The notes below the pieces were generated by a model. The model did no database searches, had not been told where the DNA came from, and was given only the letters and a program-made list of their open reading frames with translations. Positions 1 to 64,000 of a DNA stretch of 64,000 nucleotides are shown here, one piece after another; the first letter of the stretch is position 1; every line of letters begins with the position of its first letter. This stretch comes from Rhizobiaceae bacterium (GTDB taxonomy: Bacteria > Pseudomonadota > Alphaproteobacteria > Rhizobiales > Rhizobiaceae): NCBI GenBank assembly GCA_029212415.1, contig JARGOF010000009.1:80578-144577 (forward strand), read 5' to 3'. The position numbers were made by a program, and so were the translations under genes.

Positions 1-636
1 CCGCTGCACGGACATCAGATGGGCGCGCATCGCCGCTTCTGCAGCCTCGGGATCGCGTCTGGCAATGGCATTGGCGATTTTTTGATGTTCAGCATCGCGC
101 TGGGCCACACGTTTGGGGCAACTGGGCGGCGTGTTTTGGGCAACGCGCACACGGGCGTCAACGCCGACCTGCCGCAACATCTTATAGAATCCACCGGCCA
201 GATGGTTTCGGGCACCACGCACGATTGCCAGATGAAAACCCAGATCTATTTCACCGGACTCGGCATTTTTAGGCGTTGTCGCCATTTCCGTGATCTGGGC
301 GATCTCCAGCGCAGAGGCACGCAGGGAAGCCAGGCGCGCCAGGCCGGGTTCCATCAACAGACGCAGTTCCAGCACTTCCAGCGGATTTGTCATGCGCACC
401 AATTCTTCGCTGTAGCGAGGGTGCGACGTCGATGAACGCCGTGCGCGAACCGGGTCCAGATCGCCCTTCTGGCGCAAAACCTCCAGGGCCTTGCGCAACT
501 GGTGCCGTTTTACATTGAGTTGCTCTGCAAGGGCACGCTCAGAGGGAAGTTTTTTGTCTTCGTTCTGCAATTGCCGGACAGCAGCGACAATGTCGTCGAT
601 ACCATTCAGCTTGTCCGTGTCGTCTGGCGCGGTCAA
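1..636 (-). CDS. GntR-family (FadR/FCD-type) transcriptional regulator, 3' end outside the window
   Basis: The visible 212 codons form an N-terminal winged helix-turn-helix (residues 30-49 read LPSERALAEQLNVKRHQLRK, the usual GntR recognition region). An all-helical FCD ligand domain follows, with the D-x-x-x-x-H type metal motif seen as DLGFHLAIVRGARN. The start is TTG: an in-frame TGA lies just upstream and GAGGAG sits 8 nt before it, so no earlier start is possible. The C-terminus runs off the left edge. It is divergent from the GMC/cupin genes of a vitamin B6 locus, and GntR-type TGGTTGAC/GTCAACCA boxes lie between them, so it probably controls that locus in response to a B6 vitamer or breakdown product. 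The family call is seen directly; the effector and targets are inferred. Confidence 0.87.
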   Translation of the reverse strand, partial: MTAPDDTDKLNGIDDIVAAVRQLQNEDKKLPSERALAEQLNVKRHQLRKALEVLRQKGDLDPVRARRSSTSHPRYSEELVRMTNPLEVLELRLLMEPGLARLASLRASALEIAQITEMATTPKNAESGEIDLGFHLAIVRGARNHLAGGFYKMLRQVGVDARVRVAQNTPPSCPKRVAQRDAEHQKIANAIARRDPEAAEAAMRAHLMSVQR

Positions 637-702
637 GTCCGGTTCTCCTCATTTCCACGTATTGGCCCATCTGGCTGGGCGACTTGTCTGGCTCAATTGC
701 CG

Positions 703-766
703 GGTCCAAATATCGGTCCCAGATATCAGGCCCAAAAATCAGGCCCAAAATCGGGCCCAAAAATCG
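703..766. repeat. Short tandem repeat, five 11-14 bp units of GGYCCMAAAATC type
   Basis: Successive degenerate units begin at 703, 715, 729, 742 and 754. The last three are nearly identical (GGCCCAAAAATC and GGCCCAAAATC) and the first two are diverged (GGTCCAAATATC, GGTCCCAGATATC). The array lies about 65-130 bp upstream of the GntR start codon. Its period is close to one helical turn, so it could present a protein-binding face, or it may be simple slippage. The function is unknown. Confidence 0.75.
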
Positions 767-846
767 GGTAAAGCGGACAGTTCTTCCGCGAGATGGCAAA
801 CTACGCCCTCCGGAATGACCTATCATGCTCGTATCCAACCATGCAA

Positions 847-908
847 TTGTCAACCACTATAACTGGTTCTGCCTTGGTTGACAATATTACGTGATGAGTG
901 GTTGACTA
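847..908. promoter_or_regulatory. Candidate GntR operator boxes (inverted repeat plus an extra half-site)
   Basis: TTGTCAACCA at 847-856 and TGGTTGACAA at 875-884 are a perfect 10-bp inverted repeat. A third copy, TGGTTGACTA, lies at 899-908. Each box itself fits the GT-N-AC core typical of FCD-type GntR operators. They sit 60-120 bp before the GMC start and beyond the divergent GntR gene, the expected place for autoregulation and pathway control. The repeat is seen; the protein that binds it is inferred. Confidence 0.65.
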
Positions 909-968
909 TTGCGAGCATGTTCGTACTCTTCGATCAGGGCAATCATTGCATCAATGAGGGGATAGACG

Positions 969-2597
969 ATGACGTTTGCGGAGACATTTGACTACGTCAT
1001 CGTTGGTGCGGGGTCTGCCGGATGTGTTCTGGCAAACCGGCTGAGTGAAGATCCTGAGGTAAGTGTTCTTCTGATCGAAGCCGGTGATTGGGATCGCGAT
1101 CCGATGATCCATATTCCGCTTGGATGGGGCAAGTTGCTGACTGAGCGCCGGCACGACTGGATGTATTTTTGTGAGCCTGAGGACAATGTCGGAGGCCGGC
1201 GTGTCGAATGCGCACGAGGCAAGGTTATCGGGGGGTGTTCGTCAACCAATGCCATGGCCTATGTGCGCGGAAATCCAGGCGATTACGATCGCTGGGCTGA
1301 GCAGGGGCTGACCGATTGGTCCTATGAAAAGACACTGCCGTATTTTCGCAAACAGGAAAATTGGGAAGGCGGCAGTGATCGCTACCGTGGCAATGGCGGC
1401 CCATTGAACGTTCAATTCTGCCGATACAAGGACGCGCTCATCGACGCCTTTGCCGAGGCAAGCAGATCGGCGGGCTTTGACCAGACAGATGATTATAATG
1501 GTGCCCAGCAGGAGGGCTTTGGCCAGTTGCAAATGACCATTGCCAAAGGTCGTCGCAGTTCGACAGCCTCCGCCTATCTGCGTCCTGCCCTGCGTCGCAA
1601 AAACCTCAAGGTTCTGACCAAGGCAATGGCGACAAAAATTCACATTTCAGACGGTCGCGCCACGGGTATCGACTATATGCGTGAAGGATCCTCGCATAGG
1701 GTCTCGGCGCGGCGCGAGGTTTTGCTTGCGGGTGGTGTTATCAATACGCCGCAACTGCTTATGTTGTCGGGTATTGGTGATGGCGAAAAACTGAATGCAC
1801 TGGGCATTGAACCCTTGGTTTCATCACCCGATGTCGGGATGAATCTGCATGATCATGTTTCCGTGATCCTGATGTATCGCCGCAAAAAGCCCGGGCCGTT
1901 TTTAAAGATGATGCGGGCTGATCGCATCGGTCTGGATTTCGCAAAGACCTTTTTGACCGGGCGGGGGTTTTCTGCCGATGTGCCGGGTGGCGTTGTTGCC
2001 TTCCTGAAAACCGATGCCGAGCGCAAGGTACCGGATCTGCAGATATTGTTTACAGCTGCGCCGCTGGCCGCCTGGCCCTATTTTTCTCCCTTCAAGAAAC
2101 CGTTCACCGACGGGTTTGCGACACGTATCGTTGCCGTCCAGCCCGAAAGTCGCGGTTTTGTCGCTCTTGCATCAAGCGACCCGCATGCAGCGCCCCTTAT
2201 CCACCAGAATTTTCTTTCCTCACCGCAGGACTGGGCAACGCTTCGTGCCGGTTTCCGCGTGGCGCGTGAACTGGCCGCCCAGCCGTCCATGGAGCCTTTT
2301 GTCGAAGCCGAGTTTTTCCCCGGCAATGATTGCCAGAGTGACGAAGAAATCGACATGCACATACGCAATACATCCATCACCGTGCATCATCCGGCCGGGA
2401 CATGCCGCATGGGTGTGGATGCTGCTTCCGTGGTCGATCCACAGTTGCGCGTGCGCGGCGTGGATGGCCTCCGTGTGGTTGACGCTTCGGTCATGCCTGA
2501 TCTCGTCAGCGGCAATATCAATGCCGCAGTTATCATGATTGCCGAGAAAGCATCTGACCTGATCCGTTCTCAGGCAGGGCAGCCTGTTGCGGCTTAG
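969..2597 (+). CDS. GMC-family flavin oxidoreductase, candidate 4-pyridoxate dehydrogenase or pyridoxine 4-oxidase
   Basis: A 542-residue protein of normal GMC length. It has the FAD-binding dinucleotide motif [18 protein letters not shown] near residues 8-25, the GMC signature [17 protein letters not shown], and the C-terminal catalytic region [10 protein letters not shown] (about residues 473-482) with GNINAAV near 515. Annotation by homology alone would give choline dehydrogenase. Two steps of B6 catabolism use GMC enzymes: pyridoxine to pyridoxal, and 4-pyridoxate to its 5-formyl derivative (FHMPC). The FHMPC-dehydrogenase-like gene in the same run favours the second, but the sequence alone does not decide. 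No signal peptide is seen. It is the first gene of the plus-strand run and has GntR-type boxes upstream. Confidence 0.8.
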
Positions 2598-2791
2598 GGG
2601 AAGGGTATTTCCAACCAAACAGCTTCGGTTGGCTGTGGATTTTGCTTGGTTGAGTCGGGCGTGAGCAGTCATTTCGCGTGCAGCAATTTTGTAAGCTATT
2701 GAAATTATTTATTAAATATTTTTGGGATTTGCATTATTTCGTGGGTACCCTGCTGCAAATACACAACCAAATGAGTCAATTTCCATGTTTA

Positions 2792-2819
2792 TTGTCTTGA
2801 CAGGCGCAACCAGTATAAT
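2792..2819 (+). promoter_or_regulatory. Candidate sigma70-type promoter for the cupin operon
   Basis: TTGTCT (2792-2797) is separated by 16 bp from a consensus TATAAT (2814-2819), about 48 bp before the cupin start. The -10 box is bracketed by CAACC (2808-2812) and GGTTG (2822-2826), the same half-site core as the boxes upstream of the GMC gene. A repressor bound there would block RNA polymerase. Further GGTTGA-type copies lie around 2609-2653. Confidence 0.5.
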
Positions 2820-2866
2820 ACGGTTGAGTTGGTTTTGAATATTTCCCAGATTCACAGGTGGTTGAT

Positions 2867-4018
2867 ATGTCAGTAAAGCAGACTTCGAATGATGCAATGA
2901 GCAACAAGAAAGCTGCCTTGACCGGCCTGTATGACGATCTCTATTCGAAAAACATGTTTCCTTTCTGGGCGACGTCCGAAGGTGTCGACCACGACGAAGT
3001 CAAACAGCTGATGGCCACGTCGAAGGCCGTGCCTTTCGTCTGGAAATATTCCGACATAGAACCATTGCTGCAGCGGGCCGCGCAATTGGTGACGATGGAT
3101 GACAGTGAGCGCCGGTCGCTCATTTTGTGCAATCCGGGCCTTTCGCCCAAGCGCGCCTCTGTATCGACCATGTATACGGCCTACAGGCTCAACGACCCCG
3201 ACGAAATCATGCCGCCGCACAAACATTCCCCCAGCGCCATTCGCTTCGGGCTGACGGGTGAAGGTAATTTCACCGGTGTGGAAGGTGAGGATGTTGTCTT
3301 CGGACCGGGTGACATGGTTCTGACTCCGAATGATGCCTGGCACAACCATGGCACGGTTGGCGGCGAGCAGGCCGTCAATCTTTCGGTGCTTGATCTGCCG
3401 CTGGTGGAAACCCTGCACGCCGTTCATTTCGATCATAAATATACAGAGATCGAGAATGGCAAGGAAATCGAGAAGAAGGTTCAGACGGCCCGCTACCCTT
3501 CAGATTATTCCCAGAGCATCTATGGCGAAGGCGGCATGATGCCGCGTTTTGTCGATCACAAGCGCGGCGGTGGCCTGTCTTCTCCCATGTGGGTCTATCG
3601 CTGGGAAAAAATGCAGGCACTTCTGGACGCGCACATGGACTGGGACGGCGATCCGCATGAAGGCATTGTCATTGATTATGTCGATCCGACCACAGGTGGC
3701 CCGGTTTTCCAGACGATCAATTTCTATGTGCAGATGTTGCGCCCCGGTGAAAAAACCCTGCCCCAGCGCGAGACGGCCAGCCTGTTGCTGGCGCCATTCC
3801 GTGGCAAGGGACATTCCATCATTGATGGTGAACGCTTCGATTGGAACCAGTTCGATACACTCGCCGTACCCGGTGGATGCTGGGTCGAACATGTCAATGA
3901 TTCGGCAACTGAGCCGGTGATATTCTTTGGGGCCACCGACGCACCGACGCAAAAACATCTGCTTCTCTACAAACGTTATGGTCGCAATCAGGCCGGGGAC
4001 TTGCTCCGTTTCGCCTGA
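2867..4018 (+). CDS. Bicupin ring-cleaving dioxygenase of the gentisate/salicylate 1,2-dioxygenase family
   Basis: A protein of 383 residues, matching the usual 345-390 of this Fe(II) family. The N-terminal cupin carries PPHKHSPSAIRFGLTGEG (H118, H120) and a later histidine in DAWHNHG (H159), the three metal ligands of gentisate dioxygenases. The second cupin holds the family segment LLLAPFRGKGHSIIDG. The ATG at 2867 has AGGTGG five bases before it; an in-frame GTG nine bases upstream lacks a Shine-Dalgarno. These enzymes cleave the C-C bond between a hydroxyl-bearing and a carboxyl-bearing ring carbon. The 3-hydroxy-4-carboxypyridines of B6 degradation have exactly that arrangement, so a role in opening the pyridine ring is plausible. 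No known B6 pathway I can name uses this family. Activity on gentisate is the conventional alternative. Confidence 0.85.
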   Translation: MSVKQTSNDAMSNKKAALTGLYDDLYSKNMFPFWATSEGVDHDEVKQLMATSKAVPFVWKYSDIEPLLQRAAQLVTMDDSERRSLILCNPGLSPKRASVSTMYTAYRLNDPDEIMPPHKHSPSAIRFGLTGEGNFTGVEGEDVVFGPGDMVLTPNDAWHNHGTVGGEQAVNLSVLDLPLVETLHAVHFDHKYTEIENGKEIEKKVQTARYPSDYSQSIYGEGGMMPRFVDHKRGGGLSSPMWVYRWEKMQALLDAHMDWDGDPHEGIVIDYVDPTTGGPVFQTINFYVQMLRPGEKTLPQRETASLLLAPFRGKGHSIIDGERFDWNQFDTLAVPGGCWVEHVNDSATEPVIFFGATDAPTQKHLLLYKRYGRNQAGDLLRFA

Positions 4019-4130
4019 CCGCAGCGCAATTTCAAGACCCGCTCCGCGGGCGCATTTTCCGCGGGGTCGCAAAGCTTCTGCGGGGTTGTGACGGGCTTTA
4101 CCGGCCCCAAGTCAAGAAAGCGAAAATCAA

Positions 4131-5258
4131 TTGGTCAGCGCATTGAACACGAAACTGATCGGACACATCGACTGCCCCGGCGGCGGGCAGGTCTGGGTTG
4201 ACGGAAACATTCTTTATATTGGCCATATGCGCGCGCCAAGCGGCACGACGCTGGTCGATATTGCCGACCCACACAATCCGAAAAAAATATGCACGATAGA
4301 CGTTCCGGTCGGGTGGCACTCGCACAAGGTGCGTGCCAAGGATGGATTGATGATCGTCAACCACGAACGTCTGGGCAATGAGGGTTCGGAAGAGTTCGGC
4401 GGCGGCCTTGCCCTTTACGACACGACACGTCCTTCCGCGCCGAAGCAGATTTCCAAATGGATGACAGGTGGCCGAGGGGTTCATCGCTACGATTATGACG
4501 GACGCTATGCCTTTATTTCACCGACGGCTGAGGGCTATGTCGGCAATATTGTCAAAATCCTGGACCTGATCGACCCTGCCAATCCGGTTGAGGTTGGCAG
4601 TTGGTGGATACCTGGCCAATGGGCGGCAGGCGGCGAGGAATATCCCTGGCACAATTACGTACCGCCGCGCTGCCATCATCCTCTGCGCATGGGCAACAGG
4701 CTCTATGTCAGCTATTGGCATCATGGTTTGTTCATTCTGGACATTTCAGACATGACCAAACCACGCGCCATCGCCCATATGAATTCCAGCCCGAGCTTTC
4801 CGCATCCCACGCATACATGCCTGCCGATTCCGCAATTGCTGAAGGGCAGGAAAATCATGGTGGTTGCCGATGAGGACGTGGCGAAACTCAGGCCATCCCC
4901 GCCGGCATTTACCTGGGTCTATGATATAACGGATGAAACAAATCCGCTGCCGATTTCGACCTTTCAGGTGCCCGGCCTCGATACCGATGGCGCGCCGCAG
5001 CCACCCATGACCGGTTGCCACCAGCCATCCGAGCGATTTGACGGATCAATCATTCCCTTCGCCTGGTTCGCTCAGGGACTGCGACTGGTTGATATTGCTG
5101 ATCCTTTCGCACCGAAGGAAGTGGGGCATTACATGCCCGATGCGCCTGAAGGGGCGGATCGGTCCTCATCCAACGATGTGACCATCGACCATCGCGGCAT
5201 TGTTTACCTGATTGACCGCATTCGCGGTGTCGACATCATCGAAACAAATGTCCTTTAG
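4131..5258 (+). CDS. LVIVD-repeat beta-propeller protein
   Basis: A 375-residue protein built from repeated blades ending in LVDIADPxxPK-like strings: TLVDIADPHNPKKI, KILDLIDPANPVEV, FILDISDMTKPRAI, WVYDITDETNPLPI, LRLVDIADPFAPKEV. This is the LVIVD repeat pattern, usually of extracytoplasmic or scaffold proteins. No signal peptide is evident. The likely start is TTG, since no ATG precedes the first blade, and its ribosome-binding site is weak (AAGAAAGCGA). It lies between the cupin and RidA genes. It contains many His residues (HHPLRMG, HSHKVRA, CHQPSERF) that could bind a metal or a ligand. An enzymatic role in the ring-opening branch (lactonase- or isomerase-like propeller) is possible but not shown. 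Confidence 0.7.
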   Translation: MVSALNTKLIGHIDCPGGGQVWVDGNILYIGHMRAPSGTTLVDIADPHNPKKICTIDVPVGWHSHKVRAKDGLMIVNHERLGNEGSEEFGGGLALYDTTRPSAPKQISKWMTGGRGVHRYDYDGRYAFISPTAEGYVGNIVKILDLIDPANPVEVGSWWIPGQWAAGGEEYPWHNYVPPRCHHPLRMGNRLYVSYWHHGLFILDISDMTKPRAIAHMNSSPSFPHPTHTCLPIPQLLKGRKIMVVADEDVAKLRPSPPAFTWVYDITDETNPLPISTFQVPGLDTDGAPQPPMTGCHQPSERFDGSIIPFAWFAQGLRLVDIADPFAPKEVGHYMPDAPEGADRSSSNDVTIDHRGIVYLIDRIRGVDIIETNVL

Positions 5259-5267
5259 GAGCATGAC

Positions 5268-5678
5268 GTGACAGACGAAGTCAAAAGATCAAAAGCGCAC
5301 TATGCGATCGGCAACAAGAACCCGAATTTGCCATTCCACCCGGCCGTGCGTGCCGGTGATTATATCTTCGTTTCCGGGCAGGTCCCGAAGGACGAAAACA
5401 ACGATGTTATCAGTGGCACGATCGAGGAAGAGACGCTGGCGACCTTGAAAACCATAGAGCGCGTCATTGCCCATGAGGGTGCGACACTTGCCGATATTGT
5501 GCGCATAACGACCTATCTCGAGGATACACGGGATTTCGGGCGCTACAACAGGGCTTTCCAGGCTGGTATCGGCGATGCCGTGCTGGCGCGAACGACCGTC
5601 GAGGCGCGGGCTGTCATCAATACCAAGATCGAAATGGATGCGATCGTTTACCTGCCTCTTTCGGTCGACAAGACCTGA
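5268..5678 (+). CDS. RidA-family (YjgF/YER057c/UK114) enamine/imine deaminase
   Basis: A protein of 136 residues, the single-domain trimeric RidA fold. The typical segments are present: PFHPAVRAGDYIFVSGQVP near the N-terminus, ARTTVEARA with the conserved arginine, and the C-terminal IEMDAIVYLP. A GTG start is used, nine bases after the upstream stop, with AGGAG spaced before it. Family members hydrolyse reactive enamines and imines to ketones plus ammonia. This is apt here because cleaving a hydroxypyridine carbon-carbon bond leaves a C=N or enamine-bearing chain. General detoxification of PLP-enzyme by-products is the alternative role. Confidence 0.85.
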   Translation: MTDEVKRSKAHYAIGNKNPNLPFHPAVRAGDYIFVSGQVPKDENNDVISGTIEEETLATLKTIERVIAHEGATLADIVRITTYLEDTRDFGRYNRAFQAGIGDAVLARTTVEARAVINTKIEMDAIVYLPLSVDKT

Positions 5679-5707
5679 GGCTTTTCAAGATTACGGAGTT
5701 GCAAGAT

Positions 5708-6334
5708 ATGTACAGACTGCTGGGTAGACAAACGTCCGGAAACGTTCAGAAAATTCTCTTCATGCTGGAGGAGATGGGCGCTGATTATGAGCGGGAGGAT
5801 TACGGTCGGATTTTTGAAAACACCCAATCCGCCGAATATAAGAGCATGAACCCGACCTCCAAGGTCCCCACTCTGGTTGATGGGGAAACGGTCGTATGGG
5901 AGTCCAATACGATCCTGCGCTATCTTGCCAATTCAGGGGCCGGTGATCTCACTGGAGCAACAGCCGCTGAAAAGACCCAGGTCGAGCCATGGATGGACTT
6001 CCTTCTGGCTGCAGTGAACCCGGGTTATCTGGCCGCTTTCAAAGGCGCCAAGCTGAGCCCCGAGGAGCATACTGATGCCTACAGGGATCAGGTCAAGGAT
6101 CTGGTGGCTCAACTGACGATCATGGACAGGCATCTCAACGGCAAGGATTATCTTGCATTGGACAAGCTGACGATCGCCGATATTGCCTGTGCCCCCATCG
6201 TCAAGCGTTGCCTTGGTTTCAAGATTGATCGTCCGGCCTTGCCAGCGCTGGAAAGCTGGCTGGGCAAGATGGAGCAACGGCCGGCCATGCAGGCTGCGCT
6301 TGCCCCTGCAGCGCCAGCAAACAAGGTGTCGTAA
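5708..6334 (+). CDS. Glutathione S-transferase
   Basis: A cytosolic GST of 208 residues: an N-terminal thioredoxin-like domain (LGRQTSGNVQKILFMLEE, the PTLVDG cis-proline region, WESNTILRYLA) and an all-helical C-terminal domain with LTIADIACAP. The ATG at 5708 follows ACGGAG by nine bases. Its stop overlaps the next start (TAATG). In gentisate pathways a GST-type isomerase converts the ring-cleavage product, so a cupin dioxygenase and a GST in one run echo that logic. A maleylpyruvate-isomerase-like role on the pyridine cleavage product is inferred. Conjugation of an electrophilic aldehyde intermediate is another option. Confidence 0.85.
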   Translation: MYRLLGRQTSGNVQKILFMLEEMGADYEREDYGRIFENTQSAEYKSMNPTSKVPTLVDGETVVWESNTILRYLANSGAGDLTGATAAEKTQVEPWMDFLLAAVNPGYLAAFKGAKLSPEEHTDAYRDQVKDLVAQLTIMDRHLNGKDYLALDKLTIADIACAPIVKRCLGFKIDRPALPALESWLGKMEQRPAMQAALAPAAPANKVS

Positions 6335-7266
6335 TGACCATTCGCCGGGTTGCACTCATTGGCCTTGGGACGATGGGCCCGGGGATTGCCGCGCGGCTTG
6401 CCTATGGCGGCCTCAACGTTGCTGCCCATGACATCTCGGCGGAAGCAATGGACCGGGCGAAGGGCATGCTTGGGGTTGCCGAGGGTGTTCTTGATCGTCT
6501 TGACATCGAGGCACCGGCGGCGGGCAAAGGCACCGTCGAAATGGTGGACTCTATTGCTGCCGCCGTAGCGGGTGCCGACCTTGTCATCGAGAATGTTCCG
6601 GAAAACCTGGAAATCAAGGCTGCAACCTATCGTGAGATTGATCCTTTGATCGCCTCTGATGTCATTGTCGCCAGTGATACGTCGGGTATCCCCATCAGCA
6701 AGCTGCAGGCGCATATTTCGCATCCCGGTCGCTTTGTCGGGATGCACTGGTCCAATCCGCCGCACATCATACCGATGATCGAGGTCATTGCCGGCGAAAA
6801 GACCGCGCCAGAGACCGTGTCGACCATCCGCGAACTCATCCGCTCGCTGGGACTGCTGCCGGTCGTGGTAAAGAAGGATGTGCCCGGGTTTGTCGAAAAC
6901 CGTGTTCTTTATGCTTTGCTGCGTGAGGCGGTGGATCTCGTTGAGCGTGGTGTGATTGAGCCTGAAGATCTGGATACCTGTGTATCATGGGGGATCGGCT
7001 ACAAGATCGCCGTGATCGGCCCGATGGCGCTGCTCGATATGGCGGGCCTGGATATCTATTCTTCCGTCTCGTCATTTCTCAATGCGGATCTGGCCAATCG
7101 TGATGATGTATCACCGATCATCAAGGCAAAGGCCGAGGCATCCAAACTGGGTATAAAATCGGGTGAAGGCATGTACAGCTATTCACCCAAGGAGATTGGG
7201 GAATTGCAGGTTGACCGTGCCAACAAGCTGATTGCAATCCGGCGTATTCTTGAAGGGCGGGACTGA
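6334..7266 (+). CDS. 3-hydroxyacyl-CoA dehydrogenase-like enzyme, probable FHMPC 5-dehydrogenase of B6 catabolism
   Basis: A 310-residue protein with an N-terminal Rossmann fold (RRVALIGLGTMGPGIAARLA) and the C-terminal helical domain of the family. The catalytic histidine lies in VGMHWSNPPHIIPMIEVI (H138, with partner E150), where fatty-acid enzymes have GMHFFNP. The Mesorhizobium enzyme that oxidises 5-formyl-3-hydroxy-2-methylpyridine-4-carboxylate to the 4,5-dicarboxylate is an unusual member of this family. As I recall it, it shares the TSGIPI, HWSNPPH and VSWGIGYKIAVIGPMALLDM segments. With the pyridoxal-to-pyridoxate genes downstream, this is the best reading. The start overlaps the GST stop by one base, so the genes are translationally coupled. 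Confidence 0.78.
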   Translation: MTIRRVALIGLGTMGPGIAARLAYGGLNVAAHDISAEAMDRAKGMLGVAEGVLDRLDIEAPAAGKGTVEMVDSIAAAVAGADLVIENVPENLEIKAATYREIDPLIASDVIVASDTSGIPISKLQAHISHPGRFVGMHWSNPPHIIPMIEVIAGEKTAPETVSTIRELIRSLGLLPVVVKKDVPGFVENRVLYALLREAVDLVERGVIEPEDLDTCVSWGIGYKIAVIGPMALLDMAGLDIYSSVSSFLNADLANRDDVSPIIKAKAEASKLGIKSGEGMYSYSPKEIGELQVDRANKLIAIRRILEGRD

Positions 7267-7277
7267 GATATGAACGC

Positions 7278-7703
7278 CTATCTGCAGACCATTTTACCAT
7301 TGTCCGCGGCGCATTCCACAAGGCGCGGCGTCGGTACGGCTGATCGGTCGAGCAGCAGGGCAGCGCGGGTTTCATATGCACGGCCGTCTATGCCGCACCA
7401 CAGGCTTTCAACCGCCATTTGCACCTGCTTGTCATTGAGCAGAGAAAATGTGCCGTCCTGCGGGTCGAACCAAAGGTCAACCAATGATTGTGTGCCGGGT
7501 GAAACCGTCGCCAGTTGTGTTGAGTACCAATGGGCCAGATCCGCGTGGCAGGCCATTGGTTCCGTGCCTTTGTTGGCAACGGACAATGGGGCATTGATCA
7601 ATCCTTCGGTCCCGGTCTTGACTTTGATGGGGCGCAGTTCAACCGCATTTGCCGACCCGGCAAACATAACAATCGTCATAAACAAGCAACAGGAGAATTT
7701 CAC
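7278..7703 (-). CDS. Small periplasmic protein of unknown function
   Basis: A 141-residue protein with a clear signal peptide (MKFSCCLFMTIVMFAGSANA, cleavage after ANA). The mature chain of about 121 residues has four cysteines, enough for two disulfides, near positions 52, 103, 129 and 140. I do not recognise a domain. The start is GTG with GAGG seven bases upstream. It lies in the opposite direction between the FHMPC-dehydrogenase-like gene and the BMP-type importer, so it splits two plus-strand operons and is read separately. The signal peptide argues that it is real rather than a shadow frame. A link to B6 uptake is only positional. Confidence 0.6.
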   Translation of the reverse strand: MKFSCCLFMTIVMFAGSANAVELRPIKVKTGTEGLINAPLSVANKGTEPMACHADLAHWYSTQLATVSPGTQSLVDLWFDPQDGTFSLLNDKQVQMAVESLWCGIDGRAYETRAALLLDRSAVPTPRLVECAADNGKMVCR

Positions 7704-7797
7704 GGGAATGCCTCATCCAAGAAAGCCGAATGGCTCAAAGCTGATGAGATCATAGAGCAGGAATAATCATATTCAAACTGCCAATATGGAGGCTACA

Positions 7798-8826
7798 ATG
7801 AGAAAATACATTACACCAACGTTAAGCGCCATCCTTCTATCGGGCTGGATGCTTGGAAGTGCGGTTTCAGCAGAGGTCAAATCGATTGCGATCCTGACAC
7901 CTGAAGAAGGCACCGACTACGGCTGGAATCAGCAGGGTGTCGATGCAGCCAAGGCAGCAGCGAAAGCAGCTGGTATTGAAGTCATCGTGGCGCAGGGGCT
8001 GGGCTATGGAGACGTGCGTCCGACGCTTCGCGAACTGGCTGAAGAAGGCGCAAGCCTGATGATCGCCCATGCCAGTGGCTACAACACGGCAGCACCGGAA
8101 ATTGCCAATGAACTCAATGTTCCGGTCGCTATTGTTGATACACCATCGGCACTGAAAGCAGGACTGATTGGCGACTATACGCTGTCGGGCCATCAGGGCG
8201 CCTATCTTGCCGGTCGCATGGCCGCCAAAATGAGCCGTACAAACACCGTCGGTATCGTCGTATCCGGTGAGCCACCCTCATGGAACTCGCAGTCAGCCGG
8301 TTTCGCGCAGGGCGTCAAGGCAGAGAATGCCGATACCAAGGTCATCTATGCGGTGATTGGGCCGGCAGCCTATAGCGATGCAGCCGGTGGCAAGCGTGTG
8401 ACAGAAAGTGTGATTGCCGCTGGTGCGGACATCATCTTTGGTCAGGGTAATGGTTCGAGCTTCGGCATGCTGCAGGCTGTTGAAACGACCAAGGCTGTCG
8501 ATGGCGGCAAAGTGCTGTTCATTGATGTCATCGGCGACAAGTCACCGATTGACAAGGGTTTCCTTCTGTCTTCGGTCGTCTGGAACATTGAGCCTGTCTA
8601 CACGGCCATGATCAATGATCTGAAAGCCGATACCTATGGTACAAAGAGCTATGCCATCGGACTTGAGGACGATTCTGTCATGCTTTTGAAAACACCTCAG
8701 ATTCCGGACAATGTCTGGAGCGACGTGCAGGCACTGCGTGACGATGTCATCTCCGGCAAGATTCCCGTGGAACCCGTCTTCGATGCGACGGCTGTTCGCG
8801 CCCTGATGGGCGACGTGAAGGAATAG
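7798..8826 (+). CDS. BMP-family ABC transporter substrate-binding protein
   Basis: A 342-residue periplasmic protein. The signal peptide ends in VSA before EVKSIAILTPEEGTDYGWNQQG; the D-x-G-W/F-N-Q pattern near the N-terminus is typical of BMP (PnrA/Med) ligand-binding proteins. The ATG at 7798 has GGAGG five bases before it; an in-frame ATG at 7786 overlaps that ribosome-binding site. It is not a lipoprotein, since no lipobox cysteine is present. BMP proteins usually bind purine nucleosides or similar small heterocycles. Lying between two blocks of B6-degradation genes, it is a good candidate for binding pyridoxine, pyridoxamine or pyridoxal. It is the first gene of a complete importer operon. 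Confidence 0.85.
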   Translation: MRKYITPTLSAILLSGWMLGSAVSAEVKSIAILTPEEGTDYGWNQQGVDAAKAAAKAAGIEVIVAQGLGYGDVRPTLRELAEEGASLMIAHASGYNTAAPEIANELNVPVAIVDTPSALKAGLIGDYTLSGHQGAYLAGRMAAKMSRTNTVGIVVSGEPPSWNSQSAGFAQGVKAENADTKVIYAVIGPAAYSDAAGGKRVTESVIAAGADIIFGQGNGSSFGMLQAVETTKAVDGGKVLFIDVIGDKSPIDKGFLLSSVVWNIEPVYTAMINDLKADTYGTKSYAIGLEDDSVMLLKTPQIPDNVWSDVQALRDDVISGKIPVEPVFDATAVRALMGDVKE

Positions 8827-8836
8827 TTCATTGAGG

Positions 8837-8860
8837 GGAGGGGCGGTTTGCTGCCCCTCC
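8837..8860 (+). terminator. Intercistronic hairpin after the BMP binding-protein gene
   Basis: GGAGGGGC (8837-8844) and GCCCCTCC (8853-8860) form a perfect 8-bp stem with an 8-nt loop. No T-run follows, so it is more likely an mRNA-stabilising or partially terminating structure. Such a structure would let the binding protein be made in excess over the membrane components. Confidence 0.6.
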
Positions 8861-8891
8861 TGACGTCTTACTGCATATTTTGGAGTTGATC

Positions 8892-10463
8892 TTGGTACCT
8901 CCCAGCGCGTCAAATCAGGCCGAACAGCCGGCTATCATCTCCTTGGAGGGTGTTACCAAGCGGTTCCCTGGTGTGATTGCCAACGATAGTGTCAACCTGG
9001 AAATCCGACCTGGAGAGGTTCATGTCCTGCTCGGCGAAAACGGCGCGGGCAAGTCAACGCTGATTGGCATGCTGTCGGGACTTCAGCAACCTGATGCCGG
9101 TCGGATATTGATTGATGGCAAGCCAACACCCATCCTGTCGCCGCGTCATGCGCTTTCCCTGGGCATTGGCACCGTCTTTCAACATGCCATGCTTGTTCCG
9201 GGTTTGACAGTCGCGGAAAACCTTCTGCTGGGCGAACCCTGGTGGCGGCTTCCGAAAAAAGAAGCTTTGCGTGAAAAAGTAACGGCGCTTGCTGACTCCC
9301 TTGGGGTGCGCATTGATCTCGATGCCGTCGCTTCACAACTTTCACTGGGCGAACAACAATTTGTAGAAATCCTGCGCGCGCTGCTGCGCGACAGTCGCGT
9401 GCTGATCCTTGATGAATCCACATCCATGCTCACGCCATCGGGTGTCGAGGAACTGGGCGCTTTGATGCGCCGTCTGGTCGAGCGTGGCCTGGCGATCGTC
9501 TTTATTACCCACAAGCTGCGCGAGGCTGCCGCGTTTGGCGATCGCATATCGGTGCTGAAACTCGGCCGCAAGGTCAGTGAGATTTCGCCCGAACGCTTCC
9601 GCAGCGTGGGCGAGGACGAACTCATCGGTGAAATCGTTGAAGCCATGTTTGGCAAGCAGCATGATGATCCGGACGCGGCAAACCGCAGCCCGAATATCTT
9701 TCCCGTTGAGACGCCAGCAATTCTGTCCGTTGACAATCTCACCCTTGCACCCAGCGCCACAACGCCAGGGCTGGCAGGCATATCCTTTGAATTGCGGCCA
9801 GGCGAACTTTTGGGGATCGCCGGTATTGACGGCAATGGGCAAAAGCAATTGGCGGAGGTCCTTTCCGGACAGGAAAAGGCTTCAGGCGGCAGGATATTGC
9901 TGGAGAACCGGCCGATCGAAAGGCTTTCTGTCGGCGAGCGCCGTGACCTTGGGTTGCGCTATCTGACCGATGACCGGCTTGGTGAGGGGACGGTTGGCAC
10001 TTTCGCCGTATCGGTCAATTTTCTGCTGAAGCAGATTGACCACCCGCCTTTCTGGAAAAAGGGCATTGAACAAAGCGGCCTTATTGAGCGGCATGCGGTG
10101 CAGCTGATGAGTGAATATGATGTGCGTGCTCCAGGCAGTCAAACGCCAGTTGGGCGGCTGTCGGGAGGCAATATCCAGAAAGTGCTGCTGGCGCGCGAAC
10201 TGGCCGGAGGCGCAAAGGTGGTGATTTTCAACAAGCCGACCTATGGGCTCGATCTGGCCAATACATTGGCGATCCGACAGCGTATCCTGGATATTGCCGC
10301 AGAGGGAAAAGGTGTTTTGTTGATCTCTACAGACCTGGAAGAACTGCTTGGAATTTGTGATCGTATTGCCGTGATGGACGCCGGTAAATTGACCGGTATC
10401 GTGGACAATAGTCCTACAGCGCGCACAGATGTCGGACGACTGATGATCGGACTGGCAGCATGA
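8892..10463 (+). CDS. ABC transporter ATP-binding protein, tandem nucleotide-binding domains (BMP/sugar class)
   Basis: Two ABC domains in one chain of 523 residues. The first is complete: Walker A LLGENGAGKSTLIGML, signature LSLGEQQFVEILRAL, Walker B VLILDEST. The second has a degenerate Walker A (GIAGIDGNGQKQLAE), signature LSGGNIQKVLLAREL and a non-canonical Walker B (VVIFNKPTYGLD). This asymmetric design is usual for RbsA/YufO-type importers. The start is probably TTG at 8892, with GGAG six bases ahead; earlier TTG codons overlap that site. Its stop overlaps the permease start (ATGA). It powers the BMP-type importer, whose likely substrate is a B6 vitamer, by location only. Confidence 0.87.
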   Translation: MVPPSASNQAEQPAIISLEGVTKRFPGVIANDSVNLEIRPGEVHVLLGENGAGKSTLIGMLSGLQQPDAGRILIDGKPTPILSPRHALSLGIGTVFQHAMLVPGLTVAENLLLGEPWWRLPKKEALREKVTALADSLGVRIDLDAVASQLSLGEQQFVEILRALLRDSRVLILDESTSMLTPSGVEELGALMRRLVERGLAIVFITHKLREAAAFGDRISVLKLGRKVSEISPERFRSVGEDELIGEIVEAMFGKQHDDPDAANRSPNIFPVETPAILSVDNLTLAPSATTPGLAGISFELRPGELLGIAGIDGNGQKQLAEVLSGQEKASGGRILLENRPIERLSVGERRDLGLRYLTDDRLGEGTVGTFAVSVNFLLKQIDHPPFWKKGIEQSGLIERHAVQLMSEYDVRAPGSQTPVGRLSGGNIQKVLLARELAGGAKVVIFNKPTYGLDLANTLAIRQRILDIAAEGKGVLLISTDLEELLGICDRIAVMDAGKLTGIVDNSPTARTDVGRLMIGLAA

Positions 10464-11545
10464 GCAGTGAAACGGGGTCCGCAACCCATGGGCAGATGCC
10501 TTTGAAAAAACCGGGAAGCGCCATCGCACACAGGCTTGTCCTGACAATCGGGCCGATCCTGATTGCGCTGATCCTGGGTGGTCTCATTCTTCTGGCGCTG
10601 GGCGTCGATCCGATAAAATATTATGGTTACGTGATCCAGCGCGGATTGCTGTCGCCCACCGGCATCCAGCAGACTCTGACCCGCATGGCGCCACTTCTGT
10701 TCCTGGCCGCCGGTCTCATCGTTGCCTTTCGTGCCGGTGTATGGAACCTTGGTGCCGACGGACAATTTCTTCTCGCCGCAGTGATCGCGGCGGCAAGTGC
10801 GCCCTATCTGGCGGATTTCATGCCATCCTGGCTTGCGGTGATCATCGCGTTCGTGCTGTCGACAGCCGTTGCGGTCATCTGGTCGCTGGTGCCGGCCCTG
10901 CTGCGGGCCTATCAGGGCGTCAATGAAATCATCACGACCCTGATGATGACGTTCCTCGGCGTATCGCTTGCCAATGTGCTGGTGAAGCTGGTGTTTCTCG
11001 ATCCGTCAACGACCGTTCCGCAGACCCGTACCCTGCCGGTGGCGGATCGGCTGCCGCGCCTGTTTGATACGACCATCAGCAGCGGACTCATTTTCGGGCT
11101 GATTGCCATCGTCGCCGTGCATCTGATGATGACCCGCACGGCATTCGGCCTGAAGCTGCGCATTGTCGGCGCCAATACACGCGCAGCGATCCATTCCGGT
11201 CTCAGTGTGCCGCATTTGACGGTTGCCGTCTTTGCCCTATCGGCCGGCTTGTGTGGCATGGCCGGCGCCATCGATATTCTCGGCGTGCAGGGCAATGTGC
11301 GCGCTGACTGGAATCCCGCTTACGGTCTGACTGTCATTCCGATGGTCTTTCTTGCGCGGTTCAACGGGTTTGCTTCCATAGCCTTTGTGCTGCTTTTGTC
11401 GGTGCTTTCCATTGGTGGGGAAAGTGCTGCCAGGCGTCTGGGTGTTCCGACAGTCTTTACCCTTTTGCTGGTCGCCATTGTTCTGATCGTCCTGGCGATT
11501 GCGGAATATATCGACCACCGTCACAACCAGGCTGCAAAGGCATGA
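10460..11545 (+). CDS. ABC transporter permease 1 (BMP-type importer)
   Basis: A 361-residue inner-membrane protein with about eight to ten hydrophobic segments and the branched-chain/ribose permease fold. A short cytoplasmic N-terminus precedes the first segment (VLTIGPILIALILGGLILLAL). The stretch YQGVNEIITTLMM is the coupling region typical of the larger permease in BMP-type systems, and ALRAYQ/GVNE residues contact the ATPase. It overlaps the ATPase stop by four bases, which implies translational coupling. It forms a heterodimeric channel with the next gene product. Confidence 0.85.
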   Translation: MSSETGSATHGQMPLKKPGSAIAHRLVLTIGPILIALILGGLILLALGVDPIKYYGYVIQRGLLSPTGIQQTLTRMAPLLFLAAGLIVAFRAGVWNLGADGQFLLAAVIAAASAPYLADFMPSWLAVIIAFVLSTAVAVIWSLVPALLRAYQGVNEIITTLMMTFLGVSLANVLVKLVFLDPSTTVPQTRTLPVADRLPRLFDTTISSGLIFGLIAIVAVHLMMTRTAFGLKLRIVGANTRAAIHSGLSVPHLTVAVFALSAGLCGMAGAIDILGVQGNVRADWNPAYGLTVIPMVFLARFNGFASIAFVLLLSVLSIGGESAARRLGVPTVFTLLLVAIVLIVLAIAEYIDHRHNQAAKA

Positions 11546-11549
11546 GGCG

Positions 11550-12485
11550 ATGAGTGACCTTTTCAGTGATGTATTCCTCGGCGCGCTGTTCTTTGGCGCC
11601 GTAACAGCTGCGATCCCGCTGCTTCTGGCGGGACTTGGCGAACAGATGTCCGAAAAGGCTGGCGTGCTGAATATCGGCATTGAAGGCATGATGATTGCCG
11701 GGGCCTATGCAGGCTTTCTTGGCGCCTACTACTCGGAATCTTTGTGGCTCGGATTTGCTACCGGTGCTTTCGGCGGCATTGTCGTTGCCTCTATCATGGT
11801 CTTGCTGTGTGTTCGTTTTGGGCTCAATCAGATTGTCATCGGCATTGGGCTTACACTCGGGTTTGAAGGGCTGACGGCGCTGCTGCATCATTTCCAGTTT
11901 TCACGTACCTATCCGCGCCTTCCCGCAGCCGATGTCACAGTCGTGCCCTATCTGTCCGACATTCCGATCCTTGGGCCGGCGTTGTTCAAGCATCACCTTG
12001 TTGTCTATCTGGCTGTTTTGCTGGTTTTCGTGCTGGCCTTCGTTTATCGGCGCATGCAACTGGGCCTCAATCTGCAGGCTGCCGGCGACAAGCCCGCTGC
12101 GCTTGACGTGGCGGGGGTCGATGTGGTGCGTACGCGCGCATTTGCCGTCTTCACAACAGGCGCACTGGCAGGACTGGGCGGCGCCTATCTGGCAAATATC
12201 GGTGCCGGTATCTTTGTCCCCTTTATCACAAATGGCGCCGGTTTCCTGGGTATTGTCCTGGCCATGCTGGCGCGTGGACGACCGTTCTGGGTGCTTTGCG
12301 GTGCCCTGCTGTTCGGTGTGTGTCTGTCGCTCACGACCGCGCTTCAGGTCGCCGGCATCAATATACCCACCGATGTGATCCAGATGATCCCTTTCCTTGC
12401 CGTCATGGCGATGCTGATCATGTTTGGGCGCAAATCGAGTCTGCCAGCGGCGCTGGGAATACCCTATGAGCGGGGGGCACGCTGA
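11550..12485 (+). CDS. ABC transporter permease 2 (BMP-type importer)
   Basis: A 311-residue multi-spanning permease. It has the signature AGLGEQMSEKAGVLNIGIEG near the N-terminus, which marks the second, shorter permease of BMP-type importers, and GLNLQAAGDKPAALDVAGVD as the coupling helix. The ATG at 11550 lies five bases after the preceding stop. A longer in-frame reading starts 51 bases earlier inside the first permease and has no ribosome-binding site. It ends the transporter block; the B6 enzyme genes follow after about 57 bases. Confidence 0.85.
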   Translation: MSDLFSDVFLGALFFGAVTAAIPLLLAGLGEQMSEKAGVLNIGIEGMMIAGAYAGFLGAYYSESLWLGFATGAFGGIVVASIMVLLCVRFGLNQIVIGIGLTLGFEGLTALLHHFQFSRTYPRLPAADVTVVPYLSDIPILGPALFKHHLVVYLAVLLVFVLAFVYRRMQLGLNLQAAGDKPAALDVAGVDVVRTRAFAVFTTGALAGLGGAYLANIGAGIFVPFITNGAGFLGIVLAMLARGRPFWVLCGALLFGVCLSLTTALQVAGINIPTDVIQMIPFLAVMAMLIMFGRKSSLPAALGIPYERGAR

Positions 12486-13349
<864 letters not shown>

Positions 13350-13371
13350 TCCCGGTTTTAAGGAGATTTTC

Positions 13372-14550
13372 ATGCGTTATCCAAATGATACGGAACCGGT
13401 CATCACGCTGACCTCGGGGCCCGTCAACGCCTATGCTGATGTGCTTCGCGGTCTCAGCCGCACCGTCCTTTACGACTATGATCCGGCTTTTCAGTTGTTC
13501 TATGAAAAGACCGTCGAAAAATGCCAGGCGGCCATGCGGCTGTCGACAAAGCCGGTCATCCTGCAGGGAGAGCCGGTTTTGGGACTGGAGGCGGCTGCCG
13601 CCTCGCTGATTGCGCCCGGGGACACGGTGCTCAATCTGGCCTCAGGCGTCTACGGCAAAGGGTTTGGCTATTGGGCCAAACGCTATTCGCCCAACCTGCT
13701 TGAGATTGAAACAGCCTACAATGAGGCGATTGATCCGCAAGCCGTCGCCGACATGCTGAAGGCCCATCCCGAAATCAGCGTGGTCGCGGTCTGCCACCAC
13801 GACACACCTTCAGGCACCATCAATCCGATCAATGAAATCGGGGCTTTGGTTGCGGCTCACGGTGCCTATCTGATTGTCGATGCGGTCTCGTCCTTCGGCG
13901 GCATGAACACCCATCCCGAGGATTGCCAGGCGGATATTTATGTGACCGGGCCCAACAAGTGCCTGGGCGCACCACCCGGACTTACCATGTTGGGCGTCAG
14001 CCCACGGGCCTGGGAAAAGATGAAGGCCAACAATGCCGCGCCGCGCGCCTCGATGCTGAGTATCCTCGACTGGGAGAATGCCTGGTCGAAGGAGGAACCT
14101 TTTCCATTCACGCCCTCGGTGGCTGAAATGAATGGTCTGGATGTGGCGCTGGACCTCTATTTGAATGAGGGGCCTGAAAATGTCTGGGAGCGACACGCAT
14201 TGACGGCAAAGGCCACACGGGTCGGCGCTGTTGCGATGGGGCTGTCGCTTTGGGCTGCCAGTGAATCCATTGCCTCACCTACGACAACGGCTGTCCGCAC
14301 GCCGCAGGGCATTGACGAGAACAGCCTGCGCCAGACGGCGCGAGGCCACTACGGTGTGGTGTTTTCTTCCGGTCGCGGTGAGACAATGGGCAAACTCACC
14401 CGTATCGGACATATGGGGCCAACAGCACAGCCGATCTATTCCATTGCCGCATTGACGGCCTATGGCGGGGCGCTGAATGCGCTTGGCCATCGGGTGGACA
14501 TCGGCAAGGGAATAGATGCGGCAATGGCCGTGATAGACGCTGCAGCGTGA
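13372..14550 (+). CDS. ppaT: Pyridoxamine-pyruvate aminotransferase
   Basis: A 392-residue class V (fold type I) aminotransferase that converts pyridoxamine plus pyruvate to pyridoxal plus alanine, using the B6 vitamer as substrate rather than as a fixed cofactor. The substrate-binding lysine is K196 in VTGPNKCLGAPPGLTM and the ring-nitrogen aspartate is D170 in IVDAVSSFGG. The M. loti enzyme has the equivalent lysine at 197. The segments LTSGPVNAYADVLRGLSRTV and FSSGRGETMGKLTRIGHMG also match it. It sits 22 bases after the lactonase with AAGGAG before the ATG. A serine-glyoxylate-type aminotransferase would be the generic annotation. Confidence 0.93.
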   Translation: MRYPNDTEPVITLTSGPVNAYADVLRGLSRTVLYDYDPAFQLFYEKTVEKCQAAMRLSTKPVILQGEPVLGLEAAAASLIAPGDTVLNLASGVYGKGFGYWAKRYSPNLLEIETAYNEAIDPQAVADMLKAHPEISVVAVCHHDTPSGTINPINEIGALVAAHGAYLIVDAVSSFGGMNTHPEDCQADIYVTGPNKCLGAPPGLTMLGVSPRAWEKMKANNAAPRASMLSILDWENAWSKEEPFPFTPSVAEMNGLDVALDLYLNEGPENVWERHALTAKATRVGAVAMGLSLWAASESIASPTTTAVRTPQGIDENSLRQTARGHYGVVFSSGRGETMGKLTRIGHMGPTAQPIYSIAALTAYGGALNALGHRVDIGKGIDAAMAVIDAAA

Positions 14551-14567
14551 CACAATAAAATTCATAA

Positions 14568-15326
<759 letters not shown>

Positions 15327-15625
15327 AGGGGTTTGTCATTAATGTTAGTCATTTGATGGCGGAAAATCGGTCCAGTCAGCAAGGCGCGTCGCGATGTGCT
15401 TCATCGGGCAAGCGGGGTAACGACGCTGATGGGCCGATTTTTCCACTTCAACAGGCAGCATTGTTGAAATTCAACGAAGAATGGGCCGGATGAATTTTGT
15501 CCGCCGGCGCCATTGACCTGCGCTTTTGGCAGTTAGAAACCTTGGCGCGCAATCCGCCTGACCGGTGGCCTTGGCGTTCCTGAGCACGCCTTGGCGCAAT
15601 TTTATCCTGGCAGTTATATACCGAT
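15327..15625. other. Intergenic region between convergent B6 and inositol blocks
   Basis: No credible gene is visible. GGAAAATCGGTCC (15361-15373) is nearly an inverted copy of GGGCCGATTTTTCC (15431-15444), so about 84 bases can fold into a long stem with a structured loop. It could end transcription from the B6 side or be a small RNA. CCTTGGCG recurs three times between about 15540 and 15598. Neither has an assigned function. Confidence 0.5.
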
Positions 15626-16405
15626 TTAGACTGTGCCGCCCAGCGAGCCTTCCAATTGCGCCATTTCCTGACCGCCAGCCATCAGGTCCTGCAACTCTTC
15701 TGGCGTGATGTGCCCACGATCTGCAGTGCCAAGCGTTTTGCCACGGTTGAGAACCGTGAAGCGGTCGCCAATGGCCATCGCGTGGCGCACATTGTGGGTG
15801 ATGAAGACAACCGCAATGCCTTGTTTGCGCACCCTGTCGACTGTTGCCAAAACGTTGGCTGTCTGCCGAACGCCCAGAGCCGACGTGGGTTCATCGAGAA
15901 TAAGCACCTTTGCGCCGAAATGAACAGCGCGGGCAATCGCAACCGTTTGGCGTTCGCCGCCCGAGAGGGTTCCGACGGCCTGGTCTGCGCCACGCAGGTT
16001 GATACCCATTTGCTTCATTTCTTCCATTGTCACGCGATCTGCGTGATCCTTGTCATAGAATGAAATGCCGGCAATTTTTTTGGTCGGTTCATTTCCCATG
16101 AAAAAATTGCGAGACACGCTCATAAGCGGGATCATGGCGAGATCCTGATAGACGGTTGCAATGCCGGCGGCGATTGCATCGCGCGGATTTTCAAAGTTCA
16201 TGACCTCGCCTTCGAACTGGATCGTCCCCGCGGTCGGCTTGTGCACACCGGACATGGTTTTGATGAAGGTGGACTTGCCGGCGCCATTGTCACCAAGCAG
16301 GCAATGGCATTCACCGGGAAAGACCTCCAGTGTGACACCGGCAAGTGCGATGACGGAACCGAAGTGCTTTTCAATATTTTCCATGCGGATGATCGGATCA
16401 GCCAT
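15626..16405 (-). CDS. Sugar-type ABC transporter ATP-binding protein (likely inositol)
   Basis: A single ABC domain of 259 residues: Walker A LLGDNGAGKSTFIKTM, signature LSGGERQTVAIARAV, Walker B VLILDEPTSALG, and switch histidine in VVFITHN. The single-domain form is typical of the FrcA class, unlike the fused RbsA form. Its ATG follows the permease stop with one base between (TGAGATG), so the two are coupled. It is last of three genes (binding protein, permease, ATPase) beside inositol-catabolic genes, and probably energises inositol uptake. The substrate is inferred from context. Confidence 0.85.
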   Translation of the reverse strand: MADPIIRMENIEKHFGSVIALAGVTLEVFPGECHCLLGDNGAGKSTFIKTMSGVHKPTAGTIQFEGEVMNFENPRDAIAAGIATVYQDLAMIPLMSVSRNFFMGNEPTKKIAGISFYDKDHADRVTMEEMKQMGINLRGADQAVGTLSGGERQTVAIARAVHFGAKVLILDEPTSALGVRQTANVLATVDRVRKQGIAVVFITHNVRHAMAIGDRFTVLNRGKTLGTADRGHITPEELQDLMAGGQEMAQLEGSLGGTV

Positions 16406-16406
16406 C

Positions 16407-17528
16407 TCAGCGCTCCCCGGTGATAATGCGGCGGATGTAAGTGTTCAGGATCACCGCAAAAAGAAGAATGACGCCGAGGAATACACGGAACAGAGAATTT
16501 TCCACACCGGCGAAAAACAGGCCCTGTTGCACCACGCCGAAAATCAGCGCGCCCAGTGCGGCGCCGAGCACTGACCCGTAGCCGCCGGTCAGAAGTGCGC
16601 CGCCGATAACCACGGCAATGATGGCTTCGAACTCTTTAAGCAAGCCACGTCCGGCATCCGCTGACCCGAACTCCATAACCTGACAGGTCGCGAATACGGT
16701 CGCACAGAAGGCGGTAAACATGAACATGAGCACTTTGACGCGGTTTACAGGAACACCGACATAACGCGCTGCCTGCGCGTCGCCGCCGGCTGCAAATATC
16801 CAGTTGCCGAATTTTGTTTTGGTCAACAGCACATGGCCGAAAATGATCAATGCGACCGCCCAGACGATCAACATGGGAATACCATCGACCAGCGGTTGCC
16901 CGGCCCGTGAACCGTTTTGGAAGGTGCCGATGATTCCAACATCGCCCATCCACTGGAAAAATCCTTTGAGGACTTTGCCACCGAAGACAGGTGCCAACCA
17001 GTCGTCCTCGGCAAATGCTTTGATGCCGCCAATCGTTGTCTTGCGTTCAATTGCCTGCGGCAGATAAATCGAAAAGCCGCGCAGAATGAAGAGAAATGCA
17101 AGCGTTACAATAAAGCTCGGCAATCCTGTTTTGACGACGACGTAACCGTTGATCGCACCAATGGTGATACATACGGCAAACGTGACCAATATGGCCAACC
17201 ATACGGGCCATTCCAGCGAAACCACAAAGATGGCGATGATCATACTGGCAAAGCCGATCATCGAGCCTACCGAGAGATCAAACTCGCCGGCAATCATCAA
17301 AAGACAGGCGCCAACGGCAATGACTGCGAACTGAGCCGATACAATTGACCAGTTCATCACGCCCTGGCTGTTGAACATGCCACTGTCATGGGCAACGAGC
17401 AGAAAGACAGTGAATACGGCGATTGTTCCTATTATACCACCAAGCTCAGGACGGATCAGTGCTTTTCTGAATGACGAAATTTCCTTGACGCGTTCGTCGT
17501 TGGCAGGCGCTTGCGCAGTATCATTCAT
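16407..17528 (-). CDS. Sugar-type ABC transporter permease (likely inositol)
   Basis: A 373-residue inner-membrane protein of the RbsC/FrcC permease family. A hydrophilic N-terminus of about 25 residues precedes roughly nine to ten hydrophobic segments. Family stretches include AGEFDLSVGSMIGF near residue 105, GLPSFIVTLAFLFILRG, and the coupling loop AAGGDAQAARYVGVPVNRVK. A long periplasmic loop around the TTIGGIKAFAEDDWLAPVFGG segment is common in FrcC proteins. It is transcribed after the binding protein, across an intercistronic terminator-like hairpin. Confidence 0.85.
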   Translation of the reverse strand: MNDTAQAPANDERVKEISSFRKALIRPELGGIIGTIAVFTVFLLVAHDSGMFNSQGVMNWSIVSAQFAVIAVGACLLMIAGEFDLSVGSMIGFASMIIAIFVVSLEWPVWLAILVTFAVCITIGAINGYVVVKTGLPSFIVTLAFLFILRGFSIYLPQAIERKTTIGGIKAFAEDDWLAPVFGGKVLKGFFQWMGDVGIIGTFQNGSRAGQPLVDGIPMLIVWAVALIIFGHVLLTKTKFGNWIFAAGGDAQAARYVGVPVNRVKVLMFMFTAFCATVFATCQVMEFGSADAGRGLLKEFEAIIAVVIGGALLTGGYGSVLGAALGALIFGVVQQGLFFAGVENSLFRVFLGVILLFAVILNTYIRRIITGER

Positions 17529-17562
17529 GGCGCGTTCCCTTGAATTGTCGGTTCATGTAAAC

Positions 17563-17592
17563 GAAAAAAGGGCGCCATGATTTCCGGCGCCC
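17563..17592 (-). terminator. Rho-independent terminator/attenuator between binding-protein and permease genes
   Basis: On the minus strand GGGCGCC and GGCGCCC form a perfect 7-bp stem with a 9-nt loop, followed at once by six T residues. It stands 14 bases after the binding-protein stop and 35 before the permease start. Partial read-through here would make far more binding protein than permease. Confidence 0.8.
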
Positions 17593-17606
17593 CCATTCCA
17601 ATTTAC

Positions 17607-18548
17607 CTAGCGATATTCGCCAGCAAACTCTTCCACCTTTGTGAGGCCGTCGGCAGTCACAAAGCCTGGACCTGAATTGATGTTGTTGCCGGGAAGAACG
17701 CCGTAGCGGTCATAATTGGCAAGAACGATAACCGGCAAATAGGCTTGCAGGAACGGCTGTTGGTCGATACCCCATTTGATCGTGCCATCTTTGATGGCGT
17801 TCACAATTTCTGTACCCAAGTCAAATGTGCCGAAATGAAGTGTACCGGCCATGCCGTTTTGTTTGAGCGCGGCAATTGTCGGATCTGCTGAAACCGGTCC
17901 CAATGTCAGGATGCCGTCAACCTCCGGATGCGCAGTCAGGTAAGCAAGAACCTTGTTCTTGATCTCACTGGGGTCAGTGCCTGAATCCATCATGGAATCG
18001 CCGAGCTCAATGCCCAAACCCTCAGCATAGCCCCGGCAACGTTCACCAACGGTTGGCTGTTGAATTGCATGGTTCACGCAAAGAAAATTCGTAACGCCTT
18101 CACCTTTTGCACGCATGCCGGCCGCAAGGCCTGCATCATACTCGGGTTGGCCGACATACATCAGCGCGCCCACTTCACGTGCTTGCTCCGGTGTGCCGGT
18201 GTTCATGATAATCACATCGATGCCCTGATCTACAGCCGCCCTGATAGGGCCGCTGAGCACATCGAAGTCAGCAAGTGTGGTGATGATGCCGTCAGGATTG
18301 GACGCTGCAGCCTGCTCGATGATGCGGGCCATGTCAGCAATGTCGCCGGTTGGCGGGTTGCGGTATTCCACCTCGACACCAACTTGCTCGCCGGCAAGCG
18401 CGATACCGTTCTTGATTGTGTTCCACCAGCTGTCGGAATCTGGCGCGTGGCTTACCAGAACATATCTCTCACCCTCAGCGGAAGCGGGCGCGATCACACC
18501 TGTTGCAGCAAGGGCAACAGCAGCAAATGCTGTCAAAATCTTTTTCAT
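17607..18548 (-). CDS. Sugar-type ABC transporter periplasmic binding protein (likely inositol)
   Basis: A 313-residue protein with a signal peptide (MKKILTAFAAVALAATGVIA, cleavage after ASA). The periplasmic-binding-protein type 1 fold shows as YVLVSHAPDSDSWWNTIKNG, an aromatic-rich ligand loop, and DGILTLGPVSADPTIAALKQ. GAGG lies before the ATG. It is divergent from the LacI regulator, with a perfect palindrome between the two genes, and heads the importer operon. The neighbourhood points to myo-inositol or an isomer as ligand; other pentoses or hexoses are not excluded by sequence. Confidence 0.85.
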   Translation of the reverse strand: MKKILTAFAAVALAATGVIAPASAEGERYVLVSHAPDSDSWWNTIKNGIALAGEQVGVEVEYRNPPTGDIADMARIIEQAAASNPDGIITTLADFDVLSGPIRAAVDQGIDVIIMNTGTPEQAREVGALMYVGQPEYDAGLAAGMRAKGEGVTNFLCVNHAIQQPTVGERCRGYAEGLGIELGDSMMDSGTDPSEIKNKVLAYLTAHPEVDGILTLGPVSADPTIAALKQNGMAGTLHFGTFDLGTEIVNAIKDGTIKWGIDQQPFLQAYLPVIVLANYDRYGVLPGNNINSGPGFVTADGLTKVEEFAGEYR

Positions 18549-18632
18549 GAATTCCTCCCAGGAACGTCAAATTTCAGCGGAAATGATGGCCAATCCATCT
18601 TTCCGTATTTCAGAAAATCACATGAAGGAGAA

Positions 18633-18652
18633 TTTTGCAACCGGTTGCAAAA
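18633..18652. promoter_or_regulatory. LacI-family operator 1
   Basis: TTTTGCAACCGGTTGCAAAA is a perfect 20-bp palindrome with the central CG expected of LacI/GalR operators. It lies between the divergent importer operon and the LacI-type gene. An almost identical copy stands at 22959-22976, so the local regulator probably binds both. Confidence 0.85.
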
Positions 18653-18708
18653 ATTTTTACGATTGCGCTATGATCACAAACACGGCTATGCACAAATGAC
18701 AGTAGCGG

Positions 18709-19722
18709 ATGGACAAGATGGCAGTAACGCTCAAAGATGTTGCAATTCGAGCGGGTGTTTCGCGCTCGGCTGTATCGCGTGCGTTTACAGATGGTGCTTC
18801 TGTTTCCGGAAAAATGCGCAAGAAAGTCGAGAAGGCCGCTGCAGATCTCGGCTACCGCCCCAATGCGTTGGCTTCCAGTCTGACAACGGGCCGGACGAAG
18901 CTGGTCGGTCTTGTGTCAAACAATTTTCACAATCCGATTTTTCTGGAAGTATTTGATCTTTTCACACGTGGTCTGCAGGAACGCGGCCTTCGTCCGCTGA
19001 TCGTAAATTTGTCGGATAATCAGGATCCGGAGCAATCAGTCAGAATGCTGCAGCAATATTCTGTGGATGGCGTCGTCGTCGCCTCATCCACCCTGCCACC
19101 CAGCTTTGCCAAGACATTTCGCGATGCAAAAGTGCCGGTCGTTCACTGTTTCGGACGCCATGCATCGTCGCTTGAAGTGCATGTTGTCGGCATCGACAAT
19201 GTGGAAGCCGGCCGCATGGCAGCGCGTGAATTCGTCAAACGCGGCTATCGACGGGTGGCATTCATGGGCGGGCCACAAGAGGCCACATCCACGCAGGACC
19301 GCTTTTCCGGATTCACCTCGGAAATGGCGCGGCACAGCGCGATCGCATGCAGCTTCAGCTTTGCACAGGCCTATTCATTTGAAGCGGGCCGCCGAGAAAT
19401 GCAACGTCTTCTGGATGCCGGTCCGATGGAGGCTTATTTTTGCGGTGATGATGTTCTGTCTATCGGCGCAATGAGCGCGATCAGCGAGGCCGGTTTGCAT
19501 GTGCCCGAGGACATCGGCATTCTGGGCCTTAATGATATGGAAATGTCGCGTTGGGAGAACATTGCCCTGACGACGATCCACCAGCCAATCCGGCAGATTA
19601 TCAATTCATCCATCGAGCTGATTGTTGCCATGCTGGATGATCCGGAACGGTATCCTGAGGCGCGGCTGTTTCCCTGTCGCATCATGGAGCGCAGTACCCT
19701 GCGCCCCTTGACGGACAGGTGA
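18709..19722 (+). CDS. LacI-family transcriptional regulator of inositol genes
   Basis: A 337-residue protein with a LacI helix-turn-helix at the N-terminus (VTLKDVAIRAGVSRSAVSRA). It continues into the hinge (LGYRPNALASSLTTGRTKLV) and a periplasmic-binding-protein-like effector domain. Two ATG codons nine bases apart (18709 and 18718) are both possible; neither has a strong ribosome-binding site. It is divergent from the importer operon and within 20 genes of the iol operon. Both regions have matching palindromic operators, so it is probably the repressor relieved by an inositol catabolite. Confidence 0.87.
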   Translation: MDKMAVTLKDVAIRAGVSRSAVSRAFTDGASVSGKMRKKVEKAAADLGYRPNALASSLTTGRTKLVGLVSNNFHNPIFLEVFDLFTRGLQERGLRPLIVNLSDNQDPEQSVRMLQQYSVDGVVVASSTLPPSFAKTFRDAKVPVVHCFGRHASSLEVHVVGIDNVEAGRMAAREFVKRGYRRVAFMGGPQEATSTQDRFSGFTSEMARHSAIACSFSFAQAYSFEAGRREMQRLLDAGPMEAYFCGDDVLSIGAMSAISEAGLHVPEDIGILGLNDMEMSRWENIALTTIHQPIRQIINSSIELIVAMLDDPERYPEARLFPCRIMERSTLRPLTDR

Positions 19723-19723
19723 A

Positions 19724-20881
19724 TCACCTGAACATTGGCGGACGAGCGTCCACCCATTTTCCTTCGGCCTTGCCGGATTCTGCAACGGCAAAGACCGCCG
19801 CCATAGATCGGAGCCCATCCTGTGCGCGGGGATAGAGATTGGCAGCCGGATCGATCTCGCGATCTTCTTTCTGGGCAGCTATCGCCTCTGCCAGATCCGT
19901 ATATATATTGGCGAAGGCCAAGGGCATGCCCTCGGCGTGACCAACCGTGACGCGGCTCGAGCGATCCGCCTCCGGCGACAGATTGCCGGCGCCACGCTCG
20001 ATAATTTGCAGCCGTTCTCCAAGCGGCATGTAATAGAGCTGGTTGGGTTGTTCCTGGCTCCAGCGCAGGCCGCCCTTTTCTCCGAAAACCTGCAGGCCCA
20101 ATCCATGCTGGCGGCCGATGGCCACCGACGATGTCCAAAGTCGGCCCACGGTGCCGCCATCCATGCGGAAGTTGACCATCGCATCGTCTTCCAGTTCACG
20201 GCTCTTGAGACATGAAACCGTATCGGCAGACAGTCTCACGACTTCCTGTCCGGTGACAAAACTCGCCATATGCATGGCGTGGATGCCGCAATCGGCAAAT
20301 TGGGCCGATACGCCAGCCTGCTTGGGATCATAGCGCCAGCGCACGCGCGGATTGTCCGCATCGGCAGCGTCGGCATGGTGTCCATGAGCGAATTCCGCCA
20401 TGACAAGGCGGATTGCGCCAAGGTCGCCGCGTGCCACCATGGCGCGCATGTGGCGCACCAGCGAATAGCCCGTATAGCCATAATTGACCGCGCAAATACG
20501 GCCTTTCCTTTCGGCGAGTCTGACAATTTCCTCGCCTTCCTCGACGGTCATCGTCATGGGTTTTTCGCACAGCACATTGAAACCCGCTTCGAGAAATGCC
20601 CTGGTGATTTCAAAGTGGGTTGCATTGGGTGTCGCGACCGTCACCAGATCAATGCGGTCGTCGCGCGACCTTTCACCGGCAAGCATTTCCTTCCAGTCGC
20701 CATAGGCCCGATCCTGCGTGATGCCAAGGCGCTGTGCGAAGTCACGGCCCGCAGCGGGGTTGTGATCAAGTGCGCCTGCGGAAAAAGCAAACAGGCCGTC
20801 AAGACCTGCACCAAGACGGTGTGCCGGACCAATCTGACTGCCTTCACCGCCGCCGATCATGCCCCATTTCAGTTTCGCCAT
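19724..20881 (-). CDS. Gfo/Idh/MocA-family NAD(P)-dependent oxidoreductase A
   Basis: A 385-residue protein with a Rossmann domain (KWGMIGGGEGSQIGPAHR), the family motif VLCEKPMTMTVEEGEE containing the EKP lysine, and the C-terminal alpha/beta domain with DCGIHAMHMASFVTG. The ATG at 20881 has GAGGAAA just upstream; a GTG 15 bases earlier lies inside that site. Such enzymes oxidise hydroxyls of inositols and sugars. It is last in a minus-strand trio with an IolE-like isomerase and a second family member. The trio probably handles an inositol stereoisomer or a related cyclitol. The exact substrate cannot be read from sequence. It ends one base after the LacI gene on the other strand. Confidence 0.85.
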   Translation of the reverse strand: MAKLKWGMIGGGEGSQIGPAHRLGAGLDGLFAFSAGALDHNPAAGRDFAQRLGITQDRAYGDWKEMLAGERSRDDRIDLVTVATPNATHFEITRAFLEAGFNVLCEKPMTMTVEEGEEIVRLAERKGRICAVNYGYTGYSLVRHMRAMVARGDLGAIRLVMAEFAHGHHADAADADNPRVRWRYDPKQAGVSAQFADCGIHAMHMASFVTGQEVVRLSADTVSCLKSRELEDDAMVNFRMDGGTVGRLWTSSVAIGRQHGLGLQVFGEKGGLRWSQEQPNQLYYMPLGERLQIIERGAGNLSPEADRSSRVTVGHAEGMPLAFANIYTDLAEAIAAQKEDREIDPAANLYPRAQDGLRSMAAVFAVAESGKAEGKWVDARPPMFR

Positions 20882-20892
20882 TCTGGTTTTCC

Positions 20893-21786
20893 TCACCTAA
20901 AACCGATTGATTCAAGATATTTCCGGTTGGCGAGCGCATCGTCCATCGGACGCACGTCAAGCGTGGGATCGCAGTCCTGCTCAACGGTACACCAGCCCTC
21001 AAAACCGTTGTCGAGCAGCACTTTGCGCACGGCTTCGAAATCGACGTCGCCCTGGCCGAGATTGCAGAAGATGCCCTGGCCGCAGGCATCGTAGAAATCT
21101 GTTCGTTCAGCTACGACCCTGGCTTTGACGAGCGGATCGATATCCTTGAAATGCATGTAGGAAATACGATCCATATGGCGCATCATGAAGGCCACGGGAT
21201 CAAAGCCGGCATAGGAGTGATGGCCAGTGTCGAAGCAGATTTTGAGCGTGTCTGCGTCGATTTCGCAAAGCAGGCGCTCCAGTTCCGGTTCAAAATCCAT
21301 GAAGCCTCCTGCATGGGCGTGAATGCCGACTGTCAGACCATACTCCTCGGCGCCCATTCTGGCGATGGCGCCAATGCGCTCGCGATAGGAGGCCCATTCC
21401 GCTGCATCCATCTGCTCGGCTTCGCCGGGCCGTCCTGCGGTTGATGCGCGGCGCGGCGATATACTGTCGATCAAGACGAGATTTCTCGCGCCATGCGCCA
21501 CAAGCGCCTTACACGTGCGCACCGCCCCATTCATCACATCGTCCCAGGCGGCGGGATCGTGAAAGGGGCGAAACACCACCCCGCCGATCAACTCGAGATC
21601 ACGCCTGGCCAATGCATCACCGAGCAGGGACGGGTCCTCAGGCATGAAGCCGACCGGCCCCAGTTCGATGCCCTTGTAGCCCGCTCTGGCGCATTCATCG
21701 AGCACGGTCTCCCATGCCGGATTGCGCGCGTCGTCGGCAAATTCAACGCCCCACGAGCAGGGCGCATTTCCAATTCGGATGCTCAT
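20893..21786 (-). CDS. iolE: IolE-like inosose dehydratase / sugar-phosphate isomerase-epimerase (TIM barrel)
   Basis: A 297-residue xylose-isomerase-like TIM barrel. It opens with RIGNAPCSWGVEF, the motif of inosose dehydratases, and has metal-binding acids and histidines in GIHAHAGGFMDFEPE, CFDTGHHSYAG, MHFKDID and the final TVEQD. The known reaction dehydrates scyllo-inosose to the trihydroxycyclohexanedione that IolD hydrolyses. No other dehydratase gene is in the window, so it may be the one feeding IolD. It lies between two Gfo/Idh/MocA genes, and its stop overlaps the ribosome-binding site of the next. A ketose or inosose epimerase is the alternative. Confidence 0.72.
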   Translation of the reverse strand: MSIRIGNAPCSWGVEFADDARNPAWETVLDECARAGYKGIELGPVGFMPEDPSLLGDALARRDLELIGGVVFRPFHDPAAWDDVMNGAVRTCKALVAHGARNLVLIDSISPRRASTAGRPGEAEQMDAAEWASYRERIGAIARMGAEEYGLTVGIHAHAGGFMDFEPELERLLCEIDADTLKICFDTGHHSYAGFDPVAFMMRHMDRISYMHFKDIDPLVKARVVAERTDFYDACGQGIFCNLGQGDVDFEAVRKVLLDNGFEGWCTVEQDCDPTLDVRPMDDALANRKYLESIGFR

Positions 21787-21816
21787 GCAAATGACCTTTC
21801 AATTCAGGCGCCCCGG

Positions 21817-22935
21817 TTAACAGTCTTTGACTGAAACCCAGCCTTTTGTGTTGTTGGAATAAAGTGCCGCCGCCACGATTCGGCTGACTTCGACGCCATC
21901 CTTGAAAGCCGGCCAAAGGTTTTTTCCGGTCTCGATGGCGGCCAGAAAGTCGCGCGCCTCTATGATGATCTGGTCCTGATAACCCGTGCCATGACCAGGG
22001 CCCTGGCAAAATGGCAGGTAATCGGGATGTTCGGGGCCCGTCAGTATTTTTGTGAAACCGCGCCCGGCTTCGGGGCCATCGGCCCGATACAGCCAGACAG
22101 CGTTCTGGTCTTCCTGATCAAAGCGTATCGCCCCCCTGGTGCCGGTGACTTCATAGGCATAGCCCATTTTCCGGCCGGTTGCGATACGGCTGAAGAACAG
22201 GTGACCCATCGCGCCATTTTCAAATCGGCACATGAATTGCGCCTGATCGTCATTGGATACGTCAGCCCTGCCGCCTTTGCCGTCGGGCCGGGTCTTGTGG
22301 ACTGTTTCAACCGAGGCGCTGAGCGTTTCAATGGGGCCGACAAGCGCCAGCGCGGCATTGATCATATGCGGCGCCAGATCGCCCATGGTGCCATTGGCCA
22401 TTCCCTGAGTGCGCCAACTTGCCGACGCATCGGGATCGGCATAAAAATCTTCGGTATGTTCGCCTCGAAAGCAGGTCACCTCACCGATCGAGCCGTCGGC
22501 AATCAGCTTTCGAGCAAATTGTGAGGCAGGCGTCCGGATGTAGTTGAAGCCTACCATGTTGATGGCGCCAGCCGCTTCGGCAGCTTTCATCATGGATTTC
22601 GCGTCTTCCAGGGATGCGCCGAGCGGCTTCTCGCAGAAGACCGGCTTGCCGCGCTTGAATGCAGCGAGTGCTATTTCGCGATGCAATTCCTGCGGACAGG
22701 CGATGATAATGGCGTCAACGCGCGCGTCACTGACAAGCGCGGCCCAGTCGGATGTGGCGCGTGCGAAGCCATAGGCGGTGCGGTATCTGTCAGCAGACGT
22801 GTCATTGCTGGCGCAGATCATTTCAAGGCGCGGGCGCAACCCTGTGTTGAACACGGCGCCAACCGACGCATAGGCAACGGCATGCGCTTTGCCCATATAA
22901 CCGCCGCCAATGATTCCGATGCCAATATCAGTCAT
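21817..22935 (-). CDS. Gfo/Idh/MocA-family NAD(P)-dependent oxidoreductase B
   Basis: A 372-residue protein with an N-terminal Rossmann fold (IGIGIIGGGYMGKAHAVAYA), the catalytic segment PVFCEKPLGASLEDAKSM, and the C-terminal substrate domain with GTMGDLAPHMINAALALVG. The ATG at 22935 begins just before the Rossmann strand. A TTG 30 bases upstream sits inside the operator palindrome and is unlikely. It is the first gene of the minus-strand trio and is divergent from iolD, with the second LacI operator between. It is a likely inositol or scyllo-inositol dehydrogenase; the isomer is unknown. Confidence 0.85.
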   Translation of the reverse strand: MTDIGIGIIGGGYMGKAHAVAYASVGAVFNTGLRPRLEMICASNDTSADRYRTAYGFARATSDWAALVSDARVDAIIIACPQELHREIALAAFKRGKPVFCEKPLGASLEDAKSMMKAAEAAGAINMVGFNYIRTPASQFARKLIADGSIGEVTCFRGEHTEDFYADPDASASWRTQGMANGTMGDLAPHMINAALALVGPIETLSASVETVHKTRPDGKGGRADVSNDDQAQFMCRFENGAMGHLFFSRIATGRKMGYAYEVTGTRGAIRFDQEDQNAVWLYRADGPEAGRGFTKILTGPEHPDYLPFCQGPGHGTGYQDQIIIEARDFLAAIETGKNLWPAFKDGVEVSRIVAAALYSNNTKGWVSVKDC

Positions 22936-22958
22936 TTTCGCTTTCGTGTCAGATTCAG

Positions 22959-22976
22959 TTTGCAACCGGTTGCAAA
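22959..22976. promoter_or_regulatory. LacI-family operator 2
   Basis: TTTGCAACCGGTTGCAAA is a perfect 18-bp palindrome identical in its core to the site at 18633-18652. It lies 24 bp before the dehydrogenase B start and 73 bp before iolD, so one site can control both divergent operons. Confidence 0.85.
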
Positions 22977-23048
22977 TTTTGTATCCTTAGAAGTGAAAAC
23001 TAGTCAAGTCGCAATCATCATTGTTTTGTCTTTGATGCATAAACGAGA

Positions 23049-24950
23049 ATGAACGGGCAGGAAATGACCAGCAAGCAGAAGACCGTTATGCTTACCACAG
23101 CGCAGGCGATCGTGCGCTATCTGGCGGCGCAATATATCGAGATCGATGGCAAGGAAACGCGCTATTGCGGCGGTGGTTTCGGCATTTTCGGTCACGGGAA
23201 TGTCACCTGTCTTGGCGAGGCGCTCTACGATCATCAAGAGGAATTGCCGCTGTATCGCGGGCAAAATGAACAGTCGATGGGCTTTGCGGCGGCTGCCTAT
23301 GCAAAATACCATTTGCGCCGGCGCTTCATGTTCTGCACGGCATCGGCCGGTCCCGGAACGGCCAATCTCTTTACCTCGGCAGCGCTCGCGCATGCCAATC
23401 GCCTACCGGTGTTGCTGTTGTGCGGCGATGCTTTTGTTACGCGTCTGCCCGATCCGGTGCTGCAGCAGCTTGAACATTTTGGCGATCCCTCACTTGGCGT
23501 GAATGACGGCTTCAGGGCTGTATGCCGCTACTGGGACCGGATCACGCATCCGGCGCAGATCATTCAAAGCCTGCCTGCGGCCATTGCCACAATGCTTGAT
23601 CCGGCCGATTGCGGACCGGCCTTTATCGGCCTGCCGCAGGATGTGCAGGGCTGGACGTTTGATTACCCGCTGTCGATGTTCGAAAAGCGGGTGCATCGCA
23701 TTCGCCGTCAAACACCGGATAGGCGCGAAATCGAGGATGCGGCCAAGCTGCTGAAAGGTGCCGAGCGCCCCATGATCATCGCCGGTGGCGGCGTTCAATA
23801 TTCGGGCGCGACAGGTGAACTGCAGTCTTTTGCCGAAAGGCACAATATCCCTGTTGTGGAGACCATTGCGGGCCGGGCAAATCTTCGCAATGGCGATCCT
23901 AACAATATCGGCCCGATCGGCGTAACCGGCTCAAACAGCGCCAACGCGATCGCAGAGCAGGCTGACGTCATTTTGGCTCTCGGCACGCGGCTTCAGGATT
24001 TCACTACAGGTTCCTGGACGGCCTTTGCCCAGGACGCCACGATTATCAGCCTGAATGTGGCGCGCCATGATGCGCTCAAACACATGTCCACATCAGTGGT
24101 TGGCGATGCCAGGCTGGGTCTTGATCTGCTGGGTGAAGCGCTGGGCAAGCATCAGGCGCCGGAGGGCTGGTTGAAATCGGCGCAGGCCGAACGCGCCAAA
24201 TGGAACGAATATGTCGCTGAGAATGTGAGTATGACTGCGAAAGACGGTTCCAACCGGCCAAATTCCTATGCGCAGGCTATCGGCGCGATCAATGCGCTTT
24301 GCGACAGTAACGACCGCATTGTCGCATCTGCTGGCGGTTTGCCCGCGGAGGTGACGGCGAACTGGCGCACCCTTGAGCCTGGTACAGTGGATGTGGAGTT
24401 CGGCTTTTCCTGCATGGGTTACGAGATCGCCGGTGGATGGGGCGCACGCATCGCCCAGGCCGAAAACGAGCCCGAACAGGACACGATTGTCTTCACCGGT
24501 GACGGATCCTATCTGCTGATGAATTCCGATATCTATTCATCTGTTCTGACCGGTCGCAAGCTCATTGTCATTGTGCTCGACAATGGCGGCTTTGCGGTCA
24601 TCAACAAGCTGCAGAACAACACCGGCAATGAAAGCTTCAACAATCTCATTGCCGACACGCCGACAGTGGAGGCACCGTTTGCAGTGGACTTTGTTGCGCA
24701 TGCGGCAGCGATGGGCGCAATTGCCGAACGGGTGGAAAACCCTGCAGAGCTGGGAGAGGCTTTCAAGCGGGCGAAGGCCAGTGACAAGACCACCGTGATC
24801 GTCATGAATGTGGATCCCTATGAGGGGTGGACAGACGAAGGCCACGCCTGGTGGGAAGTCGGTACCCCGCATGTTTCGGCCCATGACAAGGTCAATGCTG
24901 CGCACAGGGACGTTGAAAGCGCACGCGCGCGTCAACGAAAGGGTGTTTAG
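23049..24950 (+). CDS. iolD: 3D-(3,5/4)-trihydroxycyclohexane-1,2-dione hydrolase (ThDP-dependent)
   Basis: A 633-residue ThDP enzyme that hydrolytically opens the cyclohexane-dione ring of inositol catabolism to 5-deoxyglucuronate. The N-terminal pyrimidine-binding domain has the activating glutamate in RGQNEQSMGFAAAAYAK and the conserved YCGGGFGIFGHGNVTC opening of IolD. The C-terminal domain has the ThDP/Mg motif GDGSYLLMNSDIYSS. Length is normal for IolD. ATG at 23049 or 23064 could be the start. It heads the plus-strand iol operon directly downstream of the second LacI operator. Confidence 0.93.
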   Translation: MNGQEMTSKQKTVMLTTAQAIVRYLAAQYIEIDGKETRYCGGGFGIFGHGNVTCLGEALYDHQEELPLYRGQNEQSMGFAAAAYAKYHLRRRFMFCTASAGPGTANLFTSAALAHANRLPVLLLCGDAFVTRLPDPVLQQLEHFGDPSLGVNDGFRAVCRYWDRITHPAQIIQSLPAAIATMLDPADCGPAFIGLPQDVQGWTFDYPLSMFEKRVHRIRRQTPDRREIEDAAKLLKGAERPMIIAGGGVQYSGATGELQSFAERHNIPVVETIAGRANLRNGDPNNIGPIGVTGSNSANAIAEQADVILALGTRLQDFTTGSWTAFAQDATIISLNVARHDALKHMSTSVVGDARLGLDLLGEALGKHQAPEGWLKSAQAERAKWNEYVAENVSMTAKDGSNRPNSYAQAIGAINALCDSNDRIVASAGGLPAEVTANWRTLEPGTVDVEFGFSCMGYEIAGGWGARIAQAENEPEQDTIVFTGDGSYLLMNSDIYSSVLTGRKLIVIVLDNGGFAVINKLQNNTGNESFNNLIADTPTVEAPFAVDFVAHAAAMGAIAERVENPAELGEAFKRAKASDKTTVIVMNVDPYEGWTDEGHAWWEVGTPHVSAHDKVNAAHRDVESARARQRKGV

Positions 24951-24951
24951 G

Positions 24952-25788
24952 TTGAAGCGTTTTACCGCAGATTCGGCAAAGCCGGAGGTCATTGTTGACG
25001 AACTCCTCAACGGTGATGGAGCCGTGCTGATCAGTGGTCTGTTTTCGGCCGAAGACATTGCCGAAGCGCGTGACATTGTCATGGAAAATTCCAAGGAAGC
25101 CGACACGGTGACGCATTTTCAGGGTGCGGCACAGCAGGATGGCTCCATCAATCTGCAGCGGCGGGTGTGGAATCTGCTGGCCAAGGGCGAAGTGTTCTCG
25201 CGCATGGCGACGCAGCCGGTTCTGATGAACATTCTGCGCAGGTTTCTCGGCAGCGAATTCATCATGGGGTCCATCGCCGCCAACCGCCTCCTGCCGGGTG
25301 GGCCGGGCCAGGAGCCGCATGTGGATTACCCCTATTGGGATTTTCATTCGCCGGAGACTCATCCAATTGGCCTGAACGGATCGTTCCCGATGAATGCGCA
25401 GGTGTCCATCATTCTTGATCCCTTTACCGAGGAAAGCGGAGCGACCGCCTTTGTGCCGGGCAGCCAGAAGGAGTTGCGCTATCCGACCGAAGCGGATCGC
25501 TTTTATGACAGATGCGAGCGCATGGCCGGCGAACCGGGCGATGTCGCGCTGTTCTATGGCGTCACCTGGCATTGCGCGATGCCCAACAGGTCGCACCATG
25601 ATCGCAATGCAATCCTGATCCAGTATTTGCCCAAATGGGTAAAGCCGATGGAAGACATGCCAGCGGCGCTGCCACAGGCGTTTATCGATAATGCAAGTGC
25701 TGATCTGCGCCAGCTTATCGGCTTGAACTATCCCTATCCGGAAGTCTTGGACGCCGCCAAAGCAGGCAATGCCGAGGGGCGCAAATGA
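24952..25788 (+). CDS. Phytanoyl-CoA dioxygenase (PhyH)-family Fe(II)/2-oxoglutarate oxygenase
   Basis: About 278 residues. The iron facial triad is visible as HVD in GQEPHVDYPYWDFHSP and the distal histidine in YGVTWHCAMPNRSHHDRNA; the following arginine would bind 2-oxoglutarate. TTG at 24952 follows AAAGGG by eight bases and lies one base after the iolD stop. GTG nine bases earlier is the alternative. Longer readings would lie deep inside iolD. Its stop overlaps the iolC start by four bases. PhyH proteins hydroxylate or oxidatively demethylate small molecules. One inside an iol operon suggests processing of a modified inositol, such as an O-methyl inositol, but nothing in the sequence proves the substrate. 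Confidence 0.82.
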   Translation: MKRFTADSAKPEVIVDELLNGDGAVLISGLFSAEDIAEARDIVMENSKEADTVTHFQGAAQQDGSINLQRRVWNLLAKGEVFSRMATQPVLMNILRRFLGSEFIMGSIAANRLLPGGPGQEPHVDYPYWDFHSPETHPIGLNGSFPMNAQVSIILDPFTEESGATAFVPGSQKELRYPTEADRFYDRCERMAGEPGDVALFYGVTWHCAMPNRSHHDRNAILIQYLPKWVKPMEDMPAALPQAFIDNASADLRQLIGLNYPYPEVLDAAKAGNAEGRK

Positions 25789-26777
25789 GCAGTCTGTCAC
25801 AGGTCTTGAAGGGTATCGCCCGCAACAATTTTGTTGTGGTGGGCAGGGTCGGCATGGATCTGTTTCCGGACCCGCCGGGCACTGCGACGCAGGACGCTTC
25901 GGTCTTCCATGCGGATATGGGCGGATCGTCGGCCAATATCGCTGCAGGACTTGTGAAGCTCGGCGCAAAGGCGGCGCTTGTGACCTGCGTGTCGGATGAT
26001 GCCGTGGGGCGGTTTTGCTGCAACAAGCTCGATCACTACGGTATCAACCGCGATCATGTGCGTGCCGTCGGCGGTGAATTCCGCAATTCGCTCGCACTCT
26101 ACGAGACGCGGGTGGAAAACCATCAATCGGTCATCTATCGCAACGGCGCAGCCGATTTCGAGATGTCCATCGAAGATGTCGAAGCGGTGGATTACAGAGG
26201 TTTCGGCGCGCTTGTGACGGCTGGCACGGTCTTTGCCGCAGAACCGTCGCGCAGCGCTGCCTTCCGTGCGTTCGAGCTTGCGCGCGAGGCCGGCATTCCA
26301 ATCATCTTTGATGTTGATTACCGTCCTTACTCATGGCCATCGGCCGCAGAAGCAGAAGCGGTGCTTTCGCGCGCCGGTGCCTTGTCCGAAGTGATTGTCG
26401 CCAATGACGAAGAATTCGGATTCATGGCTGGCGGAATTGACAAGGGCGAAGCCAAGGCACGCGAATTGGCGGCAACCTCTGCAGCCATAGTCGTCTACAA
26501 AATGGGCCATCAGGGCGCCATGACATTCGTTGGCGGGGACGAAATGCGCACCGGCGTCTACCAGGTCGAGGCCGTCAAGCCGACGGGCGCTGGCGACAGT
26601 TTCATGGCAGGTTTTCTGGCCGCGCTCGCCGACGATATGGATATGAAAACGGCAATCTTGCGCGGTTCGGCTTGCGCGGCGATCGTCGTGGCAAAACCGG
26701 GCTGCGCGCCCGCGATGCCCAACCGGGAAGAATTGGAGACGTTTTTGGCAGGCCATCCCGGCCCGAAGGAAACGTAG
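25785..26777 (+). CDS. iolC: 5-dehydro-2-deoxygluconokinase (PfkB family)
   Basis: A 330-residue PfkB/ribokinase fold. It shows the N-terminal glycine-rich MGGSSANIAAGLVKLGAKAA and the C-terminal catalytic signature VKPTGAGDSFMAGFLAAL with the base aspartate. Placed between iolD and iolB, it is the kinase phosphorylating 2-deoxy-5-keto-gluconate. The start overlaps the PhyH stop (ATGA), so translation is coupled. Length is that of a stand-alone kinase; the fused kinase-aldolase IolC form seen in some proteobacteria is absent, in line with a separate iolJ downstream. Confidence 0.9.
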   Translation: MSSLSQVLKGIARNNFVVVGRVGMDLFPDPPGTATQDASVFHADMGGSSANIAAGLVKLGAKAALVTCVSDDAVGRFCCNKLDHYGINRDHVRAVGGEFRNSLALYETRVENHQSVIYRNGAADFEMSIEDVEAVDYRGFGALVTAGTVFAAEPSRSAAFRAFELAREAGIPIIFDVDYRPYSWPSAAEAEAVLSRAGALSEVIVANDEEFGFMAGGIDKGEAKARELAATSAAIVVYKMGHQGAMTFVGGDEMRTGVYQVEAVKPTGAGDSFMAGFLAALADDMDMKTAILRGSACAAIVVAKPGCAPAMPNREELETFLAGHPGPKET

Positions 26778-26787
26778 GAGAAACGAT

Positions 26788-27630
26788 ATGCATATTCCAC
26801 CCTATGACAATCAGAACAAGCCCATCGTGGATGTCGACGACAGTCGCGTGCCGCTGAACTATTTCAATATCGTCAAACTGAAAAAGGGCGAGGCCTTTGC
26901 CTATGAGGTGCCGCGCTATGAATCCTGTATCGTGCCGGCAACCGGCATGATCGATGTGAATATCGAGGGTTTCAAGGCAGACGATCTGGGCGGGCGCGGT
27001 GTGGATGTGTGGGATGGCGAGCCTGAAGGCGTTTATGTGCCGGCAGGCGCAAAATCTGAATTCGTATGTACGTCCGACGAAGCCGAGATTTTCATCGCAG
27101 GGGCGCTCTATGAAAAGCAACTGGAAGCCTTTGCAGTGCGCAAGGATGAGCTTGATCTTGTGCAGTACGGGTCCGATGAGACCAAGACCCATCGTAAAAT
27201 CAAACATGTTCTGGGCCAGAAACAGAAAGACAAGGTCGGCCGTTTGCTTGTCAGCGAGCTTTACACGGTGGGGCAGGGAGGCTGGTCGGGTTTTCCCTCG
27301 CACAAGCACGACACGGACCGTCTGCCGAATGAAACGCGCCATGACGAGACTTACAATTTCCGCTTCCGTCCAGATCATGGTTCCGGCGTACAGATGCTTC
27401 AGCGCATCGACAATGAGCCAGGCGACGCCTACCACATCGTCAATGGTTCAACGGTGTGCATTGACAAGGGATACCACCCCTGCTGCGTTTTGCCGGGCTA
27501 TGAGATGTACTATTTTACAATACTCGGTGGCCTTTCGCAGCGCAGTCTGGTGCAGTATTTCCAGCCCACGCACGCCGATCAATTGCACACAATCCCTGGC
27601 ATTCTGGACATGGTGGCAAAGTTCAAATGA
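26788..27630 (+). CDS. iolB: 5-deoxy-glucuronate isomerase
   Basis: A 280-residue bicupin of the IolB/KduI superfamily. The metal-binding region reads WSGFPSHKHDTDRLPNET followed by HDETYNFRFRP, with a late histidine in NGSTVCIDKGYHPCC. It isomerises 5-deoxyglucuronate to 2-deoxy-5-keto-gluconate. GTAGGAGAAACG gives a good ribosome-binding site ten bases after iolC. Its stop overlaps the iolJ start by four bases. Confidence 0.93.
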   Translation: MHIPPYDNQNKPIVDVDDSRVPLNYFNIVKLKKGEAFAYEVPRYESCIVPATGMIDVNIEGFKADDLGGRGVDVWDGEPEGVYVPAGAKSEFVCTSDEAEIFIAGALYEKQLEAFAVRKDELDLVQYGSDETKTHRKIKHVLGQKQKDKVGRLLVSELYTVGQGGWSGFPSHKHDTDRLPNETRHDETYNFRFRPDHGSGVQMLQRIDNEPGDAYHIVNGSTVCIDKGYHPCCVLPGYEMYYFTILGGLSQRSLVQYFQPTHADQLHTIPGILDMVAKFK

Positions 27631-28460
27631 GCCTCGTTACTTTGGCTGATGTTTTGCAGCCCGCCCTCAAAGGCAACTATGCGGTCGCTGGTCTTGTTAC
27701 TTTGGGCTGGGAAGATATGCGCGCCTATGTGGCCGCTGCGGAAGCGGAAAATGCGGCCGTCATTCTGCAAGCAGGACCGGGATGCCGGGCCCATACGCCA
27801 CTGCCTGTACTGGGCAAGATGTTTCGCTATCTGGCGGAAAATGCATCGGTGCCGGTGGTCGCCCATCTGGATCACGGCTACACAGTCGAGGAATGCAGGC
27901 AAGCGCTGGACAGTGGCTTCACATCCTTGATGTATGACGGCTCGCGCAAGCCGCTCGAGCAGAACATCGAAGAGACCGCGGCAATCGTTGAAATGGCGCA
28001 CAAGGCCGGCATTTCCTGCGAAGGCGAGATCGGTTTCGTGGGCTACGCGGATGGTGAAAATTCGGCAGGAACCGATCCCGCAGAAGCGGTGAAATTCGCG
28101 GAACAAACGCAAGTTGATGCAATGGCGATATCGGTTGGCAATGTGCATTTGCAGCAGGACAGGCAGGGCGGACTGGACGAGGCCCGTATCCGTGCCATAG
28201 AGAGTTTGACGACTGTGCCGTTGGTCATTCATGGTGGCTCGGGGGTTCCGGTGGCGCAACGCACGTCGCTGGCGCGGACATCCAGTATTTGCAAATTCAA
28301 CATTGGCACCGAACTACGCATGGCGTTTGGCGCCGCTTTGCGCGAGGCGGTAAATAGCGATTTAGATCGTTTTGACCGCGTGTCGATTTTGAAAGATACC
28401 CATGACCCGGTTGTGGCGGCAACGCGGCGGGTGATTGCGGCGCTTGGCGCCAAAGCCTGA
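27627..28460 (+). CDS. iolJ: Class II aldolase, 6-phospho-5-dehydro-2-deoxy-D-gluconate aldolase
   Basis: A 277-residue class II fructose-bisphosphate-aldolase fold. Zinc ligands are seen in VVAHLDHGYTVEECR (the second HxDH-type site) and VIHGGSGVP; the catalytic region GFTSLMYDGSRKPLEQNI is typical. In this operon it should split the phosphorylated IolC product into dihydroxyacetone phosphate and malonic semialdehyde. The next enzyme, IolA/MmsA, is not in the window. Start overlaps iolB (ATGA). Confidence 0.88.
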   Translation: MSLVTLADVLQPALKGNYAVAGLVTLGWEDMRAYVAAAEAENAAVILQAGPGCRAHTPLPVLGKMFRYLAENASVPVVAHLDHGYTVEECRQALDSGFTSLMYDGSRKPLEQNIEETAAIVEMAHKAGISCEGEIGFVGYADGENSAGTDPAEAVKFAEQTQVDAMAISVGNVHLQQDRQGGLDEARIRAIESLTTVPLVIHGGSGVPVAQRTSLARTSSICKFNIGTELRMAFGAALREAVNSDLDRFDRVSILKDTHDPVVAATRRVIAALGAKA

Positions 28461-28469
28461 GGAGTCTTC

Positions 28470-29462
28470 ATGTTGAACATCGGCATTATCGGATGCGGCC
28501 GTATTGGCGCTGTGCACGGTCATTCGGTCAAGGCGCTTGCCAATGCGCAAACGGTTGCGGTAAGCGATCCATTCGCGGAAAGCGCGAAACGGCTGGCTGA
28601 AACATTGCGCGCTGAGGTCCGCTCAAGCGATGAGATCATCGCTGCGCGCGATATTGATGCGGTGATCATCGCGACACCGACCACCACACATTACGATTTG
28701 ATCCATGCTGCAGCGCGGGCGGGCAAAGCGATATTCTGCGAAAAGCCGATTGATATGTCGGCGGACCGTATTCGTGATTGCATGCAGGTCATTTCGCAGA
28801 CCGGCGTCCCCTTCATGACCGGATTCAATCGCCGGTTTGACGGCAATTTTTCAAATGTTCAGGCGCGCATCGCCTCCGGTGAAATTGGTGATGTCGAGTT
28901 GGTGACAATTCTCTCGCGTGACCCTGCGCCACCGCCCATCGACTATATCAAGACCTCCGGCGGCATCTTCCGCGATATGATGATCCATGATTTTGACATG
29001 GCCCGTTTTCTGCTCGGTGAGGAAGTCGCTTCGGTTTACGCGGTCGGCTCCGCGCTGGTCGATCCGGCTATCGGCGAGGCGGGGGATGTTGATACCGCTG
29101 CGGTGACATTGAAAACCGTTTCGGGACGCCTATGCCAGATATCGAATTCGCGCCGCGCATCCTATGGTTATGATCAGCGTCTGGAAGTGCATGGTTCGAA
29201 GGGCATGTTGCGAGCCGACAACCAGTTGGAAAACAGCGTGGAGATCGCGACAGGCGGCGGCTTCGCGCGTGCGCCTGCGCAGCACTTTTTCCTCGAGCGC
29301 TATCATGGGGCCTATGTTGCCGAGTTGAAATATTTTGCCGACTGTCTGGAGGCGGGAGACAGGCCGGCGCCAACGGTTGAAGACGGGCTGCGCGCCCAGC
29401 TTATGGCTGACGCGGCGGCTTTGTCACTGGAAACAGGCAATGTCGTAGCACTGGCGCCGTGA
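28470..29462 (+). CDS. iolG: Inositol 2-dehydrogenase
   Basis: A 330-residue Gfo/Idh/MocA protein. It has the Rossmann motif NIGIIGCGRIGAVHGHSV, catalytic EKP in GKAIFCEKPIDMSADRI, and the substrate-domain signature GGIFRDMMIHDFDMARFLLG, which contains the conserved D-x-x-x-H pair of inositol dehydrogenases. GAGGAG precedes the ATG. It oxidises myo-inositol to scyllo-inosose and ends the operon. Of the three family members in the window this one best fits classical IolG; the two on the other strand are likelier to act on other isomers. Confidence 0.88.
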   Translation: MLNIGIIGCGRIGAVHGHSVKALANAQTVAVSDPFAESAKRLAETLRAEVRSSDEIIAARDIDAVIIATPTTTHYDLIHAAARAGKAIFCEKPIDMSADRIRDCMQVISQTGVPFMTGFNRRFDGNFSNVQARIASGEIGDVELVTILSRDPAPPPIDYIKTSGGIFRDMMIHDFDMARFLLGEEVASVYAVGSALVDPAIGEAGDVDTAAVTLKTVSGRLCQISNSRRASYGYDQRLEVHGSKGMLRADNQLENSVEIATGGGFARAPAQHFFLERYHGAYVAELKYFADCLEAGDRPAPTVEDGLRAQLMADAAALSLETGNVVALAP

Positions 29463-29644
29463 CCGTGTCCTGACGGATCCGTATTTCAACCCTGCCGGAT
29501 CGCCGCGCGGGCCGGCGCCTTGTTCCAATGCGAAATCGCCGCCCTTTGATCGAACGGCGGATTGGATGGAGGTCACACACTTGCGCAGCGCTGAGAATTG
29601 GCCACAGAAATGAATTTGGCTTTGGATGATGAAGGCGTCGGTGA

Positions 29645-30205
29645 TCATCGGATCACGGGTTTCCTTCCCTGCGCCATTGCAAGCAGGTTTTGATCGATCA
29701 GTTTTCGCTCATCATCGCTCACCAGGTTCGCACCGAAGAGCTTCATGCTGTGCAGCCCCTCAATCACGAAAAACACTGTCAGGACATTCGCCAGGTCAGG
29801 CGTGTGGGCTTTCAGCCTGTCGAGCAACCTGCGCCTGAATTCGTTGAGCGGATTGAGGAAGTCGGGGTCCTCTGCCATGGCGGAAAATATCCATGCGGCC
29901 GGGGGATGGGTTTCGTCGCAGGCTATCAACGACAGCCTGACATAGGCGCTCATCAGGTCTTCACCCTTGCCCTTGGCAGGATTGGTGGCAGCGTCCAGCG
30001 CCGCCTCGAAATCCTTGAGATATGCCTCGACCAGTCCCTGCATCAATTTTGCCTTGCTGGGAAAGTGATAGAGCAGTCCGCCCTTTGATATGCCAGCGCG
30101 TTTGGCAACCGCTTCCAGTGACAGGCTTCCAGGTCCGCTGTCGTGCGCCAGTTCAACGGCGGCAGCGAGTATCTTGTGTTTGGAACTGGGCCGTTTTTTG
30201 GCCAT
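29645..30205 (-). CDS. TetR-family repressor of the RND efflux operon
   Basis: A 186-residue regulator with the TetR helix-turn-helix at residues about 8-55 (LEAVAKRAGISKGGLLYHFP) and a helical ligand domain. It is divergent from the efflux adaptor gene. A perfect palindrome, TACCGTC-CA-GACGGTA, lies in the gap and overlaps a TTGACA promoter element. That arrangement is standard for a local repressor that also controls itself, released by a substrate of the pump. The C-terminal tail is unremarkable. Confidence 0.87.
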   Translation of the reverse strand: MAKKRPSSKHKILAAAVELAHDSGPGSLSLEAVAKRAGISKGGLLYHFPSKAKLMQGLVEAYLKDFEAALDAATNPAKGKGEDLMSAYVRLSLIACDETHPPAAWIFSAMAEDPDFLNPLNEFRRRLLDRLKAHTPDLANVLTVFFVIEGLHSMKLFGANLVSDDERKLIDQNLLAMAQGRKPVIR

Positions 30206-30289
30206 AGCTTACCTCCCGGGGTGTCTTGCTGTTTCCGAGTGGTATCGGTGGCAATGCCCTGTTGCCACCATCATAATTCCAATTGACAA

Positions 30290-30305
30290 TACCGTCCAGA
30301 CGGTA
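30290..30305. promoter_or_regulatory. TetR operator overlapping the efflux promoter
   Basis: TACCGTC and GACGGTA form perfect 7-bp arms around a CA centre. TTGACA immediately precedes it (30284-30289), with an AT-rich stretch from 30306 that can supply the -10 element. The site is about 85 bp from the TetR start and 188 bp from the adaptor start. Confidence 0.8.
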
Positions 30306-30492
30306 CAGTAAAGAATTGAAATATTAAATCGTCATTCCTGTCAGGGGATGGCTGTGCAATCTTAACCGTGCAACAGGCCTTCGTTTTATTGAATCGATTG
30401 CCTGCTGCATGTATTTGGTGTTCAAATTGCCTCTCGGAAGGCTATTTCGTATTTTCCGAGAACGCACTTCATACACTTCACAGGGGCTTTCC

Positions 30493-31680
30493 GTGATCAA
30501 GCGCTTTATTATCGCCTTCGTTCTGCTTGTACTGGTTTGTGGCGGCATTGTCGGTTTCAATCTTTTTCGTGACCAGGCAATCGAGCAATTCTTTGCCAAC
30601 CGCAAGGCGCCTGCCTCGACGGTTTCCACCATGGTTGTGGAGCCAATCACTTGGACACCGGGAATTGATGCACTGGGGACCGTCGGCGCGGCGCAGGGCG
30701 TTGATCTGACCGTGGAAACATCTGGCATCGTCAAGGAAATCCTGTTTTCTGCCAATGAGCGCGTCAGCCAGGACAAGGTTCTGGTGCAGCTTGATGACGG
30801 GGTGCAAAAAGCTGATCTTGCAGCAGCCACCACACAGGCGGCGCTTGACCAGCAGACATTGGATCGTGCGCGGGAATTGAAGGCGCGTGGTGTTGGAACC
30901 GAGGTTAGTGTCGATACGGCGCAAGCAGCTGCTTCAGCCTCGAAGTCTCTGGCGGTGAAGTATCAGGCTGTGCTGGATCAAAAGCAGGTGCGCGCGCCGT
31001 TTTCGGGTACCATGGGTATCCCGCGGATCGATACGGGCCAATATATATCACCGGGCAAGGTCATTGCGACGCTGCAGGATCTTGAGACCATGCGGATCGA
31101 TTTCACGGTTCCGGAACAAAGGTTTGATGATCTGAAAATTGGCCAAAGGGTTGTCCTGGGCTTGACCACGGACACCATGCCGTTTTTCGGGCTGATCACC
31201 GGTATTGATCCGAAGGTCGACTCTGTCAGCCGGCTGGTCTCTGTGCGGGCGGAAATCAACAACGCCGAGGGGCATCTCAATCCAGGCCAATTCCTGCAGG
31301 TACGGGTTGAACTGCCAACGGAAGAAGGGGTGCTGTCGGTGCCGCAAACGGCTTTGGTCAGCAGCCTCTATGGCGATTTCATCTATGTCGTGCGCAAAGC
31401 CGAGAGCGCTGCACCTGCAGCGGATGAAAACGCGGCTGCACCTGCGGAGCCGGACGCCGATGTTGCTGAAAAGTCTGAGGCAGAAGCGCTGATTGCGCGC
31501 CAGATTTTTGTCACGGCGGGACGTCGGGCAGACGGCATGGTGGAGATCAGTAAAGGCCTGTCGGCAGGTGATCAGGTTGTTACAGCCGGTCAGAACCGCC
31601 TGTATAATGGTGCTTCCGTGGTCATCGACAATTCGGTTGTTCCCGATGTCGGCAATACGTCCGAGGCGGTTGCACAATGA
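30493..31680 (+). CDS. RND efflux periplasmic adaptor (membrane fusion protein)
   Basis: A 395-residue HlyD/MexH-type protein. One N-terminal membrane anchor (FIIAFVLLVLVCGGIVGF) is followed by the lipoyl half-motifs VDLTVETSGIVKEILFSANE and VRAPFSGTMGIPRIDTGQYI. These flank a short coiled-coil hairpin, and beta-barrel and membrane-proximal domains follow. A charged insertion rich in Ala, Glu and Pro (AAPAADENAAAPAEPDADVA) interrupts the C-terminal part. The chosen GTG has AGGGG six bases upstream; an in-frame ATG 84 bases earlier would add a basic leader. It bridges the pump to an outer-membrane channel, which is not encoded here. Confidence 0.88.
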   Translation: MIKRFIIAFVLLVLVCGGIVGFNLFRDQAIEQFFANRKAPASTVSTMVVEPITWTPGIDALGTVGAAQGVDLTVETSGIVKEILFSANERVSQDKVLVQLDDGVQKADLAAATTQAALDQQTLDRARELKARGVGTEVSVDTAQAAASASKSLAVKYQAVLDQKQVRAPFSGTMGIPRIDTGQYISPGKVIATLQDLETMRIDFTVPEQRFDDLKIGQRVVLGLTTDTMPFFGLITGIDPKVDSVSRLVSVRAEINNAEGHLNPGQFLQVRVELPTEEGVLSVPQTALVSSLYGDFIYVVRKAESAAPAADENAAAPAEPDADVAEKSEAEALIARQIFVTAGRRADGMVEISKGLSAGDQVVTAGQNRLYNGASVVIDNSVVPDVGNTSEAVAQ

Positions 31681-34600
31681 GTTTTTCAGACATTTTCATT
31701 CGCCGACCCGTCCTTTCGACGGTGGTTGGTCTGCTGATCCTGCTGCTCGGTTTCCAGGGCATTTTCAATCTCTCGGTGCGTCAATATCCGGAGGTCGACG
31801 AGACTGTCATCACGATCACGACGGTCTATCCCGGCGCCAGTCCGGACCTCATTCAGGGCTTCATCACCACGCCGATTGCTGCGGCTGTCGCCACCACCGA
31901 GAATATTGACTATGTGACCTCACAAAGCCGTCCCTCGACCAGTGTCGTCACGGTTCAGATGAAGCTTGGCTCGAACCCGGATGTGGCGCTCACCGAGGTG
32001 ATGTCCAAGGTCCAGCAGGTCAGGGGTGAATTGCCCAGCGAAGCCAAGGACCCGACGATCGTCAAGGGAACGGGACGCCAGTTCGCGATCATGTATCTGG
32101 CGATGCAGAACCCGAACATGACGTCGGAGCAATTGACGGAATACATCAAGCGGGTCATCCGTCCGCGCGTTTCAACGATCCAGGGCGTGGCGGAGATCCA
32201 GATATTGGGTGCTGCCAACTATTCCATGCGGGTCTGGATCGATCCGATCAAACTGGCAGCGCGCGGCATTACTGCGGCCGAAACCCTTGCCGCCATCAAT
32301 GCGTCGAATTTTCTTTCCGCACCGGGCAAGACTGAAAATCAATTTGTTGCCTATTCCATCACCCTGCGCTCGACCCTGCAAACGGCTGAAGCTTTTTCGC
32401 AATTGCCTTTGAAATCTGAGAACGGCAATGTGATACGGCTGCGCGATGTCGCCACGGTGGAACTGGGCGCCGAGAGCAATGATACCATTGTCAGTTTCAA
32501 TGGCGATCCCGGCACCTTCATCGGCATATTCCAGACACCGGCGGCCAATCCGCTTGACACGGCAGCAGCTGTGGCAGCCGAATTGCCGGCCATTCAGGCG
32601 AGCCTGCCTGATGGCATGAAAATCACACTTGTCTATGATGCCACAGAAACCATCAGCGCTTCGATCGAAGAGGTTTTCAAGACCATAGCAGAGGCGGTTG
32701 CCATCGTCATCGTCGTCATCTTGCTCTTCCTGGGGTCATTCCGGTCGGTGCTGATGCCGGTTGTGACCATACCGCTGTCATTGATCGGCGTGTGTTTCAT
32801 GCTGTTGATGATGGGTTATTCAATCAACCTTCTGTCCTTGCTTGCCATGGTGCTGGCGATTGGACTTGTGGTGGATGACGCCATTGTCGTGGTCGAGAAT
32901 ATCCACCGACATATCCAGGAGGGTATGAAGCCGATGGAGGCCTCCTTCGCCGGCATGAAGGAAATATCATCGGCTGTTGTAGCCATGACGATCACCCTGG
33001 CTGCGGTTTTTGCACCATTGGCCTTCACCGGTGGTCTGACGGGATCTCTGTTTCGGGAGTTTGCTCTGACTCTTGCCGGCGCTGTGGTCATCTCGGGTTT
33101 TGTTGCACTGACCATCACTCCCATGATGAGTGCGCGGCTGCTCAAAGCTGGCGAACCAAGCCGCTTTGCCGCTTTCGTCGACCGCACGTTCGACCGGTTC
33201 GCCAATCTTTATGAGCGAATGGTTTCCGGATCGCTGAAGTATCGCCCGGTTACGCTGATGATCGTGATTGCGCTGGTTGGGGTGACCGCTTTCATGTTTA
33301 CCAAGACGTCGGGAGAACTGGCGCCTGAGGAAGATTCCGGAGCATTGTTCTCGCTGGTCACCGCGCCGCGTTACGCAACCAGCGAATATACGGCGCTTTA
33401 TACCAAACAAATGCGCGAATTGACCGAGGACATTCCCGAACTGGAGGCCGACTTCCAGATCGTTGGTTTCGGCGGAGGCACCAATTCGGCCATCGCACTT
33501 TGGGCATTCAAGGACTGGGGTGAGCGGGACCGTTCGCAGAAGGAATTGCAAGCCGATATTCAGGGCCGCATTTCCAAGGTTGCCGGTGTTCAGGCCTTCG
33601 TTTTCGCACCTCCGTCCCTTCCGGGTGCCGGTGGCGGACTGCCGATATCACTGGTCATTCAGGCGACCGGCGACCCGAGTCAGGTCTATGAGGTGGCAGA
33701 GCAGATTCGGCAACAGGCGCAGGCCTCCGGTCGGTTCATCATTGTGCAGAATTCGCTGGCCTATGATGCACCGCAGGTGACAATCACCATTGACCGGGAC
33801 CGGGCAGCTGCGCTCAGCCTGCCGATCCGCGACATCGGCACCACGCTGGGGCTTATGGTCGGCGGTGGATCGATCGCTCAGTTCGACAGGGATTCCAACA
33901 GTTACGACATTATCATGCAGGTGCCGCAGCGCTATCGTAATAATCCGGAGAGGCTGGGGGAATTCTTTGTTCGCAGCATCAGCGGGGAGATGGTGCCGCT
34001 TTCTGCTGTCGTGACCATTTCGACTAATGCCTCACCTGCTGCAATCGAGCAGTTCAATCAGCTCAATTCGGCGACGATTTCCGCCTTGCCGCTGCCCGGA
34101 GTGACAACCGGAGATGGCCTCAAGACGATTGAAGATATTGCCCGTCCCTTGTTGCCGGCTGGCTTCTTTATCGAATATTCGGGCCAGTCGAGGCTGGAGA
34201 AAACACAAGGCAATACGATCGTGATCGCCTTTGCGCTTGCACTGGTGATCATCTATCTGGTGCTGGCAGCCCAGTTCGAAAGCTTTCGTGATCCGCTTAT
34301 CATCATGATGTCGGTGCCATTGTCGATCTTTGGTGCGATCATCCCGCTCAATCTCGGGCTTGGTACGCTCAATATCTATACGCAGGTCGGGTTGATCACA
34401 CTGATCGGGCTGATTACCAAACATGGTATTTTGCTGGTGGAATTCGCAAATCAATTGCGCGAGGAGCAGGGGCTGTCACGGCGTGAAGCGATCATTGCAT
34501 CGGCCAAGGTGCGTTTGCGTCCCATCCTGATGACCACAGCGGCCATGGCGCTGGGTGTCGTGCCGTTGATCACGGCAGAGGGCGCGGGCGCTGCAGCGCG

Positions 34601-34757
34601 CTATTCGATGGGCCTTGTGATCTTCACCGGTATTCTGGTCGGCACCATGTTCACCCTCTTTGTGGTGCCCATGTTCTACACATTCATATCGCGCAAGCAC
34701 CTGGTGTCCCACGAAGGCGATGAACAGGTCGCCGATGGCGTGGTCCGGCAGGAGTGA
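31677..34757 (+). CDS. RND multidrug efflux inner-membrane pump
   Basis: A 1026-residue AcrB/MexI-type proton-driven pump with twelve membrane segments and two large periplasmic loops. The N-terminus FIRRPVLSTVVGLLILLLG and the proton-relay aspartates in LVVDDAIVVVENIHRH (TM4) are intact; the second half has LITKHGILLVEFANQLREEQ. Length is normal. It overlaps the adaptor stop by four bases (ATGA). It expels hydrophobic drugs or metabolites under TetR control. Confidence 0.92.
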   Translation: MSFSDIFIRRPVLSTVVGLLILLLGFQGIFNLSVRQYPEVDETVITITTVYPGASPDLIQGFITTPIAAAVATTENIDYVTSQSRPSTSVVTVQMKLGSNPDVALTEVMSKVQQVRGELPSEAKDPTIVKGTGRQFAIMYLAMQNPNMTSEQLTEYIKRVIRPRVSTIQGVAEIQILGAANYSMRVWIDPIKLAARGITAAETLAAINASNFLSAPGKTENQFVAYSITLRSTLQTAEAFSQLPLKSENGNVIRLRDVATVELGAESNDTIVSFNGDPGTFIGIFQTPAANPLDTAAAVAAELPAIQASLPDGMKITLVYDATETISASIEEVFKTIAEAVAIVIVVILLFLGSFRSVLMPVVTIPLSLIGVCFMLLMMGYSINLLSLLAMVLAIGLVVDDAIVVVENIHRHIQEGMKPMEASFAGMKEISSAVVAMTITLAAVFAPLAFTGGLTGSLFREFALTLAGAVVISGFVALTITPMMSARLLKAGEPSRFAAFVDRTFDRFANLYERMVSGSLKYRPVTLMIVIALVGVTAFMFTKTSGELAPEEDSGALFSLVTAPRYATSEYTALYTKQMRELTEDIPELEADFQIVGFGGGTNSAIALWAFKDWGERDRSQKELQADIQGRISKVAGVQAFVFAPPSLPGAGGGLPISLVIQATGDPSQVYEVAEQIRQQAQASGRFIIVQNSLAYDAPQVTITIDRDRAAALSLPIRDIGTTLGLMVGGGSIAQFDRDSNSYDIIMQVPQRYRNNPERLGEFFVRSISGEMVPLSAVVTISTNASPAAIEQFNQLNSATISALPLPGVTTGDGLKTIEDIARPLLPAGFFIEYSGQSRLEKTQGNTIVIAFALALVIIYLVLAAQFESFRDPLIIMMSVPLSIFGAIIPLNLGLGTLNIYTQVGLITLIGLITKHGILLVEFANQLREEQGLSRREAIIASAKVRLRPILMTTAAMALGVVPLITAEGAGAAARYSMGLVIFTGILVGTMFTLFVVPMFYTFISRKHLVSHEGDEQVADGVVRQE

Positions 34758-34925
34758 CATGAAAGCAGGCTGGTTGGAGAATGCAGGTCATAAAACCCGA
34801 AAGGGCTCACGTCCTGTAAAGTGCTGAGTGAACGAGACGCTGCGACCAGTGGGCACAGTGCCGGGCGTATTAAACATGCGGAGATTCATATATAAGGGAA
34901 TGGGATTCGGTTTTTGGAGACTGTG

Positions 34926-35417
34926 ATGTCGGCACGCACGGGATTTTCGGTGACGCAGATTCGTCTGCATTGGATCATAGCGGCGTTGATCGTTATCCAG
35001 TTTGTCTTCCATGAGTGGATGGTCGAAGCCTGGGACATTATCGAAAAGGGCGGCACTGTCGCCTTTAGCCCCCTTGTTGCATCGCATGTGTTTGGCGGTA
35101 TCGCGGTCCTGCTTCTTGTCGTTTGGCGTCTTGTCCTGCGTTTCAGGCGGGGCGTACCGCTGCCACCGGAGAATGAACCTGCATTATTGCAGCTGATGGC
35201 CCATATCGTTCACTGGTCGCTTTATGCGCTGATGATCCTGATGCCGCTCTCGGGCATGGCAGCCTGGTTCCTTGGTGTCGAGGCGGCGGCCGAGGCGCAT
35301 GAAATCATGCGGATATTCATGCTTGTGCTGGTGGCGATCCATATTCTGGCTTCGCTGTTTCACCATTTTATTCTGAAAAGCGGCGTCCTTCTTCGCATGA
35401 AAAACCCAGCTGAATGA
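34926..35417 (+). CDS. Cytochrome b561-type membrane haem protein
   Basis: A 163-residue, four-helix cytochrome b561 (CybB-type). Haem-ligand histidines are visible in the helices: RLHWIIAALIVIQFVFH, SHVFGGIAVLLLVVW, AHIVHWSLYALMILMP and VAIHILASLFHHF. TTGGAG precedes the ATG. It moves electrons between quinone and another partner at the inner membrane, often against superoxide. It is a single gene after the efflux pump, with no clear functional tie to its neighbours. Confidence 0.88.
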   Translation: MSARTGFSVTQIRLHWIIAALIVIQFVFHEWMVEAWDIIEKGGTVAFSPLVASHVFGGIAVLLLVVWRLVLRFRRGVPLPPENEPALLQLMAHIVHWSLYALMILMPLSGMAAWFLGVEAAAEAHEIMRIFMLVLVAIHILASLFHHFILKSGVLLRMKNPAE

Positions 35418-35432
35418 ATGCGACCCGTTTCT

Positions 35433-36359
35433 TCAGCGGGTACCCGGCGCATGGTCTTGAGTGACCCTGCGCGCCTCTTCGCCGATCATGTCGCGCAGCC
35501 ATCTGTGGGTGGGCGACAGATTGGTGCGTATCGTCCAGTACTGATAAACAGGCAGGTTACCGGTAAACGGGCTCTCCAGTATGACGATATTGTCGCCCAG
35601 GGTGTTGGCGAGTAGCAGCGGTATCGTGGCCACAAGATCAGTGCCTTCGATCAGCCTTCCCACTTCGCTTGTGCTTGGCAGGTCAATAATCACATCGGTG
35701 CTGATGCCTTCGGCCTCGGCTGCCTGTCGGTGTCCCGGTGACCATCCTCCCTGATAGGAAATCAGCACATGCTGCGCCGCCCCATAGTCTGCAGGGCTCA
35801 TTGTTTTTCCACATAGTGGATGGTCCGCATGGACAACACAGACATACCGGTCTTCCAGCAGCAGGCGCCGGAACAGGCGTTCACTGCCCTGCAGGACCGG
35901 TGAAAGCAGCAGGTCACACGCACCACGGTGCAATTGCCGGTGACCGTCCACACCTGACTGCATGATCTTCAGCCGGATGCCCGGCGCGTCTTTGCGCAGG
36001 CGACGCAATATGGATGGCAGGACCACGGCGCGCTCGTAGTGATTGCATGACAGGGTGATGTCGGTGCGGGCCTGGCTTGCGTCAAACGCCGTCGGTTCGA
36101 CCATGGCGGCGATCTGATCGAGGATCATCTCGACACGGGCGACAAGTTCGGTGCACCGCAAAGTGGGTGAGACACCACGCCCCTGCCGCACGAATAGCGG
36201 ATCATTGAACGCTGTGCGCAGGCGATCGATGGCATAGGAGACGGTTGACTGGTTCTGTCCCAGTTGTTCTGCCGCCCGGGAAAAGGAACCAAGGTCATGG
36301 ACCAGTTTGAGCGTTTTCAGGGTGCGTATATCAAGACTGGTTATATCGAATTCATGCAT
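35433..36359 (-). CDS. LysR-family regulator, probably of the P450 gene
   Basis: About 308 residues. The N-terminal helix-turn-helix reads LGSFSRAAEQLGQNQSTVSY, followed by the linker helix and a periplasmic-binding-like effector domain of NodD/PnrR type. The ATG at 36359 has AGGT four bases ahead; in-frame starts further upstream (36377, 36416) lack a ribosome-binding site. It is divergent from the cytochrome P450 gene, 79 bases apart, which suggests control of it by a substrate. The effector is unknown. Confidence 0.85.
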   Translation of the reverse strand: MHEFDITSLDIRTLKTLKLVHDLGSFSRAAEQLGQNQSTVSYAIDRLRTAFNDPLFVRQGRGVSPTLRCTELVARVEMILDQIAAMVEPTAFDASQARTDITLSCNHYERAVVLPSILRRLRKDAPGIRLKIMQSGVDGHRQLHRGACDLLLSPVLQGSERLFRRLLLEDRYVCVVHADHPLCGKTMSPADYGAAQHVLISYQGGWSPGHRQAAEAEGISTDVIIDLPSTSEVGRLIEGTDLVATIPLLLANTLGDNIVILESPFTGNLPVYQYWTIRTNLSPTHRWLRDMIGEEARRVTQDHAPGTR

Positions 36360-36438
36360 ATTACCTATTGAGTTCATCTGATTGATAAATGCAAGCAGTG
36401 AACAGTAATCTCCCATTTTATAGACGGGAGTAACAAAG

Positions 36439-37620
36439 ATGCCTGCTGAAGCACAAGAAATGACGGCGGAGACCGTTGACTTTGAAAAAATGTGGCACGA
36501 CCCCTATCCGCTGTTCACACACTTGCGCGCCAACAATCCTGTCGCATGGGTGCCGCAGGCCAATCATTTCATGGTGACACGCTTTGATGACATCGTCCAC
36601 GTCGAGCGCAACCAGGACATCTTCCGGTCTCTGGAGCCGCGCTCGCTTGTTCATAAAGTGATGGGGCACAGTTTCATGCGCAAGGATGGCGATGCGCAGC
36701 TTGCAGAGCGGAAGATTGTATTCCCGAGTTTCAGCCCCGCTGCTGCAAAGAAAATCTGGGCGGAGAAGTTCAGATTGATTGCCACGGATCTGCTTGACCA
36801 GATTGAAGGCAAAGGCAAAGCCGACCTGTTCGTCGACTATGCGACACCGATGGCGGCGCGCTGCCTATGCGAGGTGACCGGGCTGACAAATGTCGATTGG
36901 CGGGACATTGCACGCTGGTCACAGGCCATGATGGATGCTGTTCAGAACTATGCGGGCGATGCGGAAATCGCCCGTCTTGGACGGGAAGCCAGCGATGGCA
37001 TTGATGCCGCCATTGACGAGATGATCGGGGCCAGACGTGCGGATGAAGACAAGAGCCTGCTGGCGATGATGGACGCCGGCGGCATGCCGCTGGACTCTGT
37101 TCGCGCCAATCTGAAGGTCATTATCGGCGGTGGTCAGAATGAGCCGCGTGATGCCAATGCGGGCCTGATCTGGGGCTTGCTGTCCAATCCTGATCAGCTT
37201 GCCGCAGTTCGCGCGGATGATGCATTGTGGATGCGCGGTTTTGAAGAATATGTGCGCTGGATTTCTCCTATCGGCATGTATCCGCGCACCGTTGACAAGC
37301 CTACAGAACTCGGCGGCGTCATGCTTCAACCGGATGACCGCCTTTTCCTGCTTGTTGGCTCGGCCAACCGGGACGAAGCCAAATTCGAGCAGGCCGACAT
37401 ATTTGATCTTCATCGCGAAAAGAAGCAACATCTGGCATTTGGTTCGGGGCCGCATTTTTGCGCGGGGGCATGGGTGGCACGGATGCAGGTTGCCAATATT
37501 GCCGTTCCCATGCTGTTCGCGCGGCTCAAGGGACTGACGCTTGATGAGGATGATCCGGTGCGTTGCGGCGGCTGGGCCTTTCGTGGCGTGCTCAATCTGC
37601 CCGTACACTGGGAGCATTAG
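36439..37620 (+). CDS. Cytochrome P450 (bacterial class I)
   Basis: A 393-residue soluble P450. The haem-ligand loop is FGSGPHFCAGAWVARM with Cys341. The ExxR motif is EYVR in FEEYVRWISP. The I-helix reads IIGGGQNEPRD, where the usual A-G-x-x-T acid-alcohol pair is replaced by a GGxNEPRD form known in some bacterial subfamilies. There is no signal or membrane anchor, so it needs a ferredoxin and a reductase. The ferredoxin gene directly downstream is broken. Substrate unknown; the LysR neighbour implies induction by a small molecule. Confidence 0.9.
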   Translation: MPAEAQEMTAETVDFEKMWHDPYPLFTHLRANNPVAWVPQANHFMVTRFDDIVHVERNQDIFRSLEPRSLVHKVMGHSFMRKDGDAQLAERKIVFPSFSPAAAKKIWAEKFRLIATDLLDQIEGKGKADLFVDYATPMAARCLCEVTGLTNVDWRDIARWSQAMMDAVQNYAGDAEIARLGREASDGIDAAIDEMIGARRADEDKSLLAMMDAGGMPLDSVRANLKVIIGGGQNEPRDANAGLIWGLLSNPDQLAAVRADDALWMRGFEEYVRWISPIGMYPRTVDKPTELGGVMLQPDDRLFLLVGSANRDEAKFEQADIFDLHREKKQHLAFGSGPHFCAGAWVARMQVANIAVPMLFARLKGLTLDEDDPVRCGGWAFRGVLNLPVHWEH

Positions 37621-37669
37621 AACGCCGAGACATCGTCTTTTCAGAGACCTGCCACCGGGAAGAAGCCGA

Positions 37670-38039
37670 ATGCCAAAGATTTCATTCATCACGCATAGCG
37701 GCGAAACTCGGGCTGTTGATGTGACCCTGGGCACCAGTGTCATGCAAGCGGCCGTCGACAATGATGTGCTTGGCATGGTGGGGTTCTGCCATGTGTGCAA
37801 CCTGACATGGTTTGGTTGATGCACAAGCTTTTCCGGCTTTGCCGCCGATTGATGAAAATGAGGGCGCGATGCTGGACGCTACAGCCAGCGAACGCACGGC
37901 GCAAAGCCGACTCGGTTGCCAATTGATCATCACAGAGGATCTGGAAGGGCTGATCGTTCAACTGCCTGATAAACAGATAGGAGGTTTATACCCCCTACCA
38001 ATGCATCTGCGTGAACCGAAGCGGAGCGTTTTTACATAA
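37670..38039 (+). pseudogene. Broken 2Fe-2S ferredoxin gene (putidaredoxin type)
   Basis: The N-terminal half (MPKISFITHSGETRAVDV..., start 37670) and the C-terminal half (...ERTAQSRLGCQLIITEDLEG, holding the fourth cluster cysteine) are in different frames. At the junction the C-G-G-x-x-x-C-A-T-C-H loop has collapsed. After TGC the frame jumps to ATG TGT GCA ACC TGA CAT, as if about 11 bases were lost. The third ligand codon is TGA where TGC (Cys) is expected. The C-terminal frame also reads past the usual family end. Cluster assembly is impossible, so this is a decayed partner of the adjacent P450. Two independent lesions make a single sequencing error unlikely. Confidence 0.82.
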
Positions 38040-38153
38040 CATGTTCATTATTGCCCGTTTTGTGTGTCAAAGGCGACGCATGCGAGTTGCAGTTGTTCCG
38101 CTTTCTGTGCCATCCTGTAAGGATTAAGAACAGATCTGGAACGAGACAGCTCC

Positions 38154-38711
38154 ATGGACACGCCTGCTGGCAATGGGAAAATGAAAGTGCGCCTGCGCAG
38201 TTTTTCCAATTCACTGCCGATGTCTCTGCTCAAGGCGCGTGAATCGGTAATGCAGCGTTTTCGCTCATCGCTTCGCCTTTTCAACATCACCGAACAGCAA
38301 TGGCGTGTTTTGCGCGCTTTGAGTTCAGTGGAAAGTATTGAAGTGACCGTATTGGCGAAGGCCACGTTTCTGCTGGCTCCATCCCTGTCGCGTATCCTGA
38401 AGGATCTGGAGGAACGTCATCTGGTGATCAAGACACCGGTGCCCAGTGATCTGCGTCGTTCGCTGGTATCGGTAACGCCTGATGGACTTAAACTGATTGA
38501 TGCGGTCGCGCCGCATTCGGAGAGGATCTACTCCGAAATTACCCAGGCCTTTGGCGAAGAGAAAATGAAGCTGCTGCAGGATTTGCTCAAGGAACTGGAA
38601 ACGGACATCAACAATCTCCCGGCCATCGTCCACGACGCTGCGGATCGGCAGATGCCTGAATTCAGCCAGACGACTGCCGGCTTGCCGCGTGGCAGGCCTC
38701 GCAAGTCTTAA
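38154..38711 (+). CDS. MarR-family regulator, HpaR/HpcR-like
   Basis: A 185-residue winged-helix protein. The N-terminal part (LRSFSNSLPMSLLKARESVM) and the recognition region (TFLLAPSLSRILKDLEERHL) resemble HpaR, the repressor of homoprotocatechuate degradation. A basic tail (GRPRKS) closes it. ATG at 38154 or at an internal in-frame ATG is possible; no strong ribosome-binding site is seen. It converges with the MFS pump gene and may respond to an aromatic acid. No hpa enzyme genes are in the window. Confidence 0.78.
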   Translation: MDTPAGNGKMKVRLRSFSNSLPMSLLKARESVMQRFRSSLRLFNITEQQWRVLRALSSVESIEVTVLAKATFLLAPSLSRILKDLEERHLVIKTPVPSDLRRSLVSVTPDGLKLIDAVAPHSERIYSEITQAFGEEKMKLLQDLLKELETDINNLPAIVHDAADRQMPEFSQTTAGLPRGRPRKS

Positions 38712-38750
38712 ACGGGCTTTTCAAATCGGTGATTTCTGCGTCTTGAGCGA

Positions 38751-39950
38751 TTAACTCTGGTCCGCCTTGGCTGCAGTGCGGCCTATATGGATGACATAGA
38801 GCGCGGTGAAGATACTGATTGCAGAGACGGTAAACATCACAAACAGCAGGGTTGACGATGCGCCTGTCGCAGCCACCAGGGAAGCGGCTGCCGCTGAAAT
38901 CAAGGCGCCGCCGCCCATTTGTATGCAGCCCCCAAGTCCGGAGGCGGTGCCTGCGAGATTGGGACGGACGCTGACGATGCCGGCAACGACGCTGGGAAGG
39001 GTAATGCCGTTTCCGAGGCCAACGAAAACCATCGGCCCGAAAATACTCAGCGGATGCTGAAATCCAAGCTCGAACAGGATAATGGCCAGCAGCACACCCA
39101 GTGTCGCGATGACGGCACCGGCCAGTGACATCGTATTTATACCCATTTTGGTCGCGAAACGACCGGAGGTGAAATTGCCGAGAATATAGCCGAAGGTGAC
39201 AATGATGAAATAAAGCCCGAATTGGGTCGGGGTCAGATGATAGACGTCATAGGCAACAAAAGGCGCCCCCGCGAGCAAGGCATAAAAGGTCCCGACGCTG
39301 AAGGCTGCAGTTGCCGAGTATCCCCAGAAACGGCGGGAACGAAACAGCGTTGGATAATGTGCGATTTGCTCGCGGAAACTGCTGTATCCCTGTGTGTTGG
39401 TCTCCTTGAGTGTCAGAAACACTGCAATCGTAATGAGACTTCCCAAGGCAAACATTGCTATGAAATTGGATTGCCAGCCAAAATGCTCATCGAGGAAGCC
39501 GCCCATGGTTGGCGCAATCATCGGCCCCAGCGCCATGCCCATTGTCAGATAACCAATCTGGCTTGCGGCCTGATCGGGTTCATAAAGATCACGAATGATC
39601 GCCCGGCTCACAACCATTCCGGTCACGGCAGTTGATTGAATAATTCGACCCAGGATCAAAATTTCGATATTTGGTGCAAACAGACAAAGCAGGGTTCCAG
39701 CAAGAAATATGACCATGGCAACCAGCATGACACTTCTGCGCCCATAACGGTCCGACAGTGGTCCAACAATCAGCTGAACCACAGAAGACGTAGCCAGGTA
39801 GATCTGGACAAGCAGTTGAATGACCGCGCTGTTGGTTGAGAAATGGGCTGCCATTGCGGGCAGGGATGGCAGCAAAAGTGTCATTGACACGGATCCCAAC
39901 GCAGTGGCGCCGATCAGTGTCATGATGTGTGGTTTGCGTGGAAGGTTCAT
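38751..39950 (-). CDS. MFS drug/metabolite exporter, Bcr/CflA type
   Basis: A 399-residue transporter with twelve membrane segments. The MFS motif A is GPLSDRYGRRSVML after TM2, and motif C-like glycines lie in GYLTMGMALGPMIAPTMGGF in TM5. The opening MTLIGATALGSVSMTLLLPS is typical of Bcr/CflA proteins. It exports drugs, sulfonamides or small metabolites by proton antiport. It is divergent from the alpha/beta hydrolase gene across a palindrome-rich gap. Confidence 0.85.
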   Translation of the reverse strand: MNLPRKPHIMTLIGATALGSVSMTLLLPSLPAMAAHFSTNSAVIQLLVQIYLATSSVVQLIVGPLSDRYGRRSVMLVAMVIFLAGTLLCLFAPNIEILILGRIIQSTAVTGMVVSRAIIRDLYEPDQAASQIGYLTMGMALGPMIAPTMGGFLDEHFGWQSNFIAMFALGSLITIAVFLTLKETNTQGYSSFREQIAHYPTLFRSRRFWGYSATAAFSVGTFYALLAGAPFVAYDVYHLTPTQFGLYFIIVTFGYILGNFTSGRFATKMGINTMSLAGAVIATLGVLLAIILFELGFQHPLSIFGPMVFVGLGNGITLPSVVAGIVSVRPNLAGTASGLGGCIQMGGGALISAAAASLVAATGASSTLLFVMFTVSAISIFTALYVIHIGRTAAKADQS

Positions 39951-40262
39951 GGAGGGCAGCTTTGACCGGTTGATTCATTATTGACGTGAGATGGCTTGTC
40001 TTCTCGGCAAGTCCGTCTCCTGATGCCTCACGGATGCGTCCCTTGAGTCTTTCTGTACCGAAGCACATCGCATGGGTATAAGTACCCTTAGACTGGCTTG
40101 AGCCTTGTGGGAACCCACACTGTGACCAGGTGCTGTTATCAACAGTTGCGATTGGCTTGACGCGGGTTGCACCGCTCAGGCAATACAGGCAAGCAGTGTG
40201 TTCCGGTGCAATCAAAACCTGGGGTCTTGCGGAAAACACAACGGATTGGGTCTGAAAGAAAC
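39951..40262. other. Divergent promoter region between the MFS and hydrolase genes
   Basis: No gene is visible. Three short palindromes stand close together: GGGTATAAGTACCC (40074-40087), GTGGG-AA-CCCAC near 40108-40119, and CTGTT-ATC-AACAG near 40134-40146. Any could be a binding site for the nearby MarR-type protein. The hydrolase frame is open through part of this stretch, but its upstream part has no coding character. Confidence 0.45.
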
Positions 40263-41138
40263 ATGAAAAAAGCGAAAACGGCAATTGCCGCATTGGAGGC
40301 TTGTGCGGAGACTATCCGCCTGCCACACGCCGATGGCCAGACCGTATGGCGAGTCTGGGGCGAGGGGCCTTCGCTGGTCCTGCTGCATGGCGGCTCTGGC
40401 TCGTGGCTGCACTGGGTCCGAAATATCGCGGTATTGGCGCAGCACTTCCGTGTCTTTGTTCCGGATATGCCGGGATTTGGAGATTCAGACAGTCTGGCCA
40501 GCAACTCGGTGACGCTGCTTGCCCGGTCGATCGCTGATGATCTGGAACGACTGCCGATTGACCCGCATTATTGCATCGCGGGTTTTTCCTTCGGTACCTG
40601 GATTGGCGGCCTTCTGCTTGCCCATCATCAGGAACGGATCGATCGTCTGGTTTTGGTCGGAGCTGCCGGCCTTGGCAGGACATTGCCACTGAGTGCAGGA
40701 TTGCGCAGTTGGCGCAGGTTGCCCGAGGCATCAGCACGCCGCCAGGCGCACCGGCAAAATCTCGAGCACATCATGCTGGCCGATCCCGACAGTGTGGATG
40801 CGCTGGCGATTGAAGTGCAAAGCCGCAGCGCTGAAGCCTGCCGCTTTCGCCACCGTGCTGTCAGTGAAAAGATGATGCTGAAGGATTGTGTCGAACGCTG
40901 GCCGGTGAAATTGACAGCCCTGTGGGGCACGCGTGACGCTTTTATCGGTGGTCATTTCGATGAGCGCCGCAAGGCTATGCTGGCCGTTGATCCTGGCGCC
41001 GGATTCCACCTCATCGAGGGTGCCGGCCATTGGGTTCAATTCGAGGCGTCGGATGCCACCAATCGTCTTTTGCTGGCTGCCTGCTCTGGCGCTGCAATGG
41101 ACACCCGGGAAAAATCTGTCGTAAGTCTGGAAGAATGA
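40263..41138 (+). CDS. Alpha/beta hydrolase
   Basis: About 291 residues with the alpha/beta-hydrolase core. The oxyanion region is LLHGGSGSWLHWVRNI, the nucleophile elbow GFSFGTWIGG, the acid in LWGTRDAFI, and the catalytic histidine in IEGAGHWVQFE. The chosen ATG (40263) begins just before the first strand; a longer reading from 40167 would add a 32-residue leader without homology. A C-C hydrolase or esterase/lactonase on a small carbonyl compound is likely. It is followed after 39 bases by a VOC gene, so the two probably form an operon. Confidence 0.8.
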   Translation: MKKAKTAIAALEACAETIRLPHADGQTVWRVWGEGPSLVLLHGGSGSWLHWVRNIAVLAQHFRVFVPDMPGFGDSDSLASNSVTLLARSIADDLERLPIDPHYCIAGFSFGTWIGGLLLAHHQERIDRLVLVGAAGLGRTLPLSAGLRSWRRLPEASARRQAHRQNLEHIMLADPDSVDALAIEVQSRSAEACRFRHRAVSEKMMLKDCVERWPVKLTALWGTRDAFIGGHFDERRKAMLAVDPGAGFHLIEGAGHWVQFEASDATNRLLLAACSGAAMDTREKSVVSLEE

Positions 41139-41177
41139 CACTTTGACCGATTGAAAATTCACAGAAAGGCCGTTCCC

Positions 41178-41612
41178 ATGACAACAGTACCATTCACTCT
41201 TGTGGGCATTGACCATGTGGTCTTCCTCGTCGATGACATGAAATCAGCGTTGCATTTCTACAATGATGTACTGGGGTGCAGTGCCGGCTATTCCTACCCG
41301 ACCCTGGGCATGGAGCAGGTCTGGTGCGGCTCTGCGCTGATTGTCTTGTGGGATACGACCCATCCCGGCGCGAAGGATGCTGTTCCTCCTGTCTCCGGCG
41401 GACGCAATGTCGATCATGTCTGCATCGCCACAAGCCCATTCGACCATGATGCATTGCGTGCCCATCTGAAGGCCAATGACATCGAGATCGAGCGTGAGGC
41501 GCTTCACGGCGGTGCACGCGGGATGGGCGATTCCTTCTATATCCGTGATCCCTTCGGGAACAAGATCGAGATCAAGGGACCGGCGGTCTACCCGGACGGC
41601 ACAGACTGGTAG
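41178..41612 (+). CDS. VOC (glyoxalase/extradiol-like) family protein
   Basis: A 144-residue protein with paired beta-alpha-beta-beta-beta modules: GIDHVVFLVDDMKSALHFYN and NVDHVCIATSPFDHDALRAH. The C-terminal acid lies in DPFGNKIEIKGP. His and Glu positions match the metal site of the superfamily (H of IDHV, H of VDHV, E of KIEIKG). AAAGG precedes the ATG. The family includes lyases, isomerases and dioxygenases; the reaction cannot be named from sequence. It pairs with the preceding hydrolase. Confidence 0.8.
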   Translation: MTTVPFTLVGIDHVVFLVDDMKSALHFYNDVLGCSAGYSYPTLGMEQVWCGSALIVLWDTTHPGAKDAVPPVSGGRNVDHVCIATSPFDHDALRAHLKANDIEIEREALHGGARGMGDSFYIRDPFGNKIEIKGPAVYPDGTDW

Positions 41613-41694
41613 GCAGCCGCCAAATGCATCAAGGGAAGGTTTTCAACAATGGCTGCCTTGAGCGGTCGATGCCTTGGGGACGCTTGGAACCGGT

Positions 41695-42555
41695 TCATTG
41701 ATCAGACCAGAGGTCTCGCATGCTGTTCCAGATTTTTTCCCCGACCATACAATCATAATCGGCCTGCATTGCCGTTTTCATCACCAGGTCGCGCGCTCTA
41801 ACAGTTTTCTGGTGGGCAGCTTTTTGGTGCGCCGCTTTCTGGGGGGCCTGTTCCCGACCGGCCAGTTCCAGCACCAGCTTTTGCCGGACTGCCGCTGGAA
41901 ATTGTGCCCATTCAAGGACCGGTATGACAAAGGACCCGGGACCACCGATAACGCAATGGCGATAGTAGACGTCGAGGTCTTCGAGATGCCACTGGCTTCC
42001 CATGCCCTCACGGGTCATCAACGGCAGGCCATTGATGACAATGCCTCTGGCAAGCGTATCGGCCCGGGCGGCCAGCACTGGCCTGCCATTGTTGTTGGGG
42101 CCATCACCGGAAATGTCGATAACCTGGCGGTTTGAAATATAAGTGTTGTCTTCAAAAAGCCGTGAGCTGAAATCCATTGCACCCGAAATCGATGTTCTGC
42201 GCATCGAATTTTCAAATTGTGCGGTGAGCCGGGCGGCAAATGCCTCCGCCTCGCTGCGGTTGCTGATCAGCGTCCAGTCGATGATGATATTCTGGGAGAC
42301 CGTGCCGGCCCACTCCACATAGGTGATGGCTATTTGGCCTAGCAGACCCTGGCGAATGGCATTGATGACCGGATCGCTGACAATGGCTTCAGCATATCCA
42401 CGCCGCTGAATTTCCAGCTCGTTCGGCGTCATGGAGCGCGAGACGTCCACGGCAAGAACGAGTTCCACATCGACCTCGACTTCACTGGCCTGCGCATGGG
42501 GCAGCGCGCAGGTGAGTGTGGTCAATAGGACAAGCAGAAAGACAATGCGGTTCAT
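41695..42555 (-). CDS. DUF1194-family secreted protein with a VWA-like fold
   Basis: A 286-residue protein. The signal peptide (MNRIVFLLVLLTTLTCALPH, cleavage near AQA) is followed by a von Willebrand A-like start with a MIDAS-type motif DVSRSM in ELVLAVDVSRSMTPNELE and a later DISGDGPNNNGRP. This is the pattern of DUF1194 proteins found in rhizobia. The C-terminal tail carries a small internal repeat (QKAAHQKAAHQKT). GGAGG lies before the ATG. It follows the peptide-importer operon by 70 bases on the same strand but has no known link to it. Confidence 0.8.
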   Translation of the reverse strand: MNRIVFLLVLLTTLTCALPHAQASEVEVDVELVLAVDVSRSMTPNELEIQRRGYAEAIVSDPVINAIRQGLLGQIAITYVEWAGTVSQNIIIDWTLISNRSEAEAFAARLTAQFENSMRRTSISGAMDFSSRLFEDNTYISNRQVIDISGDGPNNNGRPVLAARADTLARGIVINGLPLMTREGMGSQWHLEDLDVYYRHCVIGGPGSFVIPVLEWAQFPAAVRQKLVLELAGREQAPQKAAHQKAAHQKTVRARDLVMKTAMQADYDCMVGEKIWNSMRDLWSDQ

Positions 42556-42624
42556 CAGGCATCCTCCAGTTCTCATCATCCGCTATCATAGCGCATGCCC
42601 GAAGCAAGACCAATGCCGCCTCAC

Positions 42625-43542
42625 TCAACGTCCGCGAATGCGCGGATCAAGTGCGTCGCGAAGGCCGTCGCCGATATAATTCACACTGAGCACGGTCAGG
42701 GAGATGGCCAGTCCCGGCCAGATCACCCGCTCGGGGTATTGTTGCAGATAGTCTGTTGAATCAAACAGCAATCGTCCCCAGGTGGGAAAGTCCGAGGGGA
42801 AACCCAGGCCAAGGAAGGAGAGCACGGATTCGGTGATGATCGCATTGGCAATGCCCAGCGTTGCCGACACCAGGATGGGTGAGAGAATATTGGGCAGGAT
42901 GTGCCGGGTAATCATGCGCCGGGACGGCGTGCCGACCGACCGCGACGCCAGGACAAATTCCTGTTCCTTCAAAGCCAGCACATCGCCCCTGACGATCCGC
43001 GCAGCCTGCATCCAGGATGTGATGCCGATGACAAAGACGATCAGGATGAAGATGCCCGTTTCTGGACCAAAGGCGGTGCGCAGCGTGTCACGGAACAGCA
43101 TGATGATGACGAGCAGCAGAGGCAGCAGCGGCAAGGCAAGGAAAAGATCTGTCAGGCGCATCAGCAAGCCGTCGATCCATGAGAAAAACCCGGCGACAAC
43201 ACCGATGAGCGTGCCGAGGAACAACGAGAGCACCATCGCCACAATCCCGACGGAAAGCGACACGCGTCCACCGACCAGCAATCGGGCCAAAGTATCGCGC
43301 CCCAGTTGATCCGTGCCCAGGGGGTGCAGCAGGCTTGGCCCCTGGTTGCGCGCGCGGATGTCGATGAATTGCGCATCAAGGCCCCACAAATAGGGGCCGA
43401 AAGCGACAGCCAGAATGATGAATATGAAAAAGCCCAGCCCCAGGACTGCGCCCCGATGGGTCTTGAACTGATCCCAGATGTCGCGGCCGGGGGAACTTGG
43501 GTCCTGATCGCCCTGCAGTGAATGAAGCGTGGTCTCAGTCAT
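42625..43542 (-). CDS. Peptide-type ABC transporter permease, DppC-like
   Basis: A 305-residue permease with an N-terminal cytoplasmic segment and six membrane spans. The DppC hallmarks are present: HPLGTDQLGRDTLARLLVGG after TM1, and the coupling (EAA) loop RSVGTPSRRMITRHILPN. The ATG at 43542 has AAGGA upstream. It overlaps the DppB-like gene by eight bases and is its heterodimer partner. Confidence 0.88.
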   Translation of the reverse strand: MTETTLHSLQGDQDPSSPGRDIWDQFKTHRGAVLGLGFFIFIILAVAFGPYLWGLDAQFIDIRARNQGPSLLHPLGTDQLGRDTLARLLVGGRVSLSVGIVAMVLSLFLGTLIGVVAGFFSWIDGLLMRLTDLFLALPLLPLLLVIIMLFRDTLRTAFGPETGIFILIVFVIGITSWMQAARIVRGDVLALKEQEFVLASRSVGTPSRRMITRHILPNILSPILVSATLGIANAIITESVLSFLGLGFPSDFPTWGRLLFDSTDYLQQYPERVIWPGLAISLTVLSVNYIGDGLRDALDPRIRGR

Positions 43543-44542
43543 ATCTGATCCTTGGATCCAGGATGCCATAGAGGACGTCTGCAATGAGATTGAAAAAGAC
43601 GATCAGAAAGGCAAAGATGAAGGTCAGTGTCTGCACCGTTGGAACATCGCCTGCCTGAATGGCAATGATCAGCAATTGGCCAAGCCCGTTCACCTTGAAA
43701 ACCTGCTCGGTAATGATGGCCCCGCCAAAGACCTGTGGCACACCAAGCGCGATGACCGTGACGACTGGAATGAGCGAGTTGCGCAGCACGTGTACCAGGA
43801 TGACGCTGCGTTCGCGAATGCCCTTGGCTCGGGCTGTGCGCACATAATCCTGATTGAGATTGTCGAGCATGGAGGCGCGCATGAACCGGCTGATCTGTGC
43901 GGCATTGTAAAGCGCCAGAACAGAGACCGGCATGATCATTTGTTTGACCTGCTGGACAAAGCTGCTCCAGTCATTGACGACCAGTGTTGTGTCGTAAATC
44001 GATGGAAACCAGCCCAGCCAGACCGAAAAGATCACAATGACCAAAACCCCGGTAAAAAACGTCGGGACAGAATAGCCGACCATGGAGACGAAGGTGCCCA
44101 CCTGATCAAACCAGCTATATTGTTTGTAGGCCGAAACAATGCCGATGGGCACGGCGATCAGAATGCCGACGACATAGGACATGCCGACAACCCAGAGGGT
44201 CTGCGGAATACGTTGAACGATCGTGTCGACGACGGGCGAGCGGGTTTGCCAGCTCAGAACCCGCAACCGGTCACCGCCGAAATCCCATCCCCACCATTGC
44301 TCGAGAATATTCAGGGTTTCATTGTAGAAGAACTGCTTGCACCACAGCAGGAAGCGGATGTGGAAAGCTTCCCCGAGCCCCAGTGAAATACGGATTTTTT
44401 CCCGGACTTCCGGCGGAATGGTCAAGGGCAGGTTGGCCGTTGGATCGCTTGGCGCAAGATCCAGCAACAGAAAAATCAAAAAACTGATGAGCAGCAATGT
44501 CGGGACCGCAAGCAGCAATCTGCGGATGGTATAGTTGAACAT
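43535..44542 (-). CDS. Peptide-type ABC transporter permease, DppB-like
   Basis: A 335-residue permease. It begins MFNYTIRRLLLAVPTLLLIS as DppB proteins do, has a periplasmic insertion after TM1, and carries the coupling loop YVRTARAKGIRERSVILVHV. The insertion around WCKQFFYNETLNILEQWWGW is longer than in the short family members and points to a larger substrate class. It follows the binding protein across a strong hairpin. Confidence 0.88.
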   Translation of the reverse strand: MFNYTIRRLLLAVPTLLLISFLIFLLLDLAPSDPTANLPLTIPPEVREKIRISLGLGEAFHIRFLLWCKQFFYNETLNILEQWWGWDFGGDRLRVLSWQTRSPVVDTIVQRIPQTLWVVGMSYVVGILIAVPIGIVSAYKQYSWFDQVGTFVSMVGYSVPTFFTGVLVIVIFSVWLGWFPSIYDTTLVVNDWSSFVQQVKQMIMPVSVLALYNAAQISRFMRASMLDNLNQDYVRTARAKGIRERSVILVHVLRNSLIPVVTVIALGVPQVFGGAIITEQVFKVNGLGQLLIIAIQAGDVPTVQTLTFIFAFLIVFFNLIADVLYGILDPRIRYD

Positions 44543-44577
44543 TGATCTATGACCTGTGCAGCTCTGGCAGAATAGAG

Positions 44578-44602
44578 TGCCGCCCCGGAGACCGGGGCGG
44601 CA
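44578..44602 (-). terminator. Intercistronic hairpin between binding-protein and permease genes
   Basis: TGCCGCCCCGG and CCGGGGCGGCA form a perfect 11-bp stem with a 3-nt loop, directly after the binding-protein stop. No T-run follows on the minus strand, so it probably protects the upstream mRNA from 3' decay or terminates only in part. Confidence 0.75.
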
Positions 44603-44609
44603 TCGATTG

Positions 44610-46301
44610 CTATTTCACGCGGTACCAGTCAGCGGCATTCCACAGTTCGGAATCCCAGGCATTCATCACCACACCACCCAGGGCATTGGATCTTGCCGAT
44701 ACACGACCGCGATCAACAAGCGGCAGAATGATGTATTCCTGCATCAGCTTGTCATTCATGGCCTTGGCCAGACGGGCGCGTTCCTGAAGGTCGCCTGTTT
44801 TTGCCATTTCGGCAACCAGAGCATCATAGTCTTCGCTGCAGTAGCGCGGCATGTTGTTGCCCTGCCACTGTGTTTCAGGGCGCGGTGCCTGTTTGCATTC
44901 CCAGTTGGCCATATAGGATTCGGGGTCCGTTCCATCGAAATTGTTTGCATACATTTCAACGTCGGCAAAAAATTTCTGGAATGTATCGGGGCTTCCGGGG
45001 TCGCCGCCGAAGAAGACGGAGGCATCGATATTGCGCAGTTCCGTTTCGACGCCGATATCACCCCACCATTGTTTGATCAATGCCTGGAAATCCTGGCGCA
45101 CTGCATTGGTTGAGGACTGAAACAGCAGCGAAAGGCGCACGCCATCCTTCTGGCGGATACCATCCGCACCGGGAACCCATCCAGCCTCTGTCAAAAGTTT
45201 TTTGGCCCCTTCGACATCCTGAACCAGACATCCGTCATTGGCTGTGGATTTGTAAATCTCGGGTGCGGGCAGAACATTGCAGCTTGGCTTTCCGGTGTCC
45301 CCGTAACCGATCTCCACCAGCAAATCGCGGTCTATCGCCATTGAAAGCGCCTTGCGCACATTGATGTCCGACAGGAAGGGATGTGGATGTTTTGCAGTGG
45401 CGCGTTCGTCGCCAAGGGCAGGATCGGGGTTGGTCATGTTGATCATGATGCGTTCAACCAGCGTGCCGAAGGCGGAAACGGTCTCGCCCTTGCCGCCAGC
45501 CTGCATGCCGGCAAGCACTTCCGGTGCAAGCTGCATGTTCCAGGCGTAATCGAACTCTCCGGTCTCCAGGACAGATCGTCCTGCCGCTGCTGCATCGCCG
45601 CCACCCTTGAAGGTGACCGTGGCAAAGGCCGGTTTTGCAGGGTCGCGATAATGCGTGTTGGCGGCCAGAGAAATCACGTCGTTGGGGCGAAATTCCGTAA
45701 CCTTGTAGGCGCCGGTTCCTATGGGGCCAAAATTGGCATCGGTGCATTCGGGTGCCTTGGTGCCCAGGCAATCAGCAAATTGGGCGGCCTGCAGGAGCGG
45801 TGCCTGTGCGCCGACAAATGGACCATAGGGAAAGGGCTTGGATACGCCAAAGGTGACTTTCACCGTAAGCGCGTCCAGAGCTTCGACATTTGTCACATCA
45901 TTGTATTTTTCACTCTGGGCGCAGCCGCCCTCGGGATGAGAGCAATACTTCCAGGTAAAGACGGCGTCATCTGCCGTGACCTTGCTGCCATCTGACCACA
46001 GCAAGCCTTCTTTCAATTTCCAGGTGATGGTTTTCAGGTCGGCTGACACGCCACCATTGCCAACAGTGGGAATGTCTTCTGCCAGCCAGGCAACCATATT
46101 GCCGCCTTCGTCGTATCGCGCCAGTGGCTCAAGCACCAGCGAGGCAGCTTCCAGCTCCTTGGTGCCGCCTGAAAGATAGGGGTTCATGGTGGACGGCGCC
46201 TGCCAATAGATAATCTTCAGTTCGCCGTCCGACCCTCGTTCGGCAAGTGTCGGTGAAGCCATTGCCATAATGGCTGCCGCTCCCAGTAAAAGTGCCTTCA
46301 T
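44610..46301 (-). CDS. Peptide-type ABC transporter periplasmic binding protein
   Basis: A 563-residue class C (SBP_bac_5) binding protein. The signal peptide is MKALLLGAAAIMAMASPTLA. Family segments include LEPLARYDEGGNMVAWLAED near residue 55, WKLKEGLLWSDGSKVTADDA, and RKALSMAIDRDLLVEIGYG. A TMNPYLSGGTKE opening follows the signal. It is third in transcription order, after two ATPases, which is an uncommon order for this class. The ligand may be a peptide, an opine or a nickel chelate. Confidence 0.88.
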   Translation of the reverse strand: MKALLLGAAAIMAMASPTLAERGSDGELKIIYWQAPSTMNPYLSGGTKELEAASLVLEPLARYDEGGNMVAWLAEDIPTVGNGGVSADLKTITWKLKEGLLWSDGSKVTADDAVFTWKYCSHPEGGCAQSEKYNDVTNVEALDALTVKVTFGVSKPFPYGPFVGAQAPLLQAAQFADCLGTKAPECTDANFGPIGTGAYKVTEFRPNDVISLAANTHYRDPAKPAFATVTFKGGGDAAAAGRSVLETGEFDYAWNMQLAPEVLAGMQAGGKGETVSAFGTLVERIMINMTNPDPALGDERATAKHPHPFLSDINVRKALSMAIDRDLLVEIGYGDTGKPSCNVLPAPEIYKSTANDGCLVQDVEGAKKLLTEAGWVPGADGIRQKDGVRLSLLFQSSTNAVRQDFQALIKQWWGDIGVETELRNIDASVFFGGDPGSPDTFQKFFADVEMYANNFDGTDPESYMANWECKQAPRPETQWQGNNMPRYCSEDYDALVAEMAKTGDLQERARLAKAMNDKLMQEYIILPLVDRGRVSARSNALGGVVMNAWDSELWNAADWYRVK

Positions 46302-46365
46302 TTTGTTCTCCTTTTCAGTTTGTGCTCAGTTTGTCGGGCTTGTCACCCTGTTGGCCATGGCTTGT

Positions 46366-47370
46366 TCACGCCACTTTGGTTGCTGATTCCAGCAAATGGC
46401 AGGCTGCAAATCTGCCCGGTTCGATCTCAATTGTCTGCGGTTCCAGATGATGGCAAATGTCGATTGCCTTCGGGCAACGGGTGCAGAAATTGCATCCGGC
46501 GGGCGGATCAGAAGGTGAGGGGACATCGCCCTTCAGGACGATATGAACGCGGGTATTCTGCCGCGCGGGATTGGGTTCGGGCACGGCTGACAGAAGCGCT
46601 TGCGTATAGGGATGCAGCGGGCTGTTGAAGAGCTGGTCGCGCGGTGCCAGTTCCACAATCTTGCCCAGATACATGACCGCCACCCGGTCGGCGATGTGGT
46701 GCACCATGGACAGGTCATGGCTGATGAAAAGATAGGTCAGGCCGAATTTCTTTTGCAGGTCTTCCAGGAGGTTGACCACCTGCGCCTGAATGGACACATC
46801 GAGCGCTGAAATCGGTTCATCGCAGACGATGAATTTGGGGTTGAGGGCAAGTGCGCGGGCAATGCCGATGCGCTGGCGTTGCCCGCCGGAAAATTCATGC
46901 GGGTAGCGGTTGGCAAAGGAACGGTTCAGCCCCACGGCATCCAGCAACTCGTGAATGCGCGCAAGACGTTCGTCACGCGACAGTGACATATGTTCGTCCA
47001 GCGGCTCCCCGACAATGTCGGCGACGTTCATTCTGGGATTGAGGCTGCCCTGCGGATCCTGAAAGATCATCTGCATTCTGGGGCGAAACCGGCGCAGGTC
47101 TGCCTGGTTGATCTTGCTGGTGTTGGTGCCGTCAATCGTTATGGAGCCTGCCGTGATATCATAAAGACGCAAGGTGGCTCTTCCCACCGTCGACTTGCCG
47201 CAACCTGATTCACCGACAAGTCCAAGCGTTTCACCTTCGAAAATTTCCAGGGAAATGTCGTCGACCGCTTTGATATCGCCGACATGCCGGCGAAACAGCC
47301 CGGCATGTATGGGAAAGTACATTTTAAGGCCTTCGATGGAGACCAGAGGGGCGGCACTGGTTTCAGACAT
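46366..47370 (-). CDS. Peptide-type ABC transporter ATPase, DppF-like
   Basis: A 334-residue ATPase: Walker [18 protein letters not shown], signature [15 protein letters not shown], Walker [13 protein letters not shown]. The C-terminal oligopeptide-transporter domain has the cysteines that ligate a 4Fe-4S cluster in many Dpp/Opp ATPases (GCNFCTRCP). The ATG at 47370 overlaps the end of the preceding ATPase gene by eight bases. A much longer upstream reading lies inside that gene and is discarded. Confidence 0.9.
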
Positions 47371-48367
47371 TGCGCGGCTCTCCCGTCGCGCTGTCCCAGA
47401 AACAGGCCACATGGTGCGCCTTGTCAGTGACCAGAAGCGGAGGGTTTTCCTTGCCGCACCGCTCAAAGGCATGGGCGCAGCGGGTACGGAAGGAGCATGC
47501 CGATGGCCGCGCGTAGAGAATGGAGGGTTGACCTTCGACCGTTCGCAATCTTTCGGGCCGTTCGGCGCCAATATCCGGCACTGTTTCGATCAGTGCCCGG
47601 GTGTAGGGATGCTGCGGATTTTCGAACAATTCGCGCACCGGCGCCTGTTCGACAATCTGCCCGCCATACATGACCATGACCCGGTCAGCGATGCCGGCAA
47701 CCACACCCAGATCATGGGTAATCCAGATAATGGCCATGCCAAGCTTGCGGCGCAGATCCTTGACCAGTTCCAGAATCTGCGCCTGAATGGTCACGTCCAG
47801 AGCTGTGGTCGGCTCGTCGGCAATCAGCACCTTTGGATCGCAGGCCAGGGCCATTGCAATCACCACACGTTGCCGCATGCCACCGGAGAATTGATGGGGG
47901 AAATCCGACAGGCGACGCTCGGCGTCCGGCATGCCGACAAGGTCCAGAAGTTCCACGGCGCGTTTTTTTGCTGCGGCCTTTTTCATACCCATATGGGTGC
48001 GCAGGGGTTCCATCAGTTGAAAACCGATGGTCAGCACAGGATTGAGCGATGTCATCGGGTCTTGAAAGATGAAACCGATCTTGGCACCGCGAACGGCCCG
48101 CAATTGCTGTGCATCTGCCTTGAGAAGATCGATGTTGTCGAATTTGACGTAGCCGCCGGTGACGCGGGCCGGTGGTGTTGGAAGCAGCCCGATCAGCGAC
48201 ATCATCGTGACGGATTTGCCTGAGCCGCTCTCACCGACCACACCGAGCAATTCACCTGGCTCGAGAGAAAAACTGACTGAATTGACAGCGTGAATCGTTC
48301 CGCGACGGGTATTGAACACCGTCTCAATATCTTTGACATCCAATACGGCAGGACGCTTTTCTGGCAT
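47363..48367 (-). CDS. Peptide-type ABC transporter ATPase, DppD-like
   Basis: A 334-residue ATPase and first gene of the importer operon: Walker [17 protein letters not shown], signature [15 protein letters not shown], Walker [13 protein letters not shown]. The C-terminal domain has [14 protein letters not shown], a cysteine cluster like that of its partner. GGAG precedes the ATG at 48367. A reading from 48463 would add a leader with no homology. Confidence 0.9.
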
Positions 48368-48755
48368 GCACACTCCGGACGCTCGGGCACCAGAGACGCA
48401 CAGCAGGAATGCGCGCTCCGGAAACCACGCACCAATTGTTAACACAACTGCAAGGCGCGTCAATTCCGCTAAGGCTCAACAGGAGCGATTAGTTTTTTGT
48501 GGAAGATTTATGGAGACGTGATGGGTATGATTTTTGTGGTCAATGTTCGCATATTGCCCGGTAATGATTGACCTTCTCATGCTCGAGTGCATGGCGAAAT
48601 CACAACAGATCCAGTGGCTCTCTCATCCCAAAGTCTAAGGCCATTTTACATAAATGAGGCGGCTTTACTCCCCTTTCATCGAGACCAGTTTTTGCCATGG
48701 ATCACCCCGCATAGTATCCTTCGCAGCCGGCACACGACGGCTGCGAAGGGCATCA
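48368..48755. other. Intergenic region upstream of the peptide importer
   Basis: About 390 bases without a credible gene. It should hold the importer promoter. TTGTTAACACAA near 48436-48447 is a weak palindrome. At the other end stands the terminator of the acetoacetyl-CoA synthetase operon (48718-48749). The middle is comparatively AT-rich with no recognisable element. Confidence 0.5.
48718..48749 (-). terminator. Terminator hairpin of the carboxylase/ligase operon
   Basis: CCTTCGCAGCCG and CGGCTGCGAAGG form a perfect 12-bp stem with an 8-nt loop, seven bases past the synthetase stop on the minus strand. The bases after it are only moderately T-rich (ATACTAT). The stem strength makes it the probable operon end. 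Confidence 0.75.
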
Positions 48756-50768
48756 TCATGTATCCGACAGGGGTGACGTTTGCCGATTTTTGGCGAACTT
48801 GGCGTACCAGTCGATAATATCCGGATCCTTCATGGCACCCTTGCTGACCACATCTTCAACTGCGGCGCCCATCAGCAGCTTTCGCACCGGAACCTCCATC
48901 TTCTTGCCCGTCAAAGTGATGGGAACAGCGGGTGTGGCAACGATCTCGTCGGGAACATGGCGCGGGCTGCGTTCTTTGCGCAGGCGGGACCGAATTTCAG
49001 CGATCAGCGTCTGGTCCAGCGTCTTGCCCGGCACCATTTCGACAAAGAGCGGCATGTAAAACCCACCGGATTTGTCTTCAATGCAGACGATCAGACTGTC
49101 GGCAATCTCTGGAAACGTATCCACCGTGCGGTAAATTTCCGCCGATCCAATGCGAACCCCAAATCGGTTCAGGGTGGCGTCCGAACGGCCATAGACAAAA
49201 CAGCTTCCGTCGGCGTTGAACTTGACGCGATCGCCGTGTTTCCAGATGCCCGGGTAGTCCTCAAAATAGGAGCTCTTGTATCGTGTGTTGCCCTCATCTC
49301 CCCAGAAGAACAGGGGCATGGAGGGCATCGGCTGACGCAGGACCAGCTCTCCGATTTGACCGGTGACGACATTGCCATGGTCGTCAAAGGCACAAACATC
49401 GACGCCCAGTGCTGCTGCCTGGATGACGCCTGCCTGAACCGGTAATGTTGGCGTACCGGCCAAAAGACCGCTGCAGAACTCGGTTCCGCCGGACTGGGAG
49501 GTGACCCAGACGTTGTCTTTGACGTTTTTGTAGACCCAGTCAAAGGCTTCCGGGGTGGCGGGAGAACCGACCAGCAGGACACTTTGCAGCCGGTCAAAGG
49601 CAAAGTGATCTTCCGGCACATAGCCTTGCTGGCGCACGATCTGCGTGAAGGTCGGGTTGGTGCCGAAGACGGTCGCGCCGGTTTTATCGGCCAAGGAAAA
49701 CAGCAGTGTTGCGTCCGGGTAGGCGGGATGGCCATCGTAGAGAACCACCTGTGCGTTCATCAACGGGCCCCACATGAGGGTGTTCCAGACCATCCATCCG
49801 GTTGTTGAATAAAAATACAGGCAGTCATTTTCCTTGATGTCGAAATGGAATGCCGCGGATTTATAGTGCTCAACGACGATGCCGTGGTGTCCGTGAACAA
49901 TCGGTTTGGGCAGTCCGGTCGTGCCGGAGGAAAACAGGATCCAGAGTGGATGATCCGAGCCAACGCGCTCGTATTGAAACGCCTCGGGCGCAATAGCGCC
50001 GCCGCTCACGGCATCTGCCCAGGAGGTTACCGGGCAATTGAATATGGGTTTGCCGTCGGTGTCGGGCAGGTAATCGAGCATGATGACGTTTTCGAGCGAT
50101 GGCAGAGCAGCAACGATGTCCTGAAATTGCGCGGAGCGATCAAAATTCTTGCCGCCGTAGCGATAGCCATTGACCCCGAATATCAGTTTGGGGGCGATCT
50201 GACTGAAGCGGTCGATCACTGTTTGTGCGCCAAACTCCGGCGCAGCCGAGGACCAGACAGCGCCGACGGCTGTGGTTGCCAACATTGCCACGACTGCCTC
50301 GGCAATATTCGGCACATAGGCTGCCACGCGGTCACCGGGTTCAATCCCCATCTCACGCAGGTTTGTCGCCAAACGGCGCACCTGGGTTCCCAGTTCCCCC
50401 CAGCTCATCTGCGACAACGCGCGAATTTCCGAGCTGTGTTTGATAACGGTGCGGGCAGGGTCGCCCGTCGTTTCGTGACGCAGAACGTGTTCGGCGTAAT
50501 TCAGCCGGGTGCCTGTGAACCACCGGGTATCGGGCATTGGATCGTCGGTGCGAACCGCATCGATCTTGCCGGTTGCCTGAATGTCGAAATAGTCCCAGAT
50601 GGTCTGCCAGAAGGCTTCCGGCTCTTTCACCGACCAATCCCAAAGGTCCTGATATTGCGTCATATCCAGGCCGTGATGGGACTTCAGCCATGCACTGTAT
50701 TTTGTAATATTGGCCCGTTTTGCGACATCGCGAGGCGCGCGCCAAAGAAATTGGCCTTCCTTTATCAT
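48756..50768 (-). CDS. Acetoacetyl-CoA synthetase (acetoacetate-CoA ligase)-like enzyme
   Basis: A 670-residue ANL-superfamily acyl-CoA ligase of the acetoacetyl-CoA synthetase group. The N-terminal ACS domain is followed by the AMP-binding motif ILFSSGTTGLPKPIVHGHHG, the WFTGTRLNYAEHVLRH opening typical of the group, YGRSDATLNRFGVRIGSAEI, and the adenylation lysine in TLTGKKMEVPVRKLL near residue 635. It forms a CoA thioester from a beta-keto acid with ATP. It is last in an operon with a biotin-dependent carboxylase, so the beta-keto acid may be the product of that carboxylase. Confidence 0.88.
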   Translation of the reverse strand: MIKEGQFLWRAPRDVAKRANITKYSAWLKSHHGLDMTQYQDLWDWSVKEPEAFWQTIWDYFDIQATGKIDAVRTDDPMPDTRWFTGTRLNYAEHVLRHETTGDPARTVIKHSSEIRALSQMSWGELGTQVRRLATNLREMGIEPGDRVAAYVPNIAEAVVAMLATTAVGAVWSSAAPEFGAQTVIDRFSQIAPKLIFGVNGYRYGGKNFDRSAQFQDIVAALPSLENVIMLDYLPDTDGKPIFNCPVTSWADAVSGGAIAPEAFQYERVGSDHPLWILFSSGTTGLPKPIVHGHHGIVVEHYKSAAFHFDIKENDCLYFYSTTGWMVWNTLMWGPLMNAQVVLYDGHPAYPDATLLFSLADKTGATVFGTNPTFTQIVRQQGYVPEDHFAFDRLQSVLLVGSPATPEAFDWVYKNVKDNVWVTSQSGGTEFCSGLLAGTPTLPVQAGVIQAAALGVDVCAFDDHGNVVTGQIGELVLRQPMPSMPLFFWGDEGNTRYKSSYFEDYPGIWKHGDRVKFNADGSCFVYGRSDATLNRFGVRIGSAEIYRTVDTFPEIADSLIVCIEDKSGGFYMPLFVEMVPGKTLDQTLIAEIRSRLRKERSPRHVPDEIVATPAVPITLTGKKMEVPVRKLLMGAAVEDVVSKGAMKDPDIIDWYAKFAKNRQTSPLSDT

Positions 50769-50813
50769 CGTCTATCTCCTCCGGTCATGTCAGCATGTGC
50801 AACGATTGGTCAT

Positions 50814-51653
50814 TCAGGCGGCTCTGTTGGCAATCCACTGGTTGATCGGCAGATCCTCCAATGTCGACAGAACCGTATGGGCGCGTAGATCCGGTGCAAT
50901 CTTCTCAAAGGCAGCCGCATCGCTGATGCCGGTTGTCACGCCGACCGTGTGCGCACCGCTTTTTCGGGCCATGGCTATTTCGAGTTTTGGATCATCCCCG
51001 ATGACGACAATTTCCGATGGTGAAAGCTGCATCAGATTTGCAGCCATATCCATGCCAAGCGTGGAGGGTTTGCCCAAAACAACGGCCTGTTGACCTGTAA
51101 CATGGCCAATCATTGCAGCAATGGCACTTGAAACACCCAACATCCTGCCCTTTGAAGAGGCAAAGAAGGGTGCGTCCGACGCTGTAAACGGCAAAGCGCC
51201 TGCCCAGACAGCCTCACACAAAGCTTCAAGTTCCGGCAGCCCGAAGTGGCGCGTCCAACCGATCATCACCGCTTCGACGGGGTCTTGACCGGCGGCAGGC
51301 TCCACGACATCAAATCCGGCCTCTTCCATCGGCACCTGTGTGCCGGATTCACCAAGGACCATTATGCGCTTGTATCCCTGGACAGTAAAATAGTGTGCTG
51401 CGACGCTGGCGGGGGTCACAATGAAACCTGGCTCGATCACCAGTCCGGCATCGGCCAGAAGCGGATAGTAATGGGCCGGCGGAAAGAATGTTCCATTGGT
51501 ATAGGCAACCACAGGAATACCGGCGCTGCGGAATTTATCGAGTGCTTCGATTGCACCGGGAAGTGCTTTGAATGTGCGCTTGGTTTCGTCCATCATGGCC
51601 AATGTGCCATCGATATCAAAAATCGCACCGTTGATGGTGTTTTCGATTTTCAT
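50814..51653 (-). CDS. HAD-IIA (NagD/phosphoglycolate-type) phosphatase
   Basis: A 279-residue HAD hydrolase with all four motifs: DIDGTL (motif I nucleophile Asp), VVAYTNGTFF (II), VLGKPSTLG (III lysine), and VVIGDDPKLEIAMA (IV). The C2 cap between motifs II and III places it with NagD-like enzymes. The ATG at 51653 has GAGGAAACCGAG ahead; a reading from 51677 overlaps the carboxyltransferase stop. It may dephosphorylate a side product of the pathway or act as a repair enzyme. The substrate is unknown. Confidence 0.85.
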   Translation of the reverse strand: MKIENTINGAIFDIDGTLAMMDETKRTFKALPGAIEALDKFRSAGIPVVAYTNGTFFPPAHYYPLLADAGLVIEPGFIVTPASVAAHYFTVQGYKRIMVLGESGTQVPMEEAGFDVVEPAAGQDPVEAVMIGWTRHFGLPELEALCEAVWAGALPFTASDAPFFASSKGRMLGVSSAIAAMIGHVTGQQAVVLGKPSTLGMDMAANLMQLSPSEIVVIGDDPKLEIAMARKSGAHTVGVTTGISDAAAFEKIAPDLRAHTVLSTLEDLPINQWIANRAA

Positions 51654-51673
51654 CTCGGTTTCCTCTTTGCAGG

Positions 51674-53143
51674 TCAAGCGCCCGGACCGGTAAGTTCAAG
51701 CTTGACGCCCGCTTTTTCGATTTTGATAGAGTGCAGATCCTTGCGCGCCGCCAATTTGGCGATCAGTGTTTTGACCGGCCTGTAGGCAGGATCATAGGTG
51801 CGTCGGGCAGGCCCCGCAGCAATCATCGCATCGACCTGATCTGCCGGCATCACGGCCCGCAGCAAAAACTCTTCATCCGACAGGTGCTTGCCCAGTTTGC
51901 TTCGCAGTTCGTCGATTGATGCCATATGCGGTTCTTCTTCGAGTTCCTTGGCCCGTTTTGTGCTGCGAATGCGGTCTTCCAGTTCGCCATTGAGCGGCAT
52001 TGTCGGCGCACCGAAACGCCCAAGAACATAGCGTACAACCTCATCAGGAAGGGTTTTATACCGCTCTCCATTGATGACATTGAGTGCTGCCACTGTGGCC
52101 ACAACCTGACTGAATGGCGTGACCATGATCGGATAGCCAAGATCCGCACGCACCTGTTCGACCTCTTCCAGTACCTGCGGCATAAGATGCAGGCGTTTGG
52201 ATTCGGCGAGTTGGCGTTTCAAAGTGCCCATCATGCCACCTGGCATCTGGTGTCGGAAATAACTGCGGTCGAACTCCTGTGGCTGACCCGGTGCCAAACC
52301 TTCCGCCTGCGCCAGTTCCGAAAAATAGCGATCCATTTCGGCCATTGCAGCATCGTCAATGTCGACGCTGTGTCCCATGTCGCGCAGATTGCGCACCACC
52401 AGGTCCGACGGAGGCTGCGAGGTGCCGTTTGCAAGAACACGCGTCGCTGTATGCAAGGTTTCGGCGCCGTGATTGGCGGCCTCCAGATAGGAGAATTGCG
52501 CCAGCGCGATGGTGCAATGGGAGTGCACCTCCAGCGGCGTCTTGCCCATGACCTTCCGGAGCGCAGGAATGAGCGTGGCGGCACGCTCCGGTGTCAGCAA
52601 CCCGCCGGGATCTTTGAGATAGATGCGGTCAAAACGACCGGAAGCGGCCAGCTTTCTGGTGCAGTCTGCGAAGATCTTGTCATCGTGCATGGGGCTCAGC
52701 GTATAGGTCAGCGCAGCGACGATCTGTTCGCCTCCGGCCTTGCGCGTCAGTTCGGCCATCGTCAGCATTGCGTCGATGTTGTTCATCGGATCCATCACCG
52801 CGAAGCGGCGAATTCCGGCATTGACCAGCAACCGGAAGGACAGGGACATGACTTCGTGACTGGCCACTTCCCAGGAAATGAAGCGCATGCCGGTTGTCAG
52901 AAAACTGAGCGGCGTGTTTGGCATGGCATCGCGCATCAGCCGCGTGCGCTCCCATGGGTTTTCCTGTTTGAAGCGCACGGCAACGGCCATATGGGTCGAA
53001 GTGCTGAAATCGATTGCCTTGAAGCCGATGCGGTCCATCACCGGCGCGATCTGCAGCATCATTCCGCTATCGAGCCCCGTCGCGCCCCACAGGCTTTGGT
53101 TGCCGTCGCGTACACTTGTATCGATCAGGTCTATCGCAGCCAT
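51674..53143 (-). CDS. Biotin-dependent carboxyltransferase, pyruvate carboxylase/oxaloacetate decarboxylase type
   Basis: A 489-residue protein with an HMGL-like TIM barrel (residues 1-270) and a PYC/OADA domain (about 290-460). There is no biotinyl domain at the C-terminus, unlike PycB and OadA. The active site is recognisable: R12-D13-x-x-Q16-S17, the carbamylated lysine K177 in YLKDPGGLLTP, and metal histidines H207/H209. However, the usual K-D-M-A-G reads K-D-P-G-G and the usual H-x-H-D-T-x-G reads HSHCTIA (C210). The changed pocket suggests a substrate other than pyruvate. It is coupled to the biotin carboxylase (start two bases past its stop). Confidence 0.83.
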   Translation of the reverse strand: MAAIDLIDTSVRDGNQSLWGATGLDSGMMLQIAPVMDRIGFKAIDFSTSTHMAVAVRFKQENPWERTRLMRDAMPNTPLSFLTTGMRFISWEVASHEVMSLSFRLLVNAGIRRFAVMDPMNNIDAMLTMAELTRKAGGEQIVAALTYTLSPMHDDKIFADCTRKLAASGRFDRIYLKDPGGLLTPERAATLIPALRKVMGKTPLEVHSHCTIALAQFSYLEAANHGAETLHTATRVLANGTSQPPSDLVVRNLRDMGHSVDIDDAAMAEMDRYFSELAQAEGLAPGQPQEFDRSYFRHQMPGGMMGTLKRQLAESKRLHLMPQVLEEVEQVRADLGYPIMVTPFSQVVATVAALNVINGERYKTLPDEVVRYVLGRFGAPTMPLNGELEDRIRSTKRAKELEEEPHMASIDELRSKLGKHLSDEEFLLRAVMPADQVDAMIAAGPARRTYDPAYRPVKTLIAKLAARKDLHSIKIEKAGVKLELTGPGA

Positions 53144-53144
53144 C

Positions 53145-54521
53145 TCAAGCCTCTTTCTCAATTGCCAAAGCGGCAGGCCTTTTGGCCAACAGTTGCCCCA
53201 GATAATTGGTGTCTATGCCGCCTTCGATAAATGCATCATCATCAAGAATGGCGCGGTGCAGCGCTATGTTGGTCTTGACGCCGTCCAATACGCAGATTGC
53301 AAGGATGTCGCGCATGCGTTGAAGGGCAATGGGACGGGTCTCGCCCCAGGTGATGACTTTGGCGATCATGCTGTCGTAGTGGGGTGAAATCATTGCGCCG
53401 GACTGAATATGGGTATCGACGCGCAGACCGGTTGCCGAGGGGAACCAGACGTCCCCAACCCGACCCGGGCTTGGCCTGAAATCAGCCTCGATATCTTCGG
53501 CGTTGATCCGGCACTCAAAAGAATGACCCTGCAGCCTGATATCGTCCTGGGTCAGTTTCAACGGCTTGCCTTCGGCAATCGCGATTTGTGCTGCAACGAG
53601 ATCCAGGCCCGAGATCGCCTCGGTCACCGGGTGCTCAACCTGGATGCGCGCATTCATTTCCAGGAAGTAGAATGCGTCGCGCTCGCAATCGACGAGAAAT
53701 TCCACAGTCCCCAGGCTCTTGTATCCAATATGGCGGGCAAACCGCAGGGCCGCATCGAGAATCTCATGGCGCATTTTTTCCGGCAGGCCGGGCGCGGGTG
53801 CTTCTTCGATCACCTTTTGATAGCGACGTTGAACGGAACAATCGCGCTCGCCCACGTGCAGCACTGTCTCGCCGTCACTCAGGATTTGCACCTCGACATG
53901 GCGGCCAACCGTGATCAGGCGTTCCATGTAGACGCGGCCGTCACCGAATGCGGCGGTCGCTTCGGAAACGGCCATGTCAAACATTGTTGCCAGATCTTCC
54001 ACGCGGTCGACGCGTTTCATGCCACGTCCGCCGCCCCCTGAAACGGCCTTGATCAGCAAGGGAAAGCCGATATCCGGGGCAAGCGCGATGGCTTCCTGCG
54101 GGTTCGAAACATTTCCGCCGGGCACCAAGGGTACCTTTGCGTCCACGGCATGGCGACGTGCGGTCAACTTGTCACCGACGGCTTTCAGATGCGCGGTTTG
54201 CGGACCAATGAAGATGATCTGGTTTTCGCTGCAAGCCTCGGCCAGCTTCTCATTTTCCGACAGAAACCCATATCCCGGATGGATGGCGTCGCAACCGGTG
54301 CCGATGGCAGCTTCGACAATGGTTCCGACCTTCAGATAGCTGTCGGTAGAGCGGGCTGGACCAATGCAGACGGCGCGCGTCGCCAATTTTGCGCCCAGAG
54401 TGTCCCGATCGGCCTCGGAAACGGCCAGAACTGTTTCAATCCCCAGGGTTCGGCAGGTGCGAATAATGCGAACAGCGATTTCACCGCGGTTTGCTATCAG
54501 GATGCGTTTGATCGCGGCCAT
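53145..54521 (-). CDS. Biotin carboxylase subunit (AccC-like)
   Basis: A 458-residue ATP-grasp biotin carboxylase. The N-terminal preATP-grasp is KRILIANRGEIAVRIIRTCR, the glycine-rich ATP loop is KAVSGGGGRGMKRVDRVED, and the catalytic core has FLEMNARIQVEHPVTEAISG with the bicarbonate and base residues. It carboxylates biotin on the adjacent carrier protein. A second, dedicated copy beside a pyruvate-carboxylase-type transferase suggests it is not the housekeeping AccC of fatty-acid synthesis, though sequence alone does not separate the two. Confidence 0.9.
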   Translation of the reverse strand: MAAIKRILIANRGEIAVRIIRTCRTLGIETVLAVSEADRDTLGAKLATRAVCIGPARSTDSYLKVGTIVEAAIGTGCDAIHPGYGFLSENEKLAEACSENQIIFIGPQTAHLKAVGDKLTARRHAVDAKVPLVPGGNVSNPQEAIALAPDIGFPLLIKAVSGGGGRGMKRVDRVEDLATMFDMAVSEATAAFGDGRVYMERLITVGRHVEVQILSDGETVLHVGERDCSVQRRYQKVIEEAPAPGLPEKMRHEILDAALRFARHIGYKSLGTVEFLVDCERDAFYFLEMNARIQVEHPVTEAISGLDLVAAQIAIAEGKPLKLTQDDIRLQGHSFECRINAEDIEADFRPSPGRVGDVWFPSATGLRVDTHIQSGAMISPHYDSMIAKVITWGETRPIALQRMRDILAICVLDGVKTNIALHRAILDDDAFIEGGIDTNYLGQLLAKRPAALAIEKEA

Positions 54522-54524
54522 GGT

Positions 54525-55004
54525 TCAGTCCTGCTGCACGCGGATCAGAACCTGGCCGTGTTCCACAAGTTCACCGTCGGGCGCCACCAGTTCGGCCACT
54601 GTCCCGCTGATGCCGGCTGGAACAGAATTCATCAATTTCATCACCTCGATAATGCCGATGACCGTGTCGGGGTTGACCTTTGAGCCAATTGTAACAAACG
54701 GTTCGGCGCCCGGCTTGCCTGCCTTGTAGAAGGTTCCGAGCATGGGTGAGGGGACATCAATCAGGTTGGCGTTTGTTGCCGGTTCGGTTGCGGGCAAAGC
54801 CGGCTGTGCAGGAGGCACATTTGTCGAGGCCGCAGGTGCTGTGACAACGGGTTCCATTGCGGGTGCTGCAGCCTGGCTTTGAGGCGCAGTGCGCCGCAAC
54901 GACAATTTCAGATCTCCCATCTCCAATGACAATTGATCAAATGAAGACCCGTCGATCAGGGCCATGATTTCTTCAATGTCGGAATGCGTCAGCTTTTCAC
55001 TCAT
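54525..55004 (-). CDS. Biotin carboxyl carrier protein
   Basis: A 159-residue AccB-like carrier. A short N-terminal helix region (THSDIEEIMALIDGSSFDQL) and a Pro/Ala/Thr-rich flexible linker (about residues 42-80) lead to the biotinyl domain. The target lysine is K123 in EVMKLMN, where the family has E-A-M-K-M-M. GAGG lies six bases before the ATG. It is first in the operon and ends four bases before the biotin carboxylase start. It should shuttle carboxybiotin to the stand-alone carboxyltransferase. Confidence 0.9.
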   Translation of the reverse strand: MSEKLTHSDIEEIMALIDGSSFDQLSLEMGDLKLSLRRTAPQSQAAAPAMEPVVTAPAASTNVPPAQPALPATEPATNANLIDVPSPMLGTFYKAGKPGAEPFVTIGSKVNPDTVIGIIEVMKLMNSVPAGISGTVAELVAPDGELVEHGQVLIRVQQD

Positions 55005-55265
55005 GATCACCCTCAATCGGTTTTGTCGTGAAGGAAGAACCGGAGCCGGCTGGTGAATCCAGCCGCACCGCTGCCAAGGCCAAAGCTTTTCTCATTCGAT
55101 CCTCCCTGGATCAATTTTGGCCGGGTTCCTCACATCCAATGCATCAGCATCAATCGCCAGCTGTTTGATTTCAAACCGCTGGCGAGATGGAGAAAAAGTG
55201 CCGTCCAAATCTATTGGCATTATTCAGTAAAGAGTTGCCCAGACAATGCCTTGCAGAGCTTCATG
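55005..55265. promoter_or_regulatory. Promoter region of the carboxylase operon with a 30-bp near-palindrome
   Basis: CGCCAGC-T-GTTTGA-TT-TCAAAC-C-GCTGGCG (55155-55184) has 7-bp and 6-bp perfect arms broken by one mismatch. It lies about 150 bp before the carrier-protein start and 80 bp after the IclR stop. It could be the IclR operator or a hairpin ending iclR transcription; no T-run follows. No gene is visible here. Confidence 0.55.
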
Positions 55266-56093
55266 TCACCAAGTGAAACTCAATTTTTCCTTTTGCAGCG
55301 CAACAGCTATGTTCTCAACGGCTTCTTTAAGTGCAGACAGACAATTCTCAACCGCCTTTTGACGGTTCATCGCCTGAGCCGACCAGGTAATATTGACGGA
55401 AGCGGGCACATAGGGACCAATGCGAATGGGCATTGCTATTGAATCACGCCGGTCATCAACGACATTGCGGGACTCATCGAAATCACCGCCGAAGGCAGGA
55501 TCGCGCATGGCATATCCCTGCGCCCTGACACCCTCGATCATTTTGCGGATATAGGCGTCATTTTGCGCGATACGGTCTCCCTTGCGGTTGCTCAGCTTCA
55601 GCCGTTGGAGGATCGCGTTGCGTTTGCTGTCGTCACAATAGGCAATATAGGCCCGTCCTGTGGCTGACCGCAGCATGTTTATCTGGAAGCCGATGGGGCC
55701 AAGCGGAATATTGGGAAAGTTGGACTTGGGTGCATTCGTTTCGACCACTTCCATATAGGTCAACCGGGGCATGGCCAGTACGGAAGGCCACATTATCTTG
55801 TTGGAAAGGTCACGCATGATGGGTGATGCTATTTCAATCAATTCCTGTTCGCGGTTCATCAGACTGGCGCGATCCTGCAGCGCATAACTTGCCAGATAGG
55901 CAGCATCTGCAATGCGCTGCCAGACAACCCCTTCTTCCATCATCGTCTTGAGGATGCGCAGCAGCGAGGCTTTCGGATAGCCGGTGATGCGGTGCAAATC
56001 GGCGAGACTGAGCGCTCCGGCGTTTTGAATGAGTTTCAGTATTTCCAACCCGCGCGCCAGCGATCTGATGGATTTGACTTGCAGCTCGGCCAT
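55266..56093 (-). CDS. IclR-family transcriptional regulator
   Basis: A 275-residue protein with an N-terminal winged helix (LADLHRITGYPKASLLRILK), a signalling helix, and the GAF-like IclR effector domain (GPIGFQINMLRSATGRAYIA). It lies between the LIV-type importer and the carboxylase operon, all on one strand, and so is the natural regulator of both. The effector is probably the imported substrate or its CoA ester. Confidence 0.87.
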   Translation of the reverse strand: MAELQVKSIRSLARGLEILKLIQNAGALSLADLHRITGYPKASLLRILKTMMEEGVVWQRIADAAYLASYALQDRASLMNREQELIEIASPIMRDLSNKIMWPSVLAMPRLTYMEVVETNAPKSNFPNIPLGPIGFQINMLRSATGRAYIAYCDDSKRNAILQRLKLSNRKGDRIAQNDAYIRKMIEGVRAQGYAMRDPAFGGDFDESRNVVDDRRDSIAMPIRIGPYVPASVNITWSAQAMNRQKAVENCLSALKEAVENIAVALQKEKLSFTW

Positions 56094-56147
56094 ACTCTTT
56101 CTTCGCTTTCAAAGGGACGCTTCGGTGCCGGTAACGGGCAAGGGCTC

Positions 56148-57146
56148 CTATTTTTCATTGCTGATCGACAGACGCCGTCCAATTGGCAGCAGATGCAGAT
56201 TCCATTTGCGGACGACAGTGCCCCAGATGCCTTGCGGAAATACAAGTGAAAATACGATCGCTGCAGTGCCCAGCCCGATGAGATACCAAACGCCAAAGGC
56301 CGCAAAAAACGTTTCGATTATGAAGAACACGATCGCACCCAGTATGGCGCCTTCAAAGGTTCCGATCCCGCCGACCAGAACCATGAATATCATGTATGCT
56401 GACCATTGCACGCCAAAGTAGGTTTTCGGCTGGAAGCTGATATTCGCACCGAGCCAAAGAGCGCCGGCAATTGCGCCTCCAAAGGCTGCAAATACAAAGA
56501 TCAGCCGTTTGGCCTTGAGGACGTTGACACCCAGCGAACCTGCGGCTTCGTCATTGTCCCGAATGGCCTGCAATGCGGTGCCAAACCTGCTTTGCAGCAG
56601 AAAAAACAGAAACCCCAGAACGGCTGTGGTCGACACAAGGGCAAACGTGAACAGGATCACCCGTCTTGTCTCGGGATCGTAAGCGTTCAAGGCGATCAGC
56701 GAGATGCCCGTTTCACCCTGGATCAGCGGATCAAGATTGACGAGCAGATGACAAAGCGATGCCAGCACCCACATGCCGATGGCGAACTCGCCATCCTTGA
56801 GGCGCAGCATGACAATGCTCATCGGCCAGGACAAGGCAGCAACAATGATTGCCGACAGGCCCATGGCTGCAAATACGGGCACGCCGCTGTCTGAAAGCCG
56901 AATTGCGAAATAGGCGCCAAGACCGAAGAACGCCTGTTGGCCCACGGACATGAGACCTGCAAACCCGGCCAGCGCATTCCATGTTGCGGCAAGCAGGACG
57001 TAAACAAACAGGACGACGCCGCGGCTGAGCAGGCTGTCGTTGCCACTTTGCGAAAGAAAGCAGGCAGCAAGAAAAAGCAAGGCAAAGACCCAGACGCTGA
57101 TGCGCGATGCCGTTGTCCAACGTTCAATGCGATATGAAGGGTTCAT
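56148..57146 (-). CDS. livM: Branched-chain-type ABC transporter permease LivM
   Basis: A 332-residue permease with eight to ten spans. The LivM/LivH motif is GLMSVGQQAFFGLGAYFAIR near residue 60, and the coupling region is LQAIRDNDEAAGSLGVNVLK. The ATG at 57146 has GGAAGG ahead; a longer reading lies inside livH. It overlaps the livH stop by four bases and is last in the importer operon. Confidence 0.87.
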   Translation of the reverse strand: MNPSYRIERWTTASRISVWVFALLFLAACFLSQSGNDSLLSRGVVLFVYVLLAATWNALAGFAGLMSVGQQAFFGLGAYFAIRLSDSGVPVFAAMGLSAIIVAALSWPMSIVMLRLKDGEFAIGMWVLASLCHLLVNLDPLIQGETGISLIALNAYDPETRRVILFTFALVSTTAVLGFLFFLLQSRFGTALQAIRDNDEAAGSLGVNVLKAKRLIFVFAAFGGAIAGALWLGANISFQPKTYFGVQWSAYMIFMVLVGGIGTFEGAILGAIVFFIIETFFAAFGVWYLIGLGTAAIVFSLVFPQGIWGTVVRKWNLHLLPIGRRLSISNEK

Positions 57147-58039
57147 TGTGTAGCCTTCCGATTTAGTCTGAGTACACTCCGCCAGTTCATATCGCCACGC
57201 AGCAGCCGTATGAAGAGCACTGCAAAGAACACCAGGTTCCCGCCGATCAGAAAGCCCTGAGGCGCAATCTGTGCGCCCAGCGTTTGGGCCAGCCCGAGAA
57301 TGATACCGCCGATAAGCGTTCCCCAAATTGTCGCCGTTCCGCCGATGACAGTGGCCTGAAATGCAAACAGCAGGAGTGCGCCGCCGGCATAGGGGCTAAA
57401 GCTCGAGCGCATGCCCAGCGCCGCGCCCGCAATGCCGATGGTGATGAATGCAATTGCTGATGAAATCATGCGAATACGGCGGGCATCGAGCCCGATCAGG
57501 CCAGCGGTGTCGCTGTCTTGCGCTGTGGCTCTGATTGCGCGTCCTACGGGGGTGAAGGTCAGCAGGAGTTGCAGTCCACCCAGGACGAAGACCGCGGTCA
57601 GGAAGGTGTAAACGGAGATCTTTCCGACATAGAGACCGCCGCCAAGATCCCATGAATCCCATGACAGATCGCCGATGAAATTTGCCAGGGATTGGGTGTT
57701 GGCGCCAAATTGCTGGAACAGCAGATTGTCGATTACCACAGACATGCCGAATGTTGCCAGAACCGCCAGCAATGGCCCGCCGCGGCTGGAGGGTTCGAAA
57801 ATGCCGCGTTCGACGATCACGCCGATCACAGCCATGGCCGGCAATACGAGCAACAGGCCAACAAATGGCGACATGCCCGTCATCTGTGAGAACAGCAGCA
57901 ACATATAGGCAGCGACCACTGCCAGGGCGCCATGTGCCAGGTTGATAATCCCCATCACCGAGTAGAGAAACGCCAGCCCGGCGGCGAGTATGGCGTAATA
58001 ACCACCCAGTAAAACACCCTGAACAAGAAGCCCCATCAT
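57143..58039 (-). CDS. livH: Branched-chain-type ABC transporter permease LivH
   Basis: A 298-residue permease. The opening LVQGVLLGGYYAILAAGLAF and MGIINLAHGALAVVAAYM are characteristic of LivH, and the coupling loop is IRATAQDSDTAGLIGLDARR. It overlaps livF by four bases (ATGA). It forms the channel with LivM. Confidence 0.88.
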   Translation of the reverse strand: MMGLLVQGVLLGGYYAILAAGLAFLYSVMGIINLAHGALAVVAAYMLLLFSQMTGMSPFVGLLLVLPAMAVIGVIVERGIFEPSSRGGPLLAVLATFGMSVVIDNLLFQQFGANTQSLANFIGDLSWDSWDLGGGLYVGKISVYTFLTAVFVLGGLQLLLTFTPVGRAIRATAQDSDTAGLIGLDARRIRMISSAIAFITIGIAGAALGMRSSFSPYAGGALLLFAFQATVIGGTATIWGTLIGGIILGLAQTLGAQIAPQGFLIGGNLVFFAVLFIRLLRGDMNWRSVLRLNRKATQ

Positions 58040-58764
58040 GGTTGCACCTTTTCCTTTCTGGATGTTTTCAATCCGAAATAGGCTTCGACGATCTGTTCGC
58101 GGGTCAGCTCGGCGGTCGGACCCTGCAGAACCACCTGACCCTCCAGCATACAGATGATCCGGTCGGAAACCTTCAGGACGCGGCCCAGATCCTGTTCAAC
58201 CAGAACAACCGTTGTCGCTGTCGCGCGCAGCTTGGGGAGAATTGAATAGACGCGGTCGACAATTGCCGGCGAAAGGCCGAGCGACACTTCGTCCAGCAGA
58301 ATAATTTCGGGATTTGCGACCAATGCGCGACCAATGGCCGTGGCCTGTTGCTCGCCGCCGGACAGGGTTTCGGCCTTGGCGTGGCGTCGCTTCACGAGGT
58401 TTTCAAAAACCTCAAAGATACTGTCGATGCTCCAGTTTCCACTGCGCCCGATTTGTGCGCTGACGGCAAGATTTTCCTGCACAGTCATCTTGGGAAACAA
58501 ACGGCGCCCCTCGGGGACGAGGCTTAAGCCGCGCTTGACCCGTTGGTGCGCGGGAAGCGCCCCGATATCCTGTCCATTGAAGTGGATGCTGCCCTTGCTC
58601 GCCCGGTGGCTGCCTGCAATGGCACGCATCAAGGTGGTTTTCCCCGCCCCATTGGCGCCAACAATGGCCAGGACTTCGCCGGCATTCACATCAAGATCAA
58701 CACCGCGAACCGCCTTGAGCAGACCGTGGCATACTTCCAGATTTCTGATCTCCAGCTGTGTCAT
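58036..58764 (-). CDS. livF: Branched-chain-type ABC transporter ATPase LivF
   Basis: A 242-residue ATPase: Walker A IVGANGAGKTTLMRAI, signature LSGGEQQATAIGRAL (with an unusual A-T after QQ), Walker B IILLDEVSLGLSP where LivF usually has DEPSLGL. Length and the short C-terminus fit LivF. It overlaps livG by four bases. Confidence 0.87.
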   Translation of the reverse strand: MTQLEIRNLEVCHGLLKAVRGVDLDVNAGEVLAIVGANGAGKTTLMRAIAGSHRASKGSIHFNGQDIGALPAHQRVKRGLSLVPEGRRLFPKMTVQENLAVSAQIGRSGNWSIDSIFEVFENLVKRRHAKAETLSGGEQQATAIGRALVANPEIILLDEVSLGLSPAIVDRVYSILPKLRATATTVVLVEQDLGRVLKVSDRIICMLEGQVVLQGPTAELTREQIVEAYFGLKTSRKEKVQP

Positions 58765-59522
58765 TCTACGCCGTGTCCCATATAGGCTTCAACAACGGCT
58801 GCATCGGACATGACAGCGTCAGGTATTCCGTCTGCAATGATTTTTCCTGCATCCATGCAAATCAAACGCTCCGCCACCTGCAACAGCACGTGAACGATAT
58901 GTTCAATCCAGATGATTGATGTGCCACGGGCGCGAATGTTCCTGATAATGTCGACCAGTGCATCAGCCTCGGCATCCGTCAGTCCACCCCCGACCTCGTC
59001 CAGCAGGATCACTTTGGGTTTTGTTGCCACTGCGCGCGCAACTTCGAGGCGTTTTCGGTCGAGAAGGCCAAGGGTTTCCGCCCGGCGATTGGCCAGATGA
59101 AGCATATCGCAAAGCCTCAGGGCATCCACTGTGCGATCATAGGCCTCATCGTTGGAGATATTTTCTCCGAATGATGCGCCTATGTAGACGTTTTCAAATG
59201 TCGAAAGTCCGCTGAAGGGCTTTGGCACCTGATGGGTGCGCACCAATCCGGCCCGGCACATGCCTGGCGCGTCGGTTGCCGTCACTTCCTGTCCGTCAAA
59301 CCAGATCGTGCCGAAGGTCGGCTTGTAGGCGCCGGACAGGCAGGCAAGGAGAGTGGACTTTCCAGCGCCGTTCGGTCCGACTATGCCGATTGCTTCTCCG
59401 GCAGCAACGTCCAGGTTGACCTCGCTCAAGGCGGCCAGAGCGCCAAACGACTTGCCCAGATCATGTGCTGTCAGAATAGGGGCGGTGGTGTCTCCACCGC
59501 CCCCAATGTTCCTATCAACCAT
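58761..59522 (-). CDS. livG: Branched-chain-type ABC transporter ATPase LivG
   Basis: A 253-residue ATPase: Walker A IVGPNGAGKSTLLACL, the LivG-type insertion RAGLVRTHQVPKPFSGLSTF, Walker B VILLDEVGGGLTDAE. The signature loop before Walker B is replaced by LLDRKRLEVARAVATKP, the usual LivG form lacking LSGGQ. Its start lies eight bases inside the binding-protein gene. Confidence 0.87.
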   Translation of the reverse strand: MVDRNIGGGGDTTAPILTAHDLGKSFGALAALSEVNLDVAAGEAIGIVGPNGAGKSTLLACLSGAYKPTFGTIWFDGQEVTATDAPGMCRAGLVRTHQVPKPFSGLSTFENVYIGASFGENISNDEAYDRTVDALRLCDMLHLANRRAETLGLLDRKRLEVARAVATKPKVILLDEVGGGLTDAEADALVDIIRNIRARGTSIIWIEHIVHVLLQVAERLICMDAGKIIADGIPDAVMSDAAVVEAYMGHGVE

Positions 59523-60834
59523 CGTAAGGGATCAACTTTGCCTGAACCGGTACATTGGGATCCGTCGTGTTTTCCGTCACGACATAGTCCAGAGGATAGT
59601 CGCCGCCTGAGGCTTCAACCCATTGTGTTCCGAAAATCGGACCATGGGCAACGTTTGGCACAGGTCCGCTGGAAAAATCGACGACCCCACCGATCGTGTC
59701 GGTCTTCAGACCGGCAATGGCAGCGGCCACACCGTCGCGATCCTTCGGATTGCCACTGGCTTCAAGTGCGGCAATGCCCACCTCGATCAATGACATGCTT
59801 GCGCCCAGTTGCTGAATCCACTGACGTCCTTCAGTTGTTTCGTAATCGGCAGCGAATTGATCAGCAGAAACACCGGTCAAGGGTGACGTGTAGGGCATGG
59901 CCCGGTGCCAATAGGCGGCGCTTGCCAGCTTGGGACCGAGAGACCCCATCGCTTCGATATCCGATGGGAACAGTCCCATTTTGGCGACCTGTGCAATCTT
60001 GACGGTGCGGGTGAAGCCCTGTTGGGTTGCCTGACGCCAGAAAGTGATGAAATCCGGTGGCAAGGCGAAGGAATTGAATATTTCACAGCCTTCTTCTTTG
60101 AAGATAGCAATCTGGCTGGAATAGTCCGTTGTGAAGTTCTCATAGGCACCCGGATCAACGACGGTAAATCCGGCGGCTTCGAGCTGCGGCACCATGACAG
60201 CGCGCACGGCATTGCCGTCAGCATCATTGGGGTAGAGAACACCGACCTTCTTGTTGGTTTCGATGAGATTCCATTGAGCCGTATAGGCTTTGACGAATTC
60301 ACCAACGCCAAATCCGAAGTGATAGCTGTATTTGAAGGGTGAAGGCTCATTGGGCTTTGCGCCACGGCCAAAATACCAGGCTTCCCAGGGCATCACGGTC
60401 GATATGCAGGGCACACCAGCCGCTTCGCAGGCGTCGGCAACCGGGTTGATGGTTTCCGGCGTACTGGACGCCAGGATCATGTCGACATTGTCGTCATTGA
60501 TCAGACTATTGGCCAATTGTGCGGCACGCGAAGGGTCAGACTGGGTGTCGCGATCCAGAATTTCGACCGCATAGGTTTTTCCACCGATACTCAAACCATC
60601 AGCAAGCGCTTTGCGTGCCTGCGCCAAGACATAGGCGTCACCTTCACCAAAACCGGCCAGCGGGCCGGAACGTGGCGATATGAAACCAATCTTCAGCGTT
60701 TCACTGGATTGTGCATTTGCAGCGCGCATACCAAATGCCGTGAAAGCGCCAACCGTTGCAGCGCCCTGCAGGAACTGACGCCGTGGCAGTCTGATATTCG
60801 ATACCGTATTCCTGTATTTTTCAGTGGAATTCAT
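59515..60834 (-). CDS. Branched-chain-type ABC transporter periplasmic binding protein, Tat-exported
   Basis: A 439-residue type 1 binding protein. A twin-arginine signal (LPRRQFLQGAATVGAFTAFG) precedes IGFISPRSGPLAGFGEGDAY, the family opening. Tat export is common for this family in alphaproteobacteria. The chosen ATG has GGGAGAG ahead. The ligand is unknown; the downstream carboxylase and CoA ligase suggest a ketone, keto acid or related small acid rather than a branched-chain amino acid. Confidence 0.87.
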   Translation of the reverse strand: MNSTEKYRNTVSNIRLPRRQFLQGAATVGAFTAFGMRAANAQSSETLKIGFISPRSGPLAGFGEGDAYVLAQARKALADGLSIGGKTYAVEILDRDTQSDPSRAAQLANSLINDDNVDMILASSTPETINPVADACEAAGVPCISTVMPWEAWYFGRGAKPNEPSPFKYSYHFGFGVGEFVKAYTAQWNLIETNKKVGVLYPNDADGNAVRAVMVPQLEAAGFTVVDPGAYENFTTDYSSQIAIFKEEGCEIFNSFALPPDFITFWRQATQQGFTRTVKIAQVAKMGLFPSDIEAMGSLGPKLASAAYWHRAMPYTSPLTGVSADQFAADYETTEGRQWIQQLGASMSLIEVGIAALEASGNPKDRDGVAAAIAGLKTDTIGGVVDFSSGPVPNVAHGPIFGTQWVEASGGDYPLDYVVTENTTDPNVPVQAKLIPYDG

Positions 60835-61093
60835 GATTCTCTCCCAAATGAATTGACCTTTTGAACGGTCGGTCGAACCAGGGAAGGGATCGCTCATCTG
60901 TTAAACCAGCGATAGACGCGGCTTGATGATCTGGCCCAGCCAATGGTCCGGCAAACCGGTGTTGGTACATGAAATTAGCGAAATCCTCCTCCGACCAATT
61001 CTCATCGCGCAATATGTTCTAACTGATACGCGCACCATCAGCACCACACAAAATAGATTTTTTGTCTCCATTCGTAAGCCGCGAAGTGTAGCG

Positions 61094-61110
61094 ATTTCAC
61101 TGAGTGAAAT
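61094..61110. promoter_or_regulatory. Palindromic operator candidate for IclR
   Basis: ATTTCACT-G-AGTGAAAT is a perfect palindrome with 8-bp arms, 260 bp upstream of the importer binding-protein gene. The same half-sites recur as GTGAAAT...ATTTCAC at 63393-63413 before the SDR operon. A shared regulator, most simply the local IclR protein, is inferred. Confidence 0.6.
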
Positions 61111-61238
61111 GCCAAATCGGGCCGTTTGGCCTTCTGCAAACAGTGCCTGCCTGTCGTTGATTCAGGGCGTTGAGACACCGCCGGAACCCACACGATTGTT
61201 TTCTGATCAGCGATTCAATTGCAGATTACAGCAGGAAG

Positions 61239-61273
61239 AGCTTCGCCAGACACGGATCTGGTCCGGCGAAGCT
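61239..61273 (-). terminator. Terminator hairpin after the Tm-1-like gene
   Basis: AGCTTCGCCAGAC and GTCCGGCGAAGCT pair over 13 positions with one mismatch around a 9-nt loop, starting 14 bases past the stop codon on the minus strand. The T-run is weak. Confidence 0.7.
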
Positions 61274-61286
61274 ATTGAATTTGCAT

Positions 61287-62492
61287 TCAATGAATTGCAG
61301 CGCGAACCGCTGCGACCATGGCGTCGGCAAATGCCGCGTCATTGATATGGGCATCAACGGCCGTCACGGTCACATTGTCAGGCATGACGGCTTTGCATTT
61401 CTCGGCAAATTTTGGCGGAAGGCTGGGCTCATAAAGATTGCCTTCCGGACTGTCGTGGCTGGAAAATCCTTGCAGCGGGACAAACAGGGAGATCGGCTTG
61501 TCCGTTTCTTTCATCAGACCGGCCAAATGTTCTGCCAGAAGGTCGAGGTCGGCTTCGGTTGTACGAACGGCGGTCAATGCAAGGTTGTGGATATGATAGC
61601 GTCGCCCTTCGAATGGCGCATCGCCTGTGGCCAATTCGGACGGCATGATAAAGAAATCCACGTTTCCAGGCGCAAATATCGTCGGAATTCCCCGCTTCAG
61701 ACCCGTGGTCCCGCGTTCGGGGCCGACCGCACAGATGCCATTGTGCAGAAAGTCATTGATCTCGACCAGAGACATGTCGACGATTGCCGCAACATCGCGT
61801 TCTGCTGCAAGGGCTTCCAGCGTCCGTCCGCCGTTGCCGGTGGTGTGGAAAACCATCACTTCACAGCCGTCTGCTTCCAGCGCTTCACGGACCGAACGGG
61901 AGGCGTTTTCAGTCGTTCCCAAAGTGCCCATCAGAATCAGCGGTTTGTCGCTTTTACCTGCGGGTTTGTAATGTTTGGCCATGCCTGCCACGCCGTAAGC
62001 GCCGTTGCGGAAAACCTCGCGGGAGATGCTGTTCAATCCCGAAATGTCACAAACGGAATTCATCATGGTGATGTCTTTCACACCAACAAAACCGGCTGTC
62101 ATGCCTGAGGCCAGCGTTGAAATCATGATTTTTGGAATACCATAGGGCAGTGCTTGCATGACCTGTGTACTCAGCGTGGTTCCCATGGAGCCGCCAACCG
62201 AAAGCACACCCTGCAGACCGAATTTTTCATGGGCCTCGAGCGCAAGTTTGACCGATCCCTGGATCATCACCCCCTGAATTTTGCCTTCGTGGCCGATCGC
62301 CCGGATTTCTTCCAGTGTCGTTCCTGCTGCAGCAGCAACATCCTCGGGTGAAATTTCGGCGCCGCCAATCGTCTTGCGGACGCTGGGATCCAGATGAATA
62401 ACATTGCAGCCGGCATCCTCGAGGCATGCACGCAGAAACGCCGCCTCTTCCTGTTTTGTATCCTGCGTAACGATCAGTAGAATATTTGTCAT
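61287..62492 (-). CDS. Tm-1-like ATP-binding domain protein (UPF0261)
   Basis: A 401-residue protein of the UPF0261/Tm-1 N-terminal family. Glycine-rich nucleotide-binding segments are seen in GVLSVGGSMGTTLSTQVMQA, MISTLASGMTAGFVGVKDIT and MVFHTTGNGGRTLEALAAER. Bacterial members often sit beside a phosphoenolpyruvate-hydrolase-like TIM barrel; that partner is absent here and an SDR precedes it instead. The biochemical role of the family is poorly known. In this setting it may be an ATP-dependent catabolic enzyme of the same pathway as the importer. Confidence 0.83.
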   Translation of the reverse strand: MTNILLIVTQDTKQEEAAFLRACLEDAGCNVIHLDPSVRKTIGGAEISPEDVAAAAGTTLEEIRAIGHEGKIQGVMIQGSVKLALEAHEKFGLQGVLSVGGSMGTTLSTQVMQALPYGIPKIMISTLASGMTAGFVGVKDITMMNSVCDISGLNSISREVFRNGAYGVAGMAKHYKPAGKSDKPLILMGTLGTTENASRSVREALEADGCEVMVFHTTGNGGRTLEALAAERDVAAIVDMSLVEINDFLHNGICAVGPERGTTGLKRGIPTIFAPGNVDFFIMPSELATGDAPFEGRRYHIHNLALTAVRTTEADLDLLAEHLAGLMKETDKPISLFVPLQGFSSHDSPEGNLYEPSLPPKFAEKCKAVMPDNVTVTAVDAHINDAAFADAMVAAVRAAIH

Positions 62493-62519
62493 GGTTCTCT
62501 TCCCTTTTGGTGATCGACT

Positions 62520-63269
62520 TTAGTGTGCGGTCTGTCCTCCGTCGACCACAACCACCGAGCCATTGGTAAAACTTGCGGCATCCGAACACAGATGCAGAAC
62601 GGTTCCGGCAATCTCTTCAGGTTGCGCGGCGCGGCCGATTACATTGTGCGCATACATTGCTTTGGTAAATTCAGGATCCGCCAGCCAGCGGCCGGTCATC
62701 GGCGTATTGACCAGACCGGGGGCGATGGCGTTTACGCGTATACCCCGTTGGGCATATTCGACAGCAGCTGCGCGGCTTAAACCCACGACGGCATGTTTGG
62801 CGGCGACATAGGATGACATGTTCGGATCGGCGATAACCCCGGCGACCGATGCCGTGTTGACAATGGCACCGCCGCCGGACGTCAGAAAATGCCGAATCTG
62901 TGCCTGCATCGCATTGAAAACGCCTTTGACATCAACGTCGATGATCCGATCAAATGCGCTTGCCTCTACCTCGTGAAAGGCAACGGGGTCGGGCAATATT
63001 CCCGCGTTGTTGAAAGCTGCGTGCAAACCGCCATAGGCCTCGACAGCCGCTCCGATCAACGCGGAGGTTTGTTGTGCATCTGCCACGTTGCATTGGATGA
63101 ATTGAGCCCGGCCACCCGCCGATACAATTGCCGCGACCGTCTCATTGGCCTTGGCATCAATGTCGCCGATTGTGACGCAGGCTCCGGCGCGGGCAAAAGC
63201 GATGGCTGTGGCGCGGCCTATGCCGGTTGATCCACCGGTAATCACGACTGACTTGCCTTCGAATGTCAT
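62520..63269 (-). CDS. Short-chain dehydrogenase/reductase (SDR)
   Basis: A 249-residue classical SDR: cofactor motif TGGSTGIGRATA (about residues 11-22), structural NNAG, catalytic Ser in IVNTASVAGV, and YVAAKHAVV with Tyr and Lys. An acidic residue after beta-2 (GDIDAKAN) favours NAD+. It has a GGGAGG ribosome-binding site and precedes the Tm-1-like gene by 27 bases. It may oxidise a secondary alcohol to the ketone or keto acid handled by the carboxylase and ligase downstream. Substrate inferred only from context. Confidence 0.88.
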   Translation of the reverse strand: MTFEGKSVVITGGSTGIGRATAIAFARAGACVTIGDIDAKANETVAAIVSAGGRAQFIQCNVADAQQTSALIGAAVEAYGGLHAAFNNAGILPDPVAFHEVEASAFDRIIDVDVKGVFNAMQAQIRHFLTSGGGAIVNTASVAGVIADPNMSSYVAAKHAVVGLSRAAAVEYAQRGIRVNAIAPGLVNTPMTGRWLADPEFTKAMYAHNVIGRAAQPEEIAGTVLHLCSDAASFTNGSVVVVDGGQTAH

Positions 63270-63570
63270 GGATTGGTCCTCCCTGGCGCCATTATGGCTT
63301 TCCTGGATGCACTTCACGGGGTTCGAACCATCCCCGGATATCCTCATCCTCCATCTGTTTACTTATGGGCAGCTTACCGGCAACGGGGAAGGGTGAAATT
63401 TGCCTGATTTCACAGGGTGAACCTCACAAATCCGCCGCACAAAGAGCAGAATTGTTGTCAGCAGGACGAGGGGCTTCAAGTTTGACGTGGTCCGATGACA
63501 CGAGCGCTACAGCGCCGAAAATCCGGCTTTGCGCCTGAAATGACGCAATCTCGCCATTGCAAGACAGGCA
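63270..63570. other. Intergenic region upstream of the SDR operon
   Basis: No gene is visible in these 300 bases. GTGAAAT (63393-63399) and ATTTCAC (63407-63413) form a 7-bp inverted repeat with a 7-bp spacer, matching the half-sites at 61094-61110. It lies about 130 bp upstream of the SDR start, so it is a likely operator. Confidence 0.5.
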
Positions 63571-64000
63571 CTAAGGGCGTGACTTGATATTCTCTGCAGG
63601 AGCCATCGGGTCAGGGGATGGCCCGGCGTCAGGCCGGTAGTTCGGGCTACTGAGGACGGGGCTTTTCTTCGAGACGTTTTCGCGGCTTTCGCGCCAGACG
63701 ACAAAGAGGCCACTGCCGATGATGATGGCCGCACCAATGCCGACCCACTTATCGGGTATGTCGTTGAAAAACATGTAGCCAAAGAACGTAGCCCAGAGGA
63801 TCTGGGAATATTGAATGGGCGCGACGAAAACCGCCGGTGCCCCGCGATAGGCCGCAATGATCGCCAATTGAGCCGCAATCACCAGAAAGCCGATCAGCGC
63901 CATCAGGCCGAGGTCGGAAAGCACGACGGGTTTGTAGACGAAAGGCAATATACAGGCCATGACCAGCAGGCTTGCCAGCATGGGGTAGAAGATCAGCACG
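63571..64000 (-). CDS. DMT-superfamily (EamA) transporter, C-terminal part only
   Basis: At least 143 residues with four or five membrane spans (LASLLVMACILPFVY, LGLMALIGFLVIAAQLAII, YSQILWATFFGYMFFND, WVGIGAAIIIGSGLFVVW). This is the second EamA repeat of a ten-span exporter. A polar, proline-rich tail of about 40 residues closes it. The 5' part lies beyond the right edge; the methionine at the edge is internal. It probably exports a small metabolite. No link to the SDR operon can be shown. Confidence 0.82.
   Translation of the reverse strand, partial: VLIFYPMLASLLVMACILPFVYKPVVLSDLGLMALIGFLVIAAQLAIIAAYRGAPAVFVAPIQYSQILWATFFGYMFFNDIPDKWVGIGAAIIIGSGLFVVWRESRENVSKKSPVLSSPNYRPDAGPSPDPMAPAENIKSRP

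Follow-up and report, generated by a model that had tools for sequence, protein, structure and literature searches.

How does this bacterium open the pyridine ring of vitamin B6? The question is raised by a 64,000-nucleotide stretch of a Rhizobiaceae genome (the window, meaning the whole of the DNA that was analysed), in which genes of B6 degradation lie on both sides of genes for a bicupin dioxygenase, an LVIVD-repeat beta-propeller, a Rid-family protein (RidA) and a glutathione S-transferase (GST). Among the catabolic pathways of cofactors, that of B6 is said to be the best understood (PMC3538738). Classical clusters carry, instead of these four genes, those for the decarboxylase of 3-hydroxy-2-methylpyridine-4,5-dicarboxylate (HMPDC), for MHPCO and for AAMS hydrolase. 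The classical route ends in succinic semialdehyde and acetate. A tblastn search at 1e-5 found none of the three classical genes in the window, in agreement with an initial annotation of the sequence, which had noted neither a decarboxylase nor a flavin oxygenase in this run of genes.

The B6 degradation cluster

Profile searches and sequence searches against the PDB identified an FHMPC dehydrogenase, a 4-pyridoxolactonase, a pyridoxamine-pyruvate transaminase, a pyridoxal dehydrogenase and a B6 transporter, all encoded on the plus strand. The FHMPC 5-dehydrogenase (6334..7266) scores 547 bits against model NF042925, whose cut-off is 500, and 509 bits against PDB entry 4om8. Four genes at 7786..12485 encode a BMP-type B6 ABC transporter; its binding protein (7786-8826) scores 502 bits against NF047927 (cut-off 400), and its ATPase (8880-10463) and two permeases (10460-11545 and 11499-12485) were assigned by position and conservation. 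These are followed by the 4-pyridoxolactonase (12537..13349; NF047925, 493 bits, cut-off 325), the pyridoxamine-pyruvate transaminase (13372..14550; NF046070, 645 bits, cut-off 600) and the pyridoxal 4-dehydrogenase (14580..15326), which matches PDB entries 3ndr and 3nug at 438 bits, the next best match scoring 174 bits.

A GMC oxidoreductase gene (969..2597, plus strand) is 77-79% identical to the GMC gene that adjoins the FHMPC dehydrogenase gene in four classical clusters. NCBIfam places its product in a choline dehydrogenase subfamily, and its top PDB match is likewise a choline dehydrogenase. We take it to be the likely 4-pyridoxate dehydrogenase, an assignment that follows gene order in M. 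loti. The predicted gene content thus shows the upper B6 pathway to HMPDC to be encoded, the 4-pyridoxate dehydrogenase step being placed by position and similarity. Divergent from the GMC gene, on the minus strand (1..636, the 3' end lying just beyond the window edge), is a gene for an FCD-type GntR regulator, recognized through a 64% tblastn match to the GntR gene of locus L020, through reading frame 7937-8614 of locus L133 and through FCD and GntR domains found in the L020 relative.

Directly 5' of the FHMPC dehydrogenase gene, and on the same strand, lie the genes for the cupin (2858..4018, with an alternative ATG at 2867), the LVIVD protein (4131..5258, TTG start, PF08309), RidA (5268..5678, PF01042) and GST (5699..6334, Pfam GST_N/GST_C). 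The cupin, RidA, GST and FHMPC dehydrogenase-like genes of the initial annotation were thus all recovered, on the plus strand. The cupin gene is preceded by an operator-like inverted repeat, CAACCA-N9-GGTTGA (2807..2827, plus strand), which matches once in the window and at least once in 6 of 100 shuffles. It occurs just upstream of the cupin in 35 of 80 cupin loci (L036-L115) and has no match in the classical loci L012, L013, L015 and L017.

Distribution of the module and of the classical genes

The remainder of the genome contains no orthologue of MHPCO (top match 29% identity), of HMPDC decarboxylase (38% over 225 residues) or of AAMS hydrolase (27%). The same three queries match at 74-100% in four classical genomes. 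The explanation that the classical genes reside elsewhere in this genome was set aside, since whole-genome matches reach only 27-38%; the search for the decarboxylase and oxygenase proposed in the initial annotation accordingly uncovered no classical cluster.

We examined 146 genomes from the genus of genome G248, inferred to be Mesorhizobium. FHMPC dehydrogenase occurs in 56, of which 34 have MHPCO, 22 have the cupin, none has both and none has neither, counts that are not independent because the module is inherited among related genomes. In a sample of 297 genomes from the order, FHMPC dehydrogenase was found in 11, and MHPCO, the decarboxylase and AAMS hydrolase were sought in those 11. Cupin orthologues (70-100% identity) occur in seven genomes, all of them among the 11, with the next-best cupins at 35-38% identity; orthologues of the three classical proteins (74-100%) occur in the other four alone. 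The two samples therefore support mutual exclusion of the cupin module and the classical genes among genomes with FHMPC dehydrogenase. An MHPCO homologue (76%) that contains one in-frame stop accompanies the cupin in a single genome, the Pseudolabrys MAG L093. A plasmid collection yielded no cupin orthologue (top match 39% identity) and no FHMPC dehydrogenase at 1e-60.

Among the 80 cupin loci, the LVIVD gene is found in all, RidA in 72, GST in 69, GMC in 65 and FHMPC dehydrogenase, within the fetched span, in 55. The LVIVD gene is the immediate neighbor of the cupin gene in 74 loci and lies one gene further in six. All six genes (GMC, cupin, LVIVD, RidA, GST and FHMPC dehydrogenase) occur together in 39 of 54 full-length loci. 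RidA and GST are both missing from the fetched span in eight loci, some of whose spans end at contig ends; in L098 and L104, each 21 kb, the cupin, FHMPC dehydrogenase and LVIVD genes are kept and RidA and GST are absent. The genome partition and the conservation over 80 loci confirm that the association of the module with B6 genes exceeds chance. Chance adjacency was set aside on this conservation and the distribution in the order sample. The neighborhoods of cupin homologues do contain B6 genes, and the different ring-opening branch suggested in the initial annotation gains support from this co-occurrence and from the mutual exclusion. On gene content, the cupin, LVIVD, RidA and GST genes can be seen to substitute for HMPDC decarboxylase, MHPCO and AAMS hydrolase.

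The module is not strictly tied to FHMPC dehydrogenase, because about 21 cupin genomes are without it. For the 25 genomes lacking the gene in the fetched span, two have an over-cut-off copy elsewhere, two have a divergent copy scoring 377-385 bits, and in 21 there is no copy at all, or there are paralogues of about 210-240 bits only. These 21 genomes would suit ring opening by the cupin at a stage one or two reactions before HMPDC, with 4-pyridoxate or FHMPC as substrate; both have a 3-OH beside a 4-COOH. The GMC and FHMPC dehydrogenases would in that case work alongside the cupin or handle side products, and GMC is still present in 65 of the 80 loci. We regard such earlier opening as unlikely. 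FHMPC dehydrogenase accompanies the cupin in all 22 cupin genomes of the genus sample, it is the next gene after GST in many loci, and an aldehyde dehydrogenase lies beside GMC in three Burkholderiales loci: the Pandoraea locus L109, where it was found by scanning and FHMPC dehydrogenase is missing, and L111 and L113, where it is seen as a conserved reading frame.

A further reading is that some other decarboxylase, either a class II aldolase paralogue or the LVIVD protein, strips the 4-carboxylate, after which the cupin opens the classical HMPC. Paralogues of the decarboxylase are available, at 38% identity in the genome studied and at 36-45% in 24 of 66 cupin genomes. However, 42 of the 66 have no decarboxylase match at 1e-30, and the paralogue in the genome studied (contig 63, L116) adjoins a TAXI-TRAP transporter, and inspection by eye of the listed reading frames nearby revealed no B6 gene. 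HMPC, moreover, has no carboxylate beside its 3-OH, yet the cupin retains all three carboxylate-binding residues described below. We judge decarboxylation first to be improbable, and prefer a cupin acting on HMPDC itself.

The cupin and its partner proteins

By sequence and predicted fold, the cupin resembles gentisate and salicylate dioxygenases (GDO and SDO). Its predicted model (pLDDT 78) has 3bu7, 2phd and 2d40 as top Foldseek matches, indicating a bicupin fold, and it scores below cut-off against the gentisate model TIGR02272 (210 bits, cut-off 442) and against model NF049978 (202 bits, cut-off 650). His121, His123 and His162, which align with the iron-binding His119, His121 and His160 of SDO, are present in all 81 cupin orthologues, so the enzyme is probably iron-dependent. 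Equally invariant (81/81) are Arg85, Arg129 and His164, corresponding to SDO Arg83, Arg127 and His162, which are reported to contact the substrate and bind its carboxylate (PMC11264262). Their retention would fit a salicylate-like substrate, as the initial annotation had proposed. Gln108, Trp172 and Asp174, by the account in the same source strictly conserved in known GDOs (PMC11264262), are replaced by Arg110, Asn174 and Ser176 in 81 of 81 orthologues; the 14 outgroup cupins have Gln at the first position in 13 cases and Trp and Asp at the others in all 14. The cupin clade receives an ultrafast bootstrap of 100 in IQ-TREE and a FastTree local support of 0.67 on the same alignment.

That the closest characterized relatives are gentisate and salicylate dioxygenases could suggest a module for an unrelated gentisate-like benzenoid, with the B6 genes as mere neighbors. 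This we consider very improbable, given the exact partition against MHPCO in the genus sample, the loss of the Gln/Trp/Asp set, the presence of a Rid deaminase and the absence of the fumarylacetoacetate hydrolase found beside several outgroup cupins. An ordinary gentisate pathway neighbor was likewise set aside on the genome partition and the residue changes.

The LVIVD gene, the most constant partner of the cupin, had been passed over in the initial annotation although it lies within the interval described there. The predicted model of its product (pLDDT 88) has as top fold match the haloalkylphosphorus hydrolase 5hrm/5ioj (E 9e-17, TM 0.70), which is also the sole significant sequence relative in the PDB (E 6e-10). 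Many His, Asp and Glu residues are invariant in the aligned orthologues, and we propose that the protein is a hydrolase.

RidA scores 64 bits against TIGR00004, below the cut-off of 106. Its Arg108, conserved in 72 of 72 aligned sequences, aligns with Arg117 of the 2-aminomuconate deaminase AmnE (6izh), the nearest characterized catabolic relative in the PDB, and we take it to be equivalent to E. coli Arg105. A conserved catalytic Arg is described as important in Rid imine hydrolases (PMC4433059), and AmnE, itself a Rid protein, as deaminating the ring-fission enamine 2-aminomuconate (PMC6742747). This relationship is consistent with the earlier suggestion that RidA is an enamine/imine hydrolase. 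The companion suggestion, that GST is a gentisate-type isomerase, fared poorly: GST reaches 42 bits on the maleylacetoacetate isomerase (maiA) model, whose cut-off is 171, and is absent from L098 and L104. GST residues Ser13 and Asn15 occur in 66 of 66 aligned sequences, and Thr12 in 65.

Proposed ring opening and comparison with known systems

B6 genomes in the groups examined carry either MHPCO or the cupin with its three partners, which points to a possible second way of opening the ring. We think it probable that the cupin module forms a second ring-opening branch, replacing the decarboxylase, MHPCO and AAMS hydrolase, with C3-C4 cleavage of HMPDC. This substrate, this bond and the products that follow are what we infer to be most likely. 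The Fe(II) cupin would bind HMPDC by its 3-OH and 4-carboxylate, as salicylate is bound in salicylate dioxygenase, Arg110 perhaps holding the 5-carboxylate, and would insert O2 between C3 and C4 of the undecarboxylated ring. The product would be an N-alkenyl imine of pyruvate, HOOC-C(CH3)=N-CH=C(COOH)-CO-COOH, which the LVIVD protein (predicted as a likely metal-dependent hydrolase), RidA or both may hydrolyze to pyruvate and aminomethylene-oxaloacetate. RidA may then free ammonia from the latter, and the resulting formyl-oxaloacetate would, on loss of CO2 and formate, give a second pyruvate, the eight carbons being divided 3+3+1+1. With a little less assurance we lean towards this fuller scheme, a third known B6 ring-opening route in which the cupin cuts HMPDC at C3-C4 and the LVIVD and Rid proteins lead to two pyruvate, formate, CO2 and ammonia.

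Among the matches listed from the open-licence PMC literature we found no report of a cupin in B6 breakdown, which is weak evidence of novelty. If the proposal is correct, pyridine ring opening of this type would, to our knowledge, be new for a cupin. The textbook ring-opening steps would be replaced in about two fifths (22/56) of the FHMPC-dehydrogenase genomes of the genus, and the pathways annotated, the products predicted and the growth models built for these bacteria would be partly in error. A clade of orphan cupins and one of orphan LVIVD propellers would also gain roles, and the altered cupin pocket would let dioxygenase specificity be studied as a natural experiment.

The cluster shares with B6 degradation pathway I of Mesorhizobium loti MAFF303099 (the MHPCO route) the transaminase, pyridoxal dehydrogenase, lactonase, FHMPC dehydrogenase and GMC, but its genome is without orthologues of HMPDC decarboxylase, MHPCO and AAMS hydrolase. 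Gene order differs as well: the classical genes precede GMC, whereas the cupin, LVIVD, RidA and GST genes lie after it, between it and FHMPC dehydrogenase. With salicylate 1,2-dioxygenase (2phd) and gentisate 1,2-dioxygenase (3bu7) the cupin has in common the bicupin fold, the three-His iron site and the Arg/Arg/His set; it differs in being only 26-30% identical in the fold search, in Arg110/Asn174/Ser176 and in its separate clade. The RidA profile ranks AmnE second of 49 PDB sequences, and the two share an ARTTV motif with the conserved Arg, but RidA neighbors a cupin rather than an extradiol dioxygenase. Finally, the haloalkylphosphorus hydrolase of Sphingobium sp. TCM1 (5hrm, 5ioj) is the top fold match and a distant sequence relative of the LVIVD protein, which has no phosphotriester context and is 18% identical to it.

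Gene content of the cluster

The window carries a vitamin B6-degradation cluster at 969-15326, with its genes on the plus strand. Curated model cut-offs are exceeded by FHMPC dehydrogenase (6334-7266; 547 bits against 500, with 509 bits to PDB 4om8), the binding protein of the B6 ABC transporter (7786-8826; 502 against 400), 4-pyridoxolactonase (12537-13349; 493 against 325), and pyridoxamine-pyruvate transaminase (13372-14550; 645 against 600), while pyridoxal 4-dehydrogenase (14580-15326) matches PDB 3ndr with 438 bits, its next match scoring 174. Between a GMC oxidoreductase gene (969-2597) and FHMPC dehydrogenase lie, in order, the genes for a cupin, an LVIVD-repeat protein, a RidA and a GST, here called the module. 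The cupin and LVIVD genes are 112 bp apart, the next two gaps are 9 and 20 bp, and the GST and FHMPC dehydrogenase genes overlap by one base. The initial annotation listed the cupin, RidA, GST and FHMPC dehydrogenase correctly and omitted the LVIVD gene.

A 141-residue antisense ORF with a signal-peptide-like start (7278-7703, minus strand) lies between FHMPC dehydrogenase and the transporter; counterparts of roughly 32-86% mutual identity occupy the same place in L012, L013, L014, L018, L019, and L020, loci of both kinds of cluster described below. Translations judged by eye suggest a myo-inositol catabolism cluster at about 19724-29462 (iolD, iolC, iolB, iolE, and iolG-like genes), accompanied by an ABC transporter and a LacI regulator at 15626-19722.

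Distribution of the module and the classical ring-opening genes

Of 297 genomes sampled from the order, 11 have FHMPC dehydrogenase, and the loci around ten of these, compared with the window as the eleventh, sort into two kinds. In kind A (L012, L013, L015, L017), the GMC gene adjoins FHMPC dehydrogenase; upstream of them L013 encodes AAMS hydrolase (PDB 3kxp, 492 bits), MHPCO (3alj, 838 bits), a PF06684 protein, a PF01161 protein, and HMPDC decarboxylase (2z7b, 465 bits), and the other three loci have ORFs matching these. Kind B (the window, L014, L016, L019, L020, L021, and genome G120, whose cluster is divided between contigs L027 and L018) has GMC, cupin, LVIVD, RidA, GST, and FHMPC dehydrogenase genes. 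Extra ORFs separate RidA from GST in L019 and L021, those of L019 encoding a TAXI-type TRAP binding protein and a fused permease. The PF06684 and PF01161 (PEBP) genes of L013 (6386-6976 and 6995-7453) have ORF counterparts in all four kind-A loci, and we know of no role for either in the published B6 pathway; PF06684 homologues (43-44%) also occur in cupin loci L106 and L107.

Searches of the 11 whole genomes found orthologues of MHPCO (86-100% identity), HMPDC decarboxylase (74-100%), and AAMS hydrolase (76-100%) only in the kind-A four. Best matches elsewhere were 27-37% for MHPCO (E no better than 2.5e-26), 26-34% for AAMS hydrolase, and, for the decarboxylase, 25-29% in six genomes and 38% in the window's own, which thus has no orthologue of the classical decarboxylase or flavin oxygenase. 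The gene behind this 38% decarboxylase match is of class II aldolase type (G000:C63:36949-37632; L116:8423-9148) and adjoins a TAXI-TRAP transporter. The cupin, at 70-100% identity, is present in exactly the seven other FHMPC dehydrogenase genomes among the 297, the next cupins reaching 35-38%. Among 146 genomes of the genus of G248, by inference Mesorhizobium, 56 have FHMPC dehydrogenase, 34 MHPCO, and 22 the cupin; the latter two sets are disjoint and their union is the 56. Chance figures for this partition, including 5e-16 for disjointness, disregard shared descent and so overstate the evidence. The proposal of an alternative to the classical ring-opening set is supported, as module and MHPCO are disjoint among FHMPC dehydrogenase genomes of both order sample and genus, and there is a strong case that the module stands in for that set in such genomes.

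The cupin alignment A1, used to scan the GTDB genome collection, gave 99 candidate loci, of which 80 were kept, a set overlapping the order and genus genomes (e.g. G015 is L055, G209 is L041). LVIVD is present in all 80: it immediately neighbours the cupin in 74, and in six FHMPC dehydrogenase stands between the two. RidA is found in 72, GST in 69, GMC in 65, and the transporter binding protein in 47; FHMPC dehydrogenase, in 55, bears out the expected linkage of cupin homologues to B6 genes. None of the 80 loci has MHPCO, HMPDC decarboxylase, or AAMS hydrolase at 50% identity or above. The span reaches 21 kb or more in 54 loci. The full set of six genes occurs in 39 of these; 11 are without FHMPC dehydrogenase, one is without GMC, two retain just the cupin, LVIVD, and FHMPC dehydrogenase genes, and one just those for cupin, LVIVD, and RidA. 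Cupin locus L098, without RidA and GST, has genes for a beta-keto acid cleavage enzyme (PF05853) and hydantoinase A/B near the module (8173-9063, 14138-20114), possibly providing alternative downstream steps.

Whole-genome searches on the 25 loci that lack FHMPC dehydrogenase found the enzyme over cut-off in two, a divergent copy (377-385 bits) in two, only 211-238-bit matches in 12, and none in nine. The GMC gene of Pandoraea L109 has as neighbours the genes of an aldehyde dehydrogenase (494 bits) and an NMT1-type ABC transporter, and L111 and L113 have an ORF matching that dehydrogenase; these bacteria may import 4-pyridoxate directly and rely on a different enzyme to oxidise the aldehyde. 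MHPCO and HMPDC decarboxylase were sought in 66 cupin genomes, with 13 of the 80 loci and L074 set aside. A 76% MHPCO homologue, with one in-frame stop, was found in one, alongside the cupin module (the Pseudolabrys MAG of L093; G445:C187). Eight more have MHPCO matches of 41-50%, and 24 have HMPDC decarboxylase matches at 1e-30, all of 36-45%.

Putative operator and partner proteins

The motif CAACCA-N8..11-GGTTGA occurs once in the window, ahead of the cupin (2807-2827); six of 100 shuffles also have one. It lies upstream of the cupin in 35 of the 80 loci and is absent from classical loci L012, L013, L015, and L017. Because many of the 35 loci are closely related, this recurrence is only moderate evidence that the motif is the module's own putative operator.

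The LVIVD model is a confident propeller (pLDDT 88) whose best fold match is haloalkylphosphorus hydrolase 5hrm (E 9e-17, TM 0.70), also the sole significant protein in a profile search of PDB (5hrm/5ioj, E 6e-10 and 1e-9). That enzyme has a binuclear metal centre. LVIVD is, on profile and model, likely a hydrolase. RidA scores 64 bits against the TIGR00004 cut-off of 106; its Arg108, present in 72 of 72, aligns with Arg117 of 2-aminomuconate deaminase, its second best PDB relative, which is described as freeing ammonia from a ring-fission enamine (PMC6742747). The GST conserves a Ser/Asn motif and reached no cut-off among curated GST models.

The cupin and known gentisate and salicylate dioxygenases

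The A1 profile aligns with gentisate 1,2-dioxygenase (GDO) 3bu7 and salicylate 1,2-dioxygenase (SDO) 2phd, likewise the best folds for the cupin model (pLDDT 78). Module cupins form a clade set apart from outgroups with UFBoot 100 and FastTree local support 0.67. Another unusual GDO relative, a Paraburkholderia plasmid cupin 39% identical to that of the window (L127:5968-7065), adjoins a dienelactone hydrolase gene and has Ser at the Gln108 position and Ala for Gly106.

The iron ligands of SDO are His119, His121, and His160, and its substrate contacts Arg83, Gln108, Arg127, His162, Trp172, and Asp174 are reportedly strictly conserved in known GDOs (PMC11264262). All 81 module cupins have the ligand equivalents H121, H123, and H162 and, at the contact positions, R85, R110, R129, H164, N174, and S176. 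Of the 14 outgroup cupins (seven each from plasmid records and the order search), every one retains Trp and Asp, and 13 retain Gln. This pattern, set against SDO and the outgroups, suggests that ortho-hydroxy carboxylate chelation is kept while the remaining pocket is altered and gains one positive charge, which would suit HMPDC (3-hydroxy-2-methylpyridine-4,5-dicarboxylate), bearer of a second carboxylate. C3-C4 cleavage of HMPDC by the cupin appears, from sequence, to be the best fit. Compared with SDO and GDO, the module cupins keep the Arg/Arg/His contacts and have R110, N174, and S176 in place of Gln108, Trp172, and Asp174.
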